From Conus ventricosus (lineage: Eukaryota > Mollusca > Gastropoda > Neogastropoda > Conidae): a stretch of 64,000 nucleotides of DNA. The position numbers and the translations under genes are program-made. The DNA lies in NCBI GenBank assembly GCA_018398815.1, contig CM031601.1:33847975-33911974 (forward strand), given 5' to 3'. The notes under the pieces were generated by a model. It had not been told where the DNA came from. It made no database searches and saw nothing but the letters and a program-made list of their open reading frames with translations. This document shows, in pieces, positions 1-64,000 of this stretch; position 1 is the first letter of the stretch, and every line of letters begins with the position of its first letter.

Positions 1-218
1 CTCCCCGGAGGGGTGTACGAGATCTCCTGCGACATCGACGTCACCTACTACCCGTTCGACAGTCAGGTGTGCACCATCGTCTTCACCACCATGGTCTCCA
101 GGTATCATGAGATCGACTTGGTGGCCGACCCCCTTCAATCCACCCATCTGGACAAGTACAGTCCCTCCGGCACGTGGGACCTGATCTCCTTCACCACAGT
201 CGTGGAGAGCAACAGCGA
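1..218 (+). CDS. Partial nicotinic acetylcholine receptor-like (Cys-loop ligand-gated channel) exon
   Basis: This open exon enters from the left edge in frame 1 (LPGGVYEISCDIDVTYYPFD...) and ends at a strong donor, A/GTAAGT at 219. It carries the Cys-loop signature of pentameric ligand-gated channels: two cysteines 13 residues apart enclosing IDVTYYPFDSQ, typical of nicotinic receptor subunits. Downstream, SGTWDLISF resembles the GEWDL segment before strand beta-9. The classical FGSWTY motif after the loop is absent and reads FTTMVSRYHEID instead, so this is a divergent subunit like those expanded in molluscs. It would form part of the extracellular ligand-binding domain of a plasma-membrane ion channel. 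The transmembrane exons were not found anywhere on the plus strand of this window. They may lie far away, or this may be a gene fragment. Confidence 0.85.
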
Positions 219-3200
219 GTAAGTAGCGCATGGACCATTAGTTGTTGCTGTTGCTGTCCGTCGAGACGACGAAGACCATCTAGTCATCCTGGGTCGGGGG
301 TGAGTGCGTAGATGGCTGGTCAGGCCGATATGTGCCCGGATAGACACACCACAGTACGGACAGGAACTATCACAGTACGGACAGGGGGTGGTGGCAGCAG
401 GTGAGTTCTCTTGACACTGGTCTTCCTGACCATCTGCGCTGCTCAGCTCACCACTAAAAAGTAGCTCAGAGCACGTCACTAAGTAGTGCATGAAGCACCA
501 GTAGAAAGTAGCTCAGAGTACGTCACTAAGTAGTGCATGGCCCACCAGTAGAAAGTAGCTCAGAGCACGTCAGTAAGTAGTGCATGGACCACCAGTAGAA
601 AGTAGCTCAGAGCACGTCAGTAAGTAGCGCATGAAGCACCAGTAGAAAGTAGCTCAGTGTACGTCAGGAAGTAGTGCATGGACCACGAGTAGAAAGTAGC
701 TCAAAGCACGTCAGGAAGTAGTGCATGGACCACGAGTAGAAAGTAGCTCAGAGCACGTCAGTCGCAAACAGCACAGAGCCCACCAGTAGTAAGCAACACA
801 GAGCCCGCAAGTAGTACGTGATAAAGTCCATTGTAAATAGCTTACAACAGACAAATGATATTAACCGCATGGTAGTAAGTAGCTCATAGCCTGCCATTAA
901 TAAATAGCACATAGCCCACCAGGAGGAAGTAGCCTATAGTTGACTAGTAACAAGTATTGGATAGCACACTAGTAGTGAGTAGCGCCTAGCTCAGCAGTAC
1001 TAGATAGGTTAGAGGCCACCGGTAGTAAGTACCGCTCTATCTAGTGGTAGGTAGAGCATGGCTGCTGCTGCTAAGTGACACAGAGCACAGCATTAGTAAC
1101 TAGTGTCAAATACACATGTAATAAGTTGCACATAGGCCAGCAGTAAGTACCGAATGGCCCACCAGCAGAGCGCATAGCCCAACAGTATAAAGCAGAGCAT
1201 AGTTCACAAGTACTTACACGCACAAAGCCCACAGATAATGAGTAACGCTTAGCCCAGCAACAAAAAGAAGTAAATAGACCACCTGAGGTAAGTGGTATGG
1301 AGTCCACCAGTGCTAACACAGAGCCCACCTGTCAGTAATAAGTAGAGCATAGCCCACCAGAAATAAATAGTCCAGAGCCCACAACTAGTCATTAGTGCAT
1401 AGCCCACCAACAGAAAAAAAACTCACAACCCACTAATAGTAAGTACTGAACAGCCCACCTGTGTATCACTCAGCCCGACGGCAGAAAGTAGTGCATAACC
1501 CACCACTAGTAAGCACCAAATGGCCCACCAGAACTAAGCAGCTCGTAGCCCACCAAGAATAATCAGTGTATCTGTCATAAGTAAAGCAGAGATCATCAGT
1601 CATAAGCCTAGCGCAGCCCTAAAACAGTAAGTGGTGCATAGCCTACCAGGAGTAAATAGCTCATCGTCAACCAGTAGCAAGAAACACACAGCTTGCAGAT
1701 AGTAAGAAGCGTATAGCCCACAAGAGAAAGTTATGTAGAGACCACCTTTTATTAATAAGTACCTAGCCTATCAGTCATAATAAATGCATGGCTCACCAGT
1801 ATTAGATAGTGTATAGCCCAACAAAAATGAGTATTAGCCAAACATAGTAGGTAGTGCTTAGCCTGTGTGTAGCAATTTGAGCATAAACCAACTGTGGCAA
1901 GTTGCTCACAACCCGCAAGTAGATAGCAGTGCATAGCCCATTACAAGGAAGAAGTGCATAGCCAACCGGTACTTAGTAGCTTTTACCCCACCAGCTGCAA
2001 GCAGTGCTTAGCCCATTAATACGTGTAATTCACCGCCAATTAGAACTTTCCAGTTCATGGCCTAGAAGTAGTAGTACAAGTGGTAACTAATGCATACCCC
2101 CAGTAGTAAGCAGCACATAATCCATCAGTAGTTAGAAAACTTATAGCTAGCCAATAGCAAATTGCTCATAGTTCAGCAGTAATCAATAGTTCATTGTTCA
2201 TAGCAGTAAATAGTGAGTAACCCAACATTAGTAAGTAGTGCATAACACACAAAAAGTAAGGTGAATAACATGTAAGTAGCGAGTAATGCATAGCCCACCT
2301 GTTGCAAGTGGTTCATAGCCCACCAGTAGTAAGTAGTGCATAGCCTAACAGGAATGAGTAGAGTATACCCCATCAATGATAAGAGTTGCACATCCTTTCA
2401 CCAGCAGTAACCAATGCAGAGCTCATGGGTATTAACTAAAGCATAGCCCACAAGTAGAAGATAGTGGTTATCCCACTATTTATAACACTTAATCTACCAG
2501 TAGTGATCAGAAGATTGCCCGCATCGGTAAGAAGCATATAGCCCACAAGTAGTAAGCGCAATGCCCACCAGTAGTAAGTAGAATGTTGCCTACCAGTCAT
2601 TAGTAGTAGATAGCTGAAGGTAACAAACAGCATGTAGCCCACTCTTGGTCAGAGTCCACGAGAAAGGAGCGCATAGGCCATCAACAGTTAGTGGCGCATT
2701 GCCACCGGTAGTAAGTAGCACATCTCTAACCTTTGTAAGTAGTGCATTGTCCAGCAGTCACAAGCAGTGCACATCTCACCATTGGCAAGCACTGCATAGC
2801 CCACCTGTAGTAAGTGGCACATAACCCACCAGTAATGAGCAGAGCATAGCCCGCCATTAGTAAGTAGTGCATAGGCACTAGCGGTTAGTAGCACAGAGTC
2901 CATCTGGCAAGTAGTACAGAACCCACAAGTGTTAGTGGCGTATAGCCTGATAATGGAAAGGGATACACAGCCCACCAGTAGTAAGTAGTGCTTAGCTTAA
3001 GGTGTGGGTAAGTGGTGCGTTGCCCACTAGTAGTAAGAAGTGCACAGTCCATCTGTGGTAGGTAGTGCATAGTCCATCAGTGGTAGGTAGAGTATAGTCC
3101 ATCAGTGGTAAGTAGTGTATAGTCCACTAGTGGTAAATAGTGCATAGCTCACCAATTGTAAGCAGTGCGTAGCCTACCTGTGTCAAGTAATGCGTAGCCT

Positions 3201-3904
3201 ACCTGTCGTAAGAAGTGCGTAGCTCACCAGTGGTAACTAGTGCATAGCCCACAAGTGGTAAGTAGTCCATATATCCCAGCAGTGGTAAGTAGTCCAAATT
3301 CCACCAATGGTAAGCAGTCCATATATCCTAGCAGTGGTAAGTAGTCAATATATTCCACCAATGGTGAGTAATCCATATCCCAGCAGTGGTAAGTAGTCCA
3401 TATCCCAGCAGTGGTAAGTAGTCAATATATTCCACCAATGGTAATTAATTCATACCCCACTTATGCCCAGATGTCCATATCCCACTAATGGTAAGTAGTC
3501 CACATCAAACCAATGATAAGTAGTCCATATCTCACCAATGGTAAGTAGTCCATATTCCAGCAGTGGTAAGTAGTCCATTTCCCACCAATGGTAAGTAGTC
3601 CATATATCCCACCGATGGTAGGTAGTCCATATATCCCAGCAGTGGTAAATAGTCCATATATCACACCAATGGTAAATAGTCCATATATCCCACCAATGGT
3701 AAATAATCCATGTATCCCAGCAGTAATAAGTAGTCCATAATCACACCAATGGTAAGTAGTCCATAAATCCCCGCAATGGTGAGTAGTCCATATTTCCCAC
3801 CAATGGTAAGTAGTCCATATATCCCACTAATGGTAGGTAGTCCATATATCCCACGAGTGGTAAGTAGCCCATATGTCCCACTAATGGTAAATAATCCATA
3901 TATC
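219..3904. repeat. Degenerate minisatellite field downstream of the nAChR-like exon donor
   Basis: The field begins at the exon donor itself. GTAAGTAGCGCATGGACCA at the junction recurs almost unchanged (for example GTAAGTAGTGCATGGACCA near 572). The 5' part has degenerate units around GTAAGTAGTGCATAGCCCAC. From about 3060 the unit becomes about 27 nt, built on GGTAAGTAGTCCATATATCC, with many exact GGTAAGT donor-like words. No further exon of the receptor was recognised. Short ORFs on the minus strand are repeat translations. Confidence 0.85.
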
Positions 3905-6130
3905 CCATGCCTTTCTGTGTTTGCTCTACATGCCATTCTTTTGCTCTACATGCCTTTCTGTGTTTGCGCTACATGCCATTCTGTGTTTGCTCTACATGCC
4001 ATTCTGTTTGCTCTACATGCCATTCTGTGTTTGCTCTACATGCCATTCTGTGTTTGCTCTACATGCCATTCTTTTGCTCTACATGCCATTCTTTTGCTCT
4101 ACATGCCATTCTTTTGCTCTACATGCCATTCTTTTGCTCTACATGCCATTGTGTGTTTGCTGCACATGCCATTCTTTTGCTCTACATGCCATTCTTTTGC
4201 TCTACATGCCTCTCTGTGTTTGCTCTACATGCCATTCTGTGTTTGCTCTACATGCCTTTCTGTGTGTGCTCTACATGCCATTCTTTTGCTCTACATACCT
4301 TTCTGTGTTTGCTCTACATGCCATTCTGTGTGTGCTCTACATGCCATTCTTTTGCTCTACATGCCTTTCTGTGTTTGCTGTACATGCCTTTCTGTGTGTG
4401 CTCTACATGCCATTCTGTGTTTGCTCTACATGCCATTCTGTGTTTGCTCTACATGCCATTCTGTGTTTGCTGTACCTGCCATTCTTTTGCTCTACATGCC
4501 ATTCTGTGTTTGCTGTACCTGCCATTCTTTTGCTCTACATGCCTTTCTGTGTGTGCTCTACATGCCTTTCTGTGTTTGCTCTACATGCCTTTCTGTGTTT
4601 GCTCTGCATGCCATTCTTTTGCTCTACATGCCATTCTGTGTGTGCTCTACATGCCTTTCTGTGTTTGCTCTACATGCCATTCCATGTTTGCTCTACATGC
4701 CATTCATTTGCTCTACATGCCTTTCTGTGTGTGCTCTACATGCCATTCTTTTACTCTACATGCCATTCTTTTGCTCTACATGCCTTTCTGTGTGTGCTCT
4801 ACATGCCGTTTGCTCTACATGCCATTCGTTTGCTCTACATGCCATTCTTTTGCTCATTCTTTTGCTCTACATGCCATTCTTTTGCTCTACATGCCATTCT
4901 GTGTTTGCTATGCCATTCTTTTGCTCTACATGCCATTCTTTTGCTCTACATGCCATTCTTTTATTCTTTTGCTCTACATGCTATTCTTTTGCTCTACATG
5001 CCAATCTTTTGCTCTACATGCCTTTCTTTTGCTCTACATGTCATTCTTTTGCTCTACATGCCATTCTGTGTGTGCTCTACATGCCATTCTTTTGCTCTAC
5101 ATGCCATTCTGTGTGTCCTCTACATGCCATTCTGTGTGTGCTCTACATGCCATTCTTTTGCTCTACATGCCTTTCTTTTGCTCTACATGCCATTCTTTTG
5201 CTCTACATGCTATTCTGTGTGTGCTCTACATGCCATTCTATTGCTCTACATGCCTTTCTTTTGCTCTACATGCCATTCTTTTGCTCTACATGCCATTCGT
5301 TTTGCGTCTCTACATGCCATTCTTTTGCTCTACATGCCATTCTTTTGCTCTACATGCTATTCTGTGTGTGCTCTACATGCCATTCTTTTGCTCTACATGC
5401 CATTCTATTGCTCTCTATGCCTTTCTTTTGCTCTACATGCCATTCTTTTGCTCTACATGCCATTCTGTGTGTGCTCTGCATGCCATTCTTTTGCTCTACA
5501 TGCCATTCTGCGTTTGCTCTACATGCCATTCTTTTGCTCTACATGCCATTCTTTTGCTCTACATGCCTTTCTTTTGCTCGACATGCCATTCTTTTGCTCT
5601 ACATGCCATTCTTTTGCACTACATGCCTTTCTTTTGCTCTACATGCCATTCTGTGTTGGCTCTGCATGCCATTCTTTTGCTCCACATGCCTTTCTTTTGC
5701 TCTACATGCCATTCTGTGTTGGCTCTGCATGCCATTCTTTTGCTCTACATGCCTTTCTGTGTTGGCTCTGCATGCCTTTCTGTGTTGGCTCTGCATGCCA
5801 TTCTTTTGCTCTACATGCCTTTCTGTGTTTGCTCTTCATGCCATTCTGTGCTTGCTCTACATGCCATTCTGTTTGCTCTACATGCCATTCTGTGTTTGCT
5901 CTACATGCCATTCTGTGTGTGCTCTACATGCCATTCTGTGTGTGCTCTACATGCCATTCTTTTGCTCTACATGCCTTTCTGTGTGTGCTCTACATGCCTT
6001 TCTGTGTTTGCTCTACATGCCATTCTGTGTGTGCTCTACATGCCTTTCTGTGTTTGCTCTACATGCCTTTCTGTGCTTGCTCTACATGCCTTTCTGTGTT
6101 TGCTCTACATGCCTTTCTGCGTTTGCTGGG
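3905..6130. repeat. 20/23-nt minisatellite (TTTGCTCTACATGCCATTCT)
   Basis: About 105 units of two interspersed lengths: 20 nt (CCATTCTTTTGCTCTACATG) and 23 nt (with TTCTGTGTTTG). Both lengths leave remainder 2 on division by 3 and contain no stop, so all three plus frames stay open for more than 2 kb. The resulting Cys/Leu/Met-rich translations are not credible proteins. Confidence 0.95.
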
Positions 6131-6403
6131 TTTTCAAGGTTTTGCTGCTTTGATGCAACTTCACTTGTTTGACTCACCACTGGCAACATTCTGTTGCATT
6201 CCTTAGCTGGCTATACAGGACACCTACCTTCATTCAGCAGTTCTCACAGACAGAGAGGTTTTGTTCTCAACTGTGTCTGTTGGTTCATTTGTTTTCCCTC
6301 AGTAAGATGACATAACACTGTTGATACAACGGGACAGCCTTTCCCTTTCATGACACCTTGATCTGAGGCATGACAGAAAATGTCAGACCAAATGAATGAA
6401 AAA

Positions 6404-7455
6404 GTCTGCTCAGTGTTGAGGTGTGATCGGAAAAGTCTGCTCAGTGTTGAGGTGTGATCGGAAAAGTCTGCTCAGTGTTGAGGTGTGATTGGAACTTCAG
6501 CTCCGTGTTGAGGTGTGATTGGAAACTTCTGCTCAGTGTTGAGGTATGATTGAAAAAGTCTGCTCAGTGTTGAGGTATGACTGGAAAAGTCTGCTCAGTG
6601 TTGAGGTATGACTGGAAAAGTCTGCTCAGTGTTGAGGTATGACTGGAAAAGTCTGCTCAGTGTTGAGGTGTGACTGGAAAAGTCTGCTCAGTGTTGAGGT
6701 ATGAGTGGAAAAGTCTGCTCAGTGTTGAGGTATGACTGGAAAAGTCCGCTCAGTGTTGAGGTGTGATTGGAAAAGTCTGCTCAGTGTTGAGGTAGGTGAC
6801 TGGAAAAGTCTGCTCAGTGTTGTGGTATGACTGGAAAAGTCGCTCAGTGTTGAGGTTGATTGGAAAAGTCTGCTCAGTGTTGAGTGTGATTGGAAAAGTC
6901 TGCTCAGTGTTGAGTGTGTGATGGAAAAGTCTGCTGTGTTGAGGTGTGATTGGAACGTCAGCTCCGTGTTGAGATATGATTGAAAACGTCTGCTCAGTTT
7001 GAGGGTGATTGAAAAAGTCTGCTCAGTGTTGAGGTGTGATCGGAAGTCAGCTCAGTGTTGAGGTTGATCGGAAAGTCTGCTCAGTTTGAGGTGTAATTAC
7101 AAAAGTCTGCTCAGTTTTGAGGTGAATAAAAAAAGTCTGCTCAGTGTTGTGGTGTGATGGAAAGGTCTGCTCAGTGTTGAGGTGTGATCAGAAAAGTCTG
7201 CTCAGTTTGAGGTGTAATAAAAGTCTGCTCAGTTTTGGGGTTGATAGAAAAAAAAAGTCTGCTCAGTGTTGGGGGAGTTGAGGTGTGATAGTTGGGGAAA
7301 AGTCTGCTCAGTGTTGTTGATGGTTGTAGTTTGGGAAAAGTCTGATCAGTGTTGTGGTGTGATTGAAAGTGTCTGCTCAGTGTTGAGGTGTGACTGGAAG
7401 TCTGCTCAGTGTTGAGGTGTGATTGGAAAAGTCTGCTCAGTGTTGAGGTGTGAGG
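6404..7455. repeat. 31-nt minisatellite (AAAAGTCTGCTCAGTGTTGA)
   Basis: About 35 units of a 31-nt repeat containing AAAAGTCTGCTCAGTGTTGA. Units from about 6840 to 7320 show many one- and two-base losses and gains, unlike the clean flanks. This could be array decay or local consensus error. Confidence 0.92.
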
Positions 7456-7589
7456 TGCATTACAATGACATCCTTACTTAGCTACACCAAAGCGCCAAAG
7501 TTTTATGCCCTTCCATGCAATCAAAAATGATGATAGTCTCACTGTTTCAGAGGGAACAGATCCCATTTTAACTGTTACATGTAACTGAA

Positions 7590-9115
7590 CATGCAGAGAA
7601 CAGGACAATGTAAACAGATCACACTTCAACAGTCACACATAGCAGAACAGGACAATGTAAACATGTCATACTTCAACACTCACATATAGCAGAACAGAAA
7701 ACAGGACAATGTAAACAGATCACACTTCCACAGCCACCTATAACTGAACAGAGAACAGGACAATGTAAACAGATCACACTTCCACAGTCCCATATAGCAT
7801 AACAGAGAACAGGACAATGTTAACAGATCACACTTCCACAGCCACCTATAACTGAACAGAGAACAGGACAATGTAAACAGATCACACTTCCACAGTCCCA
7901 TATAGCATAACAGAGAACAGGACAATGTAAACAGATCACACTTCCACAGCCACCTATAACTGAACAGAGAACAGGACAATGTAAACAGATCACACTTCAA
8001 CAGTCTCACATAGCAGAAAAGGACAATATAAACAGCTCACGCTTCAACAGTCACACACTTCACAACAGAGAACAGGACAATGTTAACAGATCACACTTCA
8101 ACAGTCACATATAGCAGGACAGAAAACAGGACAATGTAAACATATCACACTTCAACAGTCTCACATAGCAGAAAAGGACAATATAAACAGCTCACGCTTC
8201 AACAGTCACACACTTCACAACAGAGAACAGGACAATGTTAACAGATCACACTTCAACAGTCACATATAGCAGGACAGAAAACAGGACAATGAAAACATAT
8301 CACACTTTAACAGTCACATATAACAGAAAAAAGAACAGGACAATGTAAACAGATCACACTTCAACAGTCACATATAACTGAACAGAGAACAGGACAATGT
8401 TAACAGATCACACTTCAACAGTCACATATAACTGAACAGAGAACAGGACAATGTAAACAGATCACACATCAACAGTCCCATATAGCATAACAGAGAACAG
8501 GACAATGTTAACAGATCACACTTCCACAGCCACCTATAACTGAACAGAGAACAGGACAATGTTAACAGATCACACTTCAACAGTCATCTATAACTGAACA
8601 AAGAACAGGACAATGTTAACAGATCACACTTCAACAGTCAAACACAACAGAACAGGACAATGTAAACAGATTACACTTCAAAAGTCACACGTAACTTAAC
8701 AGAGAACAGGACAATGTAAACAGATCACATTTCCACCGCCACCTGTAACAGAACAGAGAACAGGACAATGTAAACAATCACAATTCAACTGTCAAACATA
8801 GCAGAACAGAGAACAAGACAATGTAAACAGATCACACTTAAACAGTCACACACAACAGAACAGGACATTGTAAACAGATTACACTTTAACAGTCACATAT
8901 AACTGAACAGACCACAAGACAATGTAAACAGATCATACTTCAACAGTCACACATAGCAGAACAGAGAACAGGACAATGTAAACAGATCACACTTCAACAG
9001 TCACACACAACAGAACAGGACAATGTAAACAGATCACACTTCAACAGTCACATAATATTATAACTGAACAGAGAACAGGATGATGTAAACAGATCACACT
9101 TCCACCAGTTATATA
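7590..9115. repeat. About 54-nt minisatellite (AACAGGACAATGTAAACAGA)
   Basis: About 28 units of up to 54 nt with core AACAGGACAATGTAAACAGA followed by TCACACTTCAACAGTCACA. Some units lack part of the tail. One run on the minus strand translates as a periodic Cys/Leu/Phe-rich ORF, which is a repeat artefact. Confidence 0.93.
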
Positions 9116-10209
9116 AAACTGGAAGAACAGAGGAGATGACAATTACATGATACAAGATCAAAAGCAGCTCTTTATTACTATTGAAGAACATGAACATAAT
9201 TAAAGCAGAGTTACTATTCTAAGAAGTGAACAATGTATGTTATTTTCAACATAAACACAATCATACAGCAACCATGCACCTCAAGCAACTAGTAATTCAC
9301 TTCAAGTTTTTAATCTCAAAGCCAAACCTTCTACAAGATAATCCTTTTTGTGTGTGTGAAACATTGAATACATGAACACCCTGTGAAAATCATGCTTTTT
9401 CAGTTGAACATGAGACCATACTTTAGAACTACTGTGTGTGGTGACAGAAGCAAAAGGAAACATAAGTGCAAAAGACAGAAGGTGAACATTACTTGTCACC
9501 TTAGAATCACCCTATCACAGCAAAAGGAACATAAGTGCAAAAGAGGGAAGGTGAACATTACGTGTCACCTTAGATTCACCCCATCACACTTCTACCTATG
9601 AATTCATTCAGTGTATTAATTCATGTAGATCCTAAGTCTGTTCAAGACTGGACTGCATCAAAATTATTCTTGAAATATGATAATCTGTAATCCATTGCAT
9701 TCCATGTGAAAGAAACCAACACTGCTTTCAGCTGGATTCCTTCAAAGAGTGGGATTGTTCATGATGAACATGCTGAGCTGTCTGTTAGCATAGTGGAAAT
9801 ATGTGGTACTGGAGAAAAAGACAGGGGCTTTCTTCTATTCTAACACAATGGAATTGTTTTTATAAACTGCTCAAGGTCCTAGTAAGGTCATCAAAATTTC
9901 AAGTGTTCAGACTATTGCACTCTCCATTTACAAAGTGTTGGAAGGAAATCTGTAACACAGGTAATGTAACATTGACAATTGAAGACAATTTACGGTGTTG
10001 GGCAAAAGAAGACAGCACATTCACCTGAAAAGTATTTACAATTCTGCTGTCAGTTTCCGAAATCAAGCCATTCTAAAACAATCTTCTGTATATAAAACAT
10101 TCTTTTTAAAACTGACCAATCATCTTTCATACACTATAGTCTAATAAGTTGTTTTATGCAAACTCTCACCTATCCCTCCCCCCTCCGCCAACTTCTCTCC
10201 TTTTTTTTT
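9116..10209. other. Mostly single-copy, AT-rich intergenic or intronic sequence
   Basis: No conserved coding exon was recognised. A direct repeat of about 65 nt lies at about 9449-9592 (two copies of AACATAAGTGCAAAAGA...GGTGAACATTAC). It accounts for a small open frame there. A minus-strand AATAAA lies near 9168, but nothing links it to the upstream gene 7 kb away. Confidence 0.5.
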
Positions 10210-10229
10210 GTCTGCTGTCGTTTGTTAAA

Positions 10230-11305
10230 TTGATAATGAATGATTTAGAGTATGACTGTGTAAAATCATCACCATAGCTGTCGTTTGTTAAACTGATAAT
10301 GAATGATTTACAGAGTATGACTGTGTAAAACCATCACCATAGCTGTCGTTTGTTAAATTGATAATGAATGATTTACAGAGTATGGCTGTGTAAAACCATC
10401 ACCATAGCTGTCATTTGTTAGATTGATAATGAATGATTTACAGAGTATGACTGTGTAAAACCATCACCATAGCTGTCATTTGTTAGATTGATAATGAATG
10501 ATTTACAGAGTATGACTGTGTAAAACCATCACCATAGCTGTCATTTGTTAGATTCATAATGAATGATATAAGATAAGATAATGTTGCTTATAGCCCAGCC
10601 GACCGCAAAGGGCCACATCAGGGCTGTTGAATGATATAAAACCATCACCATAGCTGTCATTTGTTAGATTGATAATGAATGATTTACAGAGTATGACTGT
10701 GTAAAACCATCACTATAGCTGTCGTTTGTTAGATTGATCATGAATGATTTACAGAGTATGACTGTGTAGAACCATCACTATAGCTGTTGTTTGTTAAACT
10801 GATAATGAATGATTTACAGAGTATGACTGTGTAGAACCATCACTATAGCTGTTGTTTGTTAAATTGATAATGAATGATTTACAGAGTATGACTGTGTAAA
10901 ATCATCACTATTGCTGTCATTTGTTAAATTGATAATGAATGATTTACAGAGTATGACGGTGTAAAATCATCACCATAGCTGTCGTTTGTTAAATTGATAA
11001 TGAATGATTTACAGAGTATGACTGTGTAAAATCATCACCATAGCTGTCGTTTGTTAAATTGATAATGAATGATTTACAGAGTATGACTGTGTAAAATCAT
11101 CACCATAGCTGTCGTTTGTTAAATTGATAATGAATGATTTACAGAGTATGACTGTAAAATCATCACCATAGCTGTCGTTTGTTAAACTGATAATGAATGA
11201 TTTACAGAGTATGACTGTGTAAAATCATCACCATAGCTGTCGTTTGTTAAATTGATAATGAATTATTTACAGAGTATGACTGTGTAAAATCATCACCATA
11301 GTTGA
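10230..11305. repeat. 65-nt minisatellite (GATAATGAATGATTTACAGA)
   Basis: About 16 well-conserved units of about 65 nt: ATAGCTGTCGTTTGTTAAAT, GATAATGAATGATTTACAGA, then GTATGACTGTGTAAAATCA. The array is interrupted once, near 10568-10625, by unrelated sequence. Confidence 0.93.
10568..10625. mobile_element. Short dispersed-repeat fragment inside the 65-nt array
   Basis: One array unit is broken by about 60 bases (AAGATAAGATAATGTTGCTT, then AGCCCAGCCGACCGCAAAGG) that belong to no other unit. The array resumes with a repeated GAATGATATAA at both edges, like a small target duplication. The wording resembles a dispersed repeat remembered from other gastropod sequences. That identification is from memory and weak. 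Confidence 0.4.
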
Positions 11306-11990
11306 TTAGACTCCAGATAAATGGACAGTCAACTCATCACCTTGCACTGTCGCCCTTTCTGTTTACCATGACAACAATTATACACGACACGCCATCATTA
11401 ACTGAAATTTGTCCATTCTGAAGGTTTACACACACACACAAAAGGAAGAAAATAAAAGTCAAACTTGCCATGGTGAAAAAAGTCCTTTTCTTTCTCTGGA
11501 CAATTATTTGAAACTATTCTAAAAACACATGCACAATATAATCCAGATGAAAGACAAAAAGGTATGTTTGACATCAGACCTGAATTATCTACATTAGTGT
11601 GTAGATGAACACAACACTAAACAACACTACCAGTGTCCTTACTAAAAGAGACTTCTATAGTGTCTATAGAAAAACCGCTAAAGGCCCTGCATTGTATTAC
11701 ACGCCTGTCCTGAAGACGGCGGGTTACCAGCTTCTTTGGAATGTCAGCACTGTATGAAACGAGTCGTCCAATGAATGACAACCTATCCCCATTTTACCCC
11801 CGACTATAAATGTATTGCACAAGAGAACAGATAAAGGAATACAGTAAAAAAAAAATGGGACAAGGACTGACAACAGCAAGAGTAGCAGACACAGCAAGAC
11901 ATCTGCATACAGTCATGAAGACGTACACATAACTTTCAACAGGATATGTTTCATAATACACAACGTTGAGAGACAGGGGAGGGAAGGGAG
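11306..11990. other. Unique sequence between arrays
   Basis: No coding exon, RNA gene or transposon was recognised. The stretch ends where degenerate copies of the next array's unit begin. Confidence 0.5.
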
Positions 11991-11999
11991 GACTTACAT

Positions 12000-13268
12000 A
12001 CACGTCAACACTGCCATTATCAGATTCTGTGTGTGTATTGATCAACAGGTATACTTCACCACCAATAACATCAACGCTGCAATTATCAGATTCAGTGTGT
12101 GCATTGATTAACAATCAATAACATCAACACTGCAATTATCAGATTCTGTGTATGGTTTGATCGACAGTTATACTTTAACTACCAATAATGTCAACACTGC
12201 CATTATGACGTTCTGTGTGTGTGCACATTGATCGACAGTTATACTTTAACTACCAATAATGTCAACACTGCCATTATGACGTTCTGTGTGTGTGCACATA
12301 TGCATATGTCAACACTGCCATTATGACGTTCTGTGTGTGTGCACATATGTCAACACTGCCATTATGACGTTCTGTGTGTGTGCACATATGTCAACACTGC
12401 CATTATGACGTTCTGTGTGTGTGCACATATGTCAACACTGCCATTATGACGTTCTGTGTGTGTGCACATATGCATATGTCAACACTGCCATTATGACGTT
12501 CTGTGTGTGTGCACATATGTCAACACTGCCATTATGACGTTCTGTGTGTGTGCACATATGTCAACACTGCCATTATGACGTTCTGTGTGTGTGCACATAT
12601 GTCAACACTGCCATTATGACGTTCTGTGTGTGTGCACATATGTCAACACTGCCATTATGACGTTCTGTGTGTGTGCACATATGTCAACACTGCCATTATG
12701 ACGTTCTGTGTGTGTGCACATATGTCAACACTGCCATTATGACGTTCTGTGTGTGTGCACATATGTCAACACTGCCATTATGACGTTCTGTGTGTGTGCA
12801 CATATGTCAACACTGCCATTATGACGTTCTGTGTGTGTGCACATATGTCAACACTGCCATTATGACGTTCTGTGTGTGTGCACATATGTCAACACTGCCA
12901 TTATGACGTTCTGTGTGTGTGCACATATGCATATGTCAACACTGCCATTATGACGTTCTGTGTGTGTGCACATATGTCAACACTGCCATTATGACGTTCT
13001 GTGTGTGTGCACATATGTCAACACTGCCATTATGACGTTCTGTGTGTGTGCACATATGTCAACACTGCCATTATGACGTTCTGTGTGTGTGCACATATGT
13101 CAACACTGCCATTATGACGTTCTGTGTGTGTGCACATATGTCAACACTGCCATTATGACGTTCTGTGTGTGTGCACATATGTCAACACTGCCATTATGAC
13201 GTTCTGTGTGTGCACATATGTCAACACTGCCATTATGACGTTCTGTGTGTGCACATATGCATATGTCA
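12000..13268. repeat. Highly homogeneous 41-nt array with TGACGTTC in each unit
   Basis: About 27 units of 41 nt reading GTCAACACTGCCATTATGAC, then GTTCTGTGTGTGTGCACATA. The leftmost units are diverged and the rest almost identical, pointing to recent expansion or homogenisation. Several units carry an extra CATATG, giving CATATGCATATG (near 12298, 12471, 12928 and 13257). Short ORFs here are periodic artefacts. Confidence 0.95.
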
Positions 13269-13303
13269 ATGAAAAAGAACAAACAAAAGAAACAACAAAA
13301 TTG

Positions 13304-15101
13304 CAACCCCCAAGAACAGCAAAACACACACAAAACATTTCTGATCACCCCCAAGAACAGCAAACACACACAAAACATTTCTGATCACCCCAAGAACAGC
13401 AAACACACACAAAACATTTCTGATCACCCCCAAGAACAGCAAACACACACAAAACATTTCTGATCACCCCCAAGAACAGCAAACACACACAAAACATTTC
13501 TGATCACCCCCAAGAACAGCAAACACACACAAAACATTTCTGATCACCCCCAAGAACAGCAAACACACACAAAACATTTCTGATCACCCCCAAGAACAGC
13601 AAACACACACAAAACATTTCTGATCACCCCCAAGAACAGCAAACACACACAAAACATTTCTGATCACCCCGAAGAACAGCAAACACACACAAAACATTTC
13701 TGATCACCCCCAAGAACAGCAAACACACACAAAACATTTCTGATCACCCCCAAGAACAGCAAACACACACAAAACATTTCTGATCACCCCCAAGAACAGC
13801 AAACACACACAAAACATTTCTGATCACCCCCAAGAACAGCAAACACACACAAAACATTTCTGATCACCCCCAAGAACAGCAAACACACACAAAACATTTC
13901 TGATCACCCCCAAGAACAGCAAACACACACAAAACATTTCTGATCACCCCCAAGAACAGCAAACACACACAAAACATTTCTGATCACCCCCAAGAACAGC
14001 AAACACACACAAAACATTTCTGATCACCCCCAAGAACAGCAAACACACACAAAACATTTCTGATCACCCCCAAGAACAGCAAACACACACAAAACATTTC
14101 TGATCACCCCAAGAACAGCAAACACACACAAAACATTTCTGATCACCCCCAGAACAGCAAACACACACAAAACATTTCTGATCACCCCCAAGAACAGCAA
14201 ACACACACAAAACATTTCTGATCACCCCCAAGAACAGCAAACACACACAAAACATTTCTGATCACCCCCAAGAACAGCAAACACACACAAAACATTTCTG
14301 ATCACCCCCAAGAACAGCAAACACACACAAAACATTTCTGATCACCCCCAAGAACAGCAAACACACACAAAACATTTCTGATCACCCCCAAGAACAGCAA
14401 ACACACACAAAACATTTCTGATCACCCCCAAGAACAGCAAACACACACAAAACATTTCTGATCACCCCCAGAACAGCAAACACACACAAAACATTTCTGA
14501 TCACCCCAAGAACAGCAAACACACACAAACATTCTGATCACCCCCAAGAACAGCAAACACACACAAAACATTTCTGATCACCCCCAAGAACAGCAAACAC
14601 ACACAAAACATTTCTGATCACCCCAAGAACAGCAAACACACACAAAACATTTCTGATCACCCCCAAGAACAGCAAACACACACAAAACATTTCTGATCAC
14701 CCCCAAGAACAGCAAACACACACAAAACATTTCTGATCACCCCCAAGAACAGCAAACACACACAAAACATTTCTGATCACCCCCAAGAACAGCAAACACA
14801 CACAAAACATTTCTGATCACCCCCAAGAACAGCAAACACACACAAAACATTTCTGATCACCCCCAAGAACAGCAAACACACACAAAACATTTCTGATCAC
14901 CCCCAAGAACAGCAAACACACACAAAACATTTCTGATCACCCCCAAGAACAGCAAACACACACAAAACATTTCTGATCACCCCCAAGAACAGCAAACACA
15001 CACAAAACATTTCTGATCACCCCCAAGAACAGCAAACACACACAAAACATTTCTGATCACCCCCAAGAACAGCAAACACACACAAAACATTTCTGATCAC
15101 C
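13304..15101. repeat. Highly homogeneous 40-nt array (CCAAGAACAGCAAACACACA)
   Basis: About 45 units of 40 nt: TGATCACCCC, CAAGAACAGC, AAACACACAC, AAAACATTTC. Variation is almost limited to C4 versus C5 in one run and rare single changes (for example GAAGAA at about 13671). It directly follows the 41-nt array, separated by a linker of about 35 nt. Confidence 0.96.
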
Positions 15102-16606
15102 AAAAAGAATGTGAAAGTGACACTGAAACTTCTAGAAAGTCTATCACAACAAGGGCAAACATAGAACACTAACATGAACAGATTCTGAAAAAGAATTGCA
15201 ACCATTACATTCCTATGAAGTACAGCATAAAAAATGTTCACAATCATCACTACATATCATTTTGGAATGCATCAATAGTAGATAATAAAGCTAGGACAAA
15301 AAATGAATACCCGTTTGTCAAGAAAAAAAATTACACATATTTGTAAACGGGTATAAACACACACATTTGCATGCAATGTTCTCAAACAATGTATCTTCTT
15401 TTTTTCACATTGTGTACTGTACCTCATATGTTTGGCATTCACAAAATGGTAAAAAGGCACTGACAACTGTACTGCTGTACGAGATGTACTCATCTTTACT
15501 ATATCTGGGTGTCTCCCCCCCCCCCCCCCCCCCCCCCCCCTCCTCTCTCTCTCTCTCCTCTTTTTCTTGTTCCTCACTTTCCTTCTGTCCTGCATCACGC
15601 ACTGCTGGTATCATCCTTACATACTTATTTTCGTCTTTCGCTGCAAGGATGGCTCCTGGGAGATGTCCGGACCTTTCTCTCTTTCTTCCCTTTTTTTTTC
15701 CCTTTCCTGTATCTTTTATCTTACACATGGTATGCAAGTGTCACTACACCTTACACTAGCACAAAAATAAACCCTGGCACGCTGTATCAAATGCTAAAAC
15801 ATTAAAGTCAGCAAGAAAATGTTCATTTGAAGCAATACAACATGCAGACTTGCATGGTGTGTGAGAGTTAGAGCGAAGGGGGGGAAGCCTGCCTTTACAA
15901 CAACAAAAAAGAAGAAAGAAAAAAAAAAACGCAGAGAAAAAAAAAACACAGAGAAATTTTTTTTTTTAGACAAAGGGGTGGTGGAGGAGGGGAAAAAGAG
16001 AAGAAAAAAAACAACTACTGCTGATTCATCACCAAACTACATGCTCCCCCCCTCCCCCCCCCCCCCCCCCCCCTCCCCCGACTGTTCCCATGGCAGAAAC
16101 ATCAAGTACACCCTGATCCTCTCTGGAGTCAGTCTACAATAGCACGGCCAGCACACAACCACCATAGCTGCTCAGGTCCCCAAGAGAAGGCACAATAACA
16201 AAGGCTCCTTCATCCTGTCAGGATTCAAACGCCTTTTAAATACGGAAAAGTACACATCCATCTCTGCGGACATGGACAGTCACTTGAGGCAGAAGAGATA
16301 CTCCCTCCTTCCATCCTCCCATCATTCACATGGTACCCTGCTTAACATAAATGGCCCTCAATATGATTGTCTCTTTGTTCTACAGTGTTCTTCTCATCCT
16401 GTATACCTTTCGTACATCAACACACCAATAAGGACGTGTTTCAACACAAACACAGACATACACACAAATCAACAATTACACCACACAAAACCAAACTACT
16501 TTCCAATCTAACAATCTGAGGGGACCCCACTACTACAGTTATCACACTGGTCATTTTCTTCTGCTATCAGCACTGCTTCAGTCTCTGTGGCAGTCCATCT
16601 CCCCCT
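15102..16606. other. 3' flank / probable 3' UTR side of the GH27 gene; poly-C and purine-rich tracts
   Basis: This lies immediately downstream, in the minus sense, of the GH27 stop codon at 16607-16609. It includes poly-C tracts at about 15512-15540 and 16044-16075, which read as poly-G in the gene sense, and an A-rich tract near 15900-16010. No obvious AATAAA or ATTAAA in the gene sense was noticed close to the stop, so the transcript end is not placed. Proline- or glycine-rich ORFs here come from the homopolymers. Confidence 0.5.
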
Positions 16607-16867
16607 CTATTTCAGAGGCACCAGCTTGATCAGCAGAATGCTGGTGGGGTCCACCAAGACGTTCATGGGGGAGGATGGCTTGAACACACCCATGTGTTTG
16701 CCCTCAAACACATCGGTCACATTATACCCACTGGGATTTTTCAGACCATAATCACCCAGCGTCACCGTGAAAGGGATCGGTGTTCCTTCGTCAAACTTGT
16801 TGAGGAAAGCAATGGCTGTGTTCCCCTGGGACAGAGGCTTGATCCACACCGAGATGGCATTGGGCAC
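16607..16867 (-). CDS. GLA/NAGA: GH27 gene exon 7: C-terminal beta-sandwich domain and stop
   Basis: After an acceptor (TTTCGGTGCAG at 16878-16868) the exon reads VPNAISVWIKPLSQGNTAIA and runs 86 residues to a TAG at 16609-16607. VWIKPLS aligns with VWERPLS of human alpha-galactosidase. TVTLGDYGL, GYNVTDVFEG, a proline-bounded V-P-S stretch and LLIKLVPL follow the order of the family's C-terminal antiparallel beta domain. It joins exon 6 in phase 0. Immediately upstream the exon's own first bases and acceptor are reiterated about 22 times, so which acceptor is used is uncertain. The copy at 16868 is the one next to non-repetitive coding sequence. Confidence 0.92.
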   Translation of the reverse strand: MPNAISVWIKPLSQGNTAIAFLNKFDEGTPIPFTVTLGDYGLKNPSGYNVTDVFEGKHMGVFKPSSPMNVLVDPTSILLIKLVPLK

Positions 16868-17592
16868 CTGCACCGAAACACAAAAGATGGCATTGGGCAC
16901 CTACATGGAAAAACAAAAGATGGCATTGGGCACCTGCATGGAAAAACAAAAGATGGCATTGGGCACCTGCATGGGAAAATAAAAGGTGGCATTGGGCACC
17001 TCATGGAAAAACAAAAGATGGCATTGGGCACCTGCATGGGAAAACAAAAGATGGCATTGGGCACCTGCATGGAAAAACAAAAGATGGCATTGGGCACCTG
17101 CACGGGAAAACAAACGATGGCACTGGGCACCTGCATGGAAAAACAAAAGATGGCATTGGGCACCTGCATGGAAAACAAACGATGGCACTGGGCACCTGCA
17201 TGGAAAAACAAAAGATGGCATTGGGCACCTGCATGGAAAAACAAAAGATGGCATTGGGCACCTGCATGGAAAACAAACCATGGCACTGGGCACCTGCAAG
17301 GAAAAACAAAAGATGGCACTGGGCACCTGTGTGGGAAAACAAAATATAGTACTGGGCACCTGCATGGAAAAACAAAAGATGGCACTGGGCACCTGCATGG
17401 AAAATAAAGGACGCATTGGACACCTGCATGGAAAACAAAAGAATGCATTGGGTACCTGCATGGTAAATACAAAAGGATGCACTGCGCACCTGTGTGGAAA
17501 AACAAAAGATGGCACTGGGCACCTGTGTGGGAACACAAAAGATGGCACTGGGCACCTGTGTGGAAACACAAAAGATGGCACTGGGCACTCGC
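16868..17592 (-). repeat. 33-nt array reiterating the exon 7 splice acceptor
   Basis: In the gene sense each unit is a pyrimidine-rich run (TTTTGTTTTTCCATGCAG) followed by GTGCCCAATGCCATC, i.e. an acceptor plus the first 15 bases of exon 7. About 22 copies run up to 17592. Most units are 33 nt, so long stretches are open in frame with exon 7 (repeating MQVPNAIFCFS). ORFs called here in other frames are repeat artefacts. Confidence 0.93.
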
Positions 17593-17849
17593 AGTTGAAA
17601 AAAAAGTACAAAAGCTGAAAAGTGTTCTTTCATTCATGCCAGATAAAACATAACGGCATGGTATTTGTGTGTTCTGCAGTGAAAACTTTCACCTTCCCCC
17701 ACTCCACCTAACATGAGGTTCAGCTGTCTGATATGTATAAAAGTGTTCAGCTTTCAAGGCATTCTGAAATAAATGGCACACATCTTCACTTCTGACCTGG
17801 AATCTATTTCATAGATAAGGTACTTCTGCACGAATGGCACACTTCTCCA

Positions 17850-20700
17850 TTTTGTATGTCAAATCCACTTTATCCAAATATAAGCTCCATCTGAGAGTAG
17901 GGGCATCTTTTCTTCATGTGTCATGAATTTTCCGTCTTCTTTTAAGAAATGCCTAACTGCATATTTTCCTTTTTCAATCAGCTTCTTTTGTTTGATCGTG
18001 AAGTTACCTATTTCAATTTTGTCATTGTAAAACACAGGTTCCGACAGTAGTTCATTCACTGTCTGGGGTTCTACACATAAGCAAAATTCTTTGTAAGCCT
18101 TAAAAACATGAGTCCAAAATATATTTGAGCTCGTACATTCACAAGCAACTGCTGATCCATAACTTTTAAGTTTTTCAATAAATGGATCGGTTTTCCTTAT
18201 TCTTCCATTTATGATTAGTCATGTTATTTTTTTGTATCCACAAAATTTTCAAAGCATAAATGTATTTTCTAATGTCAGGTATGTTTAGACCACCTTCTTT
18301 TACCGTTTTGATCATTGTCTTCCTGCTGATCTTATCTTTTTTACCATTCCAAACGAAGTGGAAGCACACTTTTTAAAGTTTTTTAATACAGGGGTCAGGT
18401 GGATCAGGCAAGAGAATCCAAAGATGTATAAGTTTCGACAGGACTAATGACTTTAAAACTGCGACTCTTCCCACTGGTGTAATAGTTCTTTGAGTCCAAA
18501 TTTTGAATAACGCTTTGATTTCAGAAAATAGACATTACAGTTCATCATTTCACATTCTTTTAAGTCTTGTGTAAACCAAATTCCCGAGTATTTTAAATTT
18601 CGGGGGATTCCATATTATTTTAAAATGTGGACAGTATGTTGTCTTTGACATTTTTTGACACCCAAGCCATACAGCTTGCGTTTTCTCACTGTTCTTGTGT
18701 AAACCTGAAGCTCTGCCAAATGTGTCCAGAATATGGACAGAACTTTCAAAAGAAACTCTATCACCATTATTTAATAACTGAGTGTCGTCAGGAAACTGAG
18801 CTATTTTATGGTCCATCTCACCTATCTTTATTCCTTTTATCAATTTTTCTTCCTTTATTATTATAAAAACTTTGAAAGAGAGGGTGTTAGTTCATCATAA
18901 TTGCTAAAATCTCTACACTGAGTATAAACAAATATGGAGAAATGGGATCTCCTTGTCTACATCCTTGTTCTATCTCAAACCATGGCATAATCTGTCCGTT
19001 TACAGTAACTGTTGATTTAATATTCCTATAAAATGTTTTTATCCACTGGCATATACTTTCGCCAAAACCAAACGCTTTTAGTACCTTAAACATGAAATTC
19101 CAATTTAAAGAATCGAAAGCTTTTTCAAAATCAATACAGAACAACAAACCAGAGAGATTTTGTAAAGTATAAAAAGTTCATGAAATCGTAAATCAGTCAA
19201 ATATTATCTCCGATGTATTGATTGGTCATAAAGCCTGTTTGATCTTCACTAATGAGTGAAGGCAGGATGTCTTTTATTCTGTTCGAAATGCATTTGGAAC
19301 ATATCTTGTATACATCATTTGAAAGAGAGATGGGGCACCAATTTTTTACAAATTCTTTTGGCTTCTCACCTTTTGGGACACAGATAATTATCCCTTCTTT
19401 TTGCCTTGTCGAAAGTTCTCCATCTTTGTACGCTTCATTAAGGGATTACCACAAGGGGTCCTAATTGTGTAAAAAAAAAAAACCTTAAAGAATTCGGCAC
19501 TGAATCCATCTGTACCTGGGCTTTTTCCATGCTTCATGTCTTTTGGGCTAGGCCTGCTTCCTCTATTGTGATTTCTCCTTCCAGTAATTCTTTTTCATTT
19601 TCCGATAATTTGGGAATTGTTTTTACAAGATCTTCAACATTACAGTCTTGAGTTCCTTTTTCCTTATATATTTTTTCATAAAAGATTTTAACTTCAGTCA
19701 GGATATCGTTTTGTTCGGTTAATATTTCATCATCCTTGGCTACTAGTTTTGCGATACGTTTCCTTTTCTCAAGGTTACAGAAATACTTAGAATTTTTTTC
19801 ACCGTCTGCAACCCATCTTGCCTTGGACCTTACGAGTACTCTTTCCATCTTCTTCGCTCTGAGCGATCTTAATTCCTGATTTTGTTGAAGTAGTTTCATT
19901 TCTGTTTGTTTTATTTTCCATCTTTTCCAGTGCTTCTGTCTTTTATGAGATTGTTTTCTTCCTCTGTTGTTTTCTTCTTTTTTCTAATCAAGTAAGCTAT
20001 TGATTTTTCTCTAATTTTCATCAAGAGGAAATCTAAAAACACTTTGTCTGGAATTTTAAATTTGCAGAATTTTACTAGTTCATGTATTGACTGGTCTTCT
20101 TTTGCTGAAAGATCGACTGCATGTTCTCGTATTACATTTAGGACTAGTTCATTTATTTCATCAACATATTGTTTATCTTTTTATATAGATACATTGAATT
20201 TCCAGAAACATTTAAACTTTTCACTTTTCCCTAATTTTAAACACCAAGTAATCATGGAATGATCAGACCAATAACCTGGTAAAATCTCAGCATTTTCAAA
20301 AGCAAAATAAAGATAATCTGATAACAGAAAATAGTCTAATCGGCTTGTTTTAGTGGTGTTGGTCTTCACCAGGTATACCTTTTACAATCAGGGTTCTCTT
20401 CTCTCCATACGTCAGCAAGTCCAGTTTCTCCAGTCATATTTATCAGTGCTTCTCTGACTCTAGTTAAAACTGTCTAAGTTAGGATCCATCACGACATTCC
20501 AGTCTCCTACAGCAATGATGTTGTTATTGTTATAACTTTTTCTGATTTTGTTGAGTGTGCCGTAAAGCAAGGGGTCATCTTTATTGGGTCCGTACACATT
20601 CACCAAGAGAAATTCTTTTTCAAATGAAGAAAAAGATACCGGTATAAAGTTTCCATCTTCATCACGGTGTACTTTTTTTTTAAATCTGAAATTCAAAGCT
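17850..20700 (-). mobile_element. Degenerate L1-like LINE in intron 6 (endonuclease, RT, C-terminal region)
   Basis: Fragments in correct order on the minus strand, broken by frameshifts and stops. The endonuclease part has NVYGPN and GDWNVV (20460-20696), then SRLDYFLLSD and a WSDHS motif (20181-20369). The linker has RARW-like KARWVADGEKNSKYF (19534-19899). The reverse transcriptase has IDFEKAFDSLNW and GCRQGDPISPYLF (18887-19147), then FPDDT in place of FADDT (18550-18843). The C-terminal part has FVWNGKKDKI and EGGLNIPDIRKY (18175-18369) and continues to about 17859. The module order and GGL-P-D-KY tail fit the L1 group. It lies in the same orientation as the host gene. The copy looks inactive. 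Confidence 0.85.
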
Positions 20701-21385
20701 GTTTGAGAATAATCTTTTCATTTTCTACTGAAAATGTATTTCATCCAGATGTAGGCCATATCTCTTCATTTTCTTTTTCCCTCTAAATCTGTTTCATCCA
20801 TAGATATGCTTCGTCTGAATGTTGGGGACATCTCATCACATTTGAGGTAATTCTCTTTCATCACTGATAAGGTACTTCTGAATGTCAGGCACACCCCTTT
20901 CGCAGTGTACACAACCAAACCTCTCACATTGGCTATGTACATTCACACCTCAAGCCAGCCAAAAAAAATCAATGATACATTGTGTCAAAACAAACAAAAG
21001 AGTCTAAAATTGTGAGGAAAAAAACCCAAAGATGTGAAATGTATAAAATGGTCACAAAAACAACACTTGTGGTCAAACTGTCACTCAATGAAGAAAAAGC
21101 CAGTCCATTTTACCCTTTGTCCCCAGCAGCCACGTTGGCTCTCTGCTTTGGGGAACAGGTCACAGCTGACCATTTTCCACCTCAACACCATCAGTTCATT
21201 CACTTCCAATTCAGATCAGACTTGTTGACATTTACAGGTTTCCTCTCCACACGTCTGAAGGGAGTGTCATATTGTACTGCCGGAGTGAGACGCACTGTGA
21301 CCAGTGCTGTTACTGTCCTTTCTCGACAACAATCAAATTGCTGTATGATGGCCAGGTTTCACCCGACGTTCAGGTCAAACCCAAC
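20701..21385. other. Intron 6 unique sequence
   Basis: No conserved protein was recognised. The plus-strand frame at 20982-21461 shows no family motif and runs into the neighbouring array. The LINE endonuclease N-terminus might extend here but was not recognisable. Confidence 0.4.
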
Positions 21386-21389
21386 AGAG

Positions 21390-22740
21390 GTCAGTATATG
21401 TTGTGTAGCTCATGTGCCTGTGGTGTGTAGCTGTTGTGCCTGTGGTCTGCATGTTGTGTAGCTGTTGTGCCTGTGGTCTGCATGTTGTGTAGCTGTTGTA
21501 CCTGTGGTCTGCATGTTGTATAGCTGTTGTGCCTGTGGTGTGTAGCTGTTGTACCTGTGGTCTGCATGTTGTATAGCTGTTGTACCTGTGGTCAGCATGT
21601 TGTATAGCTGTTGTGCCTGTGGTCTGCATGTTGTATAGCTGTTGTGCCTGTGGTGTGTAGCTGTTGTACCTGTGGTCTGCATGTTGTATAGCTGTTGTAC
21701 CTGTGGTCTGCATGTTGTATAGCTGTTGTACCTGTGGTGTGTAGCTGTTGTGCCTGTGGTCTGCATGTTGTGTAGCTGTTGTACCTGTGGTCTGCATGTT
21801 GTATAGCTGTTGTGCCTGTGGTGTGTAGCTGTTGTACCTGTGGTCTGCATGTTGTATAGCTGTTGTACCTGTGGTCAGCATGTTGTATAGCTGTTGTGCC
21901 TGTGGTCTGCATGTTGTATAGCTGTTGTGCCTGTGGTGTGTAGCTGTTGTACCTGTGGTCTGCATGTTGTATAGCTGTTGTACCTGTGGTCTGCATGTTG
22001 TATAGCTGTTGTGCCTGTGGTGTGTAGCTGTTGTATCTGTGGTCTGCATGTTGTATAGCTGTTGTACATGTGGTCTGCATGTTGTGTAGCTGTTGTGCCT
22101 GTGGTCTGCATGTTGTATAGCTGTTGTGCCTGTGGTGTGTAGCTGTTGTACCTGTCATCTGCATGTTGTATAGCTGTTGTACCTGTGGTCTGCATGTTGT
22201 ATAGCTGTTGTGCCTGTGGTCTGCATGTTGTATAGCTGTTGTGCCTGTGGTCTGCATGTTGTATAGCTGTTGTGCCTGTGGTCTGCATGTTGTGTAGCTG
22301 TTGTGCCTGTGGTCTGCATGTTGTGTAGCTGTTGTACCTGTGGTCTGCATGTTGTATAGATGTTGCGCCTGTGGTCTGCATGTTGTATAGATGTTGTGCC
22401 TGTGGTCTGCATGTTGTATAGCTGTTGTGCCTGTGGTGTGTAGCTGTTGTACCTGTGGTCTGCATGTTGCATAGCTGTTGTACCTGCGGTCTGCATGTTG
22501 TGTAGCTGTTGTGCCTGTGGTCTGCATGTTGTATAGATGTTGCGCCTGTGGTCTGAGTGTTGTGTAGTTGTTGAGCCCATGGTGTGTAGCTGTTGTGCCT
22601 GTGGTCTGCATGTTGTATAGATGTTGTGCCCGTGGTCTGCATGTTGTGTAGCTGTTGTGCCTGTGGTGTGTAGCTGTTGTGCCTGTGGTGTGTAGCTGTT
22701 GTGCCTGTGGTATGTAGCTGTTGTGTAGCTGTTGTGCCAT
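21390..22740. repeat. Mixed 31/22-nt minisatellite (TGTGGTCTGCATGTTGTATA)
   Basis: About 48 units: a long 31-nt form (AGCTGTTGTACCTGTGGTCT, then GCATGTTGTAT) and a short 22-nt form ending GGTGTGT. Both lengths leave remainder 1 on division by 3, so all three minus frames stay open, producing false Thr/Gln/His-rich ORFs of up to 382 residues. Confidence 0.95.
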
Positions 22741-22799
22741 TGATTAACCACTCCAAGGCAAGCTAATGAACTAAAAGAACTGAGGTAGCTGTACCTCTT

Positions 22800-23444
22800 A
22801 CAGTTGGACACAGACAGAATATTTGTGACTGTACTTCAAACGATTGCACACACTGAGCGAGTTAGCTGTGCCTCATACAATGACACAGACACCAAAAGAA
22901 CAGAGCTGACTGTACCTCATACAGTGACAAAGACATCAGAAGAACAGAGCTGACTGTACCTCATACAGTGAAACAGACATCAGGACAGAGCTGACTGTAC
23001 CTCATACAGTGACACAGACATCAGAAGAACAGAGCTGACTGTACCTCATACAGTGAAACAGACATCAGGACAGAGCTGACTGTACCTCATACAGTGACAC
23101 AGACATCAAAAGAACAGAGCTGACTGTACCTCATACAGTGAAACAGACATCAAAAGAACAGAGCTGACTGTACCTCATACAGTGAAACAGACATCAGAAG
23201 AACAGAGCTGACTGTACCTCATACAGTGAAACTGACATCAGAAGAACAGAGCTGACTGTACCTCATACAGTGACACAGACACCAAAAGAACAGAGCTGAC
23301 TGTACCTCATACACTGAAACAGACATCAGGACAGAGCTGACTGTAGCTCGTACAGTGAAACAGACATCAGAACATAGCTAACTGTACCTCACACAGTGAA
23401 ACAGACACATGAAACAGACAGCGAAAGAACAGAGCTGACTGTAC
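22800..23444 (-). repeat. About 44-nt array reiterating the exon 6 donor
   Basis: In the gene sense, exon 6 ends CGAG/GTACAGTCAGC. About 13 downstream units repeat ATGAG/GTACAGTCAGC, followed by TCTGTTCTTCTGATGTCTG. Units are about 44 nt with a 39-nt variant lacking AAGAA. Each unit therefore offers a donor-like GAG/GTACAG. Confidence 0.92.
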
Positions 23445-23642
23445 CTCGAACAGGCGGACAGCCTGGACTCCCAAAGGGTCCTGGTTGATGGCGATCACGT
23501 CTTTGTTTTTCAGCAGGTCCAGGGCTTCCTTGGAGATGGTGCGCAGGTCCACCGACATGAAGAGGGGAGCGGCAAACATGGCCCACATTCCAAACTGGGC
23601 TTTCTGCTGGTAGTAGCTTAGTCCAAAGTCCCCCACAACCAG
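23445..23642 (-). CDS. GLA/NAGA: GH27 gene exon 6
   Basis: The exon is 198 nt, the same length as human GLA exon 6, and phase 0 at both ends. The acceptor is TGTGTACAG at 23643 and the donor is GAG/GTACAG at 23444. It encodes [20 protein letters not shown], then [17 protein letters not shown] and [38 protein letters not shown] and INQDPLG are hallmarks of the last barrel strands of GH27 enzymes. Position 4 of the GNFGL motif is shifted to GDFGL, a mild change. It follows directly after the DPDM end of exon 5. Arrays abut it on both sides: the donor is multiplied downstream and a 31-nt array starts a few bases from the acceptor. Confidence 0.96.
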
Positions 23643-23649
23643 CTGTACA

Positions 23650-24432
23650 CAGCAGGGCAGAACAGACACAGGGTGAGGCACCAGGCAGCACAGACACAGA
23701 CAGACACCAGGCAGCACAGGCACAGGGTCAGACACCAGGCAGCACAGACACAGACAGACACCAGGCAACACAGACACAGGGTCAGACACCAGGCAGCACA
23801 GACACAGACAGACACCAGGCAACACAGACACAGGGTCAGACACCAGGCAGCACAGACACAGACAGACACCAGGCAACACAGACACAGGGTCAGACACCAG
23901 GCAGCACAGACACAGACAGACACCAGGCAACACAGACACAGGGTCAGACACCATGCAGCACAGACACAGACACCAGGCAGCACAGACACAGGGTCAGACA
24001 CCATGCAGCAGACACCAGACAGCACAGACAGGCACCAGGCAGCACAGACACAGTCAGACACTAGGCAGCACAGACACAGGGTCAGACACCAGGCAGCACA
24101 GACACAGACAGACACCAGGCAGCACAGACACAGACAGACACCATGCCGCACAGACACAGGGTCAGACACCAGACAGCACAGACACAGGGTCAGACACCAT
24201 GCAGCACAGACACAGGGTCAGACACCAGACAGCACAGACACAGGGTCAGACACCAGACAGCCACAGACACAGGGTCAGACACCAGATAGCACAGACACAG
24301 GTTCAGACACCAGACAGCCACAGACACAGGGTCAGACACCATGCAGCACAGACACAGGGTCAGACACCAGGCAGTACAGACACTGACACCATGCAGCACA
24401 GACACAGACAGATACCATGCAGCACAGACAGT
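23650..24432. repeat. About 31-nt minisatellite next to the exon 6 acceptor
   Basis: Units of about 29-33 nt are built on CAGACACCAGGCAGCACAGA followed by CACAGGGT or CACAGACAGA. The array begins within 10 bases of the exon 6 acceptor, so the pyrimidine tract of intron 5 (CTGTGT and CTGCC runs in the gene sense) is itself array sequence. Gln/Thr-rich and Cys/Val-rich ORFs are artefacts. Confidence 0.92.
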
Positions 24433-24590
24433 CCTCGACTATTCCAAGAACAGCCAGTATTTCATTAACTATCTTCAGCAGTAGTCCTGGACTATTCCAA
24501 GAATAGCCAGTATTTCATTAACTTTCTTCAGCGCATTCTTCAGCAGTAGTCTTTGTCTACTTCAAGAACAGCTAGAATTTCACTGACATG
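24433..24590. repeat. Short direct repeat, three copies of about 55 nt
   Basis: Three copies of GACTATTCCAAGAAYAGCCA followed by GTATTTCATTAACT, the last more diverged (CTACTTCAAGAACAGCTAGA). Confidence 0.75.
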
Positions 24591-25160
24591 TTTGCGCCCT
24601 GCTTTAGTAAATTTGGGAAATTGATTGTTAAGAGCATGACAACTAAGTGACCAAGTCGAGAGATAGGAAAGTGAAAGACAGACAGGTGATAAGAACACAG
24701 TTATCTATTTGTGTTTTATAAACTGATATTTCATGTCCTTTGTTTGTGTGGAAAATATAAAAAAACTATGTTCATTTGAACCTTGTTCTGTTCTCACTTT
24801 TTTTCTGATCAGTTTGCCTTATCCTACATGAGCACACCCACCCAAGCTGTGGTGACCTGTCGTTCAGTCACTGTAAATGATAAACTGTAAACACTTTTTT
24901 AGCCTGCATAGTTTATGACCAAGCTGACTGATAACGGTCATGTGAAGACTGAAGCCATCTTAAAACAACATACAACAGCCCGAGCCAACTGTACTAGGTC
25001 ACAAACATTCTCCATCTGCAAACAACATACAACTCCCCAAACCGACTATATTAGGTCACAAAACATTTTCCATCTGTAAACAATATACAACATCCCAAAC
25101 CGACTGTTTTAAGTCACAAAACATTCTGTGAAGACAGAAAAAAAACATGGATGATAATGC
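24591..25160. other. Intron 5 sequence with a weak about 57-nt repeat
   Basis: No exon was recognised. At about 24967-25135 there are three loose copies of CATACAACAGCCCGAGCCAA...TCACAAACATTC. Confidence 0.5.
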
Positions 25161-25359
25161 TTCATAGAGGGCATTCCAATTGAGTCGATAACAGATACTG
25201 AGCCAGACAAATCTCATAAACAACCAATAGTATCACTATACAGCCATGAACAACTATTGAATGCACCCTTAGTATCACTAGCGAGCCAGATAACTCTTGA
25301 ATACACTTATCACTATAGAACCAGAAACAACTAGTCAATACACCCATAGTATCATTATA

Positions 25360-26992
25360 TAGTCTTTACGTTTAGAAAAGCGACGCGGCCGCTCCAAAAT
25401 GTTGCAATATTTGGAAAATCCGACATAGCCTGGCAGGTTATTGTACAAACTGCAAAATGTGTCTGAGTGCAACTAGGCCTTTTCTGTTCTGATCACGAAA
25501 AAGCCGGGCAGATCACTTTGTCACGGATGGAGTTATGGCCCTGTCCCCAAGTTGCGCATTTTCACCTTACTCGGCAAAGTGCCACTGTGTCGTTAACTGA
25601 GGTCAGATTCACGTGAAAATTGTGTCCTCGTGAAAAAGCCGAGGACACGCTACAGGTGAGTAAAATGCAAAGCCACAATGTTTGGTGTCAGTGGGTAAAA
25701 AACAACTCGCAAAAAAGGTTACTTTCTCCCTCAACACCACAACACCAAAGGATGCCGCGTATGACGTCACCTGAGCGTTGGCGAGCCATCGGCATGTTGG
25801 AGGCTGGAAACAGAATGCAAGACGTCGCTAGGGCGCTAAATGTGCACCGGTTGAACATTTATCATCTTGCAAATCGCCATCAAGCCACTGGGACTGTTCG
25901 TGATGCCCCCAGACCTGGTCGGCCACGCGTCCTCACTGCTCGCCAGGAGCGATATGTGGTGTGTAGCTTCAGGGCAAACCCTTTCCAAAGTGCCTCTTCA
26001 GTGGGACGACAGATTCATGGACCCGGCAACAGGGTAATTCGCCCCAGCATCATCCTGCAGCTTCTCAGACGCCACCAGCTGTACTGCCGCCGACCCTACC
26101 ATGGTCACTATCTGTCGCCACAGCATCGTGCTGCCCGGTTGAATTGGGTTCACAGGCACAGGAACACAAACTGGACAACTGTCGTGTTCAGCGACGAGGT
26201 TCGATTCTGTCTGGATCAGATTGACAGGCGTGTTCACGTGTATCGTCCTCGTGGCCAGCGCTTTGCTGGTCAGTACGTGCAGCAGCACAACCTGTGGGGC
26301 GGCCAGTCCATCATGATGTGGGGGGCAATGTGTGGCAACAGACTCATTGGACCAGTGTTCTTCAACCTGCAGCCAGGTCGTGGCGGTGGAGTCACTGCCC
26401 TTCGCTACATAGCACAGGTCCTGCGCCCTGTCGTAGTGCCCTTGTTTGCAAGACGCCGCCAATATGTTTTCCAGCAAGACAACGCCCCGGCCCACAGAGC
26501 ACAGGTCACACAAGCCTTCCTTCAGCAGAACAATGTCCAGATGATGGACTGGCCTGCTCTAAGTCCAGACTTGAACCCTATCGAACAGTTGTGGGCCTTC
26601 CTGAAACGCCGCATCAACGAGCAGCCCAACCGCCCTCACAATGCTGTGGCTCTGAGACGGGAGATCCAGCGTCAGTGGAACCAAGTCTCTCAGGCCTTTC
26701 TTGATCGACTTGTCAACTCCATGCCAAATCGGTGCAATCTCACCGTGATTGCTGGAGGTGGCCACATCCGATATTGAGGCCTTTGCGCGGGTGCCTGGAT
26801 CCCAGGGCGAAAACTCTTGAAAACTTTACAGTGACAATACGTGCTTAGTTTTATCTGAAAAGATCAAATTTCAATCAATGCTATGCAAAAAACCGCTTTG
26901 AAATATGTCTACTGTGAATGAAATGGTATCATATTAAAGTTTTCGTTGCAATTTGCCTCTTGATTTTGTCGCGTTTCTAACCGTAAAGATTA
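25360..26992 (+). mobile_element. Complete Tc1/mariner (DD34E) element inserted at TA
   Basis: The 1633-bp element is flanked by TA (25358-25359 and 26993-26994) within an array unit. Terminal inverted repeats of about 25 bp match with 3 mismatches: TAGTCTTTACGTTTAGAAAA at the left and, in reverse complement, TAATCTTTACGGTTAGAAAC at the right, both then GCGAC. It contains one uninterrupted transposase ORF. It sits in intron 5 of the GH27 gene in the antisense direction. Confidence 0.95.
25752..26777 (+). CDS. Tc1-family transposase, apparently intact
   Basis: From ATG 25752 (MPRMTSPERWRAIGMLEAG) the ORF is 341 residues, the usual Tc1 length. The same frame is open back to 25620 with an earlier ATG, but that extension does not resemble transposase. 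The N-terminus has paired helix-turn-helix DNA-binding regions (SPERWRAIGML, DVARALNV) and a GRPR linker motif. The catalytic triad is complete: Asp in VVFSDEVRF, Asp in FQQDNAPAHRA, and Glu in SPDLNPIEQLW, with 34 residues between the last two (DD34E). The frame contains no stop or frameshift. It cuts and pastes the element at TA sites in the nucleus. Confidence 0.95.
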   Translation: MPRMTSPERWRAIGMLEAGNRMQDVARALNVHRLNIYHLANRHQATGTVRDAPRPGRPRVLTARQERYVVCSFRANPFQSASSVGRQIHGPGNRVIRPSIILQLLRRHQLYCRRPYHGHYLSPQHRAARLNWVHRHRNTNWTTVVFSDEVRFCLDQIDRRVHVYRPRGQRFAGQYVQQHNLWGGQSIMMWGAMCGNRLIGPVFFNLQPGRGGGVTALRYIAQVLRPVVVPLFARRRQYVFQQDNAPAHRAQVTQAFLQQNNVQMMDWPALSPDLNPIEQLWAFLKRRINEQPNRPHNAVALRREIQRQWNQVSQAFLDRLVNSMPNRCNLTVIAGGGHIRY

Positions 26993-28084
26993 TAGAACCA
27001 GGAACAACTGGTGAATATACCCATAGTATCAATATAGAACCAGGAACAACTAGTGAATACACGCATAGTATCATTATAGAACCTGGAACAACTACTGATT
27101 AACTCATAGTATCACTACAGAACCAGGAGCAACTAGTGAATACACCCATAATATCACTATAGAACCAGGAACAACTAGTCAATACAAATGGTGTCACTAC
27201 AGAACCTGGAACTAGTCAATACACCCACAGTATCACTATAGAACAGGAACGACTAGTCAATACACCCACAGTATCACTATAGAACAGGAACGACTAGTCA
27301 ATACACCCACAGTATCACTATAGAACAGGAACGACTAGTCAATACCCACAGTATCACTACAGAACAGGAACGACTAGTCAATACACCCACAGTATCACTA
27401 TAGAACAGGAACGACTAGTCAATACACCCATAGTATCACTACAAAACAGGAACGACTAGTCAATACACCCACGGTATCACTATAGAACAGGAACGACTAG
27501 TCAATACACCCATAGTATCACTATAGAACAGGAACGACTAGTCAATACACCCACAGTATCACTATAGAACAGGAACGACTAGTCAATACACCCATAGTAT
27601 CACTATAGAACAGGAACGACTAGTCAATACACCCACAGTATCACTATAGAACAGGAACGACTAGTCAATACACCCATAGTATCACTATAGAACAGGAACG
27701 ACTAGTCAATACACCCACAGTATCACTATAGAACAGGAACGACTAGTCAATACACCCACAGTATCACTATAGAACAGGAACGACTAGTCAATACACCCAC
27801 AGTATCACTATAGAACAGGAACGACTAGTCAATACACCCACAGTATCACTATAGAACAGGAACGACTAGTCAATACACCCATAGTATCACTATAGAACAG
27901 GAACGACTAGTCAATACACCCATAGTATCACTATAGAGCCATAAAAACTATTCAATACACCCACCGCATCATTAGACATCCAGACACTAGACATCCAGAC
28001 ACTATCTCAAAAACAAACAGAATACTCATTGGATCACTATCGCCTCATGTGGTTGCCAGCCTCTAAGTTGGATGTCAGTTCACA

Positions 28085-29200
28085 GGCCCTCATTGTTAAC
28101 TGAACCGATCAGTCTCATTGTTAACTGAACCGATCAGTCTCATTGTTAACTGAACCGATCACTGTCATTGTTAACTGAACCGATCAGTCTCATTGTTAAC
28201 TGAACCGATCAGTCTCATTGTTAACTGAACCTATCAGTCTCATTGTTAACTCAACTGATCAGTCTCATTGTTAACTCAACTGATCAGTCTCATTGTTAAC
28301 TGAACCGATCAGTCTCATTGTTAACTGAACCGATCAGTCTCATTGTTAACTGAACTGATCACTCTCATTGTTAACTGAACCGATCAGTATCATTGTTAAC
28401 TGAACCGATCACTCTCATTGTTAACTGAACCAATCACTCTCATTGTTAACTGAACTGATCACTCTCATTGTTAACTGAACCGATCAGTCTCATTGTTAAC
28501 TGAACGATCACTCTCATTGTTAACTGAACCGATCACTCTCATTGTTAACTGAACTGATCACTCTCATTGTTAACTGAACCGATCAGTATCATTGTTAAAC
28601 CAGGGTTCCTACAAACTCCCAAGAACAAAATTCAAGGATTTTTCTTCAATTCAAGGCTACATACATGCTCCCTTGGTTAAGTAACAGACGACAATCCAGG
28701 ATCATGACGATGTTGTAAAAATTTATTTTTTAAATAATTTTTAATCAACTTGAATGCAGAAAAATCAAACTGCCATTTCTTTTTGCCACATTAAAAATTT
28801 TTGAGACGATGGCTTGATTTTCAAAGGTATTCAAGGAGGTTTGGTCAGCAGAACCACATTTTATTGATTTTCAAGGGTTTTCAAGGCCTTGAAATTCGCT
28901 CTCAGAATTCAAGGAGTTTCAAGGAGCATACGAACCCTGTTAACTGAACCAATCAGTCTCACTGTTAACTGAACCAATCAGTCTCATTGTTAACAGTACC
29001 AACCAGTCTCATTGTTAACTGAACCAATCAGTCTCATTGTTAACTGAACCAATCAGTCTCATTGTTAACAGTACCTAATTGTAAAGATCAGTCTCGTTAT
29101 TAACTGTAAAGACCAGTCTCATTGTTAGCTTTAAAGATTAGTCTCACCGTTAGTTGTAAAGATCAGTCTTATTGTTAACAGTACCAATCAATCTTGTTAA
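28085..29200. repeat. 25-nt minisatellite (CATTGTTAACTGAACCGATC), interrupted
   Basis: Units of CATTGTTAACTGAACCGATC plus AGTCT fill 28085-28598 and resume at 28940 with CAATCAGTCT variants that decay towards 29200. Each unit holds a TTAA and a GTTAAC palindrome. A 341-bp element separates the halves. Confidence 0.93.
28599..28939. mobile_element. Small non-autonomous DNA transposon with CAGGGTTC ends, flanked by TTAA
   Basis: A 341-bp insertion in the 25-nt array. Ends are inverted (left CAGGGTTCCTA, right TACGAACCCTG), with internal repeats of TTCAAGG. TTAA stands at both edges (28595-28598, 28940-28943), while an empty array unit has one TTAA. Two extra bases (AC) precede the left end, so the exact ends and the superfamily are not settled. 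It has no coding capacity. Confidence 0.7.
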
Positions 29201-29204
29201 CTGT

Positions 29205-29790
29205 GTGTCCTCTCGGAATGGATCAAATGAATGAAAGAAACAACAGATCAAATGAATGAAAGAAACACAGTGAAACTTTCCCTTTGTGTCTTCTCTGAAT
29301 GGATCAAATGAATGAAAGAAACAAGAGATCAAATGAATGAAAGAAACAAGAGATCAAATGAATGAAAGAAACAAGAGATCAAATGAATGAAAGAAACAAG
29401 AGATCAAATGAATGAAAGAAACAAGAGATCAAATGAATGAAAGAAACAAGAGATCAAATGAATAAAAGAAACAAGAGATCAAATGAATGAAAGAAACAAG
29501 AGATCAAATGAATGAAAGAAACAAGAGATCAAATGAATGAAAGAAACAAGAGATCAAATGAATGAAAGAAACAAGAGATCAAATGAATAAAAGAAACAAG
29601 AGATCAAATGAATGAAAGAAACAAGAGATCAAATGAATAAAAGAAACCAAGAGATCAAATGAATAAAAGAAATAAAGTGGATCAAATGAATAAAAGAAAC
29701 AAGAGATCAAATGAATAAAAGAAATAAAGTGGAACAAATGAATAAAAAAAACCAAGAGATCAAAGGAATGAAGAAATAAAGTGGAACAAA
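29205..29790. repeat. 25-nt purine-rich minisatellite (AAGAGATCAAATGAATGAAA)
   Basis: About 23 units of AAGAGATCAAATGAATGAAA plus GAAAC. The first units carry an extra TGTGTCTTCTCTGAATGG segment. Confidence 0.93.
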
Positions 29791-30744
29791 TGAAGTGAGC
29801 ACTGAGGGAGAGGACCATACTAGGGCTCAGTTTCCAAAGGACAAGGATACACTTGACACTAAGGACGGCTTCATCCCCCACCACCCCACCTGCCCTCCTT
29901 TCCCTCAGCACACTGTCAGCAGTAAGACCGACTGCCCACCTGCAGCCTCATTAGTCACCTGTTTCTATACATGCTTCGTTAAAAACATACTAACAACAGT
30001 AATAATGATAATAATAATAATAATGATTATGATAATAACAATACATAACGATGAAAAATAATAATGATGATGATAATAACAATACATAACAATGAATGAT
30101 AATGATTATGATAACAACACATAACAATGAATAATAAAAATAAAAAATAATGACACAATAGTGTATCATTCATGTTTCTGATCAATACTCAGTAAAATGA
30201 ATTACAGCACTAAACTAATAACAAATAATGACACACTGGTACAGCTTATCCAGCAGAGGACATTGTCATGAGCGCATATGGAGCGATTTAGTTGTAACAG
30301 CCGACTCCCATCACCAAACTCTGGCTTTCCCCAAAGATTATGTCAGTTCCTTCATGTTTATGGAGCATACTCACCTCATCATAATGCTGACAGTGTAAAT
30401 ATTCATCATCAACAACAATAACAATCATTATGAGTATAGGGCTGACAGTGTTAAATATTCATTAAACAATAACAATAATTATGAGTATAGTGCTGACAGT
30501 GTAAATATTCATCATCAACAATAACAATCATTATGTATGAGTATAGTGCTGACATTGTAATTATTCATCATCAGCAATAATAACAATCATCATGGGTATA
30601 GTGCTGACAATGTAAATATTCATCATCAACAATAACTATCCTGTGTCACTCACCACACATGATGATGCCCTCTCTTCAATGAAAGCAGTTCACATTCAAC
30701 ACACTGAAGTCCACCCAAATTGGCAGAAGGGGGATTACTCTTAC
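29791..30744. other. Intron 5 sequence with AT-rich simple repeat and a 52-nt repeat
   Basis: 29995-30150 is AATAATGATAATAA-type simple sequence. About five units of GTGCTGACAGTGTAAATATT followed by CATCATCAACAATAACAAT occupy about 30385-30650, next to the exon 5b donor. No exon other than 5b was recognised. Confidence 0.6.
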
Positions 30745-30906
30745 CATATCAGGGTCTGCCCAGCCCCCGGGGCCGGTGTAGGCACTGAAGTTGAGCTCAT
30801 TCTTCCCATAATAATCCACAATGGACAACACACTGCCCCAGGCATCGGTCACATCCTCAAAGTTGCGCCACATGTTACAGGTGTTGCGAATGGCATTGTA
30901 GTTGGA
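30745..30906 (-). CDS. GLA/NAGA: GH27 gene exon 5b (alternative copy, intact)
   Basis: 162 nt, identical in length to human GLA exon 5, phase 0 at both ends. The acceptor is TGCCTGGCAG/TCC and the donor ATG/GTAAGA. It encodes SNYNAIRNTCNMWRNFEDVT, then DAWGSVLSIVDYYG and TGPGGWADPDM. The Asp in WRNFEDV aligns with the catalytic acid/base Asp231 of human GLA, and the last Asp of DPDM with substrate-binding Asp266. About half of its 54 positions are shared with exon 5a. The CN-WRN--DV--W-SVLSI wording is closer to alpha-N-acetylgalactosaminidases. It is the last of the duplicated exons before exon 6. Confidence 0.95.
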
Positions 30907-31019
30907 CTGCCAGGCACCACAGAATGACACCATGGAAACAAGGTAGGTTAAAATCAAGTCCACAGAATGGGCTTCCCCTCTTACATGATGGGAAGTTGGC
31001 CGATGCAAACAATTTGGAC

Positions 31020-32190
31020 TGCTGCAGGGTAATGCCTCAGGTAATGCCAGCGCTCTGTGTTCAACAGGTTTTACAGTCACTGACAGGTAATGCTCTGTGT
31101 TCAACAGGTTTTACAGTCACTGACAGGTAATGCTCTGTGTTCCTGTTGCTCTGTGTTCAACAGGTTTTACAGTCACTGACAGGTAATGCTCTGGGTTCAA
31201 CAGGTTTTATAGTCACCGACAGGTAATGCTCTTTGTTCAACAGGTTTTACAGTCACTGACAGGTAATGCTCTGTGCTGAACAGGTTTTATAGTCACCGAC
31301 AGGTCATGCTCTGTGTTCAACAGGTTTTATAGTCACTGACAGGTAATGCTCTGTGTTCCAACAGGTTTTATAGTCACTGAAAGGTAATGCTCTGTGTTCA
31401 ACAGGTTTTATAGCCATCGACAGGTAATATTCAGTGTTGAACATGTTTTATAGTTACCGACAGGTAATGCTCTGTGTTCAACAGGTTTTATAGTCACTGA
31501 GAGGTAATGCTCTGTGTTCAACAGGTTTTATAGTCACTGACAGGTAATGCTCTGTGTTCAACAGGTTTTACAGTCACTGACAGGTAATGCTCTGTGTTCA
31601 ACAGGTTTTACAGTCACAGGTAATGCTCTGTGTTCAACAGGTTTTATAGTTACCGACAGGTAATGTTCTGTTTTGAACTGGTGTTACAGTCACTGACAGG
31701 TAATGTTCTTTGTTGAACGGGTTTCATAGTCACCGACAGGTAATATTCAGTGTTGAACATGTTTTATAGTTACCGACAGGTAATGCTCTGTGTTCAGCAG
31801 GTTTTATAGTCACTGACAGGTAATGCTCTGTGTTCAACAGGTTTTAGAGTCACTGACAGGTAATGCTCTGTGTTCAACAGGTTTTACAGTCACTGACAGG
31901 TAATGCTCTGTGTTCAACAGGTTCTATAGTCACTGACAGGTAATGCTCTGTGTTCAACAGGTTCTATAGTCACTGACAGGTAATGCTCTGTGTTCAACAG
32001 GTTCTACAGTCACTGACAGGTAATGCTCTGTGTTCAACAGGTTCTATAGTCACTGACAGGTAATGCTCTGTGTTCAACAGGTTCTATAGTCACTGACAGG
32101 TAATGCTCTGTGTTCAACAGGTTCTATAGTCACTGACAGGTAATGCTCTGTGTTCAACAGGTTTTATAGTCACTGACAGGTAATGCCAAG
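31020..32190. repeat. 40-nt minisatellite (ACAGGTAATGCTCTGTGTTC)
   Basis: About 29 units of AGGTAATGCTCTGTGTTCAA, CAGGTTTTATAGTCACTGAC, lying between exons 5a and 5b. On the plus strand each unit contains CAGGTAATG, but this is antisense to the gene. Confidence 0.94.
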
Positions 32191-32900
32191 CCTGCAGAAG
32201 AGCTCAAGGTTGAAAGAAGTTGCACCTTCCTTGTTCTCTGTGCATTCCACTTATCCAGCACCAGTGGAATTCTTTATTTTCAAATGTAATTTTCAAGTAA
32301 AACAAAAGGAAGACAGGGTCTTTTGGTGACAGGTAAATGTATCAGCTGAGATGCATTGGGCAGATGCACCAACAGTGTCAGGACCAGTCTGGTGTGAGAG
32401 GTAACAATTAAAGCCACCACTCAGTTCACATGAAAGACAGAACAAACAAGCAGTTCACAGTGAATGCCACCACCCAGTTCACATGAAAGACAAAAGAAAA
32501 AACACAGCAGTGAAGGCCACCACTCCATTCACATGAAAGACAAAAAAAATGGCTGACAGCGAGTGCCACCATCCAGTTCACATGACACAAAAACAAGAAA
32601 AAAAGCTACCAGTGAATGCCACCACCCAGTTCACATGACAGACAGAACAAAAAGACTGACTGGAACAATAGCAGACGTGAATGTCTTCAGTTGCAGACAT
32701 CAGCACATAAAAAGTGCATGTAAATATATGTATGTGTGCACATCAATTAGAGTGTACATGCAAGCACACATGTATGCAAGCACAGGTGTGTACAGGCAGG
32801 CAGGTATGCAGGCATATCGCACCTATGTGCAATGCACATACACACAGACTGCGGTAGATGAATGTTATCCAAAGCCAAGCAAGTAACAAAACGACCAGCC
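32191..32900. other. Sequence with a weak about 65-nt repeat
   Basis: About five degenerate copies of GCCACCACYCAGTTCACATG plus AAAGACA at about 32410-32660. Nothing else was recognised. Confidence 0.55.
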
Positions 32901-32904
32901 AACA

Positions 32905-34085
32905 GAAAATGCCAGGGGAAGATCACAGAAGACTGTTAGTATCATGTGAGGCCAATTAAACGTTTGATATCCAGGTAAAGATCACAGACGACTGTTAGTA
33001 TCATGTGAGGCCAATTAAACGTTTGATATCCAGGGAAAGATCACAGACTGTTAGTATCATGTGAGGCCAATTAAACGTTTGAAATCCAGGGAAAGATCAC
33101 AGACGACTGTTAGTATCATGTGAGGCCAATTAAATGTTTGATATCCAGGGAAAGATCACAGAAGACTGTTAGTATCATGTAAGGCAATTTTAAATGTTTG
33201 ATATCCAGGGAAAGATCACAGACGACTGTTAGTATCATGTAAGGCAATTTTAAATGTTTGATATCCAGGGAAAGATCACAGACGACTGTTAGTATCATGT
33301 GAGGCAAATTAAATGTTTGATATCCAGGGAAAGATCACAAAAGACTGTTAGTATCATGTAAGGCAATTTTAAATTTTAATATCCAGGGAAAGATCACAGA
33401 AGACTGTTAGTATCATGTAAGGCAATTTTAAATTTTTAATATCCAGGGAAAGATCACAGAAGACTGTTAGTATCATGTAAGGCAATTTTTAATATCCAGG
33501 GAAAGATCACAGAAGACTGTTAGTATCATGTGAGGCAAATTAAATGTTTGATATCCAGGCAAAGATCACAGAAGACTGTTAGTATCATGTAAGGACAATT
33601 TTAAATTTTTAATATCCAGGGAAAGATCACAGAAGACTTAGTATCATGTAAGGCAATTTTAAATTTTTAATATCCAGGGAAAGATCACAGACGACTGTTA
33701 GTATCATGTGAGGCAAATTAAATGTTTGATATCCAGGGAAAGATCACAGAAGAGTGTTAGTATCATGTAAGGCAATTTTAAATTTTTAATATCCAGGGAA
33801 AGATCACATAAGACTGTTAGTATCATGTAAGGCAATTTTTAATTTTTAATATCCAGGGAAAGATCACAGAAGACTGTCAGTATCATGTGAGGCCAATTCA
33901 ATGTCTGACATCTAGGGAAAGATCACAGAAGACTGTTAGTATCATGTGAGGCCAATTCAATGTCTGACATCTAGGGAAAGATCACAGAAGACTGTTAGTA
34001 TCATGTGAGGCCAATTCAATGTTTAATATCTAGGGAAAGATCACAGACGACTGTTAGCATCATGTGAGGCCAATTAAATGTTTAC
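32905..34085. repeat. About 60-nt minisatellite (GATCACAGAAGACTGTTAGT)
   Basis: About 20 units of GATCACAGAAGACTGTTAGT, ATCATGTAAGGCAATTTTAA, then TTTTTAATATCCAGGGAAA, with a CCAATTAAACG variant at both ends. Confidence 0.94.
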
Positions 34086-34189
34086 CATCTTCTTCTGGGA
34101 ATCAAAACCCTCTCTCCCTCCCACCTCCTCTTTCTCCCTTCCCCATCCCATCCCTCATGCACCCCCTAACCCCACCATCCACCTCCTCC

Positions 34190-34455
34190 CCTTTCTCTCT
34201 CTGGCCCTGCATCTGTCTCTCAGAGCAGTCTCTCTATTTCTGTGCTCTCCACCACCTTCACCTCCCCCTTCCTTCCTCCCCCATTACCCTTGTGGTCAGA
34301 GCAGTCTCTCTATTTCTGTGCTCTCCGCCACCTTCACCTCCCCCTTCCTTCCTCCCCCATTACCTTGTGGTCAGAGCAGTCTCTCTATTCTGTGCTCTCC
34401 ACCACCTTCACCTCCCCCTTCCTCCTCCCCCATTACCCTTGTGGTCCTCTCCAAC
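34190..34455. repeat. 76-nt pyrimidine-rich repeat, three copies, near the exon 5a donor
   Basis: Three units of CAGAGCAGTCTCTCTATTTC, TGTGCTCTCCACCACCTTCA, then CCTCCCCCTTCC. Copies differ by single C or T losses. They end about 25 bases from the exon 5a donor. Confidence 0.88.
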
Positions 34456-34479
34456 CCCTCCATTGGCACAGACACCTAC

Positions 34480-34639
34480 CATGTCAGGGTCATTGAACCC
34501 CCAGGGCCAGCCACTTCAATAAAACCGCCACAGTTGTCCCCCAGTAGTCAATGATCTGCACCACTTTGGCCCAACTGTCCTGCATGTCCTGGTAGTTGCG
34601 CCAAATGTTGCAGTATTGCCGGATGTCCGTGTAGTTGGG
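34480..34639 (-). CDS. GLA/NAGA: GH27 gene exon 5a (GLA-like copy, two 1-nt deficits)
   Basis: After a strong acceptor (CCCCTTTACAG/CCC) it reads PNYTDIRQYCNIWRNYQDMQ, then DSWAKVVQIIDYWG. PNYT-IRQYCN is the wording of human alpha-galactosidase exon 5, and it starts at the same residue (Pro214). The catalytic Asp is present in WRNYQDM. The exon is 160 nt where 162 is expected. The frame is lost once at the C5 run 34538-34542 and once at the C5 run 34498-34502. One more base at each would give 54 codons ending GPGG-x-NDPDM at the donor ATG/GTAGGT. Both breaks lie in homopolymers, so assembly error is likely, but a recently decayed exon is possible. Confidence 0.85.
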
Positions 34640-35522
34640 CTGTAAAGGGGCACACTCAGTGACATGCTGACTGCTTCTGTCAATTTTTGGTCACAGTGTG
34701 TGTGCGAGGCTATCAACATTAACACTCTTCAGGTTAAGAGCCAAAAATATGTTACTGATCTTTGTGTCTTACACTTTACGATTAGCAAACAACTAATACA
34801 GTGTCTTTCAGAGTAATCATATGCATATTTATCAATGAAGCTGATCAATATTACGAATATACTGTATTAGCTACACATATGCATCTTTATTAATGAAGCT
34901 GATCAATGCTATGAATTTTCTGCATTAGCTACACTATGAGACCTTTTTTCAGTGGTAACAAAATAGGTTCAAGTTTTGCACAAGAAGATTTAAAGCAATT
35001 AAACAAATCAATCACGCAAATGTTTCCTAAAACAGTAACAAAGAGTCTACATTGCTTGTATAATTCTTTTCCTTGGCTTTAAATCAATCTGCAAGAATTT
35101 TGAGAACCTTCCTCTCTATACAATATATCATGGATTGAAATAACTGCTAATACTATGCAGGTTTTTTTCATTTTATATTTGTTAAGCTCGTGATTCTTGG
35201 GCCAGAACGTGTAGGAAAGAAAGACAAGGCAAAGAGAGATGAAAAATGTTGGTCTTTGAACAGACTGGACAGCCAGATCCTCTTGTTCAGTGAGCAGATC
35301 TTTTCTCCTGTTAGGATCAGATGATTGAGATGACACTGACCTGCCAGCCAGACTCCATGTTGCCATGCCACTGTCCCGTGGGGCTTTCAGTCTAGTTGCC
35401 TTTTTGTATCAGGGATCATTTTCAATTGTTTTTTTGTTGTTTTTTTCAAGGGGTAGGTTGGAGGTGAGTGGGATTTGGCCCCTATTAAATGAACAGAACA
35501 ACCAGTTCTATGAGCTGTGATC

Positions 35523-35525
<3 letters not shown>
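34640..35525. other. Intron 4 unique sequence
   Basis: A two-copy repeat of about 65 nt (CATATGCATMTTTATYAATG, AAGCTGATCAAT) lies at about 34820-34915. No exon was recognised. Confidence 0.5.
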
Positions 35526-35850
<325 letters not shown>

Positions 35851-36594
35851 AACGGAAGAGGGAATGCATACCAATGCAGACCTATGTGTAAGTGCATATG
35901 CATAATTGACAATACCTAGAACAGCTGTCATCCTTATGTTCTTGCGATGGATTCACCTAAACCATTATAATTCTTAGTTGCATAGCATTTGTATGTGAAT
36001 GGTCATAAACTCTGTCTATATAAATAAATATATATTTGTTTGTCCCCATACCCACTTCCACAAAGCCCACATAACCCACTCTCCCGAGTCCTATCTGTTC
36101 TCATACATATTTTCTGCCCACATAGCGTGGTAATTTTTTAAGATGTAACTGAAAGTACTTCATCACTTTGTCCCTACAGGTACTTTCTGTCCCATATACA
36201 TCTTCTGTTCCCATAACTGTGTCTATGTAAGCACTTTCTATCCATGTAAAGTTCTACTGTCTATGTAAGCACTTTCTATCCAGTAACTACGTCTATGTAA
36301 GCACTTTCTATCCATGTAATACTGTCAGTCTATGTAAGCACTTTCTATCCAGATAACTACTGTCAGTCTATGTAAGCACTTCTGTCAACAAAAGTCCTTT
36401 CTGTCAATGTAAGCACTTTATCTCCCCACACATACTTTCAATCCATGAAAGTACTTCTGTCCATATGAATACTTTCTGTCCTACACATCTGTTATTCTGT
36501 CCTACACACCCGTTACTCTGTCCAACCATCAAGTCATGGCCACGGTTAGAAAGAAAGCAGGAAGTCTGACACACACACACAGAGCAAAGGGTGA
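35851..36594. other. Intron 4 sequence with a 30-nt degenerate repeat
   Basis: About 36180-36480 contains loose copies of GTCTATGTAAGCACTTTCTA plus TCCATGTAA. No exon was recognised. Confidence 0.5.
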
Positions 36595-36840
36595 GTGGAA
36601 AAACACAGGCATGTACACAAACCCAGTGAAACCTGTGTGGGCAAACACAGGCATGTACACAAACCAGCGAAACCTGTGTGGGCAAACACAGGCATGTACA
36701 CAAACCCAGTGAAACCTGTGTGGGCAAACACAGGCATGTACACAAACCCAGCGAAACCTGTGTGGGCAAACACAGGCATGTCACAACCAGTGAAACCTGT
36801 GTGGGCAAACTAGGCATGTACACAACCCAGTGAAACTGGA
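36595..36840. repeat. 42-nt minisatellite, six copies
   Basis: Units CACAGGCATGTACACAAACC, CAGTGAAACCTGTGTGGGCA, AA. The last unit has lost several bases. Confidence 0.9.
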
Positions 36841-36861
36841 ATGGGTGTGTGTGTGTGTGTG

Positions 36862-36863
36862 GT

Positions 36864-36905
<42 letters not shown>
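36862..36905. repeat. Poly-G tract, about 40 bp
   Basis: A nearly pure G run following a GT microsatellite. It reads as poly-C in the GH27 gene sense. Confidence 0.97.
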
Positions 36906-36906
<1 letters not shown>

Positions 36907-37069
36907 AGCACAGGCAAGAACAGAAAGACAGTGACACCTGTGAAAGGGCCAACAGAAGCCTGCACAGCAATCCAGTGAAAACCTGTCCATTATTCAATTC
37001 TGATAGCGAAGGGAATAAATCTTTGTATGGAAGAAAATTGTCTCTACCCCAGCTTGGTATTACCTACAT

Positions 37070-37560
37070 CATCACCTTCACCCCCTTGCTTGATACACCT
37101 GCATCATCACCTTCACCCTCTCTAACTAGCTTGACACCACCTGTATTATCACCTTCACCCCTAGCTTGACACCACCTGTATTATCTTCACCCCCTAGCTT
37201 GATACTACCTATATCATCACCTTCACCCCCTAGCTTGACACCACGTGTATTATCATCTTCACCCCTAGCTTGATACCACCTGCATCATCACCTTCACCCC
37301 TTGCTTGATACCACCTGTATCATCACCTTCACCCTCTCTAACTAGCTTGACACCACCTGTATTATCACCTTCACCCCCTAGCTTGACACCACATGTATTA
37401 TCACCTTCACCCCCTAGCTTGACACCACATGTATTACCATCTTCACCCCCTAGCTTGACACCACCTATATCATCACCTTCACCCCCTAGCTTGATACCAC
37501 CTGTATTAGCATCTTCACCCCCCCCCCCTCCCCTCCACCCCTAGCGTGATACCATCTGTA
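37070..37560. repeat. 36-nt minisatellite (TTGACACCACCTGTATTATC)
   Basis: About 13 units of CTAGCTTGACACCACCTGTA, TTATCACCTTCACCCC. The serine/proline-rich ORF over it is an artefact. Confidence 0.9.
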
Positions 37561-38344
37561 TGACTGAACATAATCTTCACCTTAAATTGATACCACTATA
37601 TCATCACCCTCATCCTAGTCACCTGTGTGACTATGATCATCACCTTCACCCCAGCTTGAGGATTAGCAGACCTCGTCATTGTGACAAGATTACTCAACTG
37701 AAATGGGCAGACTTATTTTGTACCATTAAACTCCAAGGGGTTTCCTGACAAAATGGTCTTCCAGGACACATGCTTATGGCAAATAGACTCTGGTCCAAAC
37801 AGCAGATACCCCTGCCTATCATTCACCTGCTTTCTCCCTTCCCTCCCACCCCACAACAGTGACACCAACCAGACACACACGGAATCTTCAGGCAGAAAGC
37901 ATTATGTGAAAATCTGACTGTCGTACTAAACAAAGCAGGGGTGTGCAAGGCAAAGCTTGAATACACAGCAATGTATGGTAGGCATGATGCAAGGGGTGGA
38001 AACTTCAAGGAGAATTTAAATGTAAAAAGAAAAAATCAATCTTTTCTGTGAGGAATCTGTTGCAAATGTCCTATCAGCTATCAACTCCTCTGGCAGTTTC
38101 TTTACCAAGTTAACTTGCTGGGGCATGAAGGATTTCAAACCAAACCATAAAGTAACCTGATTTAACATATGAACATAAGAGAAAACTTTGACATGCATAA
38201 CAAATGTTAAACAAATCCTTGACTACATGAAAAAAAATGTAAACACCACTGCAACATTTAGATTTTTACTTAAATCTCAACAGTGCTTGTTTGTGGGGAA
38301 AAAAAGTTACAAATGAAAAAGTACAGACCTTGGATGCAAATGCT
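37561..38344. other. Intron 4 unique sequence
   Basis: No exon, RNA or transposon was recognised. Confidence 0.45.
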
Positions 38345-39095
38345 TAGGAGTTAACCAAATTGAACTTGTTTACTGCTTAAGAGTTAACATTCTTTTTGCA
38401 CATATCAGAATACACTGAGGAGTTAACATTAGTTTTGTGCATACATGAATACATTTGGGAGTTAACATTAGTTTTGTGCATATAATATGAATACATCTGG
38501 GAGTCAACAGTTTTGTGCACATCAGATTACATTTAGAAGTTAACATTCATTTTGTGCATATGTGAGTACATCTGGGAGTTAGTTTTGTACATATCAGATT
38601 ACATTTAGAAGTTAACATTCATTTGTGCATATCTTCATACATTTGGGAGTTAATGGTTTTGTGCATATCAGAATACATTTAGGAGTTCACATTAGTTTTG
38701 TGCATGTCAGAATGCATTTAGTTCACATTAGTTTTGAGCAATTTTGGAGTTCACATTAGTTTTGTCCATATCAGAATACAGTTAGTTCACATTAGTTTTG
38801 TGTATATCAGATTACATTTAGAAGTTCACATTAGTTTTGTCCATATAAGAATACAGTTAGTTCACATTAGTTTTGTGTATATCAGATCACATTTAGGAGT
38901 TCACATTAGTTTTGTGCATATCAGATTACATTTGGGAGTTCACATTAGTTTTGTCCATATCAGAATACATTTAGTTCACATTAGTTTTGTGTAAATCAGA
39001 TTACATTTAGGAGTTCACATTAGGTTTGTACATATCAGAATACATTTAAGAGTTAATATTCATTTTGTGTGTATCAGAATACATTTGAGGTCCTC
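38345..39095. repeat. About 39-nt minisatellite (TTCACATTAGTTTTGTGCAT)
   Basis: About 18 units of GAGTTCACATTAGTTTTGTG, CATATCAGAATACATTTAG, with several truncated units. Confidence 0.92.
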
Positions 39096-39634
39096 CATAA
39101 AATGAAGCTTATGTCCAGCAGAATTCAAATGAGATTTTCAGAATGTACTCACAGACATTCACCAATGACATTGGCATCGAAATGTTAAAAAAAAAATAAT
39201 AAAAATTATAAATAATAGCTTCAAGTAAACAGGAGAGGGGAAGAGAAAAGGGAGGGGGGAGGAAGGTACAAGTAAGTGGACAAATGAACACCACAGGTGA
39301 AAGACAAGATAAAAACCAGATGAACAGCCAGAAAGGGCAGAGCAGGGCCATTTCATCTTGCTCACTGGAATCTTCCTGGCTAAGGCAAACCTCCTATGAA
39401 GATGATCTATTTACAGAAAAAAGGAAAAGAATAAATAGAAATCCTCTGCCTGTCATTCAATCTTCAATTCTCAATCCAATGACGTCAATCCCAATAGCGT
39501 TAATCGAAAAATCCATGCTATACTGTCATGAACAGGAACACTGAGGTAGGCATTACTGAGGTATCTCCCTTTTTAACTCAGTTCAAACAAACCAAATCAA
39601 ATCAAAAAACACATTTACTATCATAGGATCCTCA
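39096..39634. other. Intron 4 unique sequence
   Basis: No coding exon was recognised. Short ORFs on both strands lack known motifs. Confidence 0.45.
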
Positions 39635-40355
39635 CTTCTCAACCACTCTTCACAGTTCAACAACCAGACATAAATCATCAGACATATCCACTCTCACCCT
39701 ACCCTCACTTCTCAACCACTCTTTACAGTTTAACCTTACAGCACATCCACCACTCTTCACAACACAGACATCTCAAGTTACAGTCTTCATCCAAACCAGA
39801 CATTAACCTTACAGCACATCCACACACTCTTCACAACACAGACATCTCACAAGTTACAGTCTTCATCCAAACCAGACATTAACCTTACAGCACATCCACC
39901 ACTTTTCACAACACAGACATCTCACAAGTTACAGTCTTCATCCAAACCAGACATTAACCTTACAGCACATCCACCACTCTTCACAACACAGACATCTCAC
40001 AAGTTACAGTCTTCATCCAAACCAGACATTAACTTACAGCACATCCACACTTTCACACACAGACATCTCACAAGTTACAGTCTTCATCAAACAGACATTA
40101 ACTACAGCACATCACCATCTCACAAACAGACATCTCACAGTTACAGTCTTCATCCAAACCAGACATTAACCTTACTTACAGCACATCCACCACTTTTCAC
40201 AACACAGACATCTCACAAGTCACAGTCTTCATCCAAACCAGACATTAACCTTACTTACAGCACATCCACCACTCTTCACAACACAGACATCTTACAAGTT
40301 ACAGTCTTCATCCAAACCAGACATTAACCTTACAGCACATCCAGAGTCAACCCAG
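39635..40355. repeat. About 75-nt minisatellite with an indel-ridden patch
   Basis: About eight units of CTTACAGCACATCCACCACT, CTTCACAACACAGACATCTC, ACAAGTTACAGTCTTCATCC. At about 40030-40140 single bases are missing throughout adjacent units while the flanking units are clean, which looks like poor consensus. Confidence 0.9.
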
Positions 40356-40664
40356 CCTCACTCTTCAACAACATCTCAACAATAAAATCACGGCAGCATC
40401 AGGGCATCCTGTCTGTTCTTCACAAGCCGAGCGACTAATGAACTGGCACTAAATGCGTGTGGATATATATGCATACAAATAAATACACAGATAGGTAAAC
40501 AGACAGATATAGATGTGGATATATTGATGTACAGATAAAGATGTGGATATACTGATGAACAGATACTTCAGCCCAAACACACCCCTTTCTGACAAGGTGT
40601 ACGGACAAAACAGACATCATCCACTGCTTCAAATCCAGTGGCACAGGAGAACGAAACATACTTC

Positions 40665-41590
40665 AACGCTGTGCAGCAGTGACACAGAACGACCATACTT
40701 CAATGCTGTGCTGCAGTGACACACAACGACCCATACTTCAACGCAGTGCTGCAGTGACACACAACGACCCACACTTCAATGCTGTGCAGCAGTGACACAC
40801 AACAACCCATACTTCAACGCAGTGCTGCAGTGACACACAACGACCCATACTTCAACGCAGTGCTGCAGTGACACACAACGACCCATACTTCAATGCTGTG
40901 CAGCAGTGACACACAACGACCCATACTTCAACGCTGTGCAGCAGTGACACAGAACGACCCATACTTCAACGCTGTGCAGCAGTGACACACAACGACCCAT
41001 ACTTCAATGCTGTGCTGTAGTGACACATAATGACCCATACTTCAATGTTGTGCAGCAGTGACACAGAACGACCCATACTTCAACGCTGTGCAGCAGTGAC
41101 ACATAACGACCCATACTTCAATGCTGTGCAGCAGTGACACATAACACCCATACTTCAATGCTGTGCAGCAGTGACACACAACGACACATACTTCAACGCT
41201 GTGCAGCAGTGATACACAACGACCCATACTTCAATGCAGTGCTGCAGTGACACAGAACGACCCATACTTCAATGCAGTGCTGCAGTGACACAGAACGACC
41301 CATACTTCAATGCTGTGCTGCAGTGACACATAACGACCCATACTTCAACGCAGTTTTGCAGTGGCACACAACGACCCATACTTCAACGCAGTTTTGCAGT
41401 GACACACAACGACCCATACTTCAATGCAGTGCTGCAGTGACACATAACGACCCTTCCTTCAACGCAGTGCTGCAGTCACACACACACAGAACCACCCATA
41501 CTTCAACGTTGTGTTGCAGTGATACAGAACAACCCATACTTCAACGCTGTGCAACAGAGACAGCACAACCCATACTTCAACACTGTGCAG
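40665..41590. repeat. 38-nt minisatellite (ACGACCCATACTTCAATGCT)
   Basis: About 24 units of GACACACAACGACCCATACT, TCAATGCTGTGCAGCAGT. Confidence 0.94.
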
Positions 41591-41859
41591 AAAGGCTGAG
41601 CAGTGAGGGCCAGGCCTGGCTCCCTGTGAGGAAACATCCTACCCTGATAAACATCCTACCCTGATAAACATCCTACCCTGACAAAGTCATACCCTGACAA
41701 ATGACAAGTGTCTCACCAAACCACCTATCAACCTTCAGTGAGCTACATCCCGGCATAAGTACTTGTATCCCATGAAATGCCCTGTTATCTTTAAGAGTAC
41801 ACAATGCCCTTACGCAAGATCTTTTGTCCTACAAAATGTCCTGTTTTCTAATGACAGCC

Positions 41860-42880
41860 GTGTGCAGTGCCAAGCATATTCTCTAGGATAGCAAACCAAA
41901 CCCTTGCTAAAGACAGTACCTTGTGCAGAGCCCAGTATATTATCGATGATAGCAAATCAAACCATACCTTGCTAAAGACAGTATCTTGCGCAGTGCCCAG
42001 CGTATTCTCTATGATAGAAAACCATACTCTTGCTAAAGACCGAGTATCTTGTGCAGTGCCCAGTATATTCTCTAGGATAGCAAACCATACCCTTGCTAAA
42101 GACACAGTATCTTGTGCAGTGCCCAGTATATTCTCTATGATAGAAAACTATACCCTTGCTAAAGACAGTATCTTGTGCAGTGCCCACTATATTCTCTATG
42201 ATACTAAACCATGCCCTTGCTAAAGACAGTATCTTTTGCAATGCCCAGTATATTCTCTATAACAAATCATACCCTAGCTAAAGACAGTATCTTGTGCAGT
42301 GCCCAGTATATTCTCTAGGATAGTAAACCATACCCTTGCTAAGGACAGTATCTTTTGCAATGCCCAGCATATTCTCTATGATAGCAAACCATACCCTTGC
42401 TAAAGACAGTATCTTGTGCAGTGCCCAGTATATTCTCTATGGCAGCAAACCATACCCTTGCTAAAGACAGTATCTTGTGCAGTGCCCAGCTTACTCTCTC
42501 TGATAGTAAACCATACCCTTGTTAAAGACAGTATCTTGTGCAACGCCCAGCGTATTCTCTATAATAGTAAACCACACCCTTGCTAAAGACAGAGTACCTT
42601 GTGCAGTGCCCAGTATATTCTCTATGATAAAAAATCATACCCTAGCTAAAGACAGAGTATCTTGTGCAGTGCCCAGCTTATTCTCTATGATAGAAAACCA
42701 TACCCTTGCTAAAGACAGTATCTTGTGAAGTGCCCAGTATATTCTCTATGATAGTAAACCACACTCTTGCTAAAGACAGTATCTTGTGTAGTGCCCAGTC
42801 TATGATAGCAAACCATACCCTTGCTAAGTGCAGTACCCAGTATATTTTCCATAATAGCAAACCACACCCCTGCAAAAGGT
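41860..42880. repeat. About 60-nt minisatellite (CTTGTGCAGTGCCCAGTATA)
   Basis: About 17 units of CTTGTGCAGTGCCCAGTATA, TTCTCTATGATAGAAAACCA, TACCCTTGCTAAAGACAGTA. Flanking ORFs are repeat translations. Confidence 0.94.
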
Positions 42881-43858
42881 CAAGCTTTGACCTGTGCAGT
42901 GCACAAATAGCCAGTGAAAACAAACCTTCCCTTGACCGATGATATGGCCTGATATTGCTCTGGCAAATGTTTCCTTTCAATAAAATCAATTGCCCGTAGG
43001 ACTCACAACCAGTTTTGACCCATAGCAACTCCACCCCTCAACAGATGAAAGTAAAACAACTGTGTTGTAAAGTTACACCAGTCCTCAGTCCTGCTTCACA
43101 GTGGGAGTAGTACATGTGCAAACAGTCCTCAATCCTGGTTCACAGTGGGTGTAGTACATGTGCGAACAGTCCTCAATCCTAGTTCACAGTGGGTGTAGTA
43201 CATGTGCAAACACTCCTTCCTTAATCCTGGTTCATGGTGTAGTGTATGTGCAAACAGGTGATGGATCAGGATGGAAGGATGGGGAAGGGAGGGGGAAAGG
43301 TGGGAGGAGAAGGGGGAAACATGGTAGGGAGACGTGAGTCCAAGATGGGGACATCCACACTGACTGGTAGGTCTTTTCCTCTCTTCCCAACATGTTATCT
43401 TCAACAATTTGAAGTGGGTGCAATGAGTAAATCTGTCAGTATTTTGTTTTTAAATATACCTAAGCTCAGCATGAATCAGCAATACACAAGTATCTGAATT
43501 ACAGACTGTGACCTAGTTGTACTGGTATCTTCTGCACCACAGCCTCAGTGGTCTGATGTGAAGATGATAACGTACCATGCAGGACCAAACCTATTCCATG
43601 AAGTCTGCCTGGCAAGGTCAAACAACAGCTCTGTGACACAGGGAATTTCATTCCATGGAAACGCAACCTTTACAGCTTACCTTCTTCCCTACCTGGGGGG
43701 GCAGAAAGGGAACAGGGAAATATCAAACCTGAGACAAATTATTCTCTTCACAGACCAAAAATCTTCAACCTTCTTTTTGAGAATACCAATCACTTCAAGG
43801 AACAGGATGCTGTCAAAGACCAACATATCTGGACAGTGGTGTGGGAGGTTCGAATCAC
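42881..43858. other. Intron sequence between exons 4b and 5a
   Basis: About four copies of CAGTCCTCAATCCTGGTTCA, CAGTGGGTGTAGTACATGTG lie at 43080-43250. The remainder is unique, with no recognised exon other than 4b at its right edge. Confidence 0.5.
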
Positions 43859-43953
43859 CTGCTGCCCCTGGCCAGTAATGTAGGCAGGCCAGCTGCAGGA
43901 AAACAGCATGAGTCGTCCTGTGGCGTTCAGGAAGGACTCCATTACAGGATAGC
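43859..43953 (-). CDS. GLA/NAGA: GH27 gene exon 4b (NAGA-type specificity loop)
   Basis: 95 nt, entering in phase 1 (GTCCCAAG/GC TAT) and leaving in phase 0 (CAG/GTGATT), exactly as exon 4a does. It encodes (G)[20 protein letters not shown], then [19 protein letters not shown] is the wording of alpha-N-acetylgalactosaminidase. The Ser and Ala align with Ser188 and Ala191 of human NAGA, which contact the N-acetyl group. The N-glycosylation site NATG matches the conserved site of the family. It shares 19 of 32 residues with exon 4a. The AAG acceptor is unusual and weaker than that of 4a. A 38-nt array starts about 20 bases upstream of the acceptor. Confidence 0.93.
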
Positions 43954-43974
43954 CTTGGGACCCACAGCACAGGA

Positions 43975-45375
43975 CAAGGCACCACATCACATCATCCATC
44001 ACATCACATCATCCACATCATCACATTATCCACATTACATCATCGTCCACATCACACCACAACATTCACACATCATCCACCGCATCACATCATCCACCAC
44101 ATCACATCATCACCACCACATACAACAGTCCCATCACAAGACGCCACATCATCCACATCAAAGACAGTCCACCACAGAATTCACATCACAGTCAATCACA
44201 GGACACCACATCATCCACATCAAAGACAGTCCACTCCAGGACACCACATCAAGGACAGTCCATCACAGGACACCACATCATCCTCATCAAAGACAGTCCA
44301 CCACAGGACACCACATCAAAGACAGTCCATCACAGGACACCACATCAAAGACAGTCCACCACAGGACACCACATCATCCTCATCAAAGACAGTCCACCAC
44401 ATCATCCACATCAAAGGCAGTCCACCACAGGACACCACATCATCCACATCAAAGACAGTAGTCCACCACAGGACACCACATCATCCACATCAAAGGCAGT
44501 CCACCACAGGACACCACATCATCCACATCAAAGACAGTCACCACATCATCCACATCAAAGGCAGTCCACCACAAGACACCACATCAAAGACAGTCCACCA
44601 CAGGACACCACATCAAAGACAGTCCACCACAGGACACCACATCAAAGACAGTCCATAACAGGACATCACATCATCCACATCAAAGACAGTCCACCACAGT
44701 CCACCACATCATCCACATCAAGAGTCCATAACAGGACATCACATCATCCACATCAAAAACAGTCCACCACAGGACACCACATCAAAGACAGTCCACAACA
44801 GGACACCACATCACCCACATCAAAGACAGTCCACCACAGGACACCACATCATCCTCATCAAAAACAGTCCCACAGCACCACTCAAAGACAGTCCACCACA
44901 GGACACCACATCATCCACATCAAAGACAGTCCACCACAGGACACCACATCATCCACATCAAAAACAGTCCACCACAGGACACCACATCAAAGACAGTCCA
45001 CCACAGGACACCACATCATCGACAGTCCACCACAGGACACCACATCAAAGACAGTCCACCAAGGACACCACATCATCCTCATCAAGACAGTCCACCACAT
45101 CATCCTCATCAAAGACAGTCCACCACAGGACACCACATCAAGGACAGTCCATCACAGGACACCACATCATCCTCATCAAAGACAGTCCACCACAGGACAC
45201 TACATCATCCTCATCAAAGACAGTCCACCACAGGACACCACATCATCCTCATCAAAGACAGTCCATCACAGGACACCACATCATCCTCATCAAAGACAGT
45301 CCACCACAGGACACCACATCATCCTCATCAAAGACAGTCCATCACAGGACACCACATCATCCACATCAAAGACAG
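43975..45375. repeat. About 38-nt minisatellite between exons 4a and 4b
   Basis: About 38 units of AAAGACAGTCCACCACAGGA, CACCACATCATCCACATC, with 26-nt units lacking the ATCATCCAC part. The array begins beside the exon 4b acceptor and fills most of the intron between the two exon-4 copies. The plus-strand His-rich ORF is an artefact. Confidence 0.93.
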
Positions 45376-45766
45376 TCTAGTCAACCCAGGGCTGTGAGCA
45401 CAGGTCTTAACCCCTGCCTCCACTCACTTGCTCAGAGCAGGAGACTGGCAATGGCTGCTGGTGGCAGACTGGATGATTTTTTATGTGTAAGATAAAGATG
45501 ACGAAATCACAGACGTACAATCACCTGATGCAGTCACCTAGACAGTTAACAGTTTCCTCTTCAGCATTCCATTCGGCCCCACCTCTCCCCCCTGCACACA
45601 GGCTTGTAGACACACAACACCCACACACTGTTCTACCACTGTGTTTCAGGACAGTGGGTTCTGTGTGTGAGTCAGGGTGTGCATGTGTAGGTGCAGAGGA
45701 TGTTGGAGCACTTTGTGTGGGTACAGGATGCCCTGATACTGCCTCAGTGTAGCTAAACAATACAAC
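45376..45766. other. Short unique intron sequence next to the exon 4a donor
   Basis: Contains TGTGTGAG/GTGTAG-rich simple sequence. No further exon was recognised. Confidence 0.45.
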
Positions 45767-45861
45767 CTTGACTCCATGCACGTGTTCATAGAGCGGCCAT
45801 TCACACGAGAACAACATGGGGTGGCCCGTCTTGTTGAGAAAAGACTGCATGATGGGATAGC
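45767..45861 (-). CDS. GLA/NAGA: GH27 gene exon 4a (GLA-type specificity loop)
   Basis: 95 nt (human GLA: 92), entering in phase 1 (TTGTCACAG/GC TAT) and leaving in phase 0 (CAAG/GTTGTA), the same positions as human exon 4. It encodes (G)YPIMQSFLNKTGHPMLFSCE, then WPLYEHVHGVK. FSCEWPLY matches alpha-galactosidase A. Its Glu and Leu align with Glu203 and Leu206, which set galactose specificity in the human enzyme. The N-glycosylation site NKTG is conserved. It is the first of the two exon-4 copies in transcription order. The donor is weak at +3/+4 (GTTG). Confidence 0.96.
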
Positions 45862-46074
45862 CTGTGACAACAAACCTTTACAGCACTTTCACCTTTTACA
45901 GGTCACAACAACACAGGCAATTCATGGCACTTCATATTGCTTCCTTCTGCCACATGTGCCAGAGACAATAAAGTCAACTAACAAGAAAATAAAGATTTCA
46001 TGGAACAATATCAGTGCTCAGCTTTATGATTCCGACGCATTTACTATAAATATGACAAAACTGCCAAACCTTGC

Positions 46075-46122
<48 letters not shown>

Positions 46123-46322
46123 TTACACAGACGTCTGAACACACTATCAGTATCACTTCCTTACAGATGTGAGATTTTACTAACAGAAAAAGAAGACATC
46201 AGAGCATAACACCACAAGAATCCATTTGTCACTGAGTAAGGGTCATATCCTTACATCCAATTAGTAATGCAATTACAAATATACTACATATAAAACATGC
46301 CCCAAACAGCCGTTGTTTATCA
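45862..46322. other. Intron 3 sequence with an (AC)n microsatellite
   Basis: An AC run at about 46084-46120. Otherwise unique, with no exon recognised. Confidence 0.5.
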
Positions 46323-46395
46323 ATGTCCATATTCTGGGCATCCCAATTACAACTGTCAAAAGCCAGTGATATTGAAATCCTTTCATCGTGAATGC
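46323..46395 (-). pseudogene. Decayed copy of the 3' end of GH27 exon 3
   Basis: Read on the minus strand this gives ERISISLAFDSCNWDAQNMDI and then ATTG. It aligns without gaps to the end of exon 3 ([21 protein letters not shown], then ATTG), with about 10 of 21 residues identical. The donor has changed from G/GTAAGT to G/ATAAAC. The catalytic FD is kept, but the preceding lysine is Ala and the following Gly is Ser. No 5' half was found. A second copy of the donor neighbourhood (GCATATTAGTAAGTCAGGAA) lies at about 46405-46425. Chance similarity is unlikely but not excluded. Confidence 0.6.
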
Positions 46396-46609
46396 ATTAT
46401 AAATATTCCTGACTTACTAATATGCTTCTTCAAAGGGTCTCTGGCAGCAAGCTAGAACACTGAGCTTCAACACATCAAATACACATAACATGCATGAATA
46501 AAAGTTACCAATATCACAGTCAAACAATATGATACTATCACAGTCAAGCAATAGGATTGTTATTGTGATTATGTTAACTTGTTAAGAGGAACGTATGACC
46601 CTGACTTAC

Positions 46610-46784
46610 CAATATGCATGTCCTTGGCATCCGAGTTACAGCCATCGAATTTCAACATGTCCACATCCCACTCAGCAAACGTCTTGGCATCCAGTTCCAT
46701 GTAGAACTCTGACCCCGGGAACTTGGCACACGTCTCCGATCCAAAGTCTTCATAGATTCCCAGCTTCAGACCCCGTGCATGCAT
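46610..46784 (-). CDS. GLA/NAGA: GH27 gene exon 3 (catalytic nucleophile)
   Basis: 175 nt (human 178), phase 0 at the acceptor (CATACTCAG/ATG) and phase 1 at the donor (ATTG/GTAAGT). It encodes [20 protein letters not shown], then [20 protein letters not shown] and [42 protein letters not shown] are diagnostic of GH27. The Asp of KFDGC aligns with the nucleophile Asp170 of human GLA, and the cysteines in ETCA and DGC correspond to the Cys142-Cys172 disulfide. The minisatellite of intron 2 abuts the acceptor directly. Confidence 0.97.
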
Positions 46785-48152
46785 CTGAGTATGGGTATTG
46801 TTGTGTTTTACACTGTTGATGTGGACAAATCCCCATGCAAACACTTGCAACTGTGTTTATGGGTTGTTGTTGTGTTTTACACTGTTGATGTGGATAAATC
46901 CCCATGCAAACACTTGCAACTGTGTTTATGGGTTGTTGTTGTGTTTTACACTGTTGATGTGGACAAATCCCCATGCAAACACTTGCAACTGTGTTTATGG
47001 GTTGTTGTTGTGTTTTACACTGTTGATGTGGACAACCCCCCATGGAAACACTTGCAACTATGGTATAGGTTGTTGTTGTGTTTTACACTGTTGACCTGTC
47101 AAATCCTAATCTGTGGGTATGGGTACTGTTATGTTTGCTGACCTGCCAAATCCTAATCTGTGGGTATGGGTACTGTTGTTTTACACTGTTGACCTGTCAT
47201 ATCCCAATCTGTGGTTATGGGTACTGCTGTGTTTTACACTGTTGACCTGTCCAATCCCAATCTGTGGTTATGGGTGTGTTGTGTTTACACTGTTGACCTG
47301 TCCAATCCCAATCTGTAGGTGTGGGTACTGTTGTGTTTTAAACTGTTGACCTGTCATATCCCAATCTGTGGTTATGGGTGCTGTTGTGTTTTACACTGTT
47401 GCCCTGTCCAATCCCAATCTGTAGGTGTGGGTACTGTTGTGTTTTACACTGTTGATGTGTCGAATCCCAATCTGCAGGTGTGGGTTCTGCCGTGTTTTAC
47501 ACTATTGACATGTCAAATCCTAATCTATAGGTGTATGTACTGTTGTGTTTTACACTGTTGACCTGTCAAATCCCAATCTGTAGGTGTGGGTACTGCTGTG
47601 TTTTACACTGTTGACCTGTCAAATTCCAATCTGTGGGTATGGGTACCGCTGTGTTTTACACCCATGGGTACTAATGCGTTTTACACTGTTGATCTGTCAA
47701 ATCCCAATCTGTAGGTGTGGGTACTGTTGTGTTTTACACTGTTGACATGTCAAATCCTAATCTGTGGGTATGGGTACTGTTGTGTTTTACACTGTTGACC
47801 TGTCAAATCCCAATCTGTGGGTGTGGGTACTGTTGCGTTTTACACTGTTGACATGTCAAATCCTAATCTGTGAGTGTGGGTACTGTTGTGTTTTACACTG
47901 TTGATGTGTCGAATCCCAATCTGTAGGTGTGGGTTTTGCTGTGTTTTACACTATTGACATGTCAAATCCTAATCTATAGGTGTATGTACTGTTGTGTTTT
48001 ACACTGTTGACATGTCAAATCCCAATCTGTGGGTATGGGTACTGTTGCGGTTTACACTGCTGACATGTCAAATTCCAATCTGTGAGTATGGGTACCGCTG
48101 TGTTTTACACCCTAGACCTGTCAAATCCCGATGCAAACACCTGGCAACTGTG
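46785..48152. repeat. Two-part minisatellite (69 nt then 53 nt) abutting the exon 3 acceptor
   Basis: 46795-47060 has four units of about 69 nt (ACACTGTTGATGTGGACAAA, TCCCCATGCAAACACTTGCA). 47080-48130 has about 19 units of about 53 nt (GACCTGTCAAATCCCAATCT, GTGGGTATGGGTACTGTTGT). In the gene sense units contain ACAACAGTACCCATAACCACAG, comparable to the true acceptor ACAATACCCATACTCAG. The array's decayed end continues at 49224-49310 beyond an inserted element. Confidence 0.92.
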
Positions 48153-48154
48153 TA

Positions 48155-49221
48155 CCGTAAAGTTCGGACTATAAGCCGCGACTTTTTTCCCCAGCTTTAA
48201 ACCCTGCGGCTTAAACAACGATGCGGCTTATTTGCGGATTTTTCCGATTTCAGAAGCATCACACCCTCGTCTATTCTTAGCTTCTCTGTAACTCACCATA
48301 TCGTGTTTACTGTTCATGAATTTTTATTATGCTTTTAACTACGATTTTCTGTGTAATCGTGTAATGGAATCAGTAACCCGTTCAGAAATACGGGAATCGA
48401 CATGAGTAAAGCCCATTACGATATCTTTTTTCATCAGTTTGTCTTCTACAAAAATACGATCGCTTCGAACGGCGCAATGTGTTGGCCGTTTCCGACCTGT
48501 TTACTCTTGACTAACACTAGCTGAATTACGAACAAAATAACTAAGCACTGGCACGGTGTTAAGCGAAATAAAACAATCGAATCGTTTCATTAATGTTCTG
48601 GTTTGTTATTATATGCGTTATCTTACCAAGTGCGTTTGCAATTCAAAAACGATTAGCGCATTCAACTCGGTTATTGTCAGACCTTGGCTTCGATCCGCCA
48701 TTGTTGAAATCGTGGACAGGGAGTGAAGGTTTGCATTTGATACCTTCGCTTTGACTGGCTTGCGCTTTCGAGTACTCAACCAATCGCTTAGCTTGATACA
48801 CCAATGAATGCAGGAGAGAACTGCCTTTCTAGCGTTTGGTTGTTTTTTTTCAGTATTTTTTTTAAAGCAATGATGTTGGAAAGACACTTGTAAGAAGCCT
48901 CATAAAAACTTCGATTCTAATTGATTTAAAACACATCGTACTGAAAAAAAAAAAAAAAAAGACTGAAAGCTGGAAACATGCTCTTGTATTCTGACCTATT
49001 TAAACGCCACTGAATGCAGTGAACACATTGTATGTGATGATTTTCGACACTATGTAAACTCAACGCTCGGCCAGCTGCCGCATGCGGCACATCGGACTGT
49101 GTTGTATATATCTGCGGCTTATAAACCGGTGCGGCTTATTTGTGAAAAAAGTTCAGATTTTTTTTTAAAATTAGTGGGTGCGGCTTATATACAGGTGCGC
49201 TCAATAGACCGAACTTTACGG
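48155..49221. mobile_element. TA-flanked non-autonomous DNA transposon with GCGGCTTAT subterminal repeats
   Basis: A 1067-bp insertion in the exon-3-side minisatellite. Inverted ends are CCGTAAAGTTCGG at 48155 and CCGAACTTTACGG ending at 49221, flanked by TA on both sides. Both subterminal regions carry repeated (T)GCGGCTTAT words (left GCGGCTTAAACAACGATGCG, right TCTGCGGCTTATAAACCGG). The middle is AT-rich. The single 89-codon minus ORF (48618-48887) shows no transposase motif. The TA target suggests the Tc1/mariner/pogo group, but superfamily assignment is inference. Confidence 0.85.
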
Positions 49222-49504
49222 TATATGGATTGGTTGTCATGTTTTGACACTGGTGACACTGGTTGTGTTTTCAAGTAAACTGTTGACTTGTCAAATGTCC
49301 CAATGCATACATAATTGTAAAAATTCACAAAAAATAATAGTATAATGTAATGATAACATACATTTTTTTCAATCAATGAATCAACCTGTAAAAATGAAAT
49401 ATGAATAGTAAATCACCAGGGGAAGAAAAAGTTCTAAAAAAGGAACACATTCAATCCCCTTCTCTCCACCCCACCTGCCTCCTTCCCTGTAGACCCCTTC
49501 GTAC

Positions 49505-50740
49505 TTTTTACACACACACCCCACCCACCCAACTCCATCCCACACCTGTTTTACCCACCCAACTCCATCCCACACCTGTTTTCCCCACCCAACTCCATCC
49601 CACATCTGTTTTCCCCACCCAACTCCATCCCACACCTGTTTTTCCCCACCCAACTCCATCCCACACCTGTTTTCCCCATCCATCTCCATCCCACACCTGT
49701 TTTCCCCACCCATCTCCATCCCACACCTGTTTTCCTCCACACATCTCCATCATACACCTGTTTTCCCCACCCAACTCCATCCCACACCTGTTTTCCCCAC
49801 CCAACTCCATCCCACACCTGTTTTTCCCCATCCATCTCCATCCCACACCTGTTTTCCCCACACAACTCCATCCCACACCTGTTTTCCCCACACAACTCCA
49901 TCCCACACCTGTTTTCCCCACCAACTCCATCCCACATCTGTTTTCCCCACCCAGCTCCATCACACCTGTTTTCCCCACCCAACACCATCCCACACCTGTT
50001 TTCCCCACCCAACTCCATCCCACACCTGTTTTCCCCACCCAGCTCCATCACACCTGTTTTCCCATCCAACTCCATCCCACACCTGTTTTCCCCACCCAAC
50101 TCCATCCCACACCTGTTTTCTCCACCCAACTCCATCCCACACCTGTTTTTCCCCACCCAACTCCATCCCACACCTGTTTTCCCCACCCAACTCCATCCCA
50201 CACCTGTTTTCCACACCCAACTCCATCCCACACCTGTTTTCCCCACCCAACTCCATCCCACACCTGTTTTTCCCCACCCAACTCCATCCCACACCTGTTT
50301 CTCCACCCAACTCCATCCCACACCTGTTTTCTCCACCCAACTCCATCCCACACCTGTTTTCTCCACACAACTCCATCCCACACCTGTTTTCCCCACCCAG
50401 CTCCATCACACCTGTTTTCCCCATCCAACTCCATCCCACACCTGTTTTCTCCACCTAACTCCATCCCACACCTGTTTTCCCCACCCATCTCCATCCCACA
50501 CCTGTTTTCTCCACCCAGCTCCATCCCACACCTGTTTTCTCCACCCAGCTCCATCACACCTGTTTTCCCCACCCAACTCCATCCGACACCTGTTTTCCAC
50601 ACCCAACTCCATCCTACACCTGTTTTCCCCACCTATCTCCATCCCACCTGTTTTACCCACCCAACTCCATCCCACATCTGTTTTCCCCACTTATCTCCAT
50701 CCCACCTGTTTTCCCCACCCATCTCCAAGCCATATCTGTT
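49505..50740. repeat. 30-nt minisatellite (CATCCCACACCTGTTTTCCC)
   Basis: About 41 units of CCCAACTCCATCCCACACCT, GTTTTCCCCA. The 30-nt period and lack of stops keep a plus frame open for 466 codons (PHPTPSHTCF type) and several minus frames open too. All are artefacts. Confidence 0.95.
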
Positions 50741-51240
50741 TTTACAAACCCATCACATCAGAACTCTAGCCCCCTCTTCCTCTAACTGCCACCCATTCTA
50801 AAACAGTAACATTTAAATACAAATAATAACAATTTACACACACACACACACACACCACACACACACACACACCACACACACAGTCTAGACATGTACAAGC
50901 CAACATAAAGAATGCACATGATACCCCACAACCTTTCCAGCAGGATGAACTAACATACTGCTCATGAGAGTTTTGCATTTCCAGACAAACAACAGTTGTC
51001 CTGCTCTGCCTATAACAAATTTGAGTCTAAATGTTTAGGAGAAAAAAAGGTAAACATTCAACACATACAAAAAAGAACTTTCAAGGTTTGAAATATTCAC
51101 ATTTTCTGAGGGAAACCTATAACATCACACCTTCAAAATGAACAATGTTTAAGAAGGGTATCGGCTGAACTGGTGTCTACATTTTTCATTAATCAGAACA
51201 CACAAACATGCGCCCACACCCACATCCACGCAGAATCCCC
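50741..51240. other. Intron 2 sequence with short (AC)n runs
   Basis: AC runs at 50836-50880. The rest is unique, with no exon recognised. Confidence 0.5.
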
Positions 51241-51407
51241 ATTCAAATAAACACACACACACACAAACAGATGAATAGACAGATAGATATAGACAGATAG
51301 ACAAATACACAGACAGATATATACACACATACACTCTCTCTCTTCCCCTCAAACACATACATACATGTGTGCGCGCACACACACCACACGCACACACACA
51401 CACACAC

Positions 51408-51457
<50 letters not shown>

Positions 51458-51472
51458 CCCCATCAAACTTCA

Positions 51473-51504
<32 letters not shown>

Positions 51505-51512
51505 GAGAACCA
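51241..51512. repeat. Compound microsatellite (AC)n, (AGAT)n, (CT)n
   Basis: Simple sequence reaching within about 15 bases of the exon 2 donor. ORFs here are artefacts. Confidence 0.95.
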
Positions 51513-51526
51513 GCTCTAAGTCTCAC

Positions 51527-51701
51527 ATAGTCAGCCAGAGCTTTGATGCCACTGGGGAAGCGCTGAGGATCGGGGACCAGTCTGCCAGCAGGGTCTCTCT
51601 GCTTGGCCAGCCAGCAGTCGTCAATGTTGATGTACTCATAGCCCACGTCCTTTAGGCCCAGTTCCACCACCCTGTCTGCCATGGTCTTGTACAGCTTCTC
51701 A
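51527..51701 (-). CDS. GLA/NAGA: GH27 gene exon 2 (substrate-binding IDDCW)
   Basis: 175 nt, the same as human GLA exon 2, entering in phase 2 (TGTGCACAG/T GAG) and leaving in phase 0 (GACTAT/GTGAGA). It encodes [20 protein letters not shown], then [20 protein letters not shown] and [26 protein letters not shown] holds the two aspartates that bind the sugar (Asp92, Asp93 in human GLA). QRDP-GRL--DP-RFP-GI--LADY is family-wide. The codon split at the start predicts exon 1 ends with two bases of a serine codon. Exon 1 was not found between here and 64000. Confidence 0.97.
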
Positions 51702-51985
51702 CTGTGCACACATTGTTAGTCATGTTACACCAAAATGTCCTCTGTACAATACACCACCACCCTGTCTGCCATGGCCTTGTACAGCTTCTCACTGTACACA
51801 CATTGTTAGTAATGTTACACCAAAATGTCCTCTGTACAATACACCACCATCCTGTCTACCATGGTCTTGTACAGCTTCTCACTGTACACACATTGTTAGT
51901 AATGTTACACCAAAATGTCCTCTGTACAATATACCACCATCCTGTTTGCCATGTTCCTGTACAGCCTTTCACTGTACAAACTGTC
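51702..51985 (-). repeat. 90-nt repeat reiterating the exon 2 acceptor and exon start
   Basis: Four copies at a 90-nt period (acceptor positions 51701, 51791, 51881, 51971). Each repeats, in the gene sense, a TGTACAG acceptor followed by TGAGAAGCTGTACAAGRCCA, then TGGCAGACAGGGTGGTGG, i.e. the first 40 or so bases of exon 2. Only the innermost copy continues into full coding sequence. Similarity decays outward (GAAAGGCTGTACAGGAACAT in the fourth). Confidence 0.9.
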
Positions 51986-52202
51986 AATCACCTTGTACTG
52001 TCTAACCTTTCTACTCAGTGCCATCACAATGCCTGCCATGTTCTAGCTTTTCACTGCACACACATCATTACAAAAAGCCCAATGTACTCTACACCTACCC
52101 CTCTGAAACACAACATGTGCTTTTCACTGCACACACATCATTACAAAAAGCCCACTGTACTCTACTACACCTACCCCTCTGAAACACAACCATGCGCGAA
52201 AA

Positions 52203-52206
<4 letters not shown>

Positions 52207-52238
<32 letters not shown>

Positions 52239-52244
52239 GGGGGT

Positions 52245-52285
<41 letters not shown>

Positions 52286-52700
52286 CTGTGTCTGTGTGTC
52301 TCTGTGTCTGTGTGTCTCTGTGTCTCTGTGTCTCTGTTGTCTCTGTCTGTCTCTGTCTGTCCCTGTCTGTCTCTGTGTCTCTGTCTGTCTCTGTGTCTCT
52401 GTCTGTCTCTCTGTGTCTCTGTCTGTCTCTCTGTGTCTCTGTCTGTCTGTGTGCGTCTGTGTGCGTGCGTCTGTGTGCACGCGTCTGTGCGCACGCGTCT
52501 GTGCGCACGCGTCTGTGCGCACGCTCTGTGCGCACGCATCGTGCGCACGCTACTGTGCGTGCGCTACTGTGCATGTATATGTCAGTGTGTGTGCATGTGT
52601 GTATGTGTTTGTGCATGTGCAGATGCATGTGGGGGGGGGGGGGGAATACATTTGTATGGGTGTGTCCGGGGGGGGGGGGGGGGGGGGGGGGTTATTGTTG
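52207..52700. repeat. (GT)n, long poly-G and (CTGT)n compound tract
   Basis: GT run, then G-rich run at about 52236-52284 (about 45 G with one T), then CTGTGTCT-type sequence to about 52480, CGCACG-rich sequence, and two further poly-G runs near 52631-52644 and 52669-52690. Long ORFs on both strands are artefacts of low complexity. Confidence 0.95.
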
Positions 52701-53429
52701 CATATGCATATGTTATGTGTACATCTACAACCTCTTGGGTGATGTGTTGGTTAAAACCTGCACAAACAAAAGTGAGGATAATTAATGTATGGACATTTCA
52801 GCAGACAATAATTTATCTTGAACAATAACTGACTTTTTTTCGAAGATCGATAAATATGACTAACAAAGAAAAGAACAGGACACAAATACACAAGTACATC
52901 TTAATGAAATCTAAAAAATGAAACATCAAACTCATTCACAATCTGCCACATCTGTACAAAAACCAAAATGTGTTGTAAAATATATATCACAGTCACTCAG
53001 TGACATCACCAGTGTGGACAAATGCGCCAAAAGACATGGCATGGCAAGTAGAATACACAAAAACAAAAAAACATCAGACTATCTTCTCACTGCAACAGGT
53101 GGTACAATGAAAGGTAGAGATGAGGAAACTGCAAGTAGACAAGGCAACAAAAGGAGCAAGGAAAAAGGGGGGGGGGGAGGGGAAGGGGGGGGAGGGGCTG
53201 ACCAACGGGATCTCTGACTACTCTTTTTCTGACACTGGTTGTATATATCATTCTTTTTCTTTCTTTTTGTCTTTTTCATTGTCACTGATGCAGCTGTCGG
53301 AATGTCATCGTCTGACTCGAAGCTCCCATGACAACCAGCCATTGTGTCCTCATGGCCTGTCCAGCGGGGGAATGAGCACACATACCGTCTCATGAGACCG
53401 TTCATGATAACCAGGCACATGGCAGTTCA
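52701..53429. other. Intron 1 unique sequence
   Basis: Includes a G-rich stretch at 53168-53198. No exon with signal-peptide or PMGW character was recognised. Confidence 0.45.
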
Positions 53430-53882
53430 CATCGTCACATGACGATCCAATTTCTGCAGGAGAGAATCACCAGCAATGCCAGTATCAGCATCATACACAT
53501 GACGACCATCTCTGCAGGAGAGAAAAACACAGCAATGCCAGTTCAGCATCTCACCATGACAACCATCTCTGACAGGAGAGAAAACACCAGCATGCCAGTA
53601 TTCAGCATCATCACCATGACGACCATCATCTGCAGGAGAGGAAACACAGGCAATGTCAGTATCAGCATCATCACCATGACAACCATCATCTGCAGGAGAG
53701 GAAACACAGGCAATGCCAGTATCAGCATCATCACCATGACAACCATCATCTGCAGGAGAGAAAAACACCTGTAGGCAATGCCAGTATCAGCATCATCACC
53801 ATGACAACCATCATCTGCAGGAGAGAAAACACCTGTAGGCAATGCCAGTATCAGCATCATCACCATGACGACCATCATCTGC
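53430..53882. repeat. 60-nt minisatellite (CACCATGACAACCATCATCT)
   Basis: About eight units of GCAATGCCAGTATCAGCATC, ATCACCATGACAACCATCAT, CTGCAGGAGAGAAAACACA. The period is divisible by three, so several frames are open as artefacts. Confidence 0.93.
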
Positions 53883-55074
53883 AGAAAGAAAAACAGAGAT
53901 GAGACCTGGATATTCCATTTTCAGTTTGGTGTCACTAGTTGCCAAAAACACAGTACATGTATACACAAACAGTGTCTGCTAAGGTGCGAGATAACATACA
54001 ATTCTTGATCAAAATAAACTGATACGTTGATAGATAATGTAAACACAAAATCATAAATCATAACACACTGGCACATGCTGACACAGCTTCTCTCTCTGCG
54101 TCTCTCTCTCTCTCTCACATACACACACACACACTCACACACGCGCAACACACACCACACACGCGCACACACACCACAACACACACACACACACATCTGT
54201 ACAGTGCATATTTTACAAACGAACGAACAATGTAACACAAACATATTTACACAGTAACAGTACTAACACGCACACAAATCATAAGCAAACACACAATATG
54301 ACATTACATAATGCACATACACACACTATGCACATACATGCATAAAGTATGCACACATAATCAACAATTTTCTTTGTATCAATTCCATTAGTTCCAATGT
54401 CTCAGTTTAAAAAGTCAATTCAATCTGACAGCAGGACTAGGTTGTGGCTCAAGTAACTTCAGTGGCCACCAGCTGAAGTTGTTGCAGCATGAGCAGTGTA
54501 CTGTACTGACTATGGACCTTGCTTGTGCACGGATACTTTGTGGATGGTACAGTCTTGGTAACATGCTGTAGTCTTAACAACAACAGCAGCAGGAGCAGAG
54601 TACTGTACTGACTATGGTTGTGTAAGGAAACTTTGTCGATGGTGGTCTTAATAACAACATACCGTCTCTGTTTACTTTGGTTTACCAATTTATGTGAAAC
54701 TGGTATATTGACCGCCCTACCTTTCTATCAGGTCAGTGTACATTTTCCTAGGCATGACACACAGCTGAGGGAGAAAACAGTCCAAGTATAAAGAAATCCT
54801 AAAATTCTTTGCTCTCAGACTAAGACTATCATCCTCATTACTCATGTTATGCATAAATGATGTGTGTGACTGCTTTCAATCCCATCATTATCAAGACAAT
54901 ATAAAGAAATTCTTAAAATTCTTTGCTCTCAGACTAAGACTCTCATCCTCATTACTCATGTTATGCATAAATGATGTATGTGACTGCTTTTAATCTCATT
55001 ATCAACACAATCATAATTTTCCTTACAAGTCACCAGTGTCCTAGGCATAGGGTGTATGAGTGTGTGATCATGTG
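53883..55074. other. Unique sequence with short duplications and (CA)n runs
   Basis: CA-rich simple sequence at 54110-54200. Two direct-repeat pairs: GAGCAGTGTACTGTACTGAC type at 54490-54650, and a pair of about 110 nt starting TATAAAGAAATYCTWAAATT at 54788 and 54900. No gene was recognised. Confidence 0.55.
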
Positions 55075-55199
55075 TGTATATGTGTGTGCGTGTGTGTGTG
55101 TGACAGAGATAGATGGAGAGGGGAGGTTGCGTCTGCGGTCCTCAGGTTTCCCACGACTACTTCTGTAGTTATGGGCCTGAGGTGAGGTGAGGTGAGGTG

Positions 55200-55246
<47 letters not shown>

Positions 55247-55287
55247 GTGTGTGTGTGTGGTGTGTGATGTCGTCGCATGTGTGTGTG

Positions 55288-55343
<56 letters not shown>

Positions 55344-55620
55344 TGTGTGTGTCACAGTGTGTTGACAACTAGTACAGTATGTGTGCACTTGTGTGTGTGT
55401 GTGTGTGTGCGTGTGTGTGTGTGGTGTGTGTGTTGTGGATAGTGCAAGTCGTGTGTGTGTGTGTACGTGTGTTGAATAGTGACTGTGTGTGTGTGTTGTG
55501 TGTGTGTGTGTGTGTGTTGTGTGTGGGTGCGGAGAGGATGAGAGGGAAATGTTGGTACATCTCACTGCACACAACAGCCTTCTGTGAAGTGTGGATGAAG
55601 TTTATTGCACCTGATTGCGG

Positions 55621-55658
<38 letters not shown>

Positions 55659-55705
55659 TGTGTGTGTGTGTGGTGTGTGTGTGTGGTGTGTGTGAAAGTG
55701 GTAGA
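55075..55705. repeat. Interrupted (GT)n microsatellites
   Basis: Several GT runs separated by short unique pieces. All CVCV and HTHT frames are artefacts. Confidence 0.96.
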
Positions 55706-55739
55706 GAGGAAACGATTTACACAAGCTATCCATGGGTGA

Positions 55740-57300
55740 TGTTTAGCCATGTTCAATTTTTTGCATTAGGACTTCCCCGATGGGCTTCAACTGATTTGAC
55801 GTACAAGGAGGCTGTTGTGTTACCCTTAAATGAACACAGGTATAAGTTGTGCCTGTAGTTTTACAGTTAGAGCTAGAACCATCCCAAATTCAGTAAAGAC
55901 TGAACTGGATGGAAGTACGTATATTTCAAGACAGATGCGTAACAAAGCAGTGTACATGACCCTAGGTGATTATGTTTCCCCATTGTTTCAGAACTGTAAC
56001 CTGTCTCTTGATGGTATTGCTGCTGTTCCTTGTTGTTCATACCCTTCGTGGTTGTCAGAGCAGGCTGAAATCATCTACACTTACGGAGATCTTAATAAGA
56101 AAAATAATCCTCTGTTATTATCAAGTATCATCCTATGCCAAACACTTGACAGATAGGAAATACAATTCCTATCTACACATTTTCACGGATGGTTCTGTTT
56201 TAGATTCTTCAAATGTTGGGGCTTCCTTTGTAATACCAGCGCTTAGCATTAGAAAGAAATTCCATATTACGAAAAGATGTTCTACGTTTACAGCAGAGTT
56301 ATTTGCCATTTTGAGAGCTCTAGATTTTATACTTGACATGCCTGTTATACATAGTCAAATATTTATATCATCTGACTCAAAATCAGCACTTACGGCTCTA
56401 CATTGTCAATCAAAATCTAGTCGTTCAGACTTGGTATGTGAGATCTTATTTCTCATTCATCAGTTAATAACCTGGGGTATTGACATGACTTTGTTATGGG
56501 TTCCAGGGCACTCCAATTTACGTGGCAATGACTTAACTTTTATGCAAAGGAAGCTGCAAGAAATAAATCTGATGTTTTGAATTGTGATATTCTTCTTTCT
56601 TCATCTGAAGCTATTCACATTCTCACAAGTTCAATCTGGAACATAAGACAGAAACAATACCTTGAAGATTCAGCCCGGAAGCACAGATGGGATATGATTA
56701 ATCCAACAAGAAAATGTTGTAATCCCCAGGGCCAATCCCAAACCGTAACCTGTACATAGGTTGCAGGTTAATGGTTGGTTAGGCAGGTATTCAAAACTGC
56801 TTGTGCATGTGGTCAGGCTCTCGATATCCCTCATTTTTTATTTGACTGTACTAGTACAAGAACTCACTTTCAGCCTCTTCATGGTAAGATGAAGTCCTTT
56901 AAGCTTTCGCTGACTATGTCTAGTGTTTTCAATCCCAGTTATGAGAATGGTTGGAGTCTGGCTATGTTGGCTGTTTATCTTATTAGATCTCATCCACTAG
57001 GAAGATATTTTTCACTCCTCCACTGCCTCACCTCCTCCTCACTGCCTCCCCCCACCCCCCTCCCAACAGGGTTTTTTTCTTTTGTTTTTTTCCCCAATTC
57101 GCGAATTTTTGAAATGTTAAAATCTTATTCTAGGCACATACCATATCAGTATGGTTCGGAGTCTAATTTGCACGCAGAGCAAAGCTTTTTCATTCCCCCT
57201 CCCACTCTCTTCTTCCTTCTTCTCCCCCTCCCCAATCCATATACACCCATAACCTGTTCGACTCTTACGAGTAATATGTCAGCCAGTTCCATACTTCGAT
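55740..57300 (+). mobile_element. 3' part of an RNase-H-bearing LINE (copy 1)
   Basis: The frame over 55966-56580 contains a ribonuclease H domain: IFTDGSVLDSSNVGASFV, then CSTFTAELFAILRALD, ISSDSKSALTALHC and LLWVPGHSNLRGND. These match the D-E-D-(H)-D order of LINE RNase H. Further down, 56775-57302 begins FKTACACGQALDIPHFLFDC, like the cysteine/histidine C-terminal motif of such elements. The reverse transcriptase is missing or unrecognisable upstream, where the piece meets the GT microsatellite. Frame breaks show it is dead. The I/R1-like LINE group is likely, but the clade is not certain. Confidence 0.8.
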
Positions 57301-57309
57301 GATCCTTGA

Positions 57310-58030
57310 CTCCCATCAGATGCTTCTGGTTACCCTGCTGAACTTACAGCCCTGGTTCTAGCATTGAAGATAATCTCTCAATCCACAAACAATAACTTTC
57401 TGATTTTGTCTGATTCGCTGTCAGCGTTGGAGGCCATAGCTGGTAGTACCCTCCATCATCCCGAACTGCTACACTTTTTCTTAACTTTTTACTAGGTTCA
57501 AAGCGGAAAGGTCACAACATCGTTCTGGCTTGGGTTCCTGGCCATGTTGGCATCAGAGGGAATGAAATGGCTGATTGTTTGCCCAAGAATGCCACAACAG
57601 GGAAACTGTCTAACATATCTGTCCATACACAGATCAAAAACCCAAAGTTAATGATTATGTCAAAGACCTCGGGCAAGAGGAAAGGACCTTGCAGACGGAT
57701 AACAAACTATTCAAAATCTGTCCAAACCTGAGAGAATTTTTACCATGTTCCCAAGTCGGCCGTAAAGACAAAACAGTCTTGTGCCACTTGCATACAGGCC
57801 ACTCGTTTTATACCCATTCTTATATTTTAAAAGGTGAAGAAGCTCCGTGGTGCATTCAATGTCATGTTCCACTCACGGTGAAACATATTCTTTTAGATTA
57901 ATGGGACTTTCGCGATGTGAGACATAAACACTTTACAGCAGACTCCATGAAAACCCTGTTCAGAGATGTCCCACCTCACGTGATCTTTGAGTTTCTGAAA
58001 GAGATCAGTATTTTTCATCTGATCTAGGAT
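57310..58030 (+). mobile_element. 3' part of a second RNase-H-bearing LINE (copy 2)
   Basis: Broken frames give AELTALVLALKIISQ, FLILSDSLSALEAIAG and WVPGHVGIRGNEMAD (RNase H). Then 57689-57901 gives CHLHTGHSFYTHSYILKGEE and CIQCHVPLTVKHILLD, the RTGHT--THSYLL--E-PP-C--C----TVEHIL-DC tail typical of many invertebrate LINEs. It differs in sequence from copy 1, so it is a separate family in the same orientation. Confidence 0.8.
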
Positions 58031-58330
58031 TTTATGGAAGAAAGATTTTCAACTAGATAGATGTTAGCTTGAACTGTTTTTGTCTTTGTTTTTCTGTGTG
58101 GGAATTCAGCAGTAGGGATAGAGAAGAGTGGAGGTGGGGAGGGAGAGGCAGAGAATGTGAGACTATGTTAATTTCCCCCCCCCCCCCCCCCCTTACTTCC
58201 TTCCCACTTCCCACACCTGCTCCACCACTGCCTACTTGGTCACAGTTAATGCTGACATCATTCAGGATTCAGGATAGGGACGGTGTTAGAACACATAGCC
58301 ATCTAGGCGTTTAATTGTACAATCTTTTGG
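58031..58330. other. LINE 3' flank with a poly-C tract
   Basis: Contains a C run of about 23 at 58167-58191 flanked by G/A-rich sequence. No gene was recognised. Confidence 0.5.
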
Positions 58331-58399
58331 TGAAATTTTTTTTTAAACAATATAGGTCATACAAGGTCATCTGTGATCGCTCAGTCTTTAGTGATGGTT

Positions 58400-59030
58400 T
58401 TAATCATCATAATCATATTCTATATCAACAAAGTAATGCCATTTGTCAATTAGGTCTTTGAAGGTGTTAATATCTTGTGCACATTTAATGTTAGTAGGCA
58501 ACATATTCCATAGAGGTGCAACACGGTTACTAAAACAATTTTCTTTTGTTGGTACGACTGTATTCAATAAAGATTTCACCAGTACTATTTCTAGTAAGGG
58601 TATGATTTGTTTATTTAAAGAAATCTTGCATACTTATGTTATCGATATCATTAAAAATCTTAAAAGCTTGAATTAAGTCTCCTCGAACTCTTCTAGCTTT
58701 CAATGAGGGAATATTTAATTGCTTCAATCTGTCTCTATCACACAAATTCTGTATACCATGTACCAATGTGGTGGCTCTTCTCTGTATCTTTTCAATTAAG
58801 GCAGACTGCCCTTTCAAATATGGATACCAAATTACACTGCCATACGCAAGATGAGATCTTACTAGTGCCTTATATGAATAAATATATGTATCTTTGTCTA
58901 GAAATGAAAATGGTTCAGTTTCAGGTTCATAGGGACAATTGCTTTTGTAATTATAGCCAGAAACTGGCTTTACATGTCCCTTCTATGTGTTATCTGGTCT
59001 ATGTACGGTCATAACTCGCTCAAGTCTTTA
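58400..59030 (-). mobile_element. CR1/L2-like LINE 3' end (copy A)
   Basis: The minus frame 58611-58817 reads KGQSALIEKIQRRATTLVHG, then RLKQLNIPSLKARRVRGDLI, and is followed by a decayed FSNRVAPLWNMLPTNIKCAQ. This is the C-terminal tail of a CR1/L2-type ORF2 (K-Q---IE-VQRRATK-V, L-L-SL--RR-RGDLI). Confidence 0.8.
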
Positions 59031-59044
59031 TTTATCATAATAAA

Positions 59045-59700
59045 ATTAAACAGTCTTCAATAATGTACTATCATCGATAGAGCTTTTGAAAAGATTAGTA
59101 TTTTGAGCACATTTAATGTCAGGGGTTAATTTATTCCAAAGATTTGTTACTCTGTTACTAAAAGAAAATTTCCTTAGGTTAGTGCGACAATATTCATGAT
59201 AAATTTTATCCACACTCTTTCTAGTAGTATCAACTCTTGATGCAGTAAAAAAATTGTGAAATAGGAATATTGTCAACACAATTAAATATTTTATAGACTT
59301 GGATCACCTCACTCGTCTTGTTTTTAGGGTAGGCAGTCCAAGAGCTTTTAACCTACCTTCATAGGGAAGATTTTACATATTCTTTACAAGCTTTTTGCTC
59401 TTCTTTGTACTCTTTCCAAAACAGCAGACTGCCTCTTTAATCAAGGATACCAAATTGTATTGCCATATTTCAAATGTGGTCTAACGAAAGCCTTGCATAG
59501 TTTTGTAAAAATATCTTTATCTATGTGAATAAAAGCATGTTTAATTATACCAATCATTTTATTAGCTTTATTTATAGTGTTTTGAATATGTTTATCGAAT
59601 ACCAGGCCAGAATCAAAAGTGACACCAAGATCTTTTTCATAATCACATGTTGAAATATCTGCACGCTCACCAGTACTGTTTAGCATTGTATATTGGTATC
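59045..59700 (-). mobile_element. CR1/L2-like LINE 3' end (copy B)
   Basis: Minus frames 59441-59686 (EKDLGVTFDSGLVFDKHIQN, CKAFVRPHLKYGNTIWYP) and 59046-59279 (CRTNLRKFSFSNRVTNLWNK) are the same C-terminal region as copies A and C, separated by a frame break. An (AGT)n run and a short unique piece separate it from copy C. Confidence 0.8.
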
Positions 59701-59849
59701 TTGGGTTCCTACGTCCAACATGTAGTAGTTAGTAGTAGTAGTAGTAATAGGGACCGGCTTTTTTTAGCCTTAGGCCTTACGGCCTATTTGCGTCCCCTCA
59801 TTATTTTTCAATTTAAGTTCGGTCTGGTTGCATGCCTGTCATAAATAAC

Positions 59850-62480
59850 ATTATATTCAATCCACACTAAAGAAAACATCTTTCAATTTAGGGTCTTCAT
59901 CTAGGATGTTTTTTAAAGCTGTTGATATCAGGTGCATATTTGGTGTTAGTAGGCAGTGCATTCCAATAATTAGCAATTCTGCAGGTAAAACAAGACTTTC
60001 TTTTGTTAGTATGACAATGCCTAATAAAAATCTTGCCTTCATTATTTCTTGTGCAATCCACTTCTGAGAATTTGAAAAGCGCATGCACATTGACATCATC
60101 ATAATTATGGAATATTAAAAAAATTGGATCAGATCTCCTCTGATCCTCCTTCCTTTCAGTGAGTGTAATTGGAGATAGTGTAATCTTTCTTTATAGTTTA
60201 AATTCCTACATTCTTTCAGGATTTTAGTAGCTCGCCTTTGTACATTTTCTATCATTTTTGACTGTCTCTTGAGATGGGGACTCCAAATTACATTAGCGTA
60301 TTCGAGATGAGGTCTAACAAATGCTTTAAATAACTTGATAAATGTCTCCTTTTCTAGGAAGGTAAAAGTTCTCCTGATGAGTCCCATCATCTGATTTGCT
60401 TTGTTCACCACTCTCTGGATGTGAGGATCAAAGGATAGATCTTTATCAAAGGTTACTCCCAGATCTGTTTCTTCATCACATGTATTTATTTTCTGCAATT
60501 CGTCATTCACAATCATAGTATATTCAAACTGTTTATTCTTTATGCCAATGTGCATCACCTTACATTTTGCTACATTGAAGTAAAGGTTCCATTCATCTGA
60601 CCATTCTTGTAGCTTGTTTATGTCCTGTTGGATCTTTGTGCTATTTGTTGCCTTATCATATATTTTGTGTCATCTGCAAATATTTTGCATGTGGTTTGAG
60701 TCATGTCCTGTAAATCATTAATGAACACAGTGAATAATATGGGCCCTAGGATACTACCCTGTGGAACTCCACTTAGGACCTCAGATGTCTTGGATCTCTC
60801 TTCTCCCACTCTCACTAACTGTGACCTTCCTTTAAGAAAACCTCTGATCCAGTTTAAAACATTACCAATTACTCCATATGCTTTTAGTTTAGTTAGCAGC
60901 CTTTCGTGGGGGACAGAATCAAATGCCTTTCTAAAATCCAAGTACATTATATCAATTGGCTCCCCATTATCTACCAATTCTGTTAGGTTGTCTATTACTT
61001 CTAGTAATTGTGTGACACATGATCTCCTCTTCCTAAATCCATGTTGGCATTTAGCATATAAGTCATTTTCAGTAAAATGAGCAACTACCACATCCCTTAC
61101 AAAGCTCTCTAAAATCTTACATGCAATACAAGTCAAACTCACCGGCCTGTAATTACCTGGGTCTGTTTTGGAACCTTTTTAAAATATAGCTGTGACCTCT
61201 GCAGTCTTCCAATCTCTAGGCAAGGATCCTGTTTCTAAGGATTTGTTAAATATATTGCATAGTGGACTAGCTATCTCATCACTTACTTCTTTTAACACTC
61301 GTGGTGGAATGAGATCGGGACCTTGAGACTTGTTAGGATTTAATTCTTTCAATTTGCTTTTAACTGCATGTGTGGTTACCCTTACATCACATATAGATAC
61401 CCCATCAGATCGGGAACACTCTGGTAAGTTTGGGACACTACTTATGTCCTCACGTGTAAAAATGCTAGAGAAGAAGTCGCTTAGCGTTTCCGCCTTTTCT
61501 TTATCATTATCTACCAAACTTCCATCTTTCCTTTTCAATGTGCCTATTCCAGTGTTTATTTTTATCTTTTCTTTAACATATTTCCAGAACATTTTGGGGT
61601 TACTTTTACTTTCTTTACCTATTTCTCTTTCGTAATTTTTACGGCTTCTCTTAACAAGTCTGTTGGTTAAATTCCTTATTTCAATATATCTTAAGTAATC
61701 CCGTCCTGATTTGGTGCACAAGTATCTTTTGAACATCTTATATTTCTTTTTAATTGTTTTAAATGCTTTTCCATCCATCCATATCGGCTTTATGTTTTTT
61801 ACTGAACCTATTTTCGCTTTTGGAATGCACTCTTCCATACCTGTTGTTAGTACTCCTTTGAGGTGATTCCAACTATCTTCTACATTCATTTGGTCCATAG
61901 TTGTCCAATCGTGGTTACTTATAATACTTCTCAGTTGGTTATAATTTCCTTTGTTTAGGTTAAAAATATATCTTGCCTTTGGTTTCATGTTGTAGTTTTT
62001 TTAATGCATAAAATTCAAAGGACAACACATCATGGTCACTTTTCCAACTGGATCCTGGTGTGTAATATATATCTGAAATAAGATTATCCTCATTCACTAA
62101 TATCCAGTCATCCAAAGTTGGGTTCTGTCCTAGTCTCCTCCTTGTTGGTTTGTTTACTTTCTGCATCAAGTATGCATCATTGATTCTTTCCACAATTTGC
62201 TCACCTTTCTCCCCTGGCCACTTTCCATCCCATCTGACAAATGGGTAATTGAAATCACCCATAATCAATACTTTATCAAATTTTAACATTATATCAGATT
62301 TTAACAGGTCAAACATTTTTTCATCATTAGCTTCAGAACTCTCATTAGGACTTCTATAGATGCAGCCAAGTAACACTGTGTTTCTATCATTGGTATTAAA
62401 TGTGCACCATACACTTTCCTGGAACTCAGATGTATTTAGTTCTTCACATTCACGTGCGTTTAAGGATTTCTCTGTATATA
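59850..62480 (-). mobile_element. Nearly full-length CR1/L2-like LINE ORF2 (copy C), frame-broken
   Basis: Order on the minus strand. Endonuclease: LLGCIYRSPNESSEANDEKM, GDFNYPFVRWDG and SDHDVLSFEF (61960-62376). Linker: KGNYNQLRSIISNHDWTTMD, FWKYVKEK (61179-61988). Reverse transcriptase: QHGFRKRRSCVTQLLEVID, YLDFRKAFDSVPHERLL, GVPQGSILGPILFTVFINDL, FADDTK (60618-61142). C-terminal part: DLGVTFDKDLSFDPHIQRVV, VRPHLEYANVIWSPHLKRQS, VQRRATKILK (60115-60558), and a tail to 59857. A few frameshifts separate otherwise well-preserved segments, so it is a young but inactive copy. The CR1/L2 group is likely. Confidence 0.88.
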
Positions 62481-62619
62481 TAATGCTACCCTCTACTTAT
62501 TTTGTTATTTAAGAACATATCGTAGTTTGGAATATGGTATTCTGATTCGATGAAATTCTTAGCATTCTTGGGTTTTATTTTTTTATTATGTAACTTTAAC
62601 ACAATGTTCTTTAAATTAT

Positions 62620-62770
62620 GCCAAGCATTGTATCATCATTCTTAGTTGCACTCTGAATATGTTGGTCGAAAGTTAAAGCTTCATCAAAAATTATTCCTAA
62701 TCGTCTTTCTCTTCTCTGCGTATAGATAATTAATAATCTCCACCTTTCGTTTTCATAATCATAGTGTAAT
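62620..62770 (-). mobile_element. Fragment of another CR1/L2-like LINE
   Basis: In the minus sense it reads RERRLGIIFDEALTFDQHIQ, then SATKNDDTMLG, corresponding to EKDLGVTFD---FDKHIQN of copies B and C. It lies beyond the 5' end of copy C. Confidence 0.6.
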
Positions 62771-63609
62771 CCGACTGACAGGCGTTCTCATGGACAGAAC
62801 TGCTCCTCTTTGTGAGAGGGGCGAATCAATGAAATCAACAAAAACGGGGACCTCTTAACTATGCCTTGCTGAAAATAAAAGAAATGGTTGCAGCAAGTAG
62901 GCCTATCCAGCAGCACATGACTTTGCATGCGTGTTCAGGTGCGTGATTTAGTCTGCTCTTGCAGCTCACCGGTCCGTAAGAACTTGTGACGAGTGCAGGT
63001 GGAGGATGATAACCCTTTGACAAAAATGGAAGAGAACTAAATACTATTTTTTTCCAAAAACCCATTCAATGATCAATAACACAGCACGCTGCAGTTGCTT
63101 TCATTGCTTACCTGTCTTTCCTTGCAGACGAGGCGATGATTGTCACAGGCTCGACAACAGTGTTTCCCACTTCCCACAATCGGCTGGTCACGCGTTGTTA
63201 GTCATGTGATTTGCCGATCATGTGACCTTAAGTCAACTTCCGGCCGTCTGCTTCATGTGATTTTACGCCCAGCACGCACTTTTCTTCTTCTTCTTCTTCT
63301 TCTTCTTCCTTAGAGTCTCCACAATCAGCTGGCTGATTATTTTGAGACAGTGAAACTGCGTGCACCCAGGCAATTTCACATTCCACACTGATTAGCTGAT
63401 CGAATTTGAAAAGCAGGTAAAACATTTCCACACTGCAGTCGAAGAAGAAAACTTGGCAAAGTCTGCTTTTAGAGACGCCCCCCATCCCAACCTACGTTAC
63501 GTTTATCATTCCTCATCAGTAGGTCTAATTCATAGCCATCGATTTCGTATTTATAATAGATGATTATCGTTGCCAATATGCATAATTTTATGTTTTCAGT
63601 TTCAATATC
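62771..63609. other. Unique sequence with a (CTT)n tract
   Basis: CTT repeats at 63279-63307 and short inverted or duplicated pieces (CACAATCNGCTGG at 63176 and 63319). No gene was recognised. Confidence 0.5.
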
Positions 63610-64000
63610 CTATGTGCTAGATTCCTTTTTGATACAGAAGGTAAGCAAACCGACAAGGAGGAGAGTTGATCAAAACCCTACATTGGATGACTGGATACTT
63701 GTAAGTGAAGATAATCTTATTTCGGACATTGTGCATCTTGACCCAGTGGGTAAAAGTGACCATGATGTTTTGGCATTTCAGCTTCACATTTCTAATAAAA
63801 AAGTAAAAAAAACAGGTTAAGTATATTTACAAACTTAGCAAGGGTGATTATTATAAGTTTAGAAAGATTGTAAATGATCATGATTGGTCTGTGATGTCAG
63901 AAATGAATAGCGAAGAGAGTTGGAACTACATAAAAAGATTACTGCATAATGGTATGGAGAAATGTATCCCTAAAGTTAAAGTTAGGGATACTAAAAAAGT
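63610..64000 (+). mobile_element. CR1/L2-like LINE endonuclease/linker fragment running off the window
   Basis: The plus frame reads DSFLIQKVSKPTRRRVDQNP, TLDDWILVSEDNLISDIVHL and GKSDHDVLAFQLH. After a stop near 63818 it continues as YIYKLSKGDYYKFRKIVNDH and DWSVMSEMNSEESWNYIKRL. It is collinear with the endonuclease end and linker of copy C but opposite in orientation and clearly diverged. The reverse transcriptase would follow beyond 64000. Confidence 0.85.

Follow-up and report, generated by a model that had tools for sequence, protein, structure and literature searches.

The human genes GLA and NAGA are the disease genes of Fabry disease and Schindler/Kanzaki disease, respectively, and an exchange of their specificities was reportedly described by Tomasic in 2010. 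For CYP4F3, substrate preference is said to be set by alternative splicing through exon choice (attributed to Christmas, 1999 and 2001); that enzyme is a cytochrome P450, whereas the Conus ventricosus gene described here is a glycosidase, and one for which humans have a two-gene counterpart. The specificity positions of the human enzymes are given in excerpts of PMC8791529 and PMC7918333 as Glu203/Leu206 in GLA versus Ser188/Ala191 in NAGA. Like GLA and NAGA, the Conus locus belongs to GH27 and has the identical two specificity positions (excerpts of PMC8791529 and PMC7918333), but the human pair is two whole genes and the Conus locus a single gene with two versions of one exon.

A further likeness is to COQ-2 of worms, annelids and molluscs, where a mutually exclusive internal exon (6a or 6e) rebuilds the enzyme core and switches the substrate (excerpts of PMC7434440). 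COQ-2 is an unrelated enzyme, and its switch was shown by exon removal in C. elegans, whereas the Conus gene is known from sequence. Cases in which the exchange of a single exon gives an enzyme a new substrate are described as rare in the same excerpts, which name CYP4F3 and a few others (PMC7434440). Orthologues with isoforms that differ in exon 4, or in exons 4 and 5, are found in Haliotis rufescens (X1/X2), Patella vulgata (X2/X3) and Biomphalaria glabrata (X3/A0A2C9JDJ3); unlike the Conus locus, these are known as database entries only, and their residues at the two positions vary by lineage.

Our preferred reading, at a probability of about 0.7, is that the locus is a single gastropod gene that encodes a lysosomal-type GH27 glycosidase and whose splicing swaps the segment of the barrel with both specificity residues. 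At the Conus ventricosus locus, splicing would probably yield two different enzymes, where humans have two genes. The observations behind this reading are the exon anatomy, the reading frames, the exon order in one relative's gene model, the isoform pairs of relatives and the two classes of exon 4. In mechanistic terms, exon 4a would supply the alpha-galactosidase pocket (Glu/Leu) and exon 4b the alpha-N-acetylgalactosaminidase pocket (Ser/Ala). Exons 2, 3, 6 and 7 would be common to both messages, either exon 5 would keep the second catalytic Asp motif, and exon 5 would be chosen jointly with exon 4, in relatives mostly as the outer pair 4a+5b or the inner pair 4b+5a. We infer that both messages are produced in Conus ventricosus and that the preferred substrate would change when exon 4 is exchanged.

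Exon layout and the exon 4 pair

The gene lies on the minus strand, and exons 2 to 7 were identified in the window (the whole stretch of 64,000 nt that was analyzed), with the alternative exons in the order 4a-4b-5a-5b:

51527 to 51701, minus strand: exon 2 (EKLY..ALADY), 175 nt, common to both forms; tblastn 2e-19 to human GLA; acceptor gcacag, donor GTGAGA.
46610 to 46784, minus strand: exon 3, 175 nt, common to both forms, has KFDGC; tblastn 3e-18 to human GLA; donor GTAAGT.
45767 to 45861, minus strand: exon 4a, alpha-galactosidase type (SCEWPLY, Glu/Leu); on the Glu-type side of the exon-4 tree.
44114 to 45377, no strand assigned: minisatellite occupying most of the 4a-4b intron.
43859 to 43953, minus strand: exon 4b, NAGA type (SCSWPAY, Ser/Ala); groups with Haliotis rufescens X1, H. 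rubra and stand-alone NAGA exon 4s.
34480 to 34639, minus strand: exon 5a, assembled at 160 nt, with two single-base frameshifts in runs of G; nearest row by path is Babylonia exon 5.
30745 to 30906, minus strand: exon 5b, with an open frame over 162 nt; placed with exon 5 of Pomacea and Littorina at 95/91.
23445 to 23642, minus strand: exon 6, 198 nt, common to both forms, with splice sites; tblastn 4e-19 to human GLA.
16607 to 16867, minus strand: exon 7, coding part and TAG stop, common, C-terminal beta domain; tblastn 4e-4 (GLA) and 1e-4 (NAGA); Pfam PF17450 in the spliced model.

The region is rich in minisatellites, with tandem paralogues adjoining, and fragments of exon 2 recur upstream. 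Of the eight exons found, all but 5a are intact and have splice sites; the splices 2-3-4a-5b-6-7 and 2-3-4b-5b-6-7 are both open reading frames. Pfam Melibiase_2 (PF16499) is matched by the 4a form at E = 2.7e-114 and by the 4b form at 1.2e-114, over profile positions 28 to 284 of 284; the first 27 positions are unmatched because exon 1 is missing. The catalytic Asp pair is present, as KFDGC in exon 3 and as WRNxxDxxD in 5a and in 5b. We take KFDGC to be the catalytic nucleophile motif, and the roles of the pair to be those of D170 and D231 in human GLA.

Exon 4a translates as YPIMQSFLNKTGHPMLFSCEWPLYEHVHGVK. Exons 4a and 4b are each 95 nt between AG and GT, have equal phases and share 19 of 32 residues; the coordinates, lengths, phases and shared residues are those that the sequence-only reading had reported. 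A tblastn search with one copy as query retrieves the other at 1.4e-10, which argues against a chance resemblance. The two are identical at 55 of 95 bases, the next best 95-mer in the window on either strand reaching 42 (mean 23.6, s.d. 4.2). Their differences fall at 21 of 31 third codon positions, 10 first and 9 second, and 13 codons differ silently. The distribution over codon positions is as would be expected for copies under protein-level selection. Inclusion of 4a and 4b together, or of neither, shifts the frame and brings an early stop (codon 151 of 386 and codon 126 of 323, respectively), so that only messages with exactly one exon 4 could code for the enzyme. The pair fits the anatomy of mutually exclusive exons, namely adjacent homologues of equal length and phase with single use enforced by frame.

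Aligned to 1r46, exon 4a has Glu/Leu at alpha-galactosidase A positions 203/206. Exon 4b has Ser/Ala at NAGA positions 188/191, and its SCSWPAY also occurs in the NAGA structure 1ktb (the alignment query was the 4a form). The contrast of Glu/Leu (SCEWPLY) with Ser/Ala (SCSWPAY) noted earlier can be read directly from the two copies.

The 9-mer GTCCTGTGG (sense strand) occurs in 18 copies in the 4a-4b intron; its complement is present in exon 4b but in none of six other exons checked (5a was outside the set). The energy of the duplex between exon 4b and an array segment is ordinary relative to shuffled exons (z = -0.86, a level reached by 61 of 300 shuffles; for exon 3, z was -1.6). Competing RNA structures in this intron were therefore rejected, and no docking array is claimed.

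Isoforms in relatives and the exon 5 pair

Three of four aligned gastropod isoform pairs differ exactly at the exon 4 region. Haliotis rufescens X1 and X2 are the same protein except for exon 4 (SCSWPAY versus SCEWPGY, or Ser/Ala versus Glu/Gly). Patella vulgata X2 and X3 are identical outside exon 4; both of their forms are Glu-type (Glu/Leu and Glu/Val), apparently the result of an independent duplication. Biomphalaria glabrata X3 and A0A2C9JDJ3 differ, apart from exons 4 and 5, at a single residue. The fourth pair, from Arion, differs along the whole length and probably represents two genes. In heterobranchs the second exon 4 form has Gln/Gly instead of Ser/Ala; due to this and to the Glu-type pair in Patella, a galactose/GalNAc switch is not a safe assumption in every case. 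Comparison with related molluscs, as had been proposed, thus yields pairs that differ at exon 4, but with second-form residues that vary.

These residues also bear on whether 4a and 4b might both be chosen with equal chemistry, the difference being one of tuning (for example, of stability, or of preference for glycolipid versus glycoprotein). Second forms without Ser/Ala, in heterobranchs (Gln/Gly) and Patella (Glu/Val), favor such tuning. We nevertheless consider it unlikely: the window and Haliotis rufescens pair Glu/Leu or Glu/Gly with Ser/Ala, at the positions that decide the fit of the C-2 substituent in the human enzymes (excerpts of PMC8791529 and PMC7918333).

The Biomphalaria pfeifferi X1 gene model has all four exons in the order 4a-4b-5a-5b, as in Conus ventricosus. 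Note that this model includes 4a and 4b together, which counts against strict exclusion unless it is an annotation artefact. The identical order, together with the resemblance of the relatives' isoform pairs to products of one gene, makes it very improbable that the assembler interleaved two tandem paralogous genes, as the minisatellites, the adjoining paralogues and the missing exon 1 might suggest. In addition, exons 2, 3, 6 and 7 each occur as one full copy in the window, and there are no N runs in the stretches of sequence read.

Beyond the doubling of exon 4 that was first noticed, exon 5 is duplicated as well. The length of 5b is a multiple of three, without the frame guard on single use that exon 4 has. 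Exon 5a as assembled has its two frameshifts within runs of G; elsewhere in this assembly, the breaks read in loci E and G resemble, by eye, mostly run-length changes, and those in 5a may therefore perhaps be sequencing errors. Among 18 heterobranch-type proteins, 8 are 4a-5b, 9 are 4b-5a, 1 is 4a-5a and none is 4b-5b, so that 17 of the 18 pair 4a with 5b or 4b with 5a. In this scoring P0056 was counted as 4b-type although it carries Glu. Both 4a-5b (P0012, P0018 and P0020) and 4b-5a (P0016) forms occur among contigs of 1.2–2.2 kb with a whole or near-whole multi-exon coding region, and such contigs are most likely transcripts. Counting against this pairing is the sole Babylonia model of the orthologous gene, which is 4a-5a. 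P0002, P0006, P0009 and P0121 each contain both exon 5s and, unless annotation errors account for them, likewise speak against strict exclusion.

Origin of the exon 4 forms

In a quick tree, without bootstrap, from which exons 4 and 5 were removed, the window gene pairs with Babylonia (SH-aLRT 95) and next joins Littorina (98); all lie in a clade of 35 rows (98) to which the isoform-bearing Haliotis, Patella and Biomphalaria genes belong too. The closest protein among the matches listed is 74% identical (79% over the columns of this tree). With both specificity positions masked, an exon-4 tree of 31 of the 35 rows, selected by us and comprising 30 columns, separates 14 Glu-type rows from 17 others at 97/91 with one change; keeping the specificity columns and using the full 35 rows gave a similar split (87/85). 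In the exon-5 tree the 5b-type rows share one side at 53/86, which is too weak for dating the exon-5 doubling.

Exon 4b of the window and of Haliotis is closer to stand-alone NAGA exon 4 than to heterobranch 4b, and a single common origin of 4b is therefore not established. Exon 4b could have come, perhaps repeatedly, from a separate NAGA gene through exon shuffling or conversion, instead of having arisen as a duplicate of the exon 4 already in the gene. This account, doubtful in our estimate yet with a real chance of being right, fits the grouping of 4b copies with stand-alone NAGA exon 4 where the remainder of the gene does not so group, and also the position of heterobranch 4b in a subgroup apart from that of the window and Haliotis. 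The same pattern, however, would be expected if 4b had kept an older Ser/Ala state and 4a had changed, and 30 columns cannot discriminate between the two.

Exon 1, other GH27 loci and meaning

No exon 1 (LDNGLAxTPPMGWLSWERF-like) was found on the minus strand in the 110 kb upstream using an HMM of 153 exon-1 segments, matches with E below 1 being confined to genes B and C on the plus strand. A genome search with the full-length Babylonia orthologue gave exon-1 matches solely at loci B to G, each of them assigned to another GH27 locus. A GWLSWE in a repeat near window positions 53323–53340 was dropped as a candidate, as it is without the LDNGLAxTPP part and not among the HMM matches. With no exon 1 recovered by either search, the assembled locus may be either dead or only partly represented.

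A decaying copy, with exon 1 gone, 5a broken and no enzyme made while relatives use the two-exon design, would account for the absent exon 1 and the two frameshifts in 5a. The genome holds six other GH27 loci, and the best protein among the matches listed, at 74% identity, means that no near relative's transcript is among them. Decay is nonetheless quite unlikely in our view: the other seven exons are intact, the 4a-5b and 4b-5b splices are open, the breaks in 5a may be of the run-length kind seen in loci E and G, and among the exon 4s found in the genome (that of locus C was not found) the Glu form occurs at the window locus only.

A separate NAGA-type gene with SCSWPAY lies at C8:53.60–53.62 Mb, and there are five more GH27 loci; the window locus is therefore not the sole source of NAGA-type enzyme. 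The sequence-only reading is for the most part borne out: its core, two specificities from one locus through 4a and 4b, is supported by the relatives' isoforms, which differ there, but must be qualified by the second exon 5, by the separate gene and by the varying residues of the second form. The sequence-only reading had also known of no described gene doing this. Such isoforms already stand in database annotation; in the excerpts matched in open-licence PMC full text (subscription literature lay outside the scope), none of the papers among the matches listed dealt with alternative exons of GH27 genes.

For gastropods as a whole, we put at slightly better than even the chance that the GLA/NAGA split was solved by splicing. 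Abalones, caenogastropods and heterobranchs would have a gene with a Glu and a non-Glu exon 4, nested as 4a[4b..5a]5b in the last two, whose outer and inner pairs would differ in substrate preference, the second preference varying by lineage (Ser/Ala here and in Haliotis, Gln/Gly in heterobranchs). The exon-4 isoforms were already deposited in databases, unremarked in the excerpts of open-licence literature searched. Where humans use two genes, a one-gene answer seems to exist in several gastropod lineages. With the deciding residues known in the human enzymes, the GH27 case would provide a clean test of mutual replacement between splicing and gene duplication.

Anatomy and reading frames of the GH27 gene

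The GH27 gene lies on the minus strand of the window (G000:C7:33847975-33911974, our handle for its place in the 3.52 Gb genome) and spans 35 kb. AG acceptors were found at 8 of 8 exons and GT donors at all except exon 7, which ends in the stop codon.

Exons of the window gene, in window coordinates
51701-51527, minus strand, exon 2
46784-46610, minus strand, exon 3
45861-45767, minus strand, exon 4a, encoding SCEWPLY
43953-43859, minus strand, exon 4b, encoding SCSWPAY
34639-34480, minus strand, exon 5a, 160 nt
30906-30745, minus strand, exon 5b, 162 nt
23642-23445, minus strand, exon 6
16867-16607, minus strand, exon 7, ending in a TAG stop

The duplication of exon 4 claimed in the sequence-only reading was borne out: both copies carry the expected motif and splice sites, and they are identical at 19 of 32 residues and, at the nucleotide level, at 55 of 95 positions (the closest other 95-mer of the window matches at 42). 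Differences between 4a and 4b at codon positions 1, 2 and 3 number 10, 9 and 21 of 31, and this excess at third positions speaks for selection on both copies. Exon 5 is also doubled, giving the order 4a-4b-5a-5b.

The last base of exon 3 is the first of a codon, exon 5 begins on a codon, and either exon 4 fits between them. Spliced in silico, 2-3-4a-5b-6-7 and 2-3-4b-5b-6-7 each give an uninterrupted frame of 354 residues up to the stop codon, and both match PF16499 at ~1e-114. If both exon 4s are included, the frame meets a stop at codon 151 of 386; if neither is, at codon 126 of 323. Exon 5b is 162 nt long, so exon 5 has no frame guard like that of exon 4.

As assembled, exon 5a has two one-base frameshifts, both in G runs, and the three messages tried through it stop at codon 197. 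Most breaks at two other GH27 loci of the same assembly (E and G) resemble, by eye, run-length changes, which makes sequencing error a likely, though not proven, cause. If the frameshifts are real, a 4b-5a product of this gene is barred. Scanning 162 kb, 110 kb of it upstream, with an HMM built from 153 exon-1 segments gave no exon 1 on the minus strand. Searching the genome with the full-length orthologue from Babylonia gave 45 matches, 44 at seven loci and one weak match at C6 (E 0.37), with exon-1 matches at loci B to G only. This leaves two possibilities, loss of exon 1 during assembly or a truncated gene.

A 90-bp tandem repeat (51664-51978, 3.5 copies) takes in the exon 2 acceptor and the initial codons of that exon, and its upstream copies could serve as decoy acceptors. 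The 4a-4b intron holds a minisatellite (44114-45377) in which a 9-mer complementary to exon 4b occurs 18 times; the energy of this duplex was not unusual against shuffles. A 385-aa open frame within the 5b-6 intron (25620-26777, plus strand) resembles a Tc1/mariner-type transposase, and open frames upstream of exon 2 (60115-62376, minus strand) resemble a LINE reverse transcriptase.

Exon combinations in gastropod relatives

Protein searches (best 120 of 7478, with 8000 candidates scored; best 120 of 1639, with 1670; best 120 of 5752, with 8000) together yielded 198 proteins and reached gastropods. Four protein pairs were aligned. Haliotis rufescens X1 and X2 differ in exon 4 alone (SCSWPAY, SCEWPGY), as do Patella vulgata X2 and X3 (SCEWPLY, SCEWPVY). 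Biomphalaria glabrata P0010 (SCEWPLY, 5b) and P0011 (LCQWPGY, 5a), which come from different sources, differ by one residue outside exons 4-5. The Arion vulgaris pair (P0017 and P0023, 4a-5b and 4b-5a forms) differs along its whole length and probably represents two genes; two splice forms may here have been split between genes. NCBI isoforms are usually based on RNA-seq. Four further proteins (P0016, 4b-5a; P0012, P0018 and P0020, 4a-5b) have coding regions that are complete or almost so on contigs 1.2-2.2 kb long, which are therefore most likely transcripts. The Biomphalaria pfeifferi X1 model contains all four exons in the same order as the window gene, with five extra residues between its exon 4s; the presence of both exon 4s in one model argues against strict exclusion unless it is an artefact of annotation.

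Pairing was counted in 18 proteins that have one exon 5 each and were taken as heterobranch-type (seven of them contig-derived), leaving out those with both exon 5s (P0002, P0006, P0009, P0121). Eight are 4a-5b and nine 4b-5a; Aplysia X2 is the single 4a-5a case, and 4b-5b does not occur among them (Fisher 0.0004, which is not a true probability because the proteins are related). P0056 was classed as 4b by likeness, yet has Glu. In caenogastropods the pairing is 4a-5b in Littorina P0005 and Pomacea P0007 and 4a-5a in the sole Babylonia model; no caenogastropod protein with 4b was among the matches listed. Pairing in relatives thus leads us to expect 4a-5b and, less surely, 4b-5a as products of the window gene. 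The frame of 4b-5b is open in this gene, yet that combination was seen in no relative among the proteins examined. Littorina saxatilis P0001, P0005 and P0008 share their first half and differ in which copies of exons 5, 6 and 7 they use, a hint that the 3' half of the gene was duplicated in tandem.

Other GH27 loci and descent of the exon 4 copies

By our grouping of genome-search matches, there are six further GH27 loci, in none of which more than a single exon 4 or a single exon 5 was seen.

Further GH27 loci
C7 33.919-34.041 Mb (G000:C7:33919308-34040853; matches L031-L039, L047-L050), plus strand, loci B, C and D in tandem
C8 53.60-53.62 Mb, locus F, SCSWPAY
C8 80.195-80.211 Mb, locus E, SCSWPTY
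C8 50.16-50.18 Mb, locus G, broken

The B-C-D cluster is upstream of the window gene, head-to-head with it on the opposite strand. B and D each have an exon 4 that lacks both the GLA and the NAGA motif, and the exon 4 of C was not found in the genome searches; with this proviso for C, a Glu-type exon 4 was seen only at the window locus. The GH27 exons of E and G (L042-L046) are broken mostly by what appear by eye to be single-base homopolymer-run changes, which suggests residual assembly errors; locus G may be a pseudogene.

A tree without exons 4-5 (56 sequences, excluding E and G; quick method, SH-aLRT support only) joined the window gene with Babylonia (95) and then Littorina (98), a placement that suggests a caenogastropod as the animal of origin. 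A group of 35 (98) holds the window, Haliotis, Patella and heterobranch genes, with B, C and D also inside. Human sequences had long branches and their placement is unsure. The sequence-only reading proposed looking for a separate NAGA gene, and the genome does contain one of NAGA type: locus F groups with NAGA-type proteins of Babylonia, Nucella, Littorina and Pomacea.

For exon 4 itself, the two specificity positions were masked and 31 of 35 sequences of our choosing were used, after dropping long-branch ones (human GLA, human NAGA, locus D and Pomacea). This tree separated 14 Glu-type from 17 other sequences (support 97/91), and the Glu state requires one change. Among the 17 are 4b of the window gene, Haliotis and heterobranchs, together with exon 4s from NAGA genes that stand alone. 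In the window gene and in Haliotis, 4b is closer to these NAGA exons than to heterobranch 4b, so one origin for all 4b copies is not established. The two Patella exon 4s are sisters (87/91) and both Glu-type, so doubling there looks separate. For these two reasons we rate slightly lower both exchange of exon 4 by splicing, giving two specificities from one gene, and the bolder reading of a GLA/NAGA split within one gene common to abalones, caenogastropods and heterobranchs, nested as 4a[4b..5a]5b in the latter two.

Predicted specificities and precedent

In human GLA, GalNAc is kept out by Glu203 and Leu206, and NAGA has Ser188 and Ala191 at these positions (PMC8791529, PMC7918333). By this rule, 4a would specify an alpha-galactosidase, and the product of 4b would be an alpha-N-acetylgalactosaminidase, activity being inferred here from the residues. 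The second heterobranch form has Gln/Gly, so its substrate preference is not fixed by the human rule.

Exon exchange altering enzyme specificity is known for COQ-2 (PMC7434440) and, as cited in the same source, for CYP4F3, and such cases are called rare. That no described gene does what the window gene is proposed to do held in one respect, in that listings from an open-licence PMC full-text search gave no paper on exon exchange in GH27; it did not hold in another, since such isoforms already exist as database entries.
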